A stretch of DNA of 64,000 nucleotides, from positions 16,419,756 through 16,483,755 of the forward strand of contig CM044961.1 in assembly GCA_024516035.1 (NCBI GenBank), read 5' to 3'. Of the stretch, positions 1-64,000 are shown piece after piece (positions within the stretch are counted from its first letter, which is position 1; every line of letters begins with the position of its first letter). The translations under genes and the position numbers were made by a program. This DNA is from Bactericera cockerelli. Lineage: Eukaryota > Arthropoda > Insecta > Hemiptera > Triozidae. The notes beneath the pieces were generated by a model. It saw only the letters and a list, made by a program, of their open reading frames with translations. It had not been told where the DNA came from and searched no databases.

Positions 1-219
1 ATCATCATACAATAGCATGACGTGATGCGCTTTACTATCAAATTGCTAAACCTCATCCAGCCTGAATGAATCTAGACTACTGACAGAACCATTTCTGAGA
101 CCGAATAGATTAGTACAACGGCGTTGTTTAACTTTGGTGACTCGTCGGGATTGGTTTGATCTTGTAGTTATATTGGACTGATCGTACGATATCTGCTAGG
201 TAGATATAGTATCATCATA

Positions 220-366
220 GGGTTGCGTCATCGTGAACGATGGTAGCCAGACAGTGGACGAATGACTCAGCACTTCTACCACTGTCTTTACAAGGAGGCT
301 AATAATTGACAAGGGCCCCCAGAACCAAGCCAATACTGGTCTACTCCCTGTTTATAGTCCCCCAGC
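220..366 (-). mobile_element. Dispersed repeat family I, inverted copy
   Basis: Reverse complement of 13792-13946 with few differences. Flanking bases 1-219 and 367-508 hold nothing I recognise. Confidence 0.75.
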
Positions 367-508
367 CAGTAAACTACATAAATAATACCTACAGAAGCAA
401 ACGCTTCTGCTTTCCAACGTTCTAGATTAGATTTTCAATTCTCTTCTGAGATCAATAATCATTCATCTTGAAAATATTAAAACTAATCTGTACCCGATTA
501 GCTCAGTA

Positions 509-797
509 AGCGCGCGATTAGCTCAGTGGTTAAGCACTCGCTTGCCATGCGGAAGGTCCCGGGTTCGATCCCCCGTGCCGACAAAAATTTGTATTCTTAA
601 TTTGGTTACAATTGTTTGTAAGGGATACCTTCCGGTGCGCTCGTGTTGACCCAGCACCTAATTGGGAAGTATTGTGTCACTTCTCGCCCATCAGAGAGGA
701 GGCATACTACGGGATGGGCAGGCTACAACACAGACCACAAGCGTCTACAGTAGCTCCTGTTTCATGGCTACGAAATAAAAACGGCTGTGAAACACTC

Positions 798-832
<35 letters not shown>
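509..832 (+). mobile_element. SINE family A (tRNA-headed), full copy
   Basis: Head GATTAGCTCAGTGGTTAAG with B-box GGTTCGATCC resembles a tRNA (closest to tRNA-Gly-GCC by eye), followed by a common body (GTGTTGACCCAGCACC, CACTTCTCGCCCATCAGAG) and an A run at 803-832. Other copies in the window: 1297-1600 (-), 30443-30738 (-), 32885-33196 (+), 37072-37344 (-), 42397-42702 (+). The tRNA head is repeated with the same body, so it is not a tRNA gene. Confidence 0.88.
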
Positions 833-834
<2 letters not shown>

Positions 835-1296
835 CAGATAATAGGTATACTAGTTCATTACCTGTTTTCTAATTTACATTATTTTGTATTCCTATATCAA
901 CCAAAATTTTCAGATTTTCAGAAAGTTCTGTGGACCATTTTGGGAAATCATAGAGCTCGAAAAATTTATTTGAATACCTAATAATAACACTGATTTGATA
1001 ATTTTATACTGAATTAACTGTATTAGGTAGGTACCTACTTACAATTTATATCAGTGAACATTGTAACGATTGGGATTTATCAGAAAACCAGAAAGAGTTG
1101 GGACTTGCTGCAAAACGCTTCCTCAAAATATTCAGATCTATATTCGTTTTATATTATAGGTAGTTACTTATTATAGGTACTAATTTATTAGTAAAAGTAA
1201 ACGCGTTGGTCGTTGAGCCTCGACAGAAATTCTTAATAAGGTAAGTAGGTACAGTGGCACACTTTTCGACGACCTCAGTAGCTTTATCGGTAAGAT

Positions 1297-1600
1297 TTAA
1301 AAAAAAAAAGATGAGGGTTTCACAGCCTTTTTTGTTTCGTAGCCATAACACAGGAGCTACGGTAGACGCCTGTGGTCTATGTTGTAGTCTGCCCAACCCG
1401 TAGTTATGCCTCCCCTCTGATGGGCGAGAAGTGACACAATACCTACTTCAGAATTAGGTGCTGGGTCAACACGAGCGCACCGGAAGGTATCCCTTACAAA
1501 CAATTGTAACTAAGTTAGAGTACAAATTTTTGTCAGCATGGGGGATCGAACCCGGGACCATGGCAAGCGAGTGCTTAACAACTGAGCTAACCGCGGTTAT
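1297..1600 (-). mobile_element. SINE family A copy
   Basis: Reverse-complement copy of the 509-832 element, with its oligo-A end (as T/A run) near 1300 and the tRNA-like head near 1590. Together with 509-832 it forms an inverted pair about 460 bp apart. Confidence 0.85.
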
Positions 1601-2928
1601 TGTTACTCATACCTTTTAACATGTTTCTATACACATTTATAGTAGGTATACATAGGTAAGTACATAATTATGTAGGTAGGTACTTATGAAAGTAGAAAAC
1701 CTTTTGAACACGTTCGTCACTTCTATTATCAAGTTGGAAAATAATAGGCTAGTAAAAAATATTTTTGCTCTTCATAAGTTTACTATCAAATTGACGCTCT
1801 AAAAGTTGTTTTGAAGAAAAATATCCGAGAAAGGAAGGACCTTTTAGATGTAAACAACAATAAGCTGATAAGAGTGATTTTGTTTTCGTATCGGTACGTA
1901 TATTATAATCAGTAATCTTCAACACCTACATACCTATAATAGAAGTAAGTAGGTTGAAAGTGAGTAATGATAACATTAGAATCTGATTCTACCTACTTAT
2001 ATTAGGATTCTAAACATAAAATATCATTTATGTAGCTGTGAAAACTTTGTAGGTAGGGTACCTTTTCCTACCAAAAGTACGTCCTTATACCTGCGAAAGA
2101 AGATTTTTTTCATTAATTTTTTTAAAATAATTAATTAGGTACATAGTGGAATGTTGAATTGTTCAAGTGTTTACTGACAGTAAACCCAAAAAATCCACGA
2201 AACCCCATGTCCTTGGTTTAATAAGATAAACAATACCTACAAGTCCATCATGCAGTGATTAAATATCTTGCGCCGTTTAAATATATAAGTATGCAATAAG
2301 CTAAAATTTACGATACTGAAATCAGCTGATTTTGATAAACAAATTGATAAGAGACAAGAAGGAAATGTAAACAGAAAATAGGAAGAGGAGCAAGGGCAAA
2401 AGCTCTTTTAATAAAGGTCCCTGAAAAGAAACTGAGGAAGTAAGGAAGGAGCAAAATAGAATTAATTAACCACCTACTAATTAACAAACTATAAAACTAC
2501 ACTTCTGAATTGAAGTCTGTTATTCCAGATTCAACTGCGAAATTAGTAGTACCAAATGATGTTTCATTTTTGAATTTGATCCTGAGGTAAGTCAGAATAA
2601 TGTCCTGCATCAGCTAGCAGAGAGGTTCCAGGAACTCTCCTGTTCCTGCTAATCCTGCCCCTACCTTGACCCCAAAACCTAATATTCCTGTGGCTCATAG
2701 CTACCTATCTCTATATGATATGTTAAATTTAGATTAAATTATATTGACCATTTTACCCTTATTTAGTGTCAAGTAGTATTATTAATATTTTACCTCTGTA
2801 CCTACTTATGCATCCAAGCAATAGTATAAGAGAACCTTCTGCACAAATGCCTGGTACTAATCTGCAGATTTTTTTTATAATTTGCCCCTATATAATTAGT
2901 GAGGAAAAATTTGTGTTATATCCCTGTG
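1601..2928. other. Intergenic DNA with no recognised feature
   Basis: AT-rich, with many GTAGGTACCTAC-like short words, typical of background in several insect genomes. No coding region or repeat copy was recognised. Confidence 0.5.
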
Positions 2929-2982
2929 ATACTTAGGCTTAGCTTTAGTGCCAAAAAAGGCACTAAAGCTAAGCCTAAGTAT
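2929..2982. repeat. Perfect 24-bp stem hairpin
   Basis: ATACTTAGGCTTAGCTTTAG-TGCC (2929-2952), six A, and its exact complement (2959-2982). Not linked to any repeat family seen here. Confidence 0.9.
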
Positions 2983-3523
2983 TAATAAAAAACTGCTATA
3001 TCAAACTTCTCCTGTACTGAGCCCAAAGCATTGCTCATTTTCTTTTGAGGTAAAATCTTTTGCAGTAGAGATCAATGGGAACTGTTGGATTCAGATATTA
3101 AGGAGCATGCTAGCACTCCATCTCACCAAGTCAATTAATAAGAAGAGTGTATGTACCAAGAGATAGTATACTTTACAGCACAGATACATTGATTCAATAA
3201 TTGGACATGTACTATTTTTGTATGCATAATATAAGCCACTTCTCCTCAGACTATAATATCTCAAAATAAATGTGTTTCAATATTCCTAAGTAATGAAAAC
3301 ACAGTCCATAGACATGACTAATCAGATAACATTCAATGTTTTTGGTTTGTTGGTTTTCGCAATGACTCACATTATAATTATGCCCAAAACAACTGTCTTG
3401 TTATTTGTTTGTAGATGAATAATTCAAGAATTTAGAAAAGATTTTTAATGTGTAAAATTTTGCAAGGTTGGATTAGCTAAAAAGACTCAACAGTATTACA
3501 AAGATAGAACCTAGGTAATAATA

Positions 3524-3750
3524 TTAACACGTATGAGACGGCGTGCCCACCGGTGGGTCACGTTTTTTTTTTCAATTTCCCTTGTAACGTGACCCACCGG
3601 TGGGCACAGATAATGCTATTATTAATATATTTTTGTACTCGCCCATCCCATTTTTTTTGTTGTTGTTGTCATATTTGGAACACATACCCTAATTTGAAGC
3701 CGTCCCAGCGTACAAACTATAGAAAATAGGACCCGTCTCATACGTGTTAA
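3524..3750. mobile_element. TTAA-flanked MITE type 1, with duplicated ACCGGT palindrome
   Basis: Bounded by TTAA on both sides with inverted ends TTAACACGTATGAGACGG. Contains two inverted copies of a CCACCGGTGGGTCACG block around an A/T run. A second copy lies at 20204-20428 in the opposite orientation. TTAA targets are typical of piggyBac-type elements; no transposase is present. Confidence 0.85.
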
Positions 3751-4028
3751 GTATTGAAATCTATACCTATTATTTAATTTTAACAAATATTTTCTCTATA
3801 CATGTAAATATTAGTTTCATGAATTTCTATATTTTGATAATGTAATCAACACTGATAACTTTTTGGTACATGATTTTTTTTCTATGGATTTTTTTGTTGT
3901 TGAAAATCTGAATTTTCTGATTTTTTTCTATCTCAATTTCACATCACCATAAAAATAAATAAATTTAAAAAAATAATTACATGATTTCTCCTATTCATTT
4001 CAGGCTGGTATAGAACTCAACCTCCACC

Positions 4029-6743
4029 ATGTCAAACATCTACCCTTCCCTGGAGGATATGAAATATCACCAGATGACTAAAGTAAGAAACCTCTTTAAC
4101 ACTTTGACTGCCAAGACCTTTTTGTTTGTGTTTACCCAGATGCCAAGCTGTCTCGCATATGTGCGAGACAGCTTGGCGTCTGGAAAAATAAATAAAAAAA
4201 TATTTTTCAAGATAATTTTCTCAAATAAAAACCAAAATTCTCCTCAGGCGCCACGCTTTCAGAATACCATATAAAATACACAGTAGAGGGTTGCAAATTC
4301 ACGAGACACACATTTTAAGTTAGAGCTAGATGTCTCGCGTATGTGCGACCCACGCAATAAAAGTATCCAACGGTGTCTCGCATATATGCGACCCATGGCA
4401 GTCAAAGTGTTAAGGCTCTCTATAACAAATTAAAATCTAGAAAATAATGTTACCAAGTTAAAAAAAATACTGTTGGTTGGATAGAAAAGACAAGTTAAGC
4501 ATAATAGTAGCATTAAAAACTCTGAAATGTCTTCACTGAAATGCTTCCTTTTTAGGTAAATGGCATCTTCATAAAAATACCTTGGTACAAAAACAATAAC
4601 AACAACAACAACAAAAACCTTGGTATCTTTCAATTTTTTTAATACACAAATTTCATGTAACTATTTTAGATTTTATTGGTTGTGAGCCACATTCTGTGTT
4701 TTTGAATTAAAATGAATGCATACTGAAGGTATTTATCAGGAAATGTTTTTTGAGTGTCTTACAATCTCAATTACGTATCAGATTATATTATTTTATTAAC
4801 CCCACTGTAAATATTTTATTTCAGGCTCAACTAGCACTGGATGAACAGAACCGGCCAATTCTCACCCAAGTCACAAATGGGTCTCTCTATCCCCAATGCT
4901 ACCCCAACTCATCCCACCTTCCCTTACAGCCCCCTCCCTACCCTTCCCCCTCAGCCCCTACCCTCCCTTCTAACACTCAACTGGCACTGTACCCCAACTT
5001 AAAAGAATACATGGGTCTCGAGGTAAGGAGAACACTATAATATTACTCACATATTATGTTGGTTTTTTTATACTTCTAATTATTATATTTAATCTTTGGC
5101 AACTCAAAGGAGGAATGACACCTTATTCTGTCCTAATTTTTGTGTTATATTAAAATAAATGAAATAAATATGATGAGGTATAAATATGATTTGTAAGATC
5201 AAAAAATAAATAAAATACCCTAGTTGGTCTAGAAATATATAGATTATTATATACATAGATAGAGAGAGAGAAAAAATCCAAGACAGATATTACAATAACC
5301 ATCCTCATCACCACACTGTCAGGTATCCCCCATTCAGTCCCTGACCCCATACAGTGGTGGCAGCAACAACAACAACACAGGAGACTCATTGGTTCATCCT
5401 ACAGGACCTAACGGAGTGGCAATGATAGCCCCATTCTTCAGGCATGGCATGCAGAAGGCTCAGGTCCATCATGGCATTAGAGAAGTAAGTCAGTAGCAAG
5501 TACAATGATAGTTTTTATATTTGTGTTAATCACAATTACTCAAACTTGCTTAACTTGCAACTTGAACCACGAACCTCCAGGTTACAAGTCTGCCACTTTA
5601 TCAATCAAGCTAATAAGATTTTTTCGCAAGTCAATTGACCTTTGCACAACAGAAAAAATTCTTAAAAACTTATTCTTTTTGAAACAAGTTTGAATTTTTG
5701 ACAACATGAGATTTTTTCTTTCAGAGTGAAGAGAATGAGTAAGAGCATACTATCCAATAAAGGCGGCACTCTGTGAATCCAGAGGTTCCAGAGGTCGTGG
5801 GTTCGAAACCCAGCCGGGACTTGACAAGTTATCCTCCCATTTGGGATTTTACCACATAATAATACGTCTTGGGCTTACTGCTGGAATAATGGGACATAAT
5901 AGTCCTAATCGGACAGTATAAATAAGGCGATATTATTATTTCTATTTCCAGTTATTCCTTTGCAAAGACATACATGGAAAGATAGGGCTCCGAGTGGCAG
6001 CTATACTCGAGGGTGTGTTTGTCTGTCTGGTGCAGGAGGGGTCACCTGCCGCGCTGGTGGGACTCAGATTTGGCGATCAGATTCTGCAGGTAAGATATTG
6101 ACAAGATTAGATATTATAATTATGTAAGATAATATGTAAAATATACTGACAAGATCAGATACTACAGATTAGAGACCAATCAGATACGTAGGAGAGTGAT
6201 CAGATACTTTAGGTAAGTATGCAATCAGAGATAATACAGGAAAGAGCCTCATCAGGTACTTCACTGAAGAGCCTGATCAGGTATTTTGGAAAACTTCAAC
6301 AGTTATCAACATCTATGATTTAAAAATAATGTAGTTCATTGTTATTATCTAACCTGATGGTTGTAGGGTTTTCAGTGAAACCCTTATACAATTAACACTG
6401 CTATTAAATGAGATGTATTCTGACCAGTTAATTCTATTTGGTTTTAAGATCCAGATATGAGATAGTCAGAACTGGGGTTTCACCCTCCATTCGCTGGGAA
6501 TCATACCAGCTACCCACCCAGCCTTGGTTCGGCCAGAAATGCCAGCCTCACGTGTTGGAGGGACCAGAATTTTCTGTTTGGAAAATTCTGCCCTCTTTCT
6601 TGAACCAAACTCAGAATCTCTGGACTACAGGCAGTAGTCATAACCATTACATCATGGAAGCTGATTCAACATAGTATGTGATAAAATTAATTTAAATCAC
6701 GTGTGTTCACGGAGAAAATGTTTTACAAAACATTTAAAACACG

Positions 6744-6782
<39 letters not shown>

Positions 6783-7565
6783 AATTACGTTTTTGATAAT
6801 AATTCTAACAAAATTTGATCACAAAACTAACTCAGATACATTTTTTCCACGTATCTTGTATCTCTCTTTCATTTAGTAAGCCATGCCTCTATTCCGTGTT
6901 CCTTTATTTTGAAACAGGTAAATGGAAAGACAGTAGCTGGATGCAACATGCAACAAGTACACACACTGCTCAAGAACTGTCCTGTCAATAATATATCCAT
7001 CATTGTGAGAGACAGGTAAGAGTTCATTGTTGATATTCAGATTTTTTCATTTATTAACACACTGTGTGCCAACCCAAAAACCAATTGTCCCCCGGGCCAC
7101 AATACAAAAATAATATTTTGTGTCCAAAATCCTAAATCCCTACAGCTGTTGGACTGAAGGAAATCCTATTCGCGTAGTATTAATAATAGTGGAAGGTAAC
7201 CGCCAAGTGAGGTTGATTCTCAAAGCATTTCCTACCTCTTAATACTCAGATTCTTTTTATTATGTGGTCACAAGCTCAAGTAAATGAAAAGTCCAAGCAT
7301 TCATTGGTAACACAGATCACGGATCCACGCACTAGATAAAGATTGTTTGCCTTACAAGTCTCACCGTAAGTCGTAACCACATCAACTATCTCATCGACAT
7401 ATTAATGTGTGCTATTTATAATTAATGCGATTTGCAGGTCGTTTGAACTGTTTTATGTATAAATAAGATCTTCTATTATTGTAATCTCTCTCTCTCGTTC
7501 TCTCTCCCCCTCTCTCTCTCTCTCTCTCTCCCTCTCTCTCTCTCTCTCCCTCTCCCTCTCCCTCC

Positions 7566-7610
<45 letters not shown>

Positions 7611-9280
7611 CCTCTCTCCTCTCTCCTCCCCCCTCTCCCTTATTAATTGTCTCATTATATGTAAACGCCTTAAACCTGAGGTTATTTTATTTTTTATGAT
7701 TTCTTTCCGTTTTTTTTTTTTCTAGATTCAAGTAATTTGTGTAGGTACATTATACATTATGTACCTGTATAGTTTTCAAAGTAAAGTTCAATTCACTAAT
7801 CAATCCAATTCGTAGACCGTTCGAGCGCAACGTGACCCTGCACAAGGACAGCGGAGGTCAGCTGGGCTTCACGTTCCGACGCGGCCAAATCACGGCCCTC
7901 ACGCCCGACAGTTCGGCCTCTCGCAACGGCCTGCTCACCGGCCACCATCTGCTGGAGGTCAACGGCCGCAATGTGGTGGGCCTGAGGGACAAGGAGCTGA
8001 GGGAGGTGATAGCCCGCGCGCCGCCCGTCATCAGCCTCACCATCATGCCCTCCGTGGTGTACGAGCATATGATCAAGAAGTGAGTGAGTCTGGCTGGGGG
8101 ACGTTAACTCTTTGACTGCCATGGCACAACTCGAGTTGTGCCAGTACACTTTCCCACCCGGCCATCGCACAACTCGAGTTGTGTTAGACTAGATTACATT
8201 TGGCCGGTGGGGAAGTGTACACATATTTGGCTTGGCCGGGTAGGAAACATGTCAAGATTAGCTCTGGCGGTCAAAGAGTTAAACAGGGAGAAGACCAGTG
8301 TCTCGCTAGAAGACTATAAACAAACAGACTAGCCAACCCTTAGAAGACAGGGTAGCTTGCAGTTTCCTAAGGGTTTAATCTATACTTATAAAAGAGAGTT
8401 ACACTCACTGACTGACTCACTCACTGATTCATCACTGTTTCTCCGAACTGGTAAGTCCTAGGAAGCTGAAATTTGGTAGGTAGCTTTGTCTTATAGTCTA
8501 GATGTGCAATAAGACGGGGTTTTTCGAAATTCCCACTACAACACCTGCCATTGGCGAAAAAGGATATTTTGCTTTCACGGCCATGCCTCGGCCCGCAAAG
8601 CGGGCGACAGCCCGCTAGTGGCTTATAAAGAATAGTCCAAGTCCTCAGGATGGTTGATCACACATAGAAATATGTGGTTCAAGACGAGCCAACTTTGAAA
8701 TAAAGTTGACTGGAGACCATCACTCACCCCTCCAGCTGTAGCCAAGCTAGCTACAACAACAACCTGGATATATTAGAACTTAGAACCCAAGGGACAGAGT
8801 AAAAAGTCCAAGATGTTTCTAATACAGCCAGTTTTCTATTACACATATGCATCAAAAATCGCTTGTTAAATTCTATTGAACAACTAGAAAGTAGAAACCA
8901 AATATTGGTTGATTTAATGTGGTTTCAAGCATCGTGATCGTGACGACTTTTATTATTGCAATCCCATCAAACACCTTGGACCCGTCTCATGACCAGAAAA
9001 GTTAGAGTCTCATGACCAGAAAAGTTACACTCGTATTTATGAACAGCGAATTTTGTCTGAGCAATGTCTCAAGCAAGGTATTGGCCAATAATATTAAAGG
9101 AAATCATGCTCCAGACCATGCTTAAACGGCGTTTTCTGTTCATAAATACGGATGTTAAAGTTCGCCAGCTTTCTAATGCCCCTCAGCCTGTCCGAATCTC
9201 CCTATGAATAACTTTGCCTTCTCTCTGGTTCCAGGATGAACTTCAACCTGGTCCGCAACACGATGGATCACTCCATTTGA
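4029..9280 (+). CDS. Sdcbp: Syntenin-like tandem PDZ scaffold protein (7 coding exons)
   Basis: Join 4029-4082, 4825-5022, 5323-5484, 5952-6089, 6918-7015, 7816-8079, 9235-9280; 960 nt, 319 residues plus stop, all GT-AG with matching phases. Syntenin is a cytosolic and membrane-associated adaptor that binds syndecan tails, phosphoinositides and ALIX in exosome formation and trafficking. The start [11 protein letters not shown] matches the family N-terminus. LYP motifs follow ([25 protein letters not shown]), the type that binds ALIX. PDZ1 (about residues 137-215) has the binding loop KIGLR and [15 protein letters not shown]2 (about 219-295) starts [19 protein letters not shown] and contains [25 protein letters not shown]. 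The C-terminus NTMDHSI is like the human SLMDHTIPEV, slightly shorter. The acceptor at 4003 shows that a 5' UTR exon lies upstream but I could not place it. The loop between the LYP region and PDZ1 is enriched in Pro, Ser and Asn. Very confident in family; orthology to the vertebrate gene is inferred. Confidence 0.95.
4096..4413. mobile_element. TTAA-flanked MITE type 2 in syntenin intron 1
   Basis: Ends TTAACACTTTGACTGCCA and its inverse at TTAA sites, beginning 13 bp after the exon's donor. Internally it has a 26-bp palindrome around CATATG (4151-4176) and further copies of the GTCTCGC-ATATG-CGA motif near 4331 and 4374. No coding capacity. Confidence 0.85.
5757..5945 (+). mobile_element. 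SINE family B, 5'-truncated copy
   Basis: Lacks the first bases of the tRNA-like head but keeps GGTTCGAAACCCAGCCGGGAC, the body ACAAGTTATCCTCCC and the GATATTATTATT end. Full copies: 29834-30046 and 63007-63213; diverged 38170-38390. Confidence 0.85.
6349..6674 (-). mobile_element. tRNA-headed SINE family C copy (reverse)
   Basis: Reverse complement of the 32471-32827 SINE: body with CCTCCATTCGCTGGGAATC and CAGCTACCCACCCAGCC, then a tRNA-like head near 6610-6660. Lies in the intron between the two exons of syntenin PDZ1. A short flanking block (6349-6420) also recurs at 9465-9540. Confidence 0.7.
6745..6780. repeat. Poly-A tract
   Basis: About 34 A in a row inside a syntenin intron. No element that I can recognise ends here. 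Confidence 0.8.
7487..7642. repeat. TC-rich microsatellite
   Basis: About 155 bp of imperfect (TC)n with CCTC interruptions, 175 bp upstream of the PDZ2 exon of syntenin. It is a strong pyrimidine tract on the sense strand and so could bind polypyrimidine-tract proteins, though nothing in the sequence proves a role. Confidence 0.95.
8104..8282. mobile_element. TTAA-flanked MITE type 3, with duplicated CTCGAG palindrome
   Basis: Ends TTAACTCTTTGACTGCCA and GTCAAAGAGTTAA. Carries GCACAACTCGAGTTGTG twice. It interrupts a repeat whose empty version is at about 18150 (GGGGACATTAAACAAGG), proving a TTAA target duplication. Confidence 0.88.
8379..8618 (+). mobile_element. Non-autonomous Helitron
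   Basis: Begins TCTATACTTATAAAAGAG and ends with hairpin GCGGGC-GACA-GCCCGC followed by CTAG, inserted between A and T. These are Helitron hallmarks (5' TC, 3' hairpin plus CTRR, no target duplication). The empty site is seen at 18247. Related copies at 26108-26327 (-) and 27712-27942 (-). No RepHel protein. Confidence 0.85.
9030..9155. mobile_element. Short MITE family M1
   Basis: About 125 bp with inverted ends CCGTATTTATGAACAG / CTGTTCATAAATACGG. Close copies at 9719-9843 and 60401-60527; end fragment near 49700. Confidence 0.8.
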
Positions 9281-9718
9281 AACTTGCTCGACACAGTCCG
9301 TGTGGTGTGCTGTTGTGGTCGCTCCTAATCCAAATCACCCCCCACCCCTTCCTTCCATCTGTCATTATCTCTACTGGTTTTTCAACCCTTGCAAAGGTAT
9401 AAAGTTAATGGAAAATCCTCTGATTTCATTCACGAGAAACTGATGATACAATGGTATTTATTATCTGCCCTGGTTGCAGGGCTTTCAGTGAAACACTTAC
9501 AATTAACACTGCGACCTAATTAGATCTATTGTGACCATGATACAATGGTAACTGCAAGCCAAATTCCTCTGAATACTAATCTGTAGCAGGTGTTCGAATC
9601 TCTCGTAAGGCAGGATTTTCTAAGGAAACATTCCGTTTCGTTCCTTTCAAGAATAATAAATAAGAATGTGAAAACCTGAATTGAATAATTGGAAGAAGTC
9701 TAGGCACTGAATCTAACA

Positions 9719-9843
9719 CCCGTATTTATGAACAGCGAATTTTGTCTGAGCACTGTCTCAAGCAAGGTATTAACCAATAATATTAAAGGAAATCATGCTT
9801 CAGACCATGCTCAAACGGCGTTTTCTGTTCATAAATACGGCTG
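9719..9843. mobile_element. Short MITE family M1
   Basis: Second copy, nearly identical to 9030-9155, 560 bp away in the same orientation, downstream of syntenin. Confidence 0.8.
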
Positions 9844-11627
9844 TGAGTGTCGATACAATGCCTGCACCACCGTGAGAGAGGTATTCTCACTGGAGTAATT
9901 TATTTACCTCACTAGATTTCAAATTTCTTTTAAAGCATCTGCTCACTCACCGTCTTTCTCTTAATTTGTCTTGTTTTCATTCTCTCATACTGATCTCACC
10001 ATTCTAAATGTCCCGCCGCTAAAATAAGAGTTAATTGAACAATTCCTAGATTTTTTTTTAATTAAGATTTCTGATTGGTATTAAATGTAAAATTAACTTT
10101 AAAGAATACATACCTTGCACTACTGGACTACCATACATTTATAGTAGGTACTAATAAAACCTACATTAAATTTATAGTATTATTCGTGAACAGTTTCAAT
10201 AGGTCTTCTTTTTTCGACAACTTTAATAAAAATCATTGGATTTGATAAAAGTTAATTTTCATTGGTCAAAACAGTGTATCAGGTCTTTCTCAATAATGTA
10301 CCAAAGATGTCTTTAGAAAATGTAAATAAAAAAAGGACTGTTCAGAAGTACACATAAAAAAACTAGTAAAATGTTTACATTAAACCTCAAGAATTACGAC
10401 TCGGGGAAAATATACCAGGCTGTTCATTAATTTTACTAATTGACTGATCTGTTTCTTTGACAGTAGATAAGTTTGTACATTTTCACTAATCCTATAATGT
10501 CCTATTGCATCTACCTATTCCATTTCAATTGAATTAGTCAATTTTAGTTTTTAGTTTAGTCACGTAAGCAGAAAATATTTTGATTCAAGTTTCAAAAATT
10601 AACCCTTAGTTACGGAAATGGTTTCTGTCCTCTTTCTCTCGTACTGGAGATGATAATTATGGTAATATGGTTTACCATAAGTCGATTCTTTAAATATTAT
10701 ACTACTTAACATTTATTATTTAATGGGTTACTATTTAACCCCCACTTTACTTTGTAGATAATTTTATTATTTACATAGTTGTATTTTACTCATGGGAATT
10801 TGATAAAATACTCAGTTGAAAATATATAGATTTTTTTCAACAAAAAAAAATTGCATGTACTCTAGTATTATGATCTGTTATTTCCATGTGCCATGATATA
10901 ATTACTATAACATTTATTCTCATGTTGTGTACTTTGATTTATCATACTTAACAAAGTATGCAATAATATTTATTTGGTTTGTAACTTTTAATTGATATCT
11001 TCTCTGATTTAAAGACTCAACTTACACTTGGTATTTTGCCAAGTTTCTACTTATTACCCAAGTAAGGTTTTATATTTTCTTGTTTTTAATTACATTCCAT
11101 TTTTTTATAGAGCCAGAAAAATAGATATTTCGACCGCCAAGTTTAGTTAAAGTTATTTTAATGAGAAAAACTCTTGTAGGTTACATAATATGTATATAAA
11201 ATATTATGTTTATTTATTGATCTGATCATAGATAAATAAATTATTCTTCATTTTAAGTTTTATTTCTTAATTTTAAAAAAGCTATTCCTTCCTTTTTGAA
11301 GCACTGCTAAGTTGCACCACCATGACCTCAAATGCCAAAGATTTTAATTTTATTCTTTGCTTCACTTCATATGAAGATATTATTTAGTCTTTTTATGTTA
11401 TGATATTCACAAAGCCATATATTTTTATTGAAGTTTTTGTTGACTTTTTTCTTTTTTGTTGTTTCACTACCCATTTTCCTTGTTATTTACCACATAAGTT
11501 ATTTTCACCAATACTTATGAGGTTAGGAGCGAAATTAATAGACAAAATTGAGATCACGCAGATCTAAGCATTTGTTTCAACATTTAAAACAAATTGCAAC
11601 ATCTAGACAAAGGTCCAATTTATAAAA
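9844..11627. other. AT-rich intergenic DNA, downstream of syntenin
   Basis: No coding region or recognised repeat. It probably includes the syntenin 3' UTR if that exon is long; AATAAA-type signals occur (for example near 11233) but none can be preferred. Confidence 0.5.
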
Positions 11628-11745
11628 CAGGATTACGGCTCAGAAAACTCAGGCTATGTAGTGCACTGTGATTGGTTGAAACTTTGACTTGAGGTCATGT
11701 CTGACTTGTCTTAAAATTAATCCTGTTTCATAATGTGGCCCTAAG
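11628..11745. mobile_element. Short MITE family M2
   Basis: Ends related to AATTTATAAAACAGGATTA and AATCCTGTTTCATAATGTGG, inverted. Related copies at 39416-39555, 44049-44210 and, in part, at 60345-60400 and 63570-63640. Sits inside another short element whose outer ends read GGCGAAATTAATAG / CTATTAATTCCGCC-like (11528-11785). Confidence 0.7.
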
Positions 11746-12331
11746 TCCACAGAGGTTTAACAAAAACGTCGATTAATTCCGCCCTAAATATTTTTATTTT
11801 TTCAATCAAATGTGGCAGTCAGTGAAATAAATCAATAAACCTTTATTTGGAATAACTTAGGTACAAAATTACAATTAAAAAATAAATTAAAAATAACTAA
11901 TATTATTCCAATTCAGCGTGTTGTTGAGATTTGGGCAGTCAGTATATCAACAAATATCGAAAACTAGAAGCCATACTGATTCCTATTAGTACTGTTATCA
12001 ATAAGTTTTTTCATTCAATACCCGTGTGTTTCGTCTCAAGTTTTTTACTTGTCAAGATGAGTATTTAGAAACATTTATCGGTGCTGCATTATTTATAATA
12101 AATTATAGAATTGATTATCAAGTTGAAAAGTTAAAGAAGTTAACAATGAAAAAAACACAGTTTTTCCATGATAAAATTGAAATAAAAACCTAGCTTTTTC
12201 ATTATTTAAACCTATAAATTATTAATTTAGGTATTTACTTTCAAGTTTGTCAATGATTTCATAATGTAAACTTTATAGATATGTAGCTCTTATATTAAAA
12301 AAAATGTACTCGATATTTTTAAATCTCATGA

Positions 12332-12523
12332 ATGCAAATGGGGGAAAAAGAATACTTACAATGTCTTCAAAATTGTCAAAAGGAAGGACTATTCAGTCAG
12401 CTTGCTGTGGAGAGCTATGTATATTTTGTAGGAAAAGTGTTCAGTAAGCTTGATAATTTGAACAAATATCTGGACCTTCACAAAGTTGGAGACAATTGTC
12501 AGCCCCTTCATAATAATCAATGA
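12332..12523 (+). CDS. Unrecognised short open frame (63 codons), doubtful
   Basis: Open frame beginning MQMGEKEYLQCLQNC and ending LHNNQ, preceded directly by an in-frame TGA. Composition is more protein-like than its AT-rich surroundings (Cys, Leu and Gln spread evenly), but I recognise no family and see no splice or promoter evidence. It may be a chance frame in a long 3' UTR. Nothing is known of a function. Confidence 0.15.
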   Translation: MQMGEKEYLQCLQNCQKEGLFSQLAVESYVYFVGKVFSKLDNLNKYLDLHKVGDNCQPLHNNQ

Positions 12524-13394
12524 GTTCAAACTTTCAAATAAATATTTTTTACTAATTCATACATTTTTATTTTTGATTTAAAAGTAGCACATTTATTCTA
12601 TTTTAAATTATTGCATTATATATTTACGAAAGTTGCGAAAAGATTATATGAAGAAAATATTTATATTTAGTTACTGAACTGCTTTGTTTTCTTTTTCAAT
12701 TGTCTTTTCATATTTTAAAACCAGCAAGATATATTTTTCGTGAAAATCTTTCAAGAGAATACTACAAGACCAGAAAAACTTTGATAACCACTTGCTATAA
12801 CTCTAATATTGCTATCAGATCAGAATCACCAAATATGTGTTGTGCCTACGTATATTATTTAAATCATCAATTAGAACTGAACAACAGTAGATCAGGAAGG
12901 AGATAACTACCAAATGAAGAACTACCATGTAAAATATCAAAATGTTACATTTTATTCAATATTAATTTTTCTGCTTTTATTGACAACGTTTTAGTACATT
13001 AAATACTACGCTGTACCATACTGTATGAACACAGGTAAGTGTACCTTGTTTAAACAATCATTTTCTTCAATTTACACGTACAATGTTATTTTACATAATC
13101 CCTTTAATTTATTCTACAGTTGGATAATTTTTCACTTTTGAAAGGGTTCTAAACAATAATAATTTATACCTGAAGTAATTGAGGAATCATTGCAATTACA
13201 TTTACCCAATACAAATACAGTTAAAGTATTGATTTAATAAAATTACAATTGATTCTTCAATATTTACAATGATATTTGACAGGGAAATGAAATTGCAATT
13301 TAATTATTACAATTACATGAATTAGGTGATCAATTTTTTGTCTATTGTTCTTGAACCCATGGAAACTATTCTGCAACAAAAGCCAGGGCCACGT

Positions 13395-14541
13395 TTATTT
13401 TTTACTCATATTCACTGGAGTCTTCTTGATGACATGGGGCAGATCGTACACTCCTCGGACGCATCTGATCTTCACTCCGGGGAGGTCCTTGACCCGCCCC
13501 ACTTGACACAGAACAATGTTGTGCTCCTGCAAGTTGTGCCCCTCCCCAGGGATGTAGGCAACCATTTCTTTTCCTAGAATGAAGACAAATTTCAAAAGGA
13601 TAAATCAGTCTGGCCGGCGGACTATAAACAGGGAGTAGACCAGCATTGGCTTGGTTCTGGGGGCCCTTGTCAATTATTAGCCTCCTTGTAAAGACAGTGG
13701 TAGAAGTGCAGAGTCATTGCTGAGTCATTATGTAGATATTGTAGGTAGATAAATTTCTTTTCCTAGAATGAAGACAAATTTCAAAATGATAAATCAGTCT
13801 GACTGGGGGACTATAAACAGGGAGTAGACCAGCATTTGGTTCTGGGGGCCCTTGTCAATTATTAGCCTCCTTGTAAAGACAGTGGTAGAAGTGCTGAGTC
13901 ATTCCTCCACTGTCTGGCTACCATCGTTTACGATGACGCCACCCTATGATGATATGATGAAATCAATATCTATTTTGTAAATTGGTTTTTGTCTTCAGTT
14001 CCTATTTTGGTAATGTTTACAAATGTTGTATCTATGAACTGTAGACCTCAAATTATTTCATTTGATTTATTTTGAAATACTTTGAAGAATCAAACGAAAC
14101 AAAAGTATAAGTTTGGGATGATGTGAAAATTCAATAAGAGCATTAGATACATTGAATCTTCCTCAAAGCATTTTAACCCAAAGAAATTACAATGAGGACA
14201 TAATTCTTTATTACTCAGTCATGATACTTTTTTGTAGATGACAAACTTAGGTTTCAATATTTTTTTATTATATAGTTGAGGACATACAATTAATTATTAT
14301 ATTACTTAATTTTTTTATAGATCCCAATTAAAAAAAAAAAAATCTATCTCACCTGTACTCAATCTCACAAGAACACACTTCCTGTTGGCTGAATTTGGTT
14401 TTTTAGGTTTCTTAACTAGAACTTTGAGCACAACACCTTTAGCAAAAGGTTTTCCTAGCAGAGGTTGGCGTGGAGGTCGTTTCTTATAGTGAGGGCCTCT
14501 CAGGTGCATTTGAAGCAATGAATGAGCATCTCTTGCCCAAA
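13395..14541 (-). CDS. mRpS12: Mitochondrial ribosomal protein S12 (partial: 5' exon not found)
   Basis: Minus-strand exons 14541-14353 and 13573-13395, joined in phase within the Gly codon of [17 protein letters not shown]12 is a universal small-subunit protein at the decoding centre; this is the mitochondrial form, orthologue of Drosophila technical knockout (tko). Visible family blocks are [63 protein letters not shown] and [21 protein letters not shown]. The stop is TAA at 13397-13395. The 5' exon seen here opens after an acceptor (TCTAG) in phase 1 and reads [12 protein letters not shown], so the initiator and mitochondrial targeting peptide must lie in another exon at higher coordinates; I could not identify it before the next gene at 18 kb. 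The intron between the two exons contains a tandem duplication of its own 3' end. Confidence 0.93.
13566..13780. repeat. Tandem duplication at an mRpS12 splice acceptor
   Basis: The block TTTCTTTTCCTAGAATGAAG at 13565 recurs at about 13755 with the same following sequence, period about 190 bp. On the minus strand the block is the mRpS12 acceptor (TTCATTCTAG/GAAAAGAAA), so the gene has two copies of its last acceptor, the upstream one with no coding frame behind it. Confidence 0.85.
13608..13946 (+). mobile_element. Dispersed repeat family I, two tandem copies
   Basis: Repeat with GGACTATAAACAGGGAGTAG, GGGGGCCCTTGTCAATTATT and GTCATTC-TCCACTGTCTGGC. Two copies in tandem here (13608 and 13792); a third, inverted, at 220-366. 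Located in the mRpS12 intron. Confidence 0.8.
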
Positions 14542-14865
14542 CTAGAAAAAAAATAAAGAAAAGTAATTATCATTTTATTTCAACATTGTCAACTAAATAC
14601 AAGGTGTATGTATTATTATTTTAACCAAAAAAGCTGAAAATATTAGCTAAATTGGAAACTTGAAATTTGAAACATCTCTTTCACTTTATTACTACTAATT
14701 TTTCTCTCCCTTCAAGTAGACAAATTAAGAGAAAGAAACAATCAATAAAATTTATTGATAACTCCTCACAATGTGTGTTGCTCATCTGACACAGTATACT
14801 ATCAAACTAACTTTTTTTATATTTATTTGTTGTTCTCTTTTCCCCCTTTCTTTTCTTCAAGTTCA

Positions 14866-15757
14866 GTATACAGGTGCGGCAAAAGTCCCGCCAAGGTCAA
14901 ATATCTCCCGTTTAGCTTTAGGTACGAAATTGAAATTTTGTACAGTGCAATGCTTTATTGTAAGGTACTTGGAAAGTACATTAAAATTTCAGGGGCGGAT
15001 ACCGTGTAGGGGCCAGGGGGTCAAGGTCGATTTTTTTAAATTGGACCCCCCCTTTTGCGATACATTTTTGGAAACTCCTTTTACATCTGCGTTCAAAAAT
15101 AAAAAAAAAGAACCATCTAGCATTTGTCGTTTTTAAATGGCGGCTGTTTTAGTAAAAGAGAGTTAGGAAGGAAAATGGATGAACATTGTAAATGAAATGA
15201 TATTCATTACTCCAGACACCTTATTAAATGTCAAAGACGCTGTTTACGAACGGATTGTCTACTGTGAGATTGAAGGAGGCCGTCACTTTGAACACCTGTT
15301 ATGAGAGCTGAGTCGTGGATTGAGGGTTTGAAACTTTGAGTCCCCTTGAAGCCGCCCGTGATGTTGCATCTTTTAAAATTAAAAAAACTGAACCAAGGAA
15401 GTCACTCTGATGAGATTCTAGTTGGTTTGTTGGCTCCTAATCAATATTTTTTCATTTTACTCTCTTTTAATAAAATGGCCGCCATTTAAAAACGACAAAT
15501 GTTAGATGATTTATTTTTTAATTTTTGAACGCAAAATTGAAAGGACTTTCCAAAAATTTATCTCAAAGGGGGGGGGTCCAATTTAAAAAAATTGACCTCG
15601 ACCCCTTGGCCCCTACACGGTATCCGCCCCTGAAATTTTAATGTACTTTCCAAGTACCTTACAATAAACCATTACACTATACAAATTTTCAATTTCGTAC
15701 CTAAAGCCAAACGGGAGATATTTGACCTTGGCCAGACTTTTGCCGCACCCTGTATAC
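14866..15757. mobile_element. Foldback transposon with long inverted arms and transposase relic
   Basis: Two arms of about 300 bp (14866-15166 and 15461-15757) are reverse complements, from GTATACAGG-TGCGGCAAAAGT inwards. The unique centre contains a + strand frame (about 15181-15302) reading ITPDTLLNVKDAVYERIVYC then EGGRHFEHLL and stop, which resembles the C-terminal end of Tc1/IS630-type transposases (by eye). So it seems an internally deleted DNA transposon whose ends grew into long arms. Confidence 0.75.
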
Positions 15758-15819
15758 ATAGATGTTTGTTTAATGTATAAACAATATCTTTCAATGCCCC
15801 ACTGGGGATCGAACCCAGG

Positions 15820-16065
15820 ACACATGGTGACCTGGGTTTGATCCCCAGCGGGGCAGGAATTTTTCTGCTCTGTACTTGGATGTTCGGGGTCTACTCATAC
15901 CTCGTGAGGAAAAATGAGTAGTTACTTGTATGAGTAACGACCAGTGGCGGCATTACCAGAGTAAAAAGAAATTAATGTAATAGAATAATTCAAAAAGTAC
16001 AGGAGGCTCTTAGTAATGCTGCGCTATCCACAAACATTGTGAAGAGGCCTTGTGCTTCACCACAA
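15820..16065 (+). mobile_element. tRNA-like SINE family F copy
   Basis: Starts near GGTTTGATCCCCAGCGGGG (B-box-like) and runs to GAAGAGGCCTTGTGCTTCACCAC. An inverted copy is at 16282-16520, so the two form a 700-bp inverted pair around 16070-16280, which has nothing else recognisable. Confidence 0.7.
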
Positions 16066-16281
16066 AAAAAAACCATACATACATACATACAATATCTTTC
16101 AATAGAGTTTGGCACTTTTTTCCTGTGCTTTCCTCTTGATGTTGTATGCATTGAAAAAAATGCACAGAAATGAAGAAGTTTGTCCCTTACTTCAATTCAC
16201 AGACCAAATACATCCTATTCATTAATATTACACCTACTTTTCCTTGAAGTAGGGAACTGTATGTATGTATGATATTATCTG

Positions 16282-16520
16282 TGGTGAAGCATAAGGCCTC
16301 TTCACAATTTCTATGGGTAGCCCAGCATTGCTTAGAATCTTCTTCACTTTACAAATTATTTTACATTAATTTCTTTTTACACTGGTAATGCCAACAGTGG
16401 TTGTTTCTCATACACACTACTCATTTTCCTCTTGAGGTATGAGTGGATACTGAACATCCAAGTACAGAGCAGAAAAATTCCTGCCCGACTGGCGATCAAA
16501 CCCAGGTCATGTGTACAATG
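16282..16520 (-). mobile_element. tRNA-like SINE family F copy, inverted
   Basis: Reverse complement of 15820-16065, with moderate divergence. Confidence 0.7.
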
Positions 16521-16829
16521 CCTATCATGCTAACTTACTCGGCCATGTTGACTACTTGTAGTAGGGAACTGTTTAATGATACATTTTCCTCTTTCCTTCA
16601 TTTTTTTTTTCAGAAGAAGAGGAAAATTTGCATCAAACACCAGCATAGGTTAATGTCTGTGAGCCGACAAGAAGGTTTTTATCATCTAAAAATCTCTTCT
16701 TGGTTATATTTTCTTTTATGTTGCCCTGGGACCACCTGTGTGACATTCCTTCAGGCCTCTTTTCTTTATTGGTATCAATGTCTTGGTTTCATAATTATTA
16801 AGGCAGGATTAAGAGAGCTTTATATACCT

Positions 16830-17030
16830 CTATGTACTGGTAGCCAAGTGGTTAATGCACTACTTTAGTAATCCAGGTAGTGTAGGGATCTGTTGGGTTG
16901 GAATCCCACCCAGTGCATGAATTTTCCCTCATTTATTTGAGTTTGTGATGACAATAATAACACGAGGGTTAGGTGGAAGAAAATGTTTGAGAATTATGGA
17001 GGTAACTTTCCACTAATGAGTATTATTATT
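16830..17030 (+). mobile_element. tRNA-headed SINE-like element
   Basis: GTAGCCAAGTGGTTAATGCA and GGGTTGGAATCCCACCCAG are tRNA-like A and B regions, followed by a body and a TATTATTATTATT end. Single copy in this window. Confidence 0.55.
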
Positions 17031-17091
17031 ATTATTTGTGCACTTCAGTGTAGAATTTGCATTTTGTTTTAAGCAGTAGAATAATGATAAG

Positions 17092-17292
17092 GCAAAATTA
17101 ATAGACAAAAAACAATAACCTAAGTCATTGCTAAGCATTGATTTTCCCTATCTAACACAGTACACAATCTGGGACTTAACACAAAATTAATAGACATTTT
17201 TGTAATACCTCTGCGTACTATTTAAGATAAGGAAAACCAATACTTAGCAATGACTTAAGTTATAGAATTTGTCTATTAATTTTGCCCTAAAA
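17092..17292. mobile_element. Short MITE family M3
   Basis: Inverted ends GGCAAAATTAATAGAC / GTCTATTAATTTTGCCC. Related copies at 31612-31743 and 43372-43492, and a copy split by a SINE at 30840-31245. Confidence 0.75.
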
Positions 17293-17689
17293 GTCCAAGC
17301 TTGTGATCTTGATTTTGACTATAAATTTTGTCTGTCTAAGTAGGCATACTTACATGTTTGGAACACAGGTGATAAAAATGTACTAGATAATATATTTGGT
17401 TTTGAAATTAAACTTGATGGTTGTCTCACATGACTCAAGGAGGATTTTACCACTGTGTGAAGGTTGGACAACACTTTCTGTAGGATATTCATTATCAAAG
17501 TAAAATCAAAGAATTGATAACATCAAGCTCAAGCATTAACTGCCTGTTTGCCGAACAGCCTTTGTAACCTTCCTTTTCTTTTCCAGTTTTTCTCTCCAAA
17601 TTCTCAGTTACTTTCCAGTTCCTCAATTTAATTTTGGAAAAATTAAAATTTCATTTTTTTTTAAAAATTAGCGCGTATTGATAAGAAGA

Positions 17690-18046
17690 AGCGTCTGCAA
17701 TGTTGCCAGTTAAGAAAATAAATCTGTGCACAACACTCAGCTGATGCAGCCATCGATTTTCCTTCAACAGCCGGCAGCCATCAGCCATTTTCTGAAGCAG
17801 AAACAAGAAGAAAGTTGCGTCCTTTGGCTTTGTAATTAATTATTTAATTAATAGATTTAATTGAATTCCAGGGAATAGGGGTAGTGCAATTTTTTGGCGA
17901 GAGTTTTCAGTTTACTTTCAAGTACTTAAATAATATTTATTTAAGCTCTAATAATCTTATCACTTTGAACGTCATATTTAGCCTGAACTTGAACCCCTTC
18001 TATTTATCAACTTTTATCTTTGAAGTCGCTCTCCTCTAAAAGAAAA
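17690..18046 (+). promoter_or_regulatory. Probable 5' UTR / promoter region of the hnRNP gene
   Basis: The stretch is less AT-rich than its surroundings, contains no repeat I recognise, and leads to the ATG at 18047 that abuts a GTAAGT donor. This fits a first exon with 5' UTR. No TATA box is obvious and the transcription start is not determined. The same region is one place to look for the missing 5' exon of the divergent mRpS12 gene, which would make it a shared promoter; that is a guess. Confidence 0.4.
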
Positions 18047-22618
<4,572 letters not shown>

Positions 22619-22642
22619 ACAAAGCCATGATGATTCTCTCAC

Positions 22643-25600
22643 GTAAGTATTCCACAGCTTTCTATAATGTTTTGGTAAATTTTGACTTTTATTCATACTT
22701 TTTGGGCTGCTTTTTCCACAAGTGCTTAACTGGCGGGATTCAAACTGTGGGCAGGAAATGTTTTGTATGTCAATTATATTTTCTTCGTGTATGATAATTT
22801 AATGACAGATATTCATTTCTATGTTGGTGTCTTCACCTCGAAAAAGAACCTTGTGAATGCACATTTTTCGAAAAGCGTTTTCCACATCAAAAAGCATACA
22901 TTTGAACATCCCCTACAGGATTATTGTGTAATTCCATGCACTCTACCTGTGTGGTAATTTATTGTGTTCCTATAAATTCTGTGATATTTATTTTTGTTAT
23001 TCCCTACTTACAAATTATTATTTTCTATTGAATCTCTACTTACAAATTGTTATTTTCTATTGATACTGTGATAATTTTGGTAATTTCATTTTCGATATTT
23101 CTGTTCTCTGACTTTTTCCACTGTCTTGAGGGTGGCAGATTCTATTTTTCTTATTACTCCTGCTTCTCGCCACCGTGCTTATGTTTTGTGTCTGCTTGTT
23201 GCTCACTGTATGATTGACGTTCAATAAACTAATTTAAACTTAGTTTATTTATTATTAATTAAGTACAAATACAAGACAAAATATTTATTAAATAAAGTTT
23301 CATCAAGGGTGGTGATGGAAGAATTTAAACAAAACCCCTACCATTCCTTACTCCATAAAATTACACTAGAAGTAGCAAGTGAAATACACTAAACTTCAGC
23401 TGGGTTTCAAAACATATAATTAATATTATGCCAGATTTTTAGACACATGCAGCTTGTAGTTACTTTAGATTAAGGTATATGGTCAAAGACAAAATTCAAA
23501 CTTAAGCATATTATATGTGTATTGTGTAGTTAGACAATAATTTATTAAATGTGACTTTCTTTTTTTCCGAACAGGTGTCTATTTAAATCCACTTTCCTAT
23601 CAGCAATAGAATCGATAAGTACAATAAAATCACTTAAAACTCTAGAGCCACTTCTCTAAAAATATCTAAAGCAAGCTGGCTGCTAAGCTCTCGAAGGCAA
23701 AGGCTAAGATTAACTTTAATAACTGAGATATTTATCCATTTGAGAAGAGGTTGACCTCTGATGTGGCTCAACCAACTAGTCTGGCTCAGGTGCTAAGGTA
23801 CGGGCAAGCTAAGTGGCTAAGACAAATGTAGATCAGCATGAAAACTAGCTACGAAGCTTGAACAAACAAAGGCTAAGGATTAAGATCATGTTATGTCAGA
23901 TCAGGAAGAATCTCAGACTACTTCAGATAATGAAAACTTGAGAAGGCAAAGAATAAGCTTAGAATAAAAACCAAAGATTAAGGCCAACTTTAAAAAAATA
24001 ATCGAAAAGTATAAGTTAATAAAACCTCTTCTGAAATCAGATAACAAGCTAAAGGTTAAGATCAATTCAAGACAAACCATGACAGGCTAAAAGAGAGCTT
24101 AGAGTCTTCACATCAAGTTGCTGATCTTCAACAGAAAGAGATTAAGATCAAGTTGAGTCAGGTCAGGTGAAGAACATTATCCAGCATCTTCAGAAGCAGA
24201 TTAAGAGCAAGACAAGTCAGATGAGGCTTACCAGATTATCTTCAGATTTTGTCCTTGAGGTAGATTCAAATTAAGCTCGAAAATTAAACTAGCACCTTGT
24301 TGACAGTCCCTGACACAGTTTCGATGCAACATTCTTCAGAAAGCAAACTTGTGTACAGTTCAGTCAAATCAGTTTCAATAGTCATATGTACTTGTAGGCC
24401 AGAAAGAATATGAGCAATTGGTCATCATTGAGCACCACCTCAACAAAGAAATTTTCGGGTTTGGTGTTTAAAACCATTCCGGTGCAGAAGATTAGAAAAA
24501 GGCTATTCTCAGCTTGCATCTTGCTCCTCTGAGTAAAACTTGTTATATTATGACACTTCAATTTTTATTAAGAACAAATATTTGAAGAAGTTTCAGTAGT
24601 TTTAACCTTATTTTAACACTAAAGCAGCGGTCACTCGGTTTTATCTCTCTATATAAAAAAAAGTCGATTCCTTCTAGAAAAGTTTCTGATTTTCTTAGCT
24701 TGAAATTTTGATTTTGAAAACTAGGGCAGAAAAATAGTCATCCTTCAAGTTTCTTTCATAATAGAGCGCTAACATGTCCTCTACATATAGCTTTATAGCC
24801 TACTGTAAGATTGGCTTAGTATTAATGAGTGTAGTTAGACCTAAGCGTAGTTCAGATAACGTTTTTATAGATATTGTTTTATTTCTCACTTTTAATTCAC
24901 GATAATGGCGTCCTTCGTTTGTCATTGTAATACTGTACATTGTTTTAACGTTATAGATGTCGAGATCCAGTTTTTTAATATTTTATTATTTTTTCATTTA
25001 CATGGCTTACCTACACAGATAGGAGATAGGTTTTAATCACAGGTCAATGATTGTTGTATGACAAAATTCATTGTATTTAAAAAGACATCGGTCATTCGAA
25101 ATTGTGTCTAATCATAGAATTTATTGCACTGAAGTTATACTATTATTATTTCAGTAGTAGACATTTTTAATATCCACTGGGATATTTGCCTGTGCCAAAA
25201 AAACACCTAAGTGATAGATACAGAATCAAGCTCGGTGGGAGACGAGCTTTTGTCGAGAGTAACGCGCCAGCCGGAATATATTAACACGAAACAGAGTTTG
25301 TATGTATTTTGATAATATTAACACATAGACCATTTCACCAATAAATTTGAGATGTCCCAAATTTTCACAAAATCAAATTCATTGTACTTGCCCTATCACA
25401 AAAATTAAATCATAAACTCGAGATTCCGAGACCATTCCACCGATAAAATAAGTTTGTCCCTAATTTTGGCAACAGCAATGGTTTATTCCTCGTTTGACGG
25501 AAAAGCTTATGGAGATTTTATTTTTTTTTTGGCGATCGGGTAGGTTGTAAATTGATGTTGCGTTATACAGGGAACTCATATATTTTGCGAAGCGAACTCA

Positions 25601-26107
25601 CATATTTTGCCAATGAAATGCTTTTATTCACTGAACCTCGAGATGAATGGAATCATTGATTCTTCCCACCCTTTTTTCCCCCCGCTTTCTATAGAGTTTG
25701 AATTTAAAATCATTATTTCATTTACTTCATTAGGTTTAATTTGCTTCTTATTGGGGGTTTTTGTGTGCTTGTATGATGTGACCTTTTTTTAAAATCAATT
25801 TTAATGTATTATTATTTTATGAATTTTATCTTACTTCCAATACATTCTCATTTATTCTGATACCGTAAAAGTATTAAAATAAGAACTTTTCATTTATCCG
25901 TCTCTCTTTCAAATACATGTAGGTATCTACTTGTAGAAATTAAGCTTTAATCTAGTCAATGGGATGAAGATTTAGTATCGGCGCGGCGTGTGCAGTCAAG
26001 TAAGCGAGACCGGTATCTCTCTAGACTCTAGAGGACAGAGCCAACACTAACAAGCCAGGCTATCATGCAATTTTTTTTTTTTTTTTTTTAATTCCATTTA
26101 TTTATTA
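22643..26107. other. Downstream of hnRNP: probable 3' UTR intron and exon, otherwise unassigned
   Basis: After the donor at 22643 a strong acceptor occurs at 23576 (CCGAACAG), so 3' UTR may continue there. The stretch 23640-24500 is rich in AAGGCTAAG-type purine motifs and has no coding frame. No other gene is recognised up to the Helitron at 26108. Confidence 0.4.
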
Positions 26108-26327
26108 CTAGCGGCTGTCGCCCGCTTTGCGGGCCGAGGCATGGCCGTGAAAGCAAAAATCCTTTTCGCGATGCAGTGTTGTAGTGGAGTTTCGAAAAAT
26201 CCCGTTTTTGCACATCTAGACTATAGACAAAGCTACCTACAAATTTCAGCTTCCAGACTTACGGTTTGGCTGTAGAGCGATGATCAGTCAGTGGTCAGTG
26301 AGTGTCTTTGACATTTATATATTAAGA
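26108..26327 (-). mobile_element. Non-autonomous Helitron copy
   Basis: Reverse copy of the 8379-8618 family: CTAG with the GCGGGC hairpin at the left end and TC (as GA) at 26326-26327. Shares the GATCAGTCAGT and AAATTTCAGCT blocks. Slightly diverged hairpin. Confidence 0.8.
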
Positions 26328-27562
26328 TAATGAAATGGTACCTTTCTCAAAGTTAAAAAAAACTGTGATTAATGCTTATAAAGAAATAGCCCAAGTTCTC
26401 AGTATGGTTGATCGCACATAGAAATATGTGGTTCAGAACGATCCAACTTTTCTACTTAAGATGGCTGGAGACCATCACTCCCCCCAGCGATAGCCAAGCT
26501 GGTCACAACAACAATAAGTGAGTGATAGTTTTAATGTGTTATGTCTACATCGCAATTTTCATTTCGGACACTGACAACACACACAAGTCCCAGCTGACAA
26601 ACAAATCCCGACTCGTAGTATATCAAGATTACTGCGGTGGACTCCCAAGTCTAGAGGTAAAGATTCGAGTCTCGAGAATGTCAAAAAAAAGTAAAAGTGT
26701 ATTTATGTGCTTGATGAATGTTTCTTGGTACAAATATTAGTGTGTACCTCAGTTCAAATTAGACTGATTTTTTCTATAAAAAATCTATAAATAAATGTTA
26801 TAGAAACAGCTGGATGGTATCTCCGCCAAGATTATCCCTCGCAATCCAGAGGGACAACGCAACCTCCATGTTAGGAACCCTCCCAGTTCATAAAGATTTG
26901 GAAGAAGTGTTCATGTAATAAATTAATTTCAAAGTGAGTGGTAGCAACCATAGAAAGTAAAAATCTCAATAGGCTTTATACATGATTGAAATCATTTCAG
27001 TCAGAAAACAAATCATTTTCTTTTCAGAGAATTGAAAACGACACAGGAAAAGCACTTGAGTATTAAAGTGTTGCTGGATTCTGAAGTAGAACGCTCTGAA
27101 AATAACCAGCTCTATCTGTTATTGCTTAGCGAGTTATAGATTAGATAATACCTGACGAATTAAGTGCGTCCCATCAATGTAATTCAAAACGCCAAGTTAC
27201 CCGCTGAACTTTTGGCACAGTTGACGGAAATACTTATCATTCTGCACTGTGGGTGACAATCGAATCCTCTGCATACAGTGTATTCATAAAGTTTTGGTGA
27301 CACCATTAGAGAAGATATAAGTCAAAACAGAGCAACTTCATCACTTCCCGTTTCGGAGAAAATTGAACTGAAAGTCCAAATTTCAGTAGCCGCCATTCTG
27401 ATTTGGTAAAAGATGTTTTGACTTTTGAATTATTAAATTCAAAAGTCTTCTAAATTCACCCCATTTAGAAATTAATAGTGGGGGTCTTAGTTAACACATA
27501 GTGTAATAAGTGCGATGATTTATTGGTCATCTAGACGAGCAAAATAATTCAATATCACTATT

Positions 27563-27705
27563 AATTAAAATAGAGAGATTAGTTGATGACATGGCTAATC
27601 AGAACTATTACCTGCTGATGAGAGCAAATAAGCTCGAAACAGCTGTCCAGGTATGATCTGATATTCATGTACACCCAGTACAACTTCTCCCTTTTCTGCT
27701 TATAT
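27563..27705 (+). repeat. Exon-like duplicated fragment, copy 1
   Basis: Open frame reading IERLVDDMANQNYYLLM then RANKLETAVQ, ending exactly at CAG/GTATGA, a good donor. A diverged copy is at 29143-29283. I do not recognise the protein. It could be an exon of an unseen gene or a pseudogene piece. Confidence 0.45.
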
Positions 27706-27711
27706 ACTGAA

Positions 27712-27942
27712 CTAGCGGGCTGTCGCCCGCTTTGCGGGCCGAGGCATGGCCCGCATAGCAAAAAATCTTTTTCCGCCAATGGCAGGTGTTGTAGTGGGAA
27801 TTTCGAAAAATCCCGTCTTATTGCACATCTAGACTACGAGACAAAGCTACCTACCTACCAAATTTCAGCTCGCTAGGTATTACGGTTTGGGCTGTAGAGC
27901 GATGATCAGTCAGTCAGTGACTTTGACATTTATATATTAAGA
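27712..27942 (-). mobile_element. Non-autonomous Helitron copy
   Basis: Reverse copy with an intact terminal hairpin (GCGGGCTGTCGCCCGC) and CTAG at 27712, ending GA at 27942. It has landed next to the duplicated exon-like fragment at 27563-27705. Confidence 0.82.
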
Positions 27943-28385
27943 TTATGTTATGTAGTTATATTGAATTGAAAGCACCGTAGTTGGTTGTTTGTGGGCTTTA
28001 TTTAGGTAGAAGGGTGAAAAAGCAGAGAAATACTTCATTTCTAAGGTGGTCCTGGCGTTCTCTTCCGCCCATCCTCGCGTCCCTCACTACCAATTGATAC
28101 TTGAGACGGAGTATTAATGAATCACTCGGCAAATTTATATCGCGAGGTAATGAAAGATAAATAAATTCTCTACCCATCAGAGATAAGATAACAAGCCATG
28201 ACTACACGGTACTTGTAGGTACCTGACTGGGGGTAGGAATGGGAACACCAGATTCCAGTATCAAGTCCAGTTTACTGATCACACTGACATGAATTTTTCA
28301 ATAAATTTCCATGAAATAAGAGTGTCAGAAAATGGTTTTAGGGCGAAATTAATAGACATGTTTGCTATAAACTTTGTAAATCGAT

Positions 28386-28656
28386 TTTTTTTTTTTTTTT
28401 TTTTTTTAAGTGGGGTTTAACGTCGCTTTCAACTGCCATGGTCATATCACGACGGGGGTTTTACCCTCCATTCGCAGGAAACTCACAAACCTGCTACTCA
28501 CATTGACCTCACCCAGCCTGAGTGGGGCCGGGAAAAGCCAGCGTCACGAGAATTAGAATTTGAATGGTCACCCATCCAAGTCTTAACCTCGCTGGATGTC
28601 GCTTAACTTCGGTGTTCTGAAGGGAACCGGTGTATTCAACATGCCATCGACGCTGG
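28386..28656 (-). mobile_element. 5S-rRNA-derived SINE (family D), young copy
   Basis: Reverse orientation, T run at 28387-28407. The 5' part matches 5S rRNA (GTTGAATACACCGGTTC, ACCGAAGTTAAGC, GACTTGGATGGGTGACC). Flanked by TAAATCGATTTT on both sides, a target-site duplication. Almost identical to 30864-31139 and 60592-60858. Further decayed relatives: 28720-28950, 32008-32130, 44296-44462, 49402-49625, 58867-59047, 62659-62916. Confidence 0.9.
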
Positions 28657-29142
28657 CTAAATCGATTTTAAATGAGTAAATGAGAGTGCTGACTCGAACT
28701 TGTGTTTGAAGTTGAATGGACAGTTGATCACACATTCAAGTCTTGACTTAACTTTCCGAACGTTGCTTAACTTAGTGAAACTCACAAATTCACTGCCCAC
28801 ATTAACCCCACCAAGCTTGGGTGGGCCCGGAAACAGCCACATCATGAGGGCTCGAAGTTGAATGGTCAGTACGTCACTCATTGAAGTCCTAACCTCGCAG
28901 GACGTTGCTTAACTTCAGTGACAGAACGAGAACTGGTGTACTCAACGTAGGCTTTATTGTTTTGTCTCATTTTAATGTTTCATAATGAAAAAATACACTG
29001 ATTTGTTGTATCATACTTTGGGTTTTAACACTTTTATCACCAAGAAAAGTCCATGATTCCGCGGGGTTGATCAAAATCCGTTTGATCAAAGTATCAAAGT
29101 ATCTCACTTTTCTGTTTAATCTCACTTTTCTGTTTAAACTGA

Positions 29143-29283
29143 TTAAAATAGAGAGGTTAGTTGGTGACACGGATATTCAGAACTATTACCTGCTGATGAG
29201 AGCCAATAAACTCGAAACAGCTGTCCAGGTATGTTCTGATATTCATGTACATCTAGTACAACTTCTCACTTTTCTGTTTAAAC
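29143..29283 (+). repeat. Exon-like duplicated fragment, copy 2
   Basis: Same frame as copy 1 (IERLVGDTDIQNYYLLM then RANKLETAVQ) and the same CAG/GTATGT donor, with similar intron-like bases after it. Differences fall mainly in the DTDI/DMAN segment. Confidence 0.45.
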
Positions 29284-29833
29284 TGATCAAGAGAGTGGTC
29301 GATTGTGTGTAGAATTTAACGTAGATTTCGAATATCAAATAAAAAATAGGGGGTTCTATTTAAAAATCGAAAGCTGATGCCTGTTTCACTACTTTTGGAA
29401 CACCCTGTAGAAATTTCAATTCCGCCAAAGAGTAGACAATTTTTCGTTAGAACTTCATTCAAAAATACAAGTCTATATGGAGCCATTAAAAAGATAATCA
29501 TCCGTTCCAGGACTTTTCGTTCACTCAGTAGAACAAATATGAAATATGGATACTTCTCCTTTAATTAAAGTGGTCTAGGAATAGATGTAATTATGCCTGA
29601 CTTACAAATACAAATATATTTCCTAGATCAATTTTTTGTCATTTTAATTGAGCATAATAAAATTTCCACCTGATATTTCTGATCTGTTTTTTACCTAGAT
29701 TTGATTACATAGGTACTTATTGTTTTGGGATTTAGGTCCAACCTTCTTGCAAGATTCAGTATACGTATAAATATCGTTTCAATACTTTTTAGATCTGCAA
29801 AAAACAATACTTTCAGGTAATAGAAAGCTTGTC

Positions 29834-30046
29834 TGTCCCGGTAGCTCAGTGGTAAAGGCGGCACTCTGTGAATCCAGAGATTCCTGAGGTCGCGGGTTCG
29901 AAACCCAGCCGGGACATGACAAATTATCCTCTCATTTGGGATTTTTACCACAACATAATGCGTCTTGGGCTTACTGCTGGAATAATGGGGCTTAATAGTC
30001 CTAATGGGGCAGTATAAATAAGGCGATATTATTATTATTACATATA
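29834..30046 (+). mobile_element. SINE family B (tRNA-headed), full copy
   Basis: Head GTCCCGGTAGCTCAGTGGT to AGCCGGGAC pairs as a 7-bp acceptor stem and keeps A- and B-boxes, so it could fold like a tRNA, but the same 130-bp body and TATTATT end recur in four copies, so it is a SINE. Confidence 0.88.
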
Positions 30047-30442
30047 TACATTATACAATAGTGTATACACAATATATAAGAGAAAGTAAATAATTATATA
30101 CAATAGTAATGTGTTTCAATATGAAATTGGTCAAGCCACATGATGTAAGTATTGTTGTGCACCGAAGAATAGTTGCCTCATTAGCGAAGCACCTAATATG
30201 ATGTGCTAATATATTAACTAACCGACGAAGTGGTTGGTGAGTTGGACTTTGATTCAGGAGGTAGGTGTTCGAGTGAGAGGGGTGTCAAGAAATAAAGCAG
30301 CGAGCTAAGTATATGCGCGGCGGAGCGGCAGCAGTTTTGAAACTTGCCGCATCAAAGGAGAGGGTAAATAATTATTATTTCAAATCGTACGGACTCGGAA
30401 AGTAAAGTAAGTATTTCAAATCGTGACTAACTTTTTTTGTTT

Positions 30443-30738
30443 TAATATGAGTGTTTCACAGCCTTTTTTTATTTCGTAGCCATGAAACAGGAGCTACTGT
30501 AGACGCTTGTGGTTTGTGTTGCAGCCTGCCCATCCCGTAGTATGCCTCCCCTAGCCCATCAGAAGTGACACAATACTTCCTATTTATTTGCTGGGTCAAC
30601 ACGAGTGCACGGGAAGGTGTAACCAAATACAAACAACTGTAACCAAATTATGAATATAAATTTTTGTCGGCGCGAGGGTTCGAACCCGGACCTTCCGCAT
30701 GGCAAGCGAGTGCTTAACCACTGAGCTATTCGTGCGCT
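30443..30738 (-). mobile_element. SINE family A copy
   Basis: Reverse copy with the intact tRNA-like head at about 30670-30735 (GGTTCGAACCC on the written strand). Confidence 0.85.
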
Positions 30739-30863
30739 CTATTATTTTTCTTTCTTCGATTTGGATTATTTCCTAGTAATTAATTTCGCCAAAAAGGAGA
30801 AGAAATTGGGAGTCTTCCGTCTCAAGTAGGTACAGTTTAAGGGCGAAATTAATAGACAATTGA

Positions 30864-31110
30864 GCCAGCGTCGATGGCATGTTGAATACACCGGTTCCCT
30901 TCAGAACACCGAAGTTAAGCGACATCCAGCGAGGTTAAGACTTGGATGGGTGACCATTCAAATTCTAATTCTCGTGACGCTGGCTTTTCCCGGCCCCACT
31001 CAGGCTGGGTGAGGTCAATGTGAGTAGCAGGTTTGTGAGTTTCCTGCGAATGGAGGGTAAAACCCCCGTCGTGATATGACCATGGCAGTTGAAAGCGACG
31101 TTAAACCCCA

Positions 31111-31139
<29 letters not shown>
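30864..31139 (+). mobile_element. 5S-rRNA-derived SINE (family D), young copy
   Basis: Starts GCCAGCGTCGATGGCATG and ends in about 28 A. Flanked by AATAGACAATTGA on both sides. It has inserted into a family M3 MITE (30840-31245), splitting it. Starts like 5S rRNA with the order of its internal promoter boxes kept. Confidence 0.92.
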
Positions 31140-31144
<5 letters not shown>

Positions 31145-31611
31145 GACAATTGAGAACTTAAGTCATGACTTAGCGTTAGTTTTCCCCATGTAAGACAATA
31201 TCCACAGAGGTATTAATAAAAAGTTTATTAATTCCGCCCTTAGTCATTTCGTGGCCTCAATTCGGAAATGTTGGGGGCATTGAAATATTACTCACTATCT
31301 AAACTATTGTCAATGAGAGATTTTGAACGAATTGCCCTCATTATAAGTATTTCCAGCAGGGTTTTGGAGTTATAATGCAATACCTTGAGTAACTGTCTCA
31401 CAGCAAGGCGTTATCTTAGTTGTGCTTATTAGTTTTTGGGCTGTTTGCTTAACTTATCAGCAAGTGCTAAATATATGGTTCCAATTGACATCTACCTACA
31501 TATATGTATATTAGGTACAATGTACAATTGTAGAGAGATATTAGGGAGGTATCTACCTATCTCCTGTATACATAAAGGTATAATATATGTAGATTTATAA
31601 CATTAGGGATT

Positions 31612-31743
31612 AGGGGCGGAATTAATAGACGTTTTTGTATTACCTCTGTGGCGCTAAGTTTAGATTCTACGTATTGGTTTAAATGGGGAAACTAATGCTT
31701 AAGTCATGACTTGAGATCTTGATTCTGTCTATTAATTTCGCCC
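31612..31743. mobile_element. Short MITE family M3
   Basis: GGCGGAATTAATAGACG ... GTCTATTAATTTCGCCC inverted ends, about 130 bp. Compare 43372-43492. Confidence 0.78.
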
Positions 31744-32162
31744 AAGAAGTAATAAGTGTTGTAAAGTCGAACCTGAATTTCAGAAAAGAAATCCCAGGTT
31801 AACTTTAACTCAAATGTCTGGATGTAAAAGAAATCTGGAAGTATTCCGGTCACTTGAGCTCTCATAAATCCAGGTTTCACTGTAATGTCTTAGATATTAA
31901 TGGATAAGAGCTTTTTATACAACCATCGTTGGATGTAACAAGTTTCAAGACTAGAAAAGAAATACCTATGTTGAAAGAACTTTTTTCTAATCCTAGTGTT
32001 GAGAACTTGTCAGCATCAATGGCTCAGTGAATACACCCGTTCTCACAAGATTGCTAAAGTTAAACAACGTTCAGCGAGGTTAGGACTTAGCAGGTGACCA
32101 ATCAAGCTCAAACCCTCGCGTTTCTGACCCAAGCTTAGTAAGCCTATTGTGAATACCTGTGG

Positions 32163-32337
32163 CCCGTTCCAGAAACACTTTCTACTCTCCGAACCTTCCT
32201 TTCAACTGTCACACAACGCACTCTGATTGGTTAATTTGAACTCAATAACCAATCTTTGTGCGCTGTGTGACGGTTGAAACGGAGATTCGGGGATTTGGAG
32301 AGTGGAAAATGTTTCTATAATGCGCTACATGTTTTCA
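32163..32337. mobile_element. Short MITE family M4
   Basis: Foldback of about 170 bp with TTTCAACTGTCACACAACG and its inverse around a CTCTGATTGGTTA core. Second copy 36243-36415. Confidence 0.75.
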
Positions 32338-32470
32338 AAAATCTGGAATGCGCTTTCAAAAATCTCGTGGATAAGCCCCACAGACCAACATCCTTTGAAT
32401 ATTTTGTCTACATCTCATATTCTTACAGAAAGATAGTTACATTACCTATCAACTTATATTACTCTCTATT

Positions 32471-32827
32471 CCAGCCTCCGTGGCGTAACGGTTGTGACTA
32501 CTGCCCGTAGTCCAGAGATCCTGAGTTCGATTCCCGGTTGGAGCAGACTTTTCGCACAGAAAATTCTGTTCCCTCTGAACATGTGAGGCTGGAAATTCCG
32601 GCCCTACCCAGGCTGGGTGAGGTTAATGTGGGTAGCTGGTACGATTCCCAACGAATGGAGGGTAAAACCCCCGTCCTGTCTACCTCAAGTCAGGACGTTA
32701 AAACCAAATAGAATCAATGGACATGAAAGGAGCCTAGACATTGGATCTGGGCGTCCATATAATCCTCTCACCACCGTGATTTAGGTATCAATACCTATCT
32801 CACGGACACGGAATTATTATTATTATT
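32471..32827 (+). mobile_element. tRNA-headed SINE family C, full copy
   Basis: Head CCTCCGTGGCGTAACGGTT and GAGTTCGATTCCCGG, body with CCCAGGCTGGGTGAGGTTAA, end TATTATTATT. Flanked by ATTACTCTCTATT on both sides (32458 and 32828). The body's central part resembles that of the 5S-headed family D. Confidence 0.85.
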
Positions 32828-32884
32828 ATTACTCTCTATTATTGCCTGTAAGGTAGCGAAAGTATCATAATATTGTTATCAATT

Positions 32885-33196
32885 TTTTTGAGCTCAGTGG
32901 TAAGGTACTCGCTTGCCGTGTGGAAGGTCCCCGGTTCGAATCTCAGAGCCAACTAAAAAATGTATTAAAAATGTAGTTGTTGTTCTGTTGTTTGCAAATG
33001 ATACGGTGCACTCAAGTTGACCCAGCACCTAAATGGGAAGTTTTGTGTCACTTCTCGCCTATCAGAGGGGAAGCATACTACGGGATGGGCAATTGGGCAA
33101 GCTACAACATACATCACAAGTTACAGTATAGCTGCTTTTCTATTACTGCGAAATAAAAAGGCTGTAAAATACTCATCTTTATAATAATGAGAAAAA
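32885..33196 (+). mobile_element. SINE family A copy
   Basis: Moderately diverged copy with tRNA-like head and the GTGTTGACC/AAGTGACA-type body. Confidence 0.82.
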
Positions 33197-33469
33197 AATA
33201 TCGATCATTTATTTTCGAAATTGAGGATGCTAACATTTCTGAAGGAATCATTTTTTATACGAGTGCCTACTTATCTCATGTAGTCATGTACCTACGTAGA
33301 TACGTCAGTTAATTCCTCCCTTATTGAAGGTGGCATCTAGCCAGATATCTCGAGAACCTAGGCTGCCCCTCCTTATCTGACAAACTAACAGTCTGTTATC
33401 GTGGTGGATTACACATCAAGCCTCTTCAGTTCTACGACACCTTGTCTTTAGTAGGGGAGCTACGCCTTG

Positions 33470-33890
33470 ATTTCTTACGTCATAAAGTACAAAATTTTCA
33501 GCCCCTAAGGTATGATGCGAAATGGCCTAGAAATTCAGAAAAGCACAGTCTGCCTAACCGGAGCTGGGGCGTTAACTCGTGGACGGGCGTATGAAAAACG
33601 TAAGATGGGCCCAATTCTTACGTCATGGAGTATATGAATGAAACCAGTGTCATATTAAGGAGAAAGGTCCCCAGGGTTCAGATTCACAAAGGTCAGGCGT
33701 TTTTTCTGGGCCAAAACCCGAGTCAGATGGCTCCAAAGACAGCCCGGAGGAACCAATTCTTACGTCATAAAGTACAAAAATGCAGAAACTGGTTAAAGAG
33801 AATGATGCCCTGAATCCAAAAATATCAAGGTCAGACGTTTTTTCTGGGGGAAACACTGATCAGACGGCCTTTTTAATCCACCCACCGCCA
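33470..33890 (+). repeat. Diverged tandem repeat, about 145-bp unit
   Basis: TTCTTACGTCATAAAGTACA-like starts at about 33473, 33615 and 33761; the second and third units also share AAGGTCAG-CGTTTTTTCTGG and the following bases. No coding function recognised although short frames pass through it. Confidence 0.65.
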
Positions 33891-34427
33891 ACCGCCAGTC
33901 AAATTCCGCCACTGGCGCCTCCAAAAACTACTTTTATGACAAAATTATGTTTGATTTCTGGGTTTTACCAACGGGTTGTGGGTCTGTCTGCGTCTGTTCA
34001 GGGTCCGTTTTCATATGTTTTTCGATATCTTCAACCGTTTAGTCAAAAACTGCAAAATCCACCGTACACCAAATACACTTTTCAGGTGATATAGTGCTTA
34101 CATTGAAAAATCATTTTGTACGTAAAAAATTGATACAGATACATATTAAAAAGAAGCACTTTAATGATCCCAAATTATATTATGATAACTTTTATATTAA
34201 TAAGAATAATAAGTCTAACTGTTTAATTAAAGTCGACTTTGAGAATATTGAACACCCAAGTGATGGTCATGGATTCTGCCTTAGTTCGATGTATACTCGT
34301 AAATTCGGTAATCAACTTACGTAAAAAATAACAAGAAGCAAATTTACGAATTTGCACTGTGGTGATTTATAACAGCAAACAATTTGTCAGTGTCAGGTTA
34401 TTCCGTACCTATTTTTGGATTTTCTTA

Positions 34428-34870
34428 AATAAATGAGTTAATTTATAATTAATTAAAAAATAATTATAAATTGCCTATGTAAAACGATAATATGCATAAT
34501 TGCATATACATACAAAATTTCATCAAAATCAGATGTATCGTTCACGAGATATAAGCGTTTAAGTAAAAAGTTAGTGGTCAGGCGCATGGTCTCTTTCACC
34601 CAGAATTGCTAGTACAAAATTGATGAATTTAAAATGGAACCATTTTCAGAATGTCTACTATATGTGTACAAATTTTTTTTGAAATCCGTTCTGTAGTTTC
34701 CGAGATTTGCGCGTTACAAGGAATATTTTTAACAGACTGACACGACAGGCGGACACAAAACCAAACTTGCTCAGGAGGTTATAAAACGTCCAGAAATACG
34801 AAAAAATTGAAATAGGAGGAATTTTTTTTTTTTTTTTTTTTTTTACAAAAACGACCACAATACTTCCGAT
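34428..34870 (-). repeat. Dispersed repeat, inverted copy of 46190-46640
   Basis: Shares long blocks with 46190-46640 in reverse orientation (CCATGCGCCTGACCACTAAC, CTTGTAACGCGCAAATCTCG, GGTTTTGTGTCCG). No protein recognised; likely part of a larger mobile element. Confidence 0.75.
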
Positions 34871-35524
34871 TTCTAATTTTAGAAATTTATCGGAATTAAT
34901 TCATGTGTGTCTTTTCTTCGCGACCCTGTGGTGGTATTACCAGTGACCGTTGATCGGAAAATATAATTTCGTAGTCGAAATCTCAAGTATCTACGTATAA
35001 ATTCATACATGTGTTGGAATTCGAACTCACGTATCTCCGACCTACCAGACCCTATTTCAAACCGTTCGACCACCTATTCTTTTGTCCACCTCAAGAACTG
35101 AACAGGCGATGGGAACCAAAGCTAAGGTTTAGCTGAACCTCTTGATACCGCGAACACCCGGCTATACCTCCTCGCCTACGTGCCGTCTCCCACCTCTCTC
35201 ATTTGCTAGAGTGACGGCCCTAGAGTGAAATCTCAGGCGAACCCCATCCGAGCCCGGCATACAGCGAACCACTGAAAACTAGTCACGAGAAGAAAAAAAA
35301 TTGTTTTTTAATCGCAAGAAAAAAGAAACTTTTCGAAAATAACCTACTAAAGTCGCGAAAAGTTTTCGTAGTTTTCCTTCGGTTTTGTGTCTACTACTTT
35401 GGAAAATTATCATGTAAACGCTGTAGTATTTGAATTTTTTTTATTTCTGTAGATTTTCCGGGATTATCCCGACAGCTTTTTTTTGTGTCGAAATAAAGGG
35501 TGCGCGCGACCGTAACCACCGATC

Positions 35525-38500
35525 ATGAAGTGTGCGCTTAGTCTGATCGCCCTCTGTCTGGCGGTCCTTCGGGTTTCACGGGCGAGCCCCGCAGATGGTC
35601 GCCGGTTCGGTTCCCAGCTGATCCTGGAGGCTGGATCCGAGGCCGATGGGAAGATGACCGTGTTCCAGCTGCCCAGAGATGTGGAGCCCGTGAGCTATGA
35701 GCTGCATGTGGCCCCCCAGATGGACAAGGCTGCTTTCGAAGGTCACGTGAAAATCACCGTGAGGGTAGGTACTTTTTTTTCAGTTTTATTTAAAAAGGTA
35801 GTTGTGCCCCGGAACCGCTTTCCCATTACTTCAGGGCACTTTACCTTTACATCCATGCCATTCCGGAAACGGAAAATTTCGTTCAGAATTTTCCGCTCCG
35901 GCCGAGATTCGAACCCGCAACGGAGGTCGGCTAAGTCACGGAGGTCGGTAGGTACTAGGGCTGATGATTAGAACCGTGAAGGTAGGTACTAGGGCTGATG
36001 ATTAGAACCGTGAAGGTAGGTACTAGGCTGATGATTAGAACCGTGAAGGTAGGTACTAGGCTAATGATTAGAACCATGAAGGTAGGTACTAGGCTGATGA
36101 TTAGAACCGTGAAGGTAGGTACTAGGCTGATGATTAGAACCGTGAAGGTAGGTCTAGGGCTGATGATTAGAACCATGAAGGTAGGTACTAGGGCTGATGA
36201 TTAGAACCGTGAAGGTAGGTACTAGGGCTGATGATTAGAACCAGGCCTTTGTTCCAAAAAACAATCTCACTCTCATAATACCAAAATCTTCCTTTCAACT
36301 GTCACACAACGGACTCTGATTGGTTATTTCGTTCAAATTAACCAATCAGAGTGTGTTGTGTGACGGTTGAAAGGGAGATTTGGGTATTATGAGAGTGTGA
36401 GTGCTTTCTAGAAGGAAGGTCGGGTACTCGAATCACCGTGGAGATAAGTTCTATGGTGGCTTTTGTGTTATAAGTTATTCAAAGGTATATAAGTTATTAA
36501 GTTCTGTAGAAGTGTAGAAAGTTCTTGCAAACTGAAATTCGATTTATTAGAGCAGGTTAAATTTAACAGAGTTTAAAGGTAACTACATATTTCGTGTAAA
36601 GCTTGTATAACTACAAAATCTGCAACTTTGCAAGCTTTAATTAAATTTAAAATGGTCAAAAAACAACCCAATTTAGGGGTTTTGAGAATTTCGAACTACG
36701 AAATCGCTGACTAGGCATTATAAAGCTTTCTCAATAGACGAAATTTGGGCTTCGAGCATTTGGGAGCTCCAATCCTGGTAGTACGTTGCATCGTCATAAA
36801 GATTCTTGTGTCCTATCTGTGAATATTTTTTTTTTTTTTAATTATAGAATATAGATCATTAATTTTGACTTGATTTGAAAAGCAATTGATCATTTGATTT
36901 GCCATTCTCAAATTATTGAGTATGATTTCATTTTGAAGCGTTAGAAGTAGGTATCATAGAGAAAAATATTTTTATGAAATATTTGCCCTGAGCTGAAAGA
37001 GAACCAATGACTTTGAGGTTCAAAAGGAAGTTCACAATCTTCTCATCCAAACAGGCTGTATTTTTACCTGTATAGTTAATTTTTTTTTCGTAGCTATAAA
37101 ACAGGACCTACTGTGAGTCTGTAGTCTCCCGATGCCCATCTCGTAGTATGCCTCCCTTCTGATGGGCGAGAAGTGACACAATACTTTCCATTTAGGTGCT
37201 GGATCAACACGAGCGCACCGGAAGGTATCCCTTACAAACAACTGTAACCAAATTTGAATACAATTTTTTGTCGGGTCGGGGGTTTGAACCCGGGACCTTC
37301 CGCATTGCAAGTGAGTGCTCAACCACTAAGTTAGTTGCGCGCTTTTAAAAGTTCTAGACTAAATTGGGTAATTAAGGCGTAGGTACCCCTATTAACTCTG
37401 TTTTGTGGTCACATAATATTATGCATAAATTCCATTGAATCTCTTCATGACAAGCACTCTGTAAAAATGTAAATCCTATTGAAATTACCTATTCTTTGTC
37501 TTTGTGTGTACTCATCATTCTCATCTAGTGTTAAATACTTACATGGCCGTCCTTCTAACGCGATTATACTGGGTCTTCTTATTTTTTATTATTATTATTA
37601 TTATTTTTTTCATCAATTAGCTAGTGGTAGCTACCTACATCTTCGAATAACATTGAGTGTTCGCATTTACCCCCTATTCTTAATCACCCCTCTTGACTGT
37701 ACAATGTACATGAGTACATTCAATGAGATGGATTAATAATAAAATTCTTTATAGTAGTAGGTATTTCTTGTAAAAAAATAGGAATCGAACCTCCGCACCA
37801 CTGGTTACCAGTCGGTTGGTATTATTCTTCTTCTTCCTTCGTCGTCGTTTTCTTATTCATTGTATTCTTATTATTATCTTTCTTCTTCCACTGCCTATGT
37901 GTCTATGAAGGATGACAAGGTGATTGAATTAATTGAACTAAGAAGGTGATTGAATTAATTTGATGGTTTTTGATGTCCATTTTAGGTGAGACTGATAAGG
38001 GTGATTGATCTCTCAGGCGCCACTTATCTACGTTAGTAGATTAAGTGTACCTCTACTACTTTGAACGGAATATTCTGGATAATCAGGATATTGATAACTG
38101 TAAATTTAAAGTAGGACCGCAGTCAGGTGCTATGTCAGGGGGGGGGGATTCTATTTGGTGGTAGAATGTATTATTTATACATCCCGGCAGCTCATTGGTC
38201 AAGGCGTCTGACTGATAATCGAGAGGTCGCGGGTTTGAAAGCCAGTCCGGACATGATAAGCTATCCTCTCATTTGGGTTTTGACCACTTATAATAATAGA
38301 TGCGTATTGGGCTTGCTAATGGAATGATGGGACTTGATTTTAGTTCTTGTTGGGCAGTATGAATAATTCAATATTTTTATTACTATCACATTAAGAGTTA
38401 TCTATTAATGCATAAGGTACACAAAATTCCTCTAGGGGGCAAAGGCTAAAAAAAGGTTAGGAGGGAAATTTCCGCCGCTAAGACACACCTTTCTGATCAC

Positions 38501-41500
38501 TGCCCTGAGGGTAGTATGGCCGAGAATACCAGGGCCAGACTAATTACCTTCTAATTATAGTTATACTCGGGTCATGCATTATTCATGTGTCATAGACACA
38601 GATAATGCGAGAGTGGTTAGGCAATGCTTCACCTTCTATTATTTCCTAGCTGCACCCTTGTGTCATCTCAAGTTCTCATGTCATCTTGTATTCAAATCAC
38701 GGTCTGTTCTAATTGTTTAAGAACACACAATGTGATGAACAGACAATGTTTTTGCAGTCTCAAATTCTAAGATGGTTCCCCTACTCGTATGTTCATTGTA
38801 CAACTATTACTAGTATTACTACCTACCAACCTATTAATACCTGTCAATTAGTCGTAAATACAGGGTTTTTAGAGTTTTCTGTTTTTTTTTTTAACTTGAT
38901 TGGTCATCATAGCCAAGTGTTAACCTCGCTGGACGTTATTTAACCTTAGAAATATTACGAAATTTCTGAAACTAGTTCCGCAAGTTTTCAAATTAAGAAG
39001 ATAAAATCCATGGATCCAATAAAATCCCAAGTTATCGGGTATACCTGATTCTCATCCGGTATCCGCTCATTGATCACTCATTTGGTGAGTGATCAACCTT
39101 TGCACGTAGTTTTCTACAGAAGTGAGCATAATATATTTAAATATGTATATTAAACGTGTAAACCAAGAGAGGCTGCAATCGATACCTGACTTCTCCATAC
39201 TGGACGTTGCTTAACTTTAATGTTTCGTCAGGAAGTTTTGTATTCAACTTCCTATCTATACTTATGGGCGCGAAGTTCACTTTGTCCTGTATGACAATGT
39301 TTTGTCTAGGTAGGTGGTATGTAGATATAATGTACAATTTTACATACCTACATAGGTACCTGTATGCCCATAGGTAGACAGCAAGCACCAGATAATAGAC
39401 GAGGCAACCATTTACGGCCGAATTATAAAACAGGGTTAGATTTAACCTAAGTGGACACTATCACTTAACTCGGACTATAGTGAGCTGTGATTGCGTTTCA
39501 GGCTTAGATTAACTTTAATACATAAGCTTTAATCCTGTTTCATAATGTGGCCCTTAAAGATGTTTTGGATATGTTAGGTAACGTAACTTTGTCATACCTA
39601 CTTATTATTCTTAGATTTTTTGAAGAATTTTACCATGTATTTTGGGTCTACTCTTTGGGTCTCATGTCTTGCACTGGGCCGACAGTCTAAAACAAGCACT
39701 ACTATAATATAAATAGGTCCGGGACATTCTATTAGGTTCAGTCGGTACATATATATGTACGAGTATATCCTAGGAGTACGGACTCATTCCGCAACATACA
39801 CATAATAATTTTAATGACAAAGTACCTTGACTGTCTGTTAGAGGTCATTTCTGGAATGACAATTACTGACACAGGAGACACAGAGTGGTTTCAATATCCT
39901 TTTAACTGATGGCGAAAAATGGGATATTTTTTCGCCAACAGTTAAGAGGATAACGCAACCACTCTCTGACAAAGCATTTGAGGGCGAAAAGTGAAATAAT
40001 TTAACCAGACATACTGCCATATATCCAGAGTGGCCGAATACGTGAGACTGGCATTTCCGGACCTACCCAGACTGGGTGTGGTAAATGTGGGTAGCTGGTA
40101 CGATTCCCAGCGAATGGACGGTAAAACCCCTGTCCTAATCAGAACGTTGAATCAAATAGAATTGGTGGCGTTAGGAGGGCATCCAGCCGTAAAAATGTGC
40201 CAACCAACCTCAACCATGAGGTTGAACTAAGCCGACCCCAAGTAGGTTTGGGGAAAGGGGCAAAGTGAAAGAAGAAGAAGATACATCCTGAATGCTATAA
40301 GCTCTGCATTTAAGTCAAGGTAGTCAAATTAACAACTCTATAATGGAAAATAACCTCTTTATAAGAGAAACCTGGATAGAAGAGGAAAAAATACGGTTCC
40401 TTAACTTCTCTTATGTCCAAGTTCATCTTTGTATGTCAACCCATATTACAGCTATTAAATTTGTTCTTCCTATACACCAGCGGCATACATAATGATAGTT
40501 TGCAAATCAAGCTCGTTTATTCTCTGCAGATTACAAATCCACTGTTGGATGTGCGTCTACATATGTAATGGCGATTTTATTATTTTACATAACTCAGACC
40601 TACTCATAGCACGACGTGACCATAATATTTCTATGATTTGTGGTTTTGCACATGCAAAATACAGAGTGGTCGAATAATATTTTGTTGAGAAGTTGTGAAT
40701 AATATAATTCCATAAAAAATCCTGAAAATTGCTGTTGTAAAGCTGTAGTTTCAAAAAAAGAAAATTACGTACGTACGAGGGCGGATCAAGAAGTACCCGT
40801 GTTTGAAAAAAGAGTGCGAGATACATACATTTTTGGGTTCTATTTTTCGACGTAGTCTCCTTTCAAGGCTACACACTTCTTCCAGCGATCCTGCCACTTT
40901 TTTAGCCCTTCCAAAAAGTAGCTCCCTTCGAACTCCTCAAAATAGCCCTTTGTCTGGCTTATGACGTCATCATTTGAGCTGAACCTCTTTCCACCGAGCC
41001 AAACTTTCAAGTTAGGAAACAAAAAATAATCGCAGGGGGCTAGGTCAGGTGAGTAAGGTGGGTGTGGCAATAATTCGTATCCAAGTTGATGGATTTTAGC
41101 AGCAACAATTCCAGATGAGTGAGCTGGTGCATTGTCATGGTGAAACAAGACTTTCTTTCTCGCCAAATGGGGGCGTGTCTCCTTCAAATTTGCATCAAAT
41201 CGTGTCAATAACTCACTATAATATGCAGCAGTTATTGTTTTTCTTTTTTCCAAGAAGTCAATAAGAATAATTCCCTTTGCATCCCAAAAAACGGTAGCCA
41301 TGACTTTTCCGGCCGATTGGACCGATTTCGCCTTCTTTGGGGCAGATTCTCCAACCAAAGTCCATTCTTTTGACTGCTGTTTGGTTTCTGGGGTATAGTG
41401 ATGTATCCAGGTTTCATCAACGGTCACAACTCGACGCAAAAAATTATCTGGATTGCGATTGAAGAGTTCTAAACTAGCCTTTGAACAATTCAGCCGAATT

Positions 41501-44500
41501 CGTTTGTTGTCAATTGTGAGCAATCGCGGCACCCATCGCGCCGATAGTTTTTCTCATGCCCGGCTTATCATGAAGGATTTTAAAAACAGTTCCATATGAA
41601 ATGCCCACACTCTCAGCTACTTCACGCACTTTTGTTCGGCGATCTTTGAGAATCATATCATGCACTTTTTCCACGACTTCCTCGGTAACACACGTCTTCT
41701 GGGCGTCCTGGGCGGTCCTCGTCAAAAATGCTTGTGCGCCCTCGTTTAAATTCATTAAACCAAAAGCGAACAGTGGTCATAAAAGGTGAAGAGCTCCCGT
41801 ACACAGCATCTAACTTTAATTTTATCTCATCACATTTTTTCCCGTCCAAAAAAAGGAATCGAATAACTGCTCGGTACTGTTCTTTTTCCATATCACTCAA
41901 CTATACGCAACACAACAACTTCAAGTGACCGATAAATGAAAACTAAGAGAGTAATCAGTTTCAAACTTTGGATGTGGTCATTTGAGATGTCCTTCCATCA
42001 ACAAGTATCAACAAGTTTCACCAATGATGTAACATGTCCCTAAACACGGGTACTTATTGATCTACCTATGTACAAGAAAACTAGACAGTAGAAAAACAGG
42101 GATGCTTCCCAAATACTTATTTGAAGAAAAAAAAAGCTGGAAACTTTTTGAACCCTTCTGTGCGCCTCAAAGAAGAATGCTGGTGAATGCGACGGATTTT
42201 GACTGTTGGTTATTTTTTTATGGCCCAAAAAACGACCAATTAGATAGATAATTTCTTTTTTCGGTTTTCTTCTTGTAACCTCAAAAATACCTTTGTTATC
42301 CTTCATAAAGCCATTCAAATTGAGCTTCGAATTGCACCACACACAAATCATTTGTGTACATGTTTGTATCCACTACAGTTGCGCAAAATCATCAATTTCA
42401 AGATTTGCTCAGTGGGAACTCGATTGACATGCGAAAGGTCTCGGATTCAATCTCCCGAGCCGACAAAAAAATTGTTTTCAAGATTTGGTTGCATTTGGTT
42501 GTAAGGTATACCATCCGGTGTGCTCGTGTTGACCCAGCACCTAAATGGGAAGTATTGTGTCACTTCTCGCCCATCAGAGAGTAGGCATACTACGAGATGG
42601 GCAGTTGAGCAGGCTACAACACAGGCTACAAGCTTCTACAGTAGCTCCTGTTTCATGGCCACGAAATAAAAACGGCTGAGAAACACTCATCATAAAAAAA
42701 CTGTTTTTGTTCCATTATTATGTAATCAGAGTCTGAAATAAATTGAATGAGGATGAATCCATGCATTGGGTATGAAAATTGATCCGTCGCGGTCGAATCC
42801 CTACGCCACCTGAACTACCAGATAAGCGCCTTAAAGCACTTTGGACCACCAACTATGGTGGTGGAGGTTATTTCCTTACATATACGTATACTTATCAATT
42901 CTGTCGGTTCTCGGGCTTCAAAAATCAAAACTGGTTTTGAACTTCAAATTCAAACCCCGATTCATCGACATACCAAATGAAAACATTGCATCTTCGGGAT
43001 GCCTTATCATGAATCACTCTGTATGTGACAGTTACTACACACCTGTGAATCAAATATTTTGCCATACAACTTCGCTATGATACCTAGGCTTTCAGAGGTG
43101 TAATCATTCTCTAAGATCTAAGTATATTAGTTTTTCAGACTTTATAATTATGTTGTTGCTTTTGAGGTTTAAGATCGCTTTCACCCACCTTGTTTGATCA
43201 TACTGATGATGGGGGTTCTACCCTTCTTTAAGTTTCTGCTAGTTCCTGAAATCTGTAGTTTTCATATTGTTTAAGTACTTCATGAAGAATTGTTTTTACT
43301 ATTATTATAAATGTATTTTCTTTTCTTATTTATTACGAGTATATAACCCCTCTGGAACTCCTAAGTTGGAATTAATAGACGTTTTTGTAATACCTCTGTA
43401 GCGCTAAGTCACGGATTGCGTACTCTGTAAGATAGGGAAAACCGACGCTTAGCAATGACTTGAGTTATAGAATTTGTCTATTAATTTCGCCTTGAATACT
43501 TATATTTTCTTTTCTTTTTCACACTTAAAAATGGTGAACGACTTGAGTTGTAGACTTTTGCAAAGAGTTAGTTCCATTATTTGGTCATTGGTCACCCACA
43601 CTTAGTACACCAAATACTTCCTCAGAGATTCACCACTGAGCAGCCATAAAAAATGTTATTATTATTAAATATTCTTCTTCTGCTGGTCTTGTGATCACTT
43701 TGTCGAATCCCATATTTGTTTTTGGCACGATTGTTGAGTTTCTAGAACTTGGTAACTTCAGCAATTCTTGAATAGGTACATAAATATTGGTAATAGCCAA
43801 TAGGTACTGAAATGTTAAGGATAATCACCATAATAGCTACATACATACATATAATATGGAAAAGGCAATTAGTATTCAACGCTAGTCAAGTCAATATTCA
43901 GTAGGTAACATCATGAGTATACGTAGAGTTAAGACTTGGGTCTGAATAAATTAACAATATCCCATTGTTTGTCAATTAGGTATATGAGGCTTTGCTTTAA
44001 CAAAGGGTAACAATAGTTACCCTTTAAAGTATACTTTAGTCATTTTAGGGCCGACCAATAAAACAAGATTAAATTAATTTAAGATTAGCCAGACCCTTCC
44101 TCAAGTCACAGTTTCAACCAATCATAGTGCACTATTGCCCGAGTTAAGGAATACTGCCCAGTAACCCTATTAGCTTAAATTTAATTCTGTTTTATAAGCT
44201 CTTAGTCCTACTCCAGCAGTATGAATAAAATAAAATATTTAAAAAAAAACCTATTTTTCATTTAAAATAATGGCAATGCAAAATGAAAATTCTTTTTATT
44301 TTTAATTTGGGCTTTAGCGTTAGAAACCAGCTACTCAAATTAAATCAACCCAGTCTCAGTCAAGTCGGGAATAGTCAGCACCACGAGGGTTAGTCTTCAC
44401 TAGACGTTGCTTAACTTCAGTGACATAACAGTCTGTTCAACGTGTCATCGACGCTAGTTAATTAAAACAATTCAATTCTGCAGAAGTTTTACAAATCAGA

Positions 44501-47500
44501 ATTCACAGAATACCTACCCTACCTAGCTTCTTTTCTAGCGTCTCAACCACACCTTCGACCCCATTGCTTGGTCTACCAAGTTGCTTAATAGACTTTTCAC
44601 ACTCATATTTCGGCTTAGTAGAACTCTCCCAAATGAAAAATGGAAGAGAATGCCGAAGGCATTATCACCACCCTTGATCAGGCTTTGTTTATATTTATTT
44701 CACAACTTGTTACCATGTTCATTGTATATATAAAAAAAAAAATGTAAATAAAGCTTGGTCCAATTGTTTATAAAAATAAATAAAATTATAAAACAAATAA
44801 TATTTCTTTCTACAGGCGCTGTTAGAAACCAGCAACATCACCCTGAACGCCAAATACATCAAGCTGGCGGCGGGTTCAGAGCCGGTGCGTGTGACCCGCA
44901 TTAACACTAGCAGGCCTAGGGGTCCTGAAAAGATACCGGTCCACAGCACTACTTTCGACGAGGCCAATGAGCAGCTGGTCATCGTTCTGGACAAGGCGTT
45001 GTCACGCCAGGAGCACTATCTGGTGGAGATAGACTACGCGGGCACACTGGGGGACGACATGACGGGGTTTTATCTGAGTCGCTACACGAACGCGGGGAAA
45101 GAAAAGTGAGTTTTTTTTTTAAAAAAAAAAAGGTAAGTGTGCCCCGGAACCGCTTTCGCATTACTTCAGGGCACTTACCTTTACATCCATGCCATTCCGG
45201 AAACGGAAAATTTCGGTTAGAAATTTCCGCTCCGGCCGGGATTCGAACCCGCAACCTCCGGGTCAGTAACCAATGTGTTACTTGTTTGATTAATTTCACG
45301 TGTGCTATGAACTTACTTCACGTGAACTTACTTTGCGAGAGCAAGGACTCTGGAAGTTCGTGTTGTTGTGGAAAGAGCAAGCAGGCAATGAACATGCTGA
45401 AAACGTTTTGTGCTATCTGGAAACCCAGATTTGAACCCCAACCTTTTGGTTGACAGTCCACCACGCTCACAGAACTGTGTACTGTGGAGATTGTTTCACA
45501 CGAAGGTTTTTCCACTTTTTCCAGGCTCCTAGCGACCACCCAGTTTGAGGCCACCGGAGCGCGCAGAGCCTTTCCCTGTTTTGACGAGCCCCTCTACAAG
45601 ACTCCCTTCACCATCAAAGTCACACGAGACAAAGTTCAGAAGTCCATCTCCAACTTACCGCTGAAAACTACCGTACCCGTGGCAAAGTAAGTCAGTATCC
45701 TTTATTTGAATAAGAAATTCTTGCACTCAGTAAGGTTAGTTAACACGTAATATACAATTAGGTGGTTAACACGTAATATACAAATAGGTGGTTAACACAT
45801 AATATACAAATAGGTGGTTAACACATAATATACAAATAGGTGGTTGAGTTGGTCGAGTGGTGAAAGCGCTAATCTGTGGTAATCCAAGAAGCTTGGGGAT
45901 CCGTCCTTTTGGATCTCACCAAATGACCAAATACTGCATAAATCCTCATTTATTTTAAAATGTACTAGCACCTATTTTTTTATTGGCTCTATCGAAAGAG
46001 TTCATCGTAAGGATTTTTTTTCCGAGCCCAGAACTTTTTAATTTTTACGTCAGACAGTAATTTTTTTAAATTTTATTCAGACGCTTGTCACTTGTTCCCG
46101 CACATCCCGCCCTCAGAACCGTTTAGTACCGTAAGGTCTTGGGAGCTTTTTGTAATTTTCATGGCGGAATTGTCTTTTTCTGGTGTATTTTACTTCCGAG
46201 AAATTTCTAATATTAGAAATCGGAAGTATTGTGTTCGTTTAAAAAAAAAAAAATATTTTTTTGCTCCGATTTCAATTTTTTTCATATTTCTGGACGTTTC
46301 ATAACCTCCTGAGCAAATTTGGTTTTGTGTCCGTCTGTCGGTCTGTTAAAACGATTCCTTGTAACGCGCAAATCTCGGAAACTACTCGACTGATTTTGAT
46401 GAAATTTTGCTCACATCTAGGAGACAATGGAGACATTCTGTAGATGGTCCCATTTTAAATTCATTGAATTCGTACTAGCGGTTCTTGGTGAAAAAGACCA
46501 TGCGCCTGACCACTAACTTTTTACTTAAACGCGTATATCTCGTGAACGGTACACCCGATTTTAATGAAATTTTGTATGGTTATGCATATTACTATTTTAC
46601 ATAGGCCTTTTATATTTATTTTTTAGTTAATTATAATTTGACTCTGATATTTAAGAAAATCCGAAATTTTGGACAAAAAAGTCAAAAAATAAGAACCCTA
46701 CTTGCCGATACAGAATTTTTTGTAAAATCTAGAATGTAGAAAAAACAATATTCTACCATATAAAACAAACTTGAAGAAAATCGGTTCAGTCGTTTTGGAG
46801 ATACAAGTAAATTTGTATAAAATCTCAAAATTGGCACGTGTTTACAATGTGAAACAATCACGAGGAAGTATTGTGTCCAGAATTGGCAGTGTTTCTTTCA
46901 GATTCAGTCACTTGTTAAATGAAAAGATACTTATCTAATACAAACTCATTATTACTGAATCGAACCTTCTCATCCATTTTTTTCTTTCTTTCTTTTTTCT
47001 TTTGACTCTTCCAATTTTCTTTTTCCTTTTTTAATGATCCTTCACCCTTCTTCTCCATAATTTTCAGCTCCACCAAAGAGACCGACACATTCAAGGAGTC
47101 CCCAAGAATGCCTACCTATTTGGTCGCTTTCGCCGTCTTCGAGTTCGATTCCATCAGCAACCAGAACCAGACATTCCGGGTTTGGGGTCGCGAAGACGTC
47201 ATAAAGAAACAGGTAAAATGAATCTCATTGACTTTTGTTGAGATTACATGGTAACGCATTGACTTTTGTTAAGATTACTTGGTAACTCATTGACTTTTGT
47301 TGAGATTACTTGGTAACTTACATGATGTGCTAAGAGTGTAAAGAGTTTTTCAAAACGTCTCCGGTTCTTATGTCGCAAAATTTCACCCTGGTCCCACGGT
47401 TCTTTCAAAATGGCAACACTAAGAATAATTTTTTTAAACCAAAATATAAAACATGTTTATATTTCAAATATATCCCAAAATCAAGTCCCTCAAGACGGGC

Positions 47501-50500
47501 TATAGTATGCGCTGTAATTTGTTTTTTTTTTTTCTCGGTTTAACGGGGCTTTAACAAGGCGATAAGCCTGTCGTTCACGGCGGATGTAATTTGTTGAAAC
47601 TCCAACTAATGCTCGGTTCTACGAATCTTGAAAAACACGAAACCGGGGATTGAGAACGTTTGAAACTAAGAGCCCGTTCACACCGACTAAAAACAGTTTT
47701 TTTACTGGGACAGTAATTTTACTGGTCCAGTATTTTTACTGAGTGGCGCATACATTTAAATGAGAGCGTTCACATCGGCAACGTTTTACTGTTAACAGTA
47801 AAAAAACTGGATCGACAGATTTTTACATCAGATTTTGCCACTAGAAACGGAAACAGTAGAAAAACTGGCCCAGTAAAAAAAACTGTTTCTACATCCAGTC
47901 GCTTGTACAATCAAATGGAGATGTTCACACTGCAGTCGGCACAGTTTTTATTGTTTCTGAAACCTATTATAATATCGTATTTTTCGAATGAAAATTAATT
48001 CGTGTCTATTTGTGAGGCGCTAGAATGGAAATCGGGGCGAGCAAATGACTTTTTGGTGGCGATCTGGTTCAAACTAGGTTCTATAGATAGGTATGACTTG
48101 CTGCTATCTAGGGTTAGTGTTAGGGCCTTTCGTCACCTACTAGGGCCGAATTAGGGCCAAATAAGGGCCTTTTTGGAAAATCATAAATTCGGCTCTAGCG
48201 CCTCACTTAATTATTAAATTAAATTTAGAAATGCTCCTTTTTGATACCTTTGTGCACTATGGGATGATTCCACCATCTTCTCTTATTCCTTCGTTGTCGT
48301 TGCCGGTACCAGTACAAAAGCATTAATGTATTCACATCCATCACGTTCAAAGGCTTTATCACGAATGAACATAAAGAAAAGCATGGAAAAGTAGGACCAG
48401 TAAAAATACTGTTTGTAGCCTGTGTGAACGCACTCTGAGAAACAGTTTTTTTACTGGACACAGTAAAAAAACTGTTCCAGTAAAAACTGTTTTGGTGTGA
48501 ACGGGCTCTAACGTTCCCAATCCCCGGTTTCGTGTTTTTCAAGATTCGTAGAACCGAGCATTAACGGAGTATCTGGTTTATCTTAAATTTGGTCCTATGT
48601 TATAATTCGGACCTTAGTAGAGAGTACAGGAGAGGGTTGTATCGAAAAAAATAGACATGATACGAGCATATATTTTGTATTAGATATATAAAAAAAAATA
48701 GACATACGAGTACTATACTCAGTACTCGTAATATTCACAGGGCCAGTACATTTTCGAGAAGGGCCAGAAGATCCTATCGGCCCTCAGCGACTACATGGGG
48801 ATCAACTACTACTCTGTGATGCCCAAGATGGACCTTGTTGCCGTGCCTGATTTTGACGCAGGGGCCATGGAGAATTGGGGGATGAATACGTACAGGTAAA
48901 AATCCTTTTATTCAACACTTTGTTCCAGTAAAATTATAAATAAAAAAAATGTATTTCTTGCAGCAGTAAAATGTCCATGTAATTCCTGTATTGGTATAGT
49001 AAGGTAGATACATAATTTTATAATAATACGTAGGTACTTACACTTACATTATCCTAACCTAATCTTAAATTTACCTTAGTATTGTAGGTATATGGGTATA
49101 GGTACACATGGGTATAGGTACTTACCTACATATTGCACACTGCATGTTGCATACCTACATAGTCTGACCTCAGTAGATTTATCAATAAGGCAGGTGACTT
49201 GTATCCTGGAGGGTGGTAGTTCGAATCCCCAGTTTATCAAATATTTAGTAAAGCGAATATGAGTATTTTACTGTAGGTATGACTGTATTGCAAAGGCACT
49301 CTTGAGTATTTCTTGTATGAGGGCGGACTAACAGCTAATAGTAAGTAATTAATTTATTGATAGACAATATTGTCCTAATTTAGAACAAAGTAAGGTCTTT
49401 TCTCAGCCAACGTCGATGGAACGTTAAATGCACCAGTTCTCGTAAGATCACCATAGTTAATCAACGTCGAGTGAGGTGAAGACTTCGTGATGCTGGCATT
49501 CCGACCCAACCCAGGCTGGATGAGGTTAATGTGGCTAGCAGGTTTGTGAGTTTCCTGCAAATGGAGGGTAACACCACCGTCGTTTTATAACCATGCAGTT
49601 GAAAGTGACTTTAAACCCAAAATCAAAGAAAGGTCTGTTCTAGTAAAATGATTGAAAATTGGAAATCATACTTGAGATATTCTGAATATGGAATAATATT
49701 CTGTTCATTAAATACGGCTGTAAGACTCTCAAATAGATCATATTATAGGTAGTTATTTAGTGTTCTAGCGAGGTGCAATTAGTAAAATTAGTTTAATTAT
49801 TTGTATAAATGTGGTCATTTAGAGTAGGTTTCTACTGACTTAGATTAGTCCGGACTAGTGCAAGCAATATTTCAAACTTCTATTTAGAACAAGAAGATTA
49901 AAGTAGCCCGTCACTTCTATTAGTCCAATTGTTCCGTTCGATAGTTGAGACGAACCAAATCCGTTCTAGTCCACTGATGTTACACAGACCTCTGTCGATC
50001 AATCTGGTCGCGAACTGAAAAATGGCTGAAACTTTAGGCTTTGGGGACTTCAAAACGTGCTTTGGCATAGAAAACTAACTATCGAATTTTTTGGATGATT
50101 AGGTAATTACTTTCCTTTCTTATCCTAATAGGTACTTATACTTACATAGGTAGTACAATTGTTCTCAGAGATTATCTCGCATCTAACTGTTCAACCTTTC
50201 AGTAGGAATTATTTAATTAACCGTTAGTTCAATCATAATTTTATTATGATTATCCATGAGACAGCGTTTAAACTGATTGAGTGTAACCTTACGGTCTAAT
50301 CATGAGAGGGAAACTTTTTAACATCAAATTGATTAGATTCGTATTACGTTCTATGCCTCAAAATGTTTCCCGCTGATTTATCTAATTGTTTTGAAGTGTA
50401 ACTTTCCAATGAGATACACAAGAAAGATCGACCGAATATTATTACTATGATTTTTTCATCTAATTAGGTACGTATTCATTAAAATGTCGGCTTCTTGTAT

Positions 50501-53500
50501 CAAGTCAATTTTTTGTGATTTTTAAAATTATTTTTACAAAAGTAAGTACCTAGGTATGTAGCTAAATTTTATCTCACAAACTTATTAAGACTCAAAACAA
50601 ATTTATTTACAATAATAAATAAATAATATACTGGTATACAGACACTACAAACAGGGTGTCTCAAAAAGTCCCTGATGGACACACGAAGAGATGAGAAATG
50701 ATTCCTGAGACCATTTCACGAAATTCTTGGAATAGACTTGTGTATTAGAGGTACCACAGCATTACCGCAACTTGTCAATTATTTAAAATGAAATGAAAAA
50801 CCACCATTATCTCGTAGATAATATTAACTTGTAGATATAGAAATGTAGGTAAGCAGTGTAGCAGTTATAAATCTATTACATAAGAGATTTTAATAACCAC
50901 AGCTAAAAGCAACTGTGGAACACCTAGGTACTACCACAGAAGTTATTACATTTACATAAGTAATCTAGATAAGGAATTAAGGATCAGACAATTTTTGTAA
51001 ACACTTAGGTAATGTGTAGGTAGATGTAATTACTTAATTATAGTAATCGCTCTTCTAAAATTACTCAGAGTAAGTATATTAATAATTGTTATTGGGTAAA
51101 TGGAATAAGTAGGTATATTACTGAAAATCTATTTAGAATTTTCTTAATATTCTGGATAGAACGCAATAATACGAAGATATTTTAAAAAATAATGTTTTGT
51201 TAAATAAATGTTCCTGTTACGTATCAAATTCACAGGCTATTTTTTAGAGTCTGAATTCTTATGTACCTACCTTATGATAGGTACGTGAATTTTTTCCTTT
51301 ACATCATTTTTTTTTTTTTAATTGGTGCCCGTTTTCTTATATTTTCACCCACAGCTACACTATGGTTTAATATTTCACGTGCTTTTGTCTTTCTTTCCTC
51401 GACCTCATCCATCTTCCCTTAGTGAGAACATCATCTTCCTCCCAGAAGAGACTCCCACCAGGGTGCTGTACACAGGTCTTGGCTTGGTCAGCCACGTCTT
51501 CAGCCATGCCTGGTTTGGCTCGATAGCCACTGCAAGTCACTGGGGCTATGCCTGGCTCAATGAGGCCTTTGGGCGATACTATGAATATTTTGGTCTTGAT
51601 TTGGTAAAGAGAATTTCCCTATGTTTTTCTTGATTTTTGTGTTCTTTTGATAGTTTCATTTATTTCAATTTCGTGTCTTTTTAATTTGCTTCTTTTTACT
51701 TACTACCTATTACCTATTCAATGTTTGCCATGGTATTTTAGTTTGCCATTGCACGTTGTTTTCATGTTGGCACATTCGTATGAATAGAGTAGTTTTTATG
51801 TAGACACTTAAATATTAAATTTTAATTTGTTCTTGTTTATTAGTCATTTTATTTTGAATAACTCTCTGATAGCTTCTGAATGTTCCTGTAAGCTTCTGTG
51901 AATGTGCCTGAAGATTATTTCAAGTAATAAGTATGTAACTAGGTAGTATCTAACATTATCTACTTGTATTTTCAGCATGTTGTCATCTTTTGAGTTGTCT
52001 AAGCATGGTTGTAGCTTCTCAATAGAGATTTAGTTTATTTGTTTCAGTTGTAACTGTTTTTCTACTATTAATTAATTTTAGCTCTTCGTGTATCGATTTA
52101 TCTTTTATATGAATTCGCATGTGTGGTTTTACGAACTTTATTATTTTTCGATATATCACGTTCCAAAGGTCTCATAGCTACAATAAAAACAAGTATAGGT
52201 GCACCAAAGAAGAAGTATGTAATAGGTACTACACAACCAATGAAATACAAGAAAATACAGGTAAGGATTCTCTCATTTAATGGAACGATAACTCATATGG
52301 CATCATTATTCAACTGCGGGTATTTACTTGTAATTATACTTAATTACTTATCCCTGTCTGTTTTATTTAATCCAGATTATTGCTCTCTCAGGTAACTCTT
52401 GTTTTGTATTCTCTGTTCTTCTGTGTTATTTTATCTTCTAACAACTGAAATGTATACTTCTTCATCTCTATCTTCGTTTCTCCTTCTCTTTATTTTTTAT
52501 TAATCTTACCTTAATTATATTTCCGACATGTTTTCCGCATCTTTCTCTAACATCTCTCGTCACCGGTTTCCATCTCATCAGGGAGAGGTTCCTGCTCCTC
52601 TCGTCCTCTCTCTCCAGCACGTACGCCTTCCTGCGTGCCACGAGCGTGGTCACGCATGAGTTCACGCACCAGTGGTTTGGCGATCTAGTCACGCCTGCGC
52701 ACTGGGACTTCACCTGGCTGAACGAAGCTTTCGCGCGCAATTTCGAATATTTCGGAACCGCGCTGGTAAGAACGATTTCTGCCTCATGGATGAACCTGTT
52801 GGTCTGTTTGAACAATTATACAGTGGAATTGGTGGAAGCTGCTATGATGTGCTAAGCGAGTTGGCTTATTGAAAAAAAAGGAGACTATCAACCATGTTTT
52901 TACTAGGAAATAATTGAAGTCTTTCATAAGCATCAAAGAATGATTCTTGAAGTTATACTAAAGCACGTGCTTTAGTATAACTTCAAGAATTATACTATTT
53001 TGCTTATGAATATGTCTGATAGGGTGATGTGGGACGCTTTATGTCCAGTCCTAAGTGCTTTTGTGATTGCCCGTGACTTGTTGTCTTGTTGGGGAATCTT
53101 CCTCATGGCGAACTCAAGCTGAAAGTTTTGAACATATTTAAACTACTTGTAAAAAATATTTATACCTAATTTTTTATTACAAATCTTTTGTTTTTCAGCA
53201 AACAAGACAGTAATAGCCACTTTGTTGCAATTATGAAATATTATTATGTTCTTAGTTTGGATATTTGTCTTGCTCTACTTCTATTCCTAAATCACCTTAT
53301 TTACCCCCTCGTTTTTCCGATTTCTTCCCTGACCTTGAACAACTCAAGTGACATCATCATCAGCAAGACTTAACTCGAAGTAATAATCTGAAGGAGTGGT
53401 TCTTATGTTGGAAGGCCGACTTGATACGTTAGGAAATAAGAAATTGCTACCATTCAGACAGGAGTATGAAAACTTGATAAAGAAATTTGAAATTTACATT

Positions 53501-56500
53501 ATTGAATAGCACAGAGTTGCAGACTTTGTGTGAATTTTTCACTTTATCCTTGTCTTTCAATGTTTGAATCGAATGTTGTGCAACAATACTTTTTTTGACA
53601 CATTGTCCTCTAAGGTATAAATTATTTCCAGTAGGTATGGATCAAGGAATAGGTACTTCCACCAAATCAATTTATCCGGAGGTGGTACCTAAATAATTCA
53701 GGTTTCAGAGTGGTTTGTCTGCAGAGTTAGTCATATGAAGAAGTGGTATGGATAGGAATATCGTGTCAAACATTGCCGCATTTGGGACGTTATATCTTGG
53801 ACTGTTTGGACAACAAACTATTGTGTAATATACACTGAGCATCAAAATTAGAGGAACGCTAAAATGATCTTGAATATTTTCGAGGCGGATTTACTTAGGA
53901 ACCTAGTTTCTTTTCAGGTTAACTAGAAATATAAATGCTAACAAGGAACAAGACAAAAAATTCATAAACATAACAAGAGAGGATTCATTTATTGGTACAT
54001 TTAGAGCAATCTCAAAAAAACTGCCTAAAATGAAGATTAAAAAAATGCTTAATTTAGGAAATATTCAATTTTTCTTACATTTTTGCTACTTAAATGACTG
54101 TATTGCCCCCCGCAGCATTATGTAGGGCCGTTAATCTCCTTGGCATACTTCGGACAAGCTTATCAATTAAGCTTGGCTCATCCGGTCCCATTTTTCGACC
54201 ACGGCCCTTTTGAGCTCCGCCAGAGTATTCGGTTGGTTTGTTCTTGCTCGAATCATTTTCTTTAGATAGTCCCATACACGCTCAATGAGATTCATGTCTG
54301 GTGAGCGAGGTGGATGCTCCAGAACTTCTAATCCAGCCTCCTCAAGGAAACGGGATACTAAAGCTGCCGTATGTGGTCGAGCGTTGTCATGCGTGAGGGT
54401 GAAGCCATCTCCAATGAATGACATGAACGGGAGCACAAAATCTTGCAAAATCTCCGACACGTATCGTTGAGAGGTCAGGGCGCCCTCTCTATGATATACA
54501 GCGTGTTACGGCCTCCTAGAGTAATGCCCCCCATACCATGATTGAGCCGCCACCATGTTGCTCCGTTCCTACCATGTTACACTGCGCGTACCTCTCATTA
54601 GGCTTTCTCAGGGCTCTGACCCTCTTGTCATCAGACTTAAGAGCCAACCTACACTCATCTGTAAACAATACTTTGCTCCACTGACGGACTGACCACCTTC
54701 TGTAGTTCTGGACATATGCGCGCCTCTTCACTTTGTGCTGAAAACTGAGAAGTGGGGTCCGCTTGGCTCGGTGACACCTTATAGTGTGCTTGTGGAGTCT
54801 TATTGACACAGTAGCAGTGGAAACCCTAACACCCCGGGTGCGTTGGACCTCCGCACGCACCCTTGTTGTGCCTTGGAACCGATTTCTCAGAGCCGTGAGG
54901 ACCATGAAGCGGTCGTCGCGTGCTCTTCTGGAGCGTTTTCGACCTTACCCGCGTCTTCTTTTCTACTGACCAGTCTCCCTGTAACGTTTCACCACACGAA
55001 GAACCACGGATTTTGAGACACCGAGAGAATTTCCCACTCTGGCACAACTCCAGCCCGCGCCAGTCAATGCCACTGCTCTTGACACTTCCACTCCTCTAAG
55101 ATCATTCATTGTTAATGAAAAACGATAATTAAACTTCTTAACAACTCAATAAAATAGAGAAACGTAATCACATTGACCCCAGGTAACGGAATTATGGATT
55201 TTCAATAAATGACCCCAACACATGAAGTTCCTTAAAAGTGTACATTTTCGAGGTACCTATAGTAAACTATTGTTTACTATCTACGAGCTTGATAATTGTG
55301 TATCTTTCTCCTCATTAGCGATAGTCAATCATATTTGTCAAAATTATTGATCAAGAAGAGGTTCCCAAAAGGAAGACAGTCCTTAAAATTAGAGATCATT
55401 TTAGCGTTCCTCTAATTTTGACGCTCAGTGTATGTATCATATCAGTGTTTCTCACCAGCATCAGGGTTAGGTGGTAGAAAATGCTTTCAGCATTAACCTT
55501 GTAGTTAACTTCCATTTATTATCCATCTGATTTCGGAATATAATCTGGTTTATGTGTATTGTGGTTTTTATAATACATTCTGTATTACAGTGTACATTAT
55601 ATCTGCTGGTGGGTGCCTCTTTGCGATCACTTTCCAACTTGAACAGGTCGATGCGTCTAATGAATTGCATGAGAACAAGTAGGTACAATGGTACATACAT
55701 ATTTACTTGTCCATTTTGATTTACCTTACTATGACAATTTAGTCCATTGACTGTAATGAGAGTCATTATTACTGTAATGAGTACTCTGAGCAACTTTACT
55801 TCCGTTGAGACTTGTCGTCTTGTATCTATAATATTTCTGTACCTATGTATGTATATCTCGGTGAGAATCTTTGCGAATAGTATTCTGTTGTTATGAAACC
55901 AGCTCATGTGCGGTATTTCCTCAAGCACGATGATTAGAAGTGTACCATTATTGCAATCATGAGAACTGTGGATTTTCTGTGGTCTACAAAAAATCGTACC
56001 TATTAAATAGTTGTCTTGGACACTTTTTATAAGATAAAATAATATATTATCTGTAGTATCCATCTTAGGTATATTGTTTTAATGGTAAGAATTATATTAT
56101 TATTACCAATAAATAGTACCTATCAAACATTTGAATACAGTGTATTACCTACTACATGTAACCCGTTGAAGTAATACAAAAGAACTGCGTGCGTAGGCCG
56201 CAATTAGGCCCATTATGAATTCAACAAACAAATAATATTCACAATGATTTTTGTATGTTTTTTTTATTGAGAAAGGTCTACTTTTTCTTATATGTATATT
56301 TAAATATTCTTTCTTTCTTTTAGTATTTCTTTCCCTTGTTTTTTCCTTTTTTCAGTCCTTCTTCCTTGCCCCTTCATTTTATATCATTAAAGTTTTACAC
56401 TCAAATATCCATGTATTTATGTTCAAGCAAAAAACCTGAACCAGTGAAGAAACATTGAAGTCATTCTCTAACCAAGCACTTCTAGACTCCTAATTTTCCA

Positions 56501-59500
56501 AGAGTCCATCTTTTTCTTTTAGAGAAATCTGTATCTTTGCGGACCCCACCAGGAGCAAAACCGCCCGCCTAGAAGATGTTGTGTCGACCGTCACTCATGA
56601 GTTTAGTCACCAGTGGTTTGGTGATCTGGTCACTCCCTCCACATGGGACACTGTCTGGCTTAACGAAGCTTTCGCTACGTATTTCGAATACATGGTTACA
56701 GCTGTGGTAAGATGGAGGCTAATACGTATACCGTACCTTGATACTGAGGGAGACATACCTAATATTTGTTTAAGCACAAGTAACTAATTATGTCAGTATA
56801 TCTATTGTGATTTGAAGGCGCTTCAATTAGGATTGTAATCCTGTCCCTTTCTTTTATCGGGTGCTGTTAGAAGTCCGTTTTTGATAACACTAAAATATTG
56901 TTTTATTTATAATATTATCAACTGCTTTAACTATAATAATTATTGTTGCCAGAGTGGGTCTTTCTGATAACACTAAAATACTTTAAAAAATATAGGTATA
57001 AAGTCTAACAGAGGATAATTTTAACTTTAATTAACATGCCAGGGTGGGTCTTAGCCTTATTCTTATCTTGTGATGGTCCTATTTTTTATTCAATTGACTT
57101 TATCTACCTCTTGTGTTAGGTACCTTTTTTAGCACTTAGGGGAGAAATCAACACTTTACTTCGATCAAACACATAAATATGCTAACTTGGGTTAGTTCAT
57201 TTGAAATATTTTATAGATGTCTATAATCCAGTCTTTCAATAAATCTCTTGTCTATATTAGATCAGGGAGTTTTGAATCTCTGTCGCTACCATATTTTGAT
57301 GTTTCATTCATGTTCAGTTTAGTTTTCTCGTTGAATCTTTCCATCTTGTTTTCTTGGTCCTCTCTTTTCTCCTCTAAGGTTAGATTCAGATACATTCATT
57401 CGGTACTACTAGTAGAAACCTCTACCTAATTATTTTTATTCAAAAAGAATGCCTGTTTGTTATGGTTTCCTAAGTCATTATTCTGCTTGATTTTATTCTT
57501 TCAGCAAACAGGACTGTGAAGATGCATATCTTTGAACTTTTCTTGAACCCCAAAATATATCGAGGTTCTTTCTTTGGATATGGTAGATTTATATTCAATC
57601 ATTAGATTTCAATTTCTAATCATTAAGAGTTTCTAAAAGACGTCTAATTAAACCTAACAAGGAGTATGGCACTGCAACAATTTACTCAGGATAACACAAC
57701 TGACATTCCTTTCTTTCGTACCTGTACGAACATTTGTCTAGACCGCGCTAATTTTCCGGCTGATTTTCCTATTTCTAGAGAAATCTGCATTCTTTCGGAC
57801 CCCACCAGAACCAAGTTTAACCTGATTGAGCGACAGGTTGCCCTAGTAACACACGAGTTGAGCCACCAGTGGTTTGGCGATCTTGTTACTCCGGCCAAGT
57901 GGGATTTTCTCTGGCTCAACGAGGCTTTTGCAACTTATTTCCAGTTCTTCAGCACTGCTGTGGTAAGAAACAAGGACAGCATGGTCGAAGTCATTGTAAA
58001 AGATGATGTATAAATATTTACTAAATACTCTACAACAAATGGACACTTGTCTTTTTTCCTCGATGAGTCGTATTTAGTATTAGTGGTGGTAAAATAATTT
58101 GTGTCAGTCTCCTTATACAATTAGGATTTCAATTCTCATTATAATATAATTTTGGAATCATAATATGTATGTTTAGTATACGTATACTCCTACATGGCAA
58201 TACATAATGTAGAAGTCATTCCAGAGATGTGTGCCTGTGTCCTGTAAGGTCGTAGTTGTCTTTTGTTCTCATTCCCCCAGCTATTTTTTTCAGTGCATTA
58301 TATCCACTCTTTTCTTCTTTTCTTTCTTAAGCGTCAAAATCTTACTATTGGATTATGATGAAGCCTTTGATCCACATCTTTCAGCGTCATTTTCAAAAAT
58401 TGCTCCCAATATTCTACCGAAAAGATGGGTAACTTCTATTTCAGCTTGAAAATACCATCCTACGCCTTCTGTTCTATTATTATAGATATGTATAAAGTTG
58501 TACAAACTAAGTTATTAAAATATTTTTTGAGCTTTAGGTACCTACAATAATTCAGATTGATGAATAAATTTATCCGGAAAAAACTACGGCGCTTCATTTT
58601 ATTTTCTAACTTTCCAGGTATATAAAGAAAACTGCATGTGTTTACGCCAAATGAATATTACTGTCTACGAGCAAGTATTGTGATGTCTGTCCAAAGTCAT
58701 TCAAATTAATCATTGAATAAAAACTTATATATTTTGTTTACCAATGTTTTGTCCCTATTTTTCAAGATTGCTGGAGGTGCTTCTGTTTTTTGTCCTCACA
58801 GTAAAGTATGTCTAAAGTTTCTTAGTTTTACTGTGTACTGTATAGGTACCTATGTCGTTTTTGCTGGAATCTCACAAACCAGCTTCTCAAATTAAGCTCA
58901 TCCAGCCTAAGTTCGGTCGATAAATAGCCAGCAACACGAGTATTCAAATTTGAAGAATCACCCATCCAAATCTTAACCTCGCTGGACGTTACTTAACTTC
59001 AGTGACAGAACGAGAACTGGTGTATTCAAGGTACCATCGATGCAGTCGATACTGAGCTCTCGTGAAAAATATTCCTGTTTCAAACTATTCCTGTTTTCAA
59101 CTGTCTTGTACCTTTGTTTGTTTTTCTTTTTTTTAGCTCCCAAAATTAAATAAAAATTGTTTCACCCTTCTATTTTTATTTTAGTCCCTCCTTTCTATTT
59201 TTTCAGTTTTTCTCACGACAAAACTTTTCTCTTCCTTCTTCTTCTAATGTTTCGGTTTTCCTATTTCTTCTCCCAGTGTCCCATTTCACTCCCCTTAATC
59301 CTTGAATCCTTCTCCCACAGTGTCCCACTTCACTCCCCTCAATCCTTGAATCCTTCTCCCACAGTGTTCCACCTCACTCCCCTCAATCCTTGAATCCTTC
59401 TCCCACAGTGTTCCACCTCACTCCCGTCAATCCTTCAATCTTTCTCCCACAGTGTTCCACCTCACTCCCTCAATCCTTCTCCCACAGTGTTCCACCTCAC

Positions 59501-62500
59501 TCCCGTCAATCCTTCTCCCACAGTGTTCCACCTCACTCCCCTCAATCCTTCTCCCACAGTGTCCATTTCACTCTTCTCAATTCCGTCAGTCCTTCTCCCA
59601 CAGTGTCCCACTTCACTCATCCGTCAGTCCTTCTCCCACAGTGTTCCACCTCAATCCCGTCAATCCTTCAATCTTTCTCCCACAGTGTTCCACCTCACTC
59701 CCTCAATCCTTCTCCCACAGTGTTCCACCTCACTCCCGTCAATCCTTCTCCCACAGTGTTCCACCTCACTCCCGTCAATCCTTCTCCCACAGTGTTCCAC
59801 CTCACTCCCCTCAATCCTTCTCCCACAGTGTTCCACTTCACTCCCCTCAATCTTTCAATCCTTCTCCCACAGTGTTCCACCTCACTCCCCTCAATCCTTC
59901 TCCCACAGTGTTCCACCTCACTCCCCACAATCCTTTAATCCTTCTCCCCCAGTGTTCCACCTCACTCCCGTCAGTGTGTGCGTTCTCGTTCCTATCCTGT
60001 GTGTCCGCTTTCTTCCAGCGAAGGCTTCTTCTTTAAGGACGCCTTCACCACCGAGTGGCAGAGCAGGAGCATCTTCAGCCTCGCAACCCATGAGCTCTCC
60101 CACCAGTGGTTGGCAACCTCGTCACGCCCTCCTGGTGGTGCTACGCCTGGCTCAAAGAGTCGGTGGCGGATTATTTTGAGTATTTTGGCGTTTCGTTGGT
60201 AAGAAAGTAAGGGACCCCTTCGTTTCTTTCCTTCACATTTTCTGGATCATGCTTTTTTCTAATCAGCATTCCACCTCCTCGGTGAGGAGGTTTCACTCGG
60301 AGAATGAGGCGGCGGCACACGGAAATATTGGACATCTAACGGACGAATTATGAAACAGGATGAAATTTAAGATAAGACTGTCCGTCAAGCCAGGCTTACA
60401 CCCGTATTTATGAACAGCGAATTCTATCTGAGCACTGTTTCAAGCAAGGTATTGGCCAATAATATTAAAGGAAATCATGCTCCAGACCATGCTCAAACGG
60501 AGTTTTCTGTTCATAAATACGGCTGTTAGTGTGCCATGATTACACCAATAAATGAGACTTTGTTTAGACTGTGAGAATAAAGGGACTCTTTAGCCAGCGT
60601 CGATGGCATGTTGAATACACCGGTTCCCTTCAGAACACCGAAGTTAAGCGACATCCAGCGAGGTTAAGACTTGGATGGGTGACCATTCAAATTCTAATTC
60701 TCGTGACGCTGGCTTTTCCCGGCCCCACTCAGGCTGGGTGAGGTCAATGTGAGTAGCAGGTTTGTGAGTTTCCTGCGAATGGAGGGTGTTTTACTTGGAT
60801 GGGTCGTGATATGACCATGGCAGTTGAAAGCGACGTTAAACCCCACTTAAAAAAAAAAGGGACTCTTTAGTCTCATTCTTGCAGAATAAACAGAGTATTG
60901 TACTGTACCTACGATTATTGTATGATTGCTTGATCTCTCCGACTCGAGGGAGGGTTTAGCTTATCTAAAATTTAATCATGTTTCAATGTTCGGCCCTAAC
61001 ACTTTGGCTCTGCCTGAGATTGCACTGTAGATTAAGGACGAAATTATGTAGATACATTATATTCTAAGTTTCCAAGTATGTACCTATTTATTTCATGCAA
61101 GATACTTTTCAGCACTACATAAAAGGTAAGTTTAGGTACCTTTCTATGTTAAGAGGTACGTCAGTTTGAAATTGAAATTTTAAAAGCACGTTATAAAGCT
61201 GAAGTTTTTTGTTTGTTCTATCTGCATGTCTTCGTATTATTTTGCACATTTATTATTATTTTGCACATTTTTTGGGCTATCTAACCTATTTGAGCTAATC
61301 TGTGCTGGCGATTTTGTAATTAGTTTTACTTTGATTGTGTAATTTTTAAGAGCTATAAGCGGGTGTGTAATTTTGTAACAAATTGTCGTGGAGTTCCTAA
61401 TGTTTGCATGGAATTTAATTTATTTTGCCAAATCCTAAAAACCTGAATAGGTACCTACTACTTACCTATGTTATATTTTTTTATTTCGACAGGAAGACTT
61501 ATAACTCCAAATTACCTGCTCGAAAAAGATGAGAGATGTTCAGAGCTTCTTTTATATTTATAACATTTTATTAGTCCACGCCAGAAATCGATGCTATATT
61601 AATCAGTGACCAAGATATGGGAAATTCATAACATGTTTGGCGTTGCGTAACAGTTTACGGTTTTCGTAGTTCTGACCAGGAACCGACCTCAGTAGCTTGA
61701 TCGATAAAGCAGCGGTCTTGTAATCCGGAGGTCGGTGGTTCAAGTCCCGCTTTCAGCGTGGATTTAGTAAAGCGAGTTTGAGTATTTGTGATATTACGAA
61801 AGTGATTAACACAAATATGATAATAATTATGTATTTCTTTTACTAATGGTAATAATTTAATACATTACCACTAATATACTATACTAGATACGAAGTACCT
61901 CCTATTTGGGCATATGAACTAAATGTAAGTAATAAAATGTATATGCCGTACCTATATAAAATTATTAGCATTTAAAGTTAAAAATACAATCGGACCTAGA
62001 TACAAAAGAAAAATTTCCAAATCAAATTTACCTCTCTAGGCAGGGAAAATAACCTCTTTATAAAAGAAACCTGGATACAAGAGAAAAACTCTCCGATCTC
62101 TTGAGTTATTTAATACTTCTGTTACGTCCATGAGGTCCGACTGTTTTCTCAACAACAACACAAAAAAAAACCCCCGGACTATCAAAAGTAACACTTCTAC
62201 CCCTTCGCTTCTAGGTTGAGCCCACCTGGCGGATGGAAGATCTGTTCGTGGTGGAGCAAGTGCAGGTGGCATTCCAGAGAGATGAGCTGAAGGACTCCCA
62301 CGCCATGACTTCCAAGACCACCACCCCCCAGTCTATCGCTGACACATTTGACCACATCATTTACAACAAGGGTATGCCACATGGAAGAACTAACTCAATC
62401 AGTATCAGTATATCAGTATCAGTATAAACAGAAAAGTGAGAACGAACACACGTTAGCCTAGGAGTCGAAATTTTTCGATTTTCAAATTGTCGATACCTAG

Positions 62501-63531
62501 CAGGTGAATTAAAGAACATTATTTATTAAATCCTGTCACTTTTTCAAACAGTCAAAAAATTGTATGGAAATTAACTTCTAACAATGCGAGGTACCTGCAA
62601 AAAAATCTCTTTTGCAAACTATGTCTAACCACTTGTACATTTGTACAAATATACATGCTATATTTTGGGGTTTAACGTTTTTTTGAACTGCTTCACGTCA
62701 CATCAGGACGAGAGTTTTACCCTCTATTTGCTGAAAATTTGCCAATCAGCTAACTACATTGACCTCGCCCATCCTGGGTCGGGCCGGGAATAGCCAGCAT
62801 CACGAGGGTTCGAATTTAAATGGTCACACATCTAAGTCCTAGCAACATTGCTGGATGTTGCTTAAATTCAGTGACACAATGAGTACTGGTATTCAACGTA
62901 GCATCGACGCTGGCATTACCAGTCTACATACTTCAGTCGATTCTTTTGTCGTTGTATCACTGTATCAGTCCCTCTTTACCTTGTAAAATTTGTGGTTAAA
63001 TGGTCTGTCCCGGTAGCTCAGTGGTAAAGGCGGCACTCTGTGAATTCAGAGGTTCCAGAGGTCGCGGGTTCGAAACCCAGCCGGGACATGACAAGTTATC
63101 CTCCCATATGGGATTTTTACCTCATAATAATACGTCTTGGGCTTGCTGTTGGAATAATGGGACTTAATAGTCCTAATCGGGTAGTATAATTAAGGCGATA
63201 TTATTATTCATTTCATCACAGTACTTTGCGTAGTATGTGTGCTGTACTCAGCACTACAGCTTTCTGCATCAGGAGAAGATTGTGTGTTCCAGGGACTTCT
63301 TTCATGGCTTCACAGGTAATGTTTGATATGAGCCTTGTAGCTCCGATTATTATTATGTTTTATTTCTCATTATTATTATTATTTACGATTGGTTAAGTCA
63401 AATTTTATGTCTTCAATTTCTCCCTGTTAAGGTGGTTCTGTATTGCGGATGATAGAGCACGCGGTAACACCGGAGATATTCAAGCAGAGTCTGAGACTTT
63501 ATCTGAAGGAAGGATCCTCGGATAAGCTGAA
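35525..63531 (+). CDS. M1 aminopeptidase N, secreted or membrane form (5' part; alternative catalytic exons)
   Basis: Constant exons: 35525-35764, 44816-45105, 45525-45686, 47068-47212, 48741-48895, then one of five alternative exons (51423, 52582, 56523, 57779, 60019), then 62215-62371 and 63432-63531; the gene continues past the window. All phases agree. With one 184-nt exon the visible part is about 477 residues of the 900 to 1000 usual for the family. M1 peptidases remove N-terminal residues from peptides with one zinc ion; insect APNs are typically GPI-anchored midgut ectoenzymes. Visible features are a signal peptide ([20 protein letters not shown], cleavage near residue 20), [32 protein letters not shown] (about 180-198), [14 protein letters not shown], the substrate-binding motif GAMEN (about 320-324), the HExxH-18-E zinc site supplied by the alternative exon (about 355-379), [11 protein letters not shown] and NKGGSVLRM. 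Intron 1 is 9 kb. The membrane anchor is not in the window, so anchoring is inferred. Confidence 0.95.
35798..35935 (-). mobile_element. SINE-like repeat family E
   Basis: CCCCGGAACCGCTTTC to GATTCGAACCCGCAAC. Read on the minus strand, the right end is a tRNA-like B-box. A second copy is at 45132-45280. Both sit directly after exons 1 and 2 of the aminopeptidase. Confidence 0.75.
35948..36241 (+). repeat. Minisatellite, 32 to 35-bp unit, about nine copies
   Basis: Units of GATGATTAGAACCGTGAAGG plus TAGGTACTAGG(G)CT. In 33-bp units it is open on both strands (for instance [11 protein letters not shown] repeated), which creates false frames. In aminopeptidase intron 1. Confidence 0.92.
36243..36415. 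mobile_element. Short MITE family M4
   Basis: Second copy of the 32163-32337 foldback; the arms pair for most of the length (CTCTCATAATACC / GGTATTATGAGAG). Confidence 0.78.
37072..37344 (-). mobile_element. SINE family A copy
   Basis: Reverse copy in aminopeptidase intron 1; tRNA-like head at about 37270-37340. Confidence 0.85.
38170..38390 (+). mobile_element. SINE family B, diverged copy
   Basis: Starts ATCCCGGCAGCTCATTGGTC; B-box GGTTTGAAAGCC; same body and end as the other family B copies, with many substitutions, so older. Confidence 0.78.
39416..39555. mobile_element. Short MITE family M2
   Basis: GGCCGAATTATAAAACAGG and CCTGTTTCATAATGTGGCCC ends. In aminopeptidase intron 1; another copy is at 44049-44210. 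Confidence 0.72.
40040..40215 (+). mobile_element. SINE family C body fragment
   Basis: Central domain (ACCCAGACTGGGTG, GGTACGATTCCCAGCGAATGG) without a tRNA head. Confidence 0.65.
40776..42070 (-). mobile_element. mariner transposon, about 1.3 kb
   Basis: TA at 40774 and 42071 flank inverted ends sharing GATCAA-AAGTACCCGTGTTT. It encodes a broken mariner transposase on the minus strand. Inserted in aminopeptidase intron 1. Confidence 0.9.
40840..41900 (-). pseudogene. mariner transposase, frameshifted
   Basis: N-terminal helix-turn-helix part [20 protein letters not shown] at 41900; frame changes near 41680 and 41515; then a 230-codon C-terminal part. Catalytic residues are all visible: [22 protein letters not shown] and [13 protein letters not shown], with 34 residues between the second and third Asp (DD34D). 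The breaks mean that this copy is inactive, but they are few, so it is fairly young. Confidence 0.9.
42397..42702 (+). mobile_element. SINE family A copy
   Basis: Copy with a shortened head and the usual body, near the mariner element. Confidence 0.82.
43372..43492. mobile_element. Short MITE family M3
   Basis: GGAATTAATAGACGTTTTTG ... GTCTATTAATTTCGCC; about 120 bp. Confidence 0.75.
44049..44210. mobile_element. Short MITE family M2
   Basis: GGCCGACCAATAAAACAAGA start and AATTCTGTTTTATAAGCTC end, inverted; diverged copy. Confidence 0.65.
44296..44462 (-). mobile_element. 5S-SINE family D, decayed copy
   Basis: Reverse copy keeping ACTAGACGTTGCTTAACTTC and the ATCGACGCTAG end. Confidence 0.65.
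45132..45280 (-). mobile_element. SINE-like repeat family E
   Basis: Close to 35798-35935; the B-box-like end GGGATTCGAACCCGCAACC is at 45237. It begins within 30 bp after the donor of aminopeptidase exon 2. Confidence 0.75.
45739..45845 (+). repeat. Tandem repeat, 26-bp unit, four copies
   Basis: Units GGTTAACACRTAATATACAA plus ATAGGT. Directly followed by a tRNA-like segment (GGTTGAGTTGGTCGAGTGGT) that is probably a decayed SINE head. Confidence 0.9.
46190..46640 (+). repeat. Dispersed repeat, partner of 34428-34870
   Basis: Contains AACCTCCTGAGCAAATTTGG, CGCGCAAATCTCGGAAACTA and TATATCTCGTGAACGGTACA; inverted partner at 34428-34870. Aminopeptidase intron 3. Confidence 0.75.
47606..48563. 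mobile_element. Foldback element with about 95-bp inverted ends
   Basis: Ends AATGCTCGGTTCTACGAATC / GATTCGTAGAACCGAGCATT, continuing with ACACGAAACCGGGGATT and GAGCCCGTTCACACC. Inside, CAGTAAAAAAACTG-like palindromic pieces recur. No transposase recognised. Lies between aminopeptidase exons 4 and 5. Confidence 0.85.
48741..48895 (+). CDS. Aminopeptidase constant exon 5 with GAMEN motif
   Basis: Starts after ATTCACAG, ends TACAG/GTAAAA, 155 nt. It opens with GQYIFEKGQ and contains [23 protein letters not shown] is the exopeptidase motif that binds the free N-terminus of the substrate. The exon ends in phase 2, with AG of an Arg or Ser codon, and is the constant donor for whichever alternative zinc-site exon is chosen. 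Confidence 0.95.
49165..49330 (+). mobile_element. tRNA-headed SINE family G copy
   Basis: CTGACCTCAGTAGATTTATC and GTTCGAATCCCC, then AAAGCGAATATGAGTATTT. A better copy is at 61683-61850 (GTGGTTCAAGTCCCGC). Confidence 0.7.
49402..49625 (+). mobile_element. 5S-SINE family D, decayed copy
   Basis: AGCCAACGTCGATGGAACGTT start, 5S-like middle, GGTTTGTGAGTTTCCTGC body. In the first intron of the alternative-exon cluster. Confidence 0.75.
49626..51422. other. AT-rich intron before alternative exon A
   Basis: No further exon of the cluster is visible: no TGGTTTGG-like zinc-site block and no GAMEN duplicate. A short end of MITE M1 lies near 49700. If docking sequences for splice choice exist, this intron, directly after the constant donor, is a likely place, but none was identified. 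Confidence 0.45.
51423..51603 (+). CDS. Alternative exon A of the aminopeptidase: zinc ligands kept, catalytic Glu lost
   Basis: 181 nt between CTTCCCTTAG and the donor GTAAAG; enters phase 2, leaves phase 0, 60 whole codons. It reads [13 protein letters not shown], then [30 protein letters not shown]. Aligned with its sisters, the HExxH motif is HVFSH: both zinc histidines are present, as is the third ligand Glu 18 residues later (WLNEAF), but the catalytic general base Glu is Val, and the usual [10 protein letters not shown] is [10 protein letters not shown]. The open frame and intact splice sites argue against simple decay. A catalytically inactive isoform is inferred. Confidence 0.88.
52582..52765 (+). 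CDS. Alternative exon B of the aminopeptidase: HEFTH zinc site
   Basis: 184 nt after CTCATCAG, donor GTAAGA; phases 2 to 0, 61 whole codons. It begins [12 protein letters not shown] and carries [20 protein letters not shown] and [13 protein letters not shown]. All zinc ligands and the catalytic Glu are present, so this version should be active. Its first third differs strongly from exons C and D, in the part leading up to the active-site helix. Confidence 0.92.
52943..52990. repeat. 48-bp perfect palindrome after alternative exon B
   Basis: Arms of 24 bases (ATTCTTGAAGTTATACTAAA then GCAC) meet with no spacer at 52966/52967. Outer arms TTCATAAGCA (52922) and TGCTTATGAA (53003) extend the pairing, with an unpaired part, over about 90 bases. 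Confidence 0.92.
53833..55430 (-). mobile_element. Tc1-type transposon, 1.6 kb
   Basis: TA duplications at 53831 and 55431; inverted ends begin CACTGAGC[A/G]TCAAAATTAG and match over 38 bp with one difference. Sits between alternative exons B and C of the aminopeptidase. Confidence 0.93.
54090..55109 (-). pseudogene. Tc1 transposase, interrupted
   Basis: Begins [17 protein letters not shown] at 55109, an in-frame TAG follows YRETGQ near 54975, and frames change again near 54500 and 54170. Catalytic signs: [23 protein letters not shown] and [17 protein letters not shown], with 34 residues between the second Asp and the Glu (DD34E). The C-terminus reads [12 protein letters not shown] and ends NAAGGNTVI. 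Confidence 0.9.
56523..56706 (+). CDS. Alternative exon C of the aminopeptidase: HEFSH zinc site
   Basis: 184 nt after TTTCTTTTAG, donor GTAAGA; phases 2 to 0, 61 whole codons. It begins [12 protein letters not shown], then [30 protein letters not shown]. Zinc ligands and the catalytic Glu are intact. It shares its opening with exon D (EICI-DPTR-K), so C and D look like the most recent duplication in the set. Confidence 0.92.
57779..57962 (+). CDS. Alternative exon D of the aminopeptidase: HELSH zinc site
   Basis: 184 nt after ATTTCTAG, donor GTAAGA; phases 2 to 0, 61 whole codons. It begins [12 protein letters not shown], then [31 protein letters not shown]. Zinc ligands and the catalytic Glu are intact. 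The segment between the zinc site and the C-terminal end of the exon matches exon C closely. Confidence 0.92.
58867..59047 (-). mobile_element. 5S-SINE family D, decayed copy
   Basis: Reverse copy, with AACCTCGCTGGACGTTACTT and GAACTGGTGTATTCAAGG from the 5S part kept. Confidence 0.75.
59270..59975 (+). repeat. Minisatellite of splice-acceptor-like units before alternative exon E
   Basis: About 18 units of 35 to 44 bp: TCAATCCTTCTCCCACAG then TGTTCCACCTCACTCCCC. Each unit is a pyrimidine tract ending in CAG. The array ends 44 bp before exon E. Long open frames in all three forward frames come from the repeat and are not genes. Confidence 0.95.
60019..60198 (+). pseudogene. Alternative exon E of the aminopeptidase, frameshifted copy
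   Basis: 180 nt after TTTCTTCCAG, donor GTAAGA. It begins [14 protein letters not shown] and has [11 protein letters not shown], after which one T is missing from what is TTTGG in the other copies (about 60109). Before the deletion the frame matches exons A-D; after it the homology ([19 protein letters not shown]) continues in the next frame. As read it would shift the downstream exon and reach a stop there. Either a dead copy or a sequencing or assembly error in a T run; splice sites are intact. Confidence 0.8.
60401..60527. mobile_element. Short MITE family M1
   Basis: Third copy, close to 9030-9155. Just after alternative exon E. Confidence 0.82.
60592..60858 (+). mobile_element. 5S-rRNA-derived SINE (family D), young copy
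   Basis: Nearly identical to 30864-31139 for most of its length, with one altered stretch near 60788 (TTTTACTTGGATGGGT in place of AAAACCCCC). Flanked by AAGGGACTCTTTA on both sides. In the last intron of the alternative cluster. Confidence 0.92.
61683..61850 (+). mobile_element. tRNA-headed SINE family G copy
   Basis: GACCTCAGTAGCTTGATCGA, GTGGTTCAAGTCCCGC and AAAGCGAGTTTGAGTATTT. The remaining intron to 62214 has nothing recognisable. Confidence 0.72.
62215..62371 (+). CDS. Aminopeptidase constant exon after the alternative cluster
   Basis: Starts after GCTTCTAG with [17 protein letters not shown] and ends in phase 1 (NKG) at GTATGC. It matches the M1 segment following the zinc-site exon (human APN AEPTWNLKDLM). 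It is the single acceptor that each alternative exon must join; it reads in frame only if a 181- or 184-nt exon is included once. Followed by exon 63432-63531 ([23 protein letters not shown]). Confidence 0.93.
62659..62916 (-). mobile_element. 5S-SINE family D, decayed copy
   Basis: Reverse copy in the intron after the VEPTW exon; body and part of the 5S head recognisable. Confidence 0.72.
63007..63213 (+). mobile_element. SINE family B, full copy
   Basis: Closest relative of 29834-30046, with intact tRNA-like head and GATATTATTATT end. In the intron before exon 63432. Confidence 0.88.
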
Positions 63532-64000
63532 GTAAGTTCAGTGGTCATTCAGGGTAAATATTAGGGCCAAATTATGAAACAGGATTAATGTTAAGCTTAG
63601 CCAGACACGCCTTCAAGTCGGAGTTTCAACCAAACATCACGATTGTGATTAACACAAATATGATAACTCTTTCGTTGGGCGCAATTCTGACTAACAACAC
63701 CAAACGATTCCTAGCGAGAAGAAAGGAAGATTCCGTCTTGAAATCCTATTGAACATTAAATCTTAATTTAAATAATTAATAATAAGGTGTATTTACTCTA
63801 TAGTTTCATATAGGCATAAAATTTTGGCGCCCTTACAACCCTTCCACAGGTGTAAGTTAGTATTGTAGCTCTGCCTCCCTCTCTTACGGGCCGGAAATTT
63901 TTATTACTACCTATACAAATTAATTTTAACCAAAAAGAATAGTTTTTTATTGGAAAATAAAATATTAAGCTTTCTTAGAAAAATAATAAGATCAGTGAAA

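Follow-up and report, generated by a model that had tools for sequence, protein, structure and literature searches.

One M1 aminopeptidase gene of the psyllid Bactericera cockerelli carries five tandem, diverged versions of its active-site exon, of which just one probably enters each mRNA. An mRNA with exon B, C or D would give an active enzyme and an mRNA with exon A a form that is likely catalytically dead. The gene was analysed in a window of 64,000 nucleotides of contig CM044961.1. It is a single gene of the APN type, otherwise single-copy, and we identified the following constant exons in the window:

35525..35764, + strand: exon 1, with the start codon and a hydrophobic, signal-peptide-like N-terminus (tblastn with the psyllid proteins P0001 and P0121)
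44816..45105, + strand: constant exon 2, M1 N-terminal domain (tblastn, Pfam)
45525..45686, + strand: constant exon 3, with FPCFDEP (tblastn)
47068..47212, + strand: constant exon 4, with MPTYL (tblastn)
48741..48895, + strand: constant exon 5, with GAMEN; two bases of a split codon are left over (tblastn)
62215..62371, + strand: constant exon with VEPTW, after the array (tblastn, frame joins)
63432..63530, + strand: following constant exon, with GGSVLRM (sequence, frame joins)

The donor of exon 1 (gtaggt) was picked by eye via comparison with P0001. The array itself consists of five exons:

51423..51603, + strand: exon A, 181 nt, HVFSH-18-E; Val replaces the catalytic Glu and the zinc ligands are retained
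52582..52765, + strand: exon B, 184 nt, intact HEFTH-18-E
56523..56706, + strand: exon C, 184 nt, intact HEFSH-18-E
57779..57962, + strand: exon D, 184 nt, intact HELSH-18-E; nearest to C (67 % protein identity)
60019..60198, + strand: exon E, 180 nt, with HELSH and intact splice sites; a net loss of one base just after HQW shifts the frame

Using tblastn with 11 of 120 listed M1 proteins (E < 0.1), we found each constant exon once and the HExxH exon alone five times, which agrees with the sequence-only reading that the flanking exons are not repeated. The lone extra row was a weak, stop-containing stretch at 51099-51299 (E 0.022). The full-length protein P0121, used as a twelfth query, gave the same picture, with the exception of Pro-rich low-complexity rows near 21.6-21.9 kb. 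Past the window the gene runs for about 8.7 kb further, and the exons there match residues 476-978 of P0121. These downstream exons encode a Thr/Pro-rich C-terminus with a hydrophobic end, as judged by eye. The gene product with exon D inserted scored 142 bits for PF17900 and 168 bits for PF01433 in Pfam, and PF11838, the ERAP1-like C-terminal part, was found at positions 597-905 when the relative P0121 was searched. The array exon aligns with the part of the structure that contributes the catalytic Glu and all three zinc ligands, including both His. GAMEN and the zinc site align between the psyllid gene and the solved APN-type M1 structures (pig 6buy, human 4fyq and Anopheles 4wz9), and to our knowledge none of these proteins takes the segment equivalent to the array from alternative exons.

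The coordinates first proposed for the five homologous exons proved exact, and each exon has an AG acceptor and a GT donor. Two further claims of the sequence-only reading stood in part. HExxH-18-E, said to occur in every exon, is intact only in B, C and D, but not in A or in the frame-broken E; an exit phase of 0 throughout was confirmed for A-D but not for E. Taken alone, exons A, B, C and D scored 38.3, 63.1, 74.4 and 69.7 bits for Peptidase_M1 in Pfam, whereas the first piece of E stayed under the cut-off (15.1 vs 27.7 bits). Protein identity among A-E is 35-67 %. Either exon E was broken recently, or its frame shift is an assembly error.

The frame break in E would also fit with an array that is the product of a misassembly or collapse of several tandem aminopeptidase genes, as would the recent near-identical exon copies at some other M1 loci of the same genome. 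We consider such an artefact highly improbable. At the DNA level, C and D cease to resemble each other 6 bases beyond either exon boundary, and exon E gave a single hit when its DNA was searched against the 565 Mb assembly; moreover, the constant exons are single and like versions exist in other psyllids. Tandem genes as such were ruled out by the single constant exons and by the continuation of the gene downstream. The original interpretation as exon duplications is instead supported by the single constant exons, by the conservation of the versions in psyllids and by two Cyamophila gene models that share one gene name.

A search of related species and an exon tree, both suggested at the outset, recovered A-like, B-like and C-like exons in other psyllids and supported the corresponding clades. 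In C. melanoneura P0121 (1010 aa), which is the sole full-length psyllid relative among the matches listed, GAMEN, a C-like exon and VEPTW are all joined. The Cyamophila (C. willieti) models P0001 and P0234 are those that bear one gene name, and their contigs agree in length; they are identical at 88 of 88 shared residues and differ in the exon version, and one of the two holds an A-like exon. Of two separate D. citri models, P0237 has an A-like exon and P0233 joins a B-like exon to VEPTW. These four gene models each show just one of the two joins: P0001, P0234 and P0237 stop a few residues beyond the exon, in the following intron, and P0233 starts within the preceding one. The exon of P0001 is equally close to B, C and D (56 % each), thus not all versions are matched across species. 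When the C. willieti A-like exon was searched in the B. cockerelli genome, the best hit was exon A of the window (68 %, E 2.5e-21), with exon B as the runner-up (1.1e-12). Support in the exon tree, which was built on 61 columns and has 8 of 21 inner branches open and E on a long branch, was 100/100 for the A clade, 97/87 for C and 82/81 for B. A single clade of the window's five exons was rejected (p-AU 1.5e-7), as expected if the versions are older than the species. Judging from these comparisons, the versions are old.

Purifying selection on A-D is strong. Their differences are in excess at third codon positions, and across the six pairs pS is 0.68-0.87 (near or at saturation) and pN 0.20-0.44. 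This third-position pattern, the protein identities and the presence of orthologues in other psyllids together exclude chance. Another explanation would be that C is the single working exon and that the others are relics of old duplications, skipped or seldom used. The loss of the catalytic Glu in A and of the frame in E points in this direction, and so does the C-like exon in the one full-length psyllid relative among the matches listed. However, A-D have retained open frames, ordinary splice signals and the signature of strong purifying selection, and other psyllids keep A-like and B-like exons at 65-74 % identity, a level inside the 55-88 % that the constant exons show between the same sequences. 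Relics would be expected to lose these features, and we therefore regard this explanation as unlikely.

The reading frame suggests how the array may be used. Each of A, B, C and D continues the frame from the GAMEN exon into the VEPTW exon, and both skipping of the array and all six pairs among A-D break the frame and lead to stops. We infer that A-D are mutually exclusive exons, one per mRNA, because of this frame relationship and because a single version is present in each of the four partial models and in the one full-length protein. The point at which three of these models stop could also be read differently: some versions, A foremost, may be alternative last exons, with intronic polyadenylation giving a short protein that ends just past the active-site segment. 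P0001, P0234 and P0237 all end in this way, and exon A of the window stays open for 9 codons further to a stop, with AATAAA or ATTAAA located 210 and 578 bases downstream. Nevertheless, endings in introns are typical of gene finders missing a join, good donors are found on all of A-D in a common phase that fits 62215, and like hexamers are also present within 1 kb after C, D and E (not B), so they are not telling. We consider alternative last exons slightly less probable than relics.

Returning to mutually exclusive use, A-D all joined would amount to 733 nt and by arithmetic be back in frame, so frame-based removal alone cannot explain the exclusion. The same limit of frame-based removal for mutually exclusive exons is stated in the accessible part of PMC6071210. 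U2/U12 incompatibility was ruled out, as the sites of A-E all resemble ordinary GT-AG sites by eye, and steric exclusion via short introns was ruled out because the introns that separate the five versions are 978 to 3757 nt long. We compared the 300 nt upstream and the 300 nt downstream of each exon with most of the two outer introns in the window sequence and obtained no convincing signal of docking/selector pairing. Six of the eight measures were matched by 7-15 of 20 shuffles each. The remaining two were matched by 2 of 20 (docking 60720) and 0 of 20 shuffles (docking 60580), and these docking sites lie within or at the edge of a repeated stretch at 60592-60856.

Regarding exon A, the motif HVFSH means that the catalytic Glu is gone and that the zinc ligands remain; the His, His and Glu kept by this version are the zinc binders in the M1 family. 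The Glu is absent from all three A-like exons observed (window, C. willieti and D. citri). Among 347 gathered M1 proteins bearing the motif only three lack the Glu, two of them being the psyllid A-like ones. The A form is thus likely a catalytically dead, non-cutting protein, a subunit that may serve in binding, as a decoy or as a partner.

No diverged exon versions were found at 14 other M1 places in the same genome, each viewed over a part-gene stretch (five covered with one query and nine with 11 queries; two at C3:25.5 Mb were left out). A second copy of the HExxH exon is present at C11 and at both C12 places, identical across the shared protein stretch, and these duplications are therefore recent. 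A putative second case, a 156-bp array over the GAMEN exon of another M1 gene, was dropped as its units have no visible acceptor of their own.

Clusters of alternative exons are known best in adhesion, motor and signalling proteins. Enzymes with an alternative exon pair include PKM, ketohexokinase, CYP4F3 and JNK, in which exon choice alters enzyme properties, as it would in the psyllid gene, with two versions there versus five here. We know of no such pair that swaps in a conserved dead zinc-site version. In insects, tandem clusters of mutually exclusive exons are described for Dscam, Mhc, 14-3-3zeta and MRP1 in the accessible part of PMC6071210. The psyllid array resembles them in its tandem homologous exons of similar length (180-184 nt) and one phase (E excepted) between constant exons, and in the frame break caused by paired inclusion, here for pairs of A-D. 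It differs from them in that the exchanged segment forms a peptidase's catalytic core, that one conserved version is without the catalytic residue, that no convincing docking/selector pairing was seen and that exclusive use is predicted. Insect APN genes with multiple mRNA forms, predicted in the psyllid, are also found in moths: in Helicoverpa, isoforms of HaAPN1 and HaAPN3 arise when exons are skipped, which is linked to circular RNAs and short co-directional repeats, according to the accessible text of PMC6722899. Its main text makes no mention of exon duplication, tandem, HEXXH, GAMEN or active site. We found no comparable M1 exon array in the literature searched, which included the accessible parts of PMC9013439, PMC3303723, PMC12203342 and PMC13003732.

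In the proposed mechanism, mutual exclusion would be aided by the decay of mRNAs whose frame is shifted by mis-splicing, and a further selecting mechanism beside this decay would pick the exon. B, C and D may differ in substrate preference. The idea that one locus yields peptidases of differing specificity, put forward in the sequence-only reading, fits these three versions but not A, which is predicted to be dead, or E, which is unreadable in the assembly. The hydrophobic N-terminus and the Thr/Pro-rich tail with a hydrophobic end, noted by eye, may point to GPI anchoring at the gut surface. Going further, the array may be a splice switch on one surface aminopeptidase, with three active versions differing in their substrate pockets and an A version of ancient origin, maintained by selection, that acts as a zinc-binding pseudo-peptidase (receptor, decoy or silent dimer partner); we believe this about as much as we doubt it. 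If transcripts confirm the predicted exon use, both the specificity and the on/off state of an enzyme would be set by splicing at one locus. Two questions are thereby made testable: how the choice of exon shapes the pocket of a protease, and why a pseudo-enzyme isoform is retained by selection.

The five homologous exons A to E lie exactly where the sequence-only reading had placed them (51423-51603, 52582-52765, 56523-56706, 57779-57962 and 60019-60198), and AG acceptors and GT donors are present. Tblastn searches of both strands of the window (queries: 11 M1 proteins out of 120 listed; E below 0.1) recovered the constant exons one time each, at 35525, 44816, 45525, 47068, 48741, 62215 and 63432, and the HExxH exon alone in five copies, apart from one weak stop-containing stretch. 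This supports the earlier view that we are dealing with exon duplications rather than tandem genes. In the B. cockerelli genome searched, where 1032 contigs make up 565 Mb and the window occupies C7:16419756-16483755, the gene extends about 8.7 kb beyond the window, and the exons there match the rest of the full-length C. melanoneura protein P0121. The encoded protein contains M1 N-terminal and M1 catalytic domains and its closest relatives, among the best 120 of 1565 and the best 120 of 7979 matches, are the psyllid proteins P0121 (63 %, with the alignment covering 99 % of the query) and P0001 from C. willieti. In the alignment with the pig APN chain, the array exon corresponds to the part of the chain where the catalytic Glu (Glu384), the two His residues (His383 and His387) and the third ligand (Glu406) are located.

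Exons A (181 nt), B, C and D (184 nt each) are all 1 modulo 3 in length and E measures 180 nt, so the common exit phase proposed earlier holds for A to D and fails for E. Any one of A, B, C or D placed between the GAMEN exon (48741-48895) and the VEPTW exon (62215-62371) gives an open read-through. Skipping shifts the frame into stops, and so does double inclusion in all six pairs among A-D. The anatomy, phase and conservation of the array are directly observed, and they suggest that each mRNA carries a single version. Skip and double forms, being frame-shifted, would be sent to decay. A+B+C+D joined together measure 733 nt and restore the frame, so a further factor beyond frame-based decay would have to assist. 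Frame-based exclusion has this limit, as stated in PMC6071210.

The following elements were found in the window:

28536-28657, minus strand, 5S rRNA match (65 bits)
30864-30985, plus strand, 5S rRNA match (65 bits)
54167-55145, minus strand, Tc1/mariner transposase-like pieces, open frames between exons B and C, judged by eye
59305-59973, minisatellite, units of 36-44 bp, C/T-rich as read on the given strand, ending 45 bp before exon E
60593-60714, plus strand, 5S rRNA match (65 bits)

The three equally scoring 5S rRNA matches are probably 5S-derived SINE elements; DNA resembling the one at 60593-60714 is also present at 49405-49631 and, reversed, at 58860-59043. Competing RNA pairings are the usual insect solution for choosing one version, and a crude scan of the array (8 measures, 20 shuffles each) found no convincing one. 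Six of the 8 measures were equalled in 7-15 of 20 shuffles. The other two, docking at 60720 and at 60580, were reached by 2/20 and 0/20 shuffles, counts uncorrected for the eight measures, and both places lie in or at the edge of a repeated stretch (60592-60856) with the 5S-like element.

A check in related species with an exon tree, proposed earlier, found A-, B- and C-like exons in other psyllids, grouped by version. The C. willieti models P0234 and P0001 carry one name (WDU94_007455) and are identical in 88/88 residues up to the array; there P0234 continues into an A-like exon, 68 % identical to exon A of the window, and P0001 into a different version that is equally close to B, C and D (56 % in each case). 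When the A-like exon of C. willieti was searched against the B. cockerelli genome, exon A of the window matched it best. The D. citri model P0237 has an A-like exon (65 %), and the separate D. citri model P0233, which begins inside the intron before the exon, has a B-like one (74 %) followed by VEPTW. P0121, presumably transcriptome-derived and listed without a contig, has a C-like exon (69 %) with GAMEN before and VEPTW after. The constant exons show 55-88 % identity in the same comparisons. Tree support was 100/100 for the A-like clade of three species, 97/87 for C and 82/81 for B; the deep branches are weak because the alignment has only 61 columns. There is a small probability that some versions serve as last exons, a reading suggested by P0001, P0234 and P0237, which stop inside the intron following the exon.

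When A-D are compared two by two (six pairs), pS reaches 0.68-0.87, at or close to saturation, and pN is 0.20-0.44. DNA likeness between C and D stops 6 bases beyond the exon on either side, so the trace of duplication has been erased from the flanking introns. The HExxH-18-E site, claimed for every exon, is intact in three of the five, as A has Val for the catalytic Glu and E is frame-broken. Exon E reads THELSHQW, then [25 protein letters not shown] in another frame, with a net loss of one base. In the longer piece of E, differences from B, C and D amount to 5-7/29 at codon position 2, 11-13/29 at position 1 and 15-20/29 at position 3. With position 2 least changed, exon E seems to be either a version that was coding until recently or one carrying an assembly error in its frame. 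Assembly collapse, named earlier as a possible refutation, is disfavoured, as exon E gave one match only in a DNA search of the genome.

In the literature searched, mostly titles and abstract starts, with most subscription journals and all of bioRxiv outside it, we found no M1 aminopeptidase with mutually exclusive active-site exons. By title, none of the psyllid aminopeptidase N papers among the matches listed dealt with alternative active-site exons, and none was on point for mutually exclusive exons giving a catalytically inactive active site. No paper was matched that links APN to both exon duplication and alternative splicing, or an aminopeptidase of Diaphorina citri to alternative exons. 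The nearest case found, judging from the abstract of PMC6722899, is that of moth APNs, whose forms arise by exon skipping, whereas the B. cockerelli gene has tandem exon versions. Exon-cluster criteria were taken from PMC5740500.

Repeats were also seen at other M1 loci of the genome. A different M1 gene, at L033 (C7:35122000), L035 (C7:35378000) and L037-L038 (C173), holds an array of ~156-bp units overlying the 3' part of the GAMEN exon and the donor site; some are degenerate, and no acceptor of their own was seen in the units read in L033. A second HExxH exon copy, identical over the shared protein stretch, occurs at L041 (C11:2766000) and at L043 and L045 (C12), and a later exon of an M1 locus is repeated at L047-L048 (C4). 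These extra copies on C11, C12 and C4 are recent duplications. A separate dead-looking M1 gene, with HNLAHHWLG for HExxH and NISAVENWG for GAMEN, occupies the near-identical loci L039 (C7:22908000) and L040 (C7:23274000).

Exon A translates as [13 protein letters not shown]...WLNEAF and keeps the zinc-holding His, His and Glu. Its HVFSH is shared by P0237 and P0234, so the catalytic Glu is missing in all three A-like exons seen. Among the 351 M1 proteins gathered, which are matches to this gene and not a random M1 sample, it is missing in only 3 of the 347 with the motif. Two of these 3 are P0237 and P0234, and the third is P0171, an APN-like protein of Daktulosphaira vitifoliae with HKLAH for HExxH, apparently another hemipteran loss of this residue. 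Loss of the catalytic Glu should end peptidase activity in the M1 family, while zinc binding may stay, and for this reason the form with exon A would have a binding, decoy or partner role.
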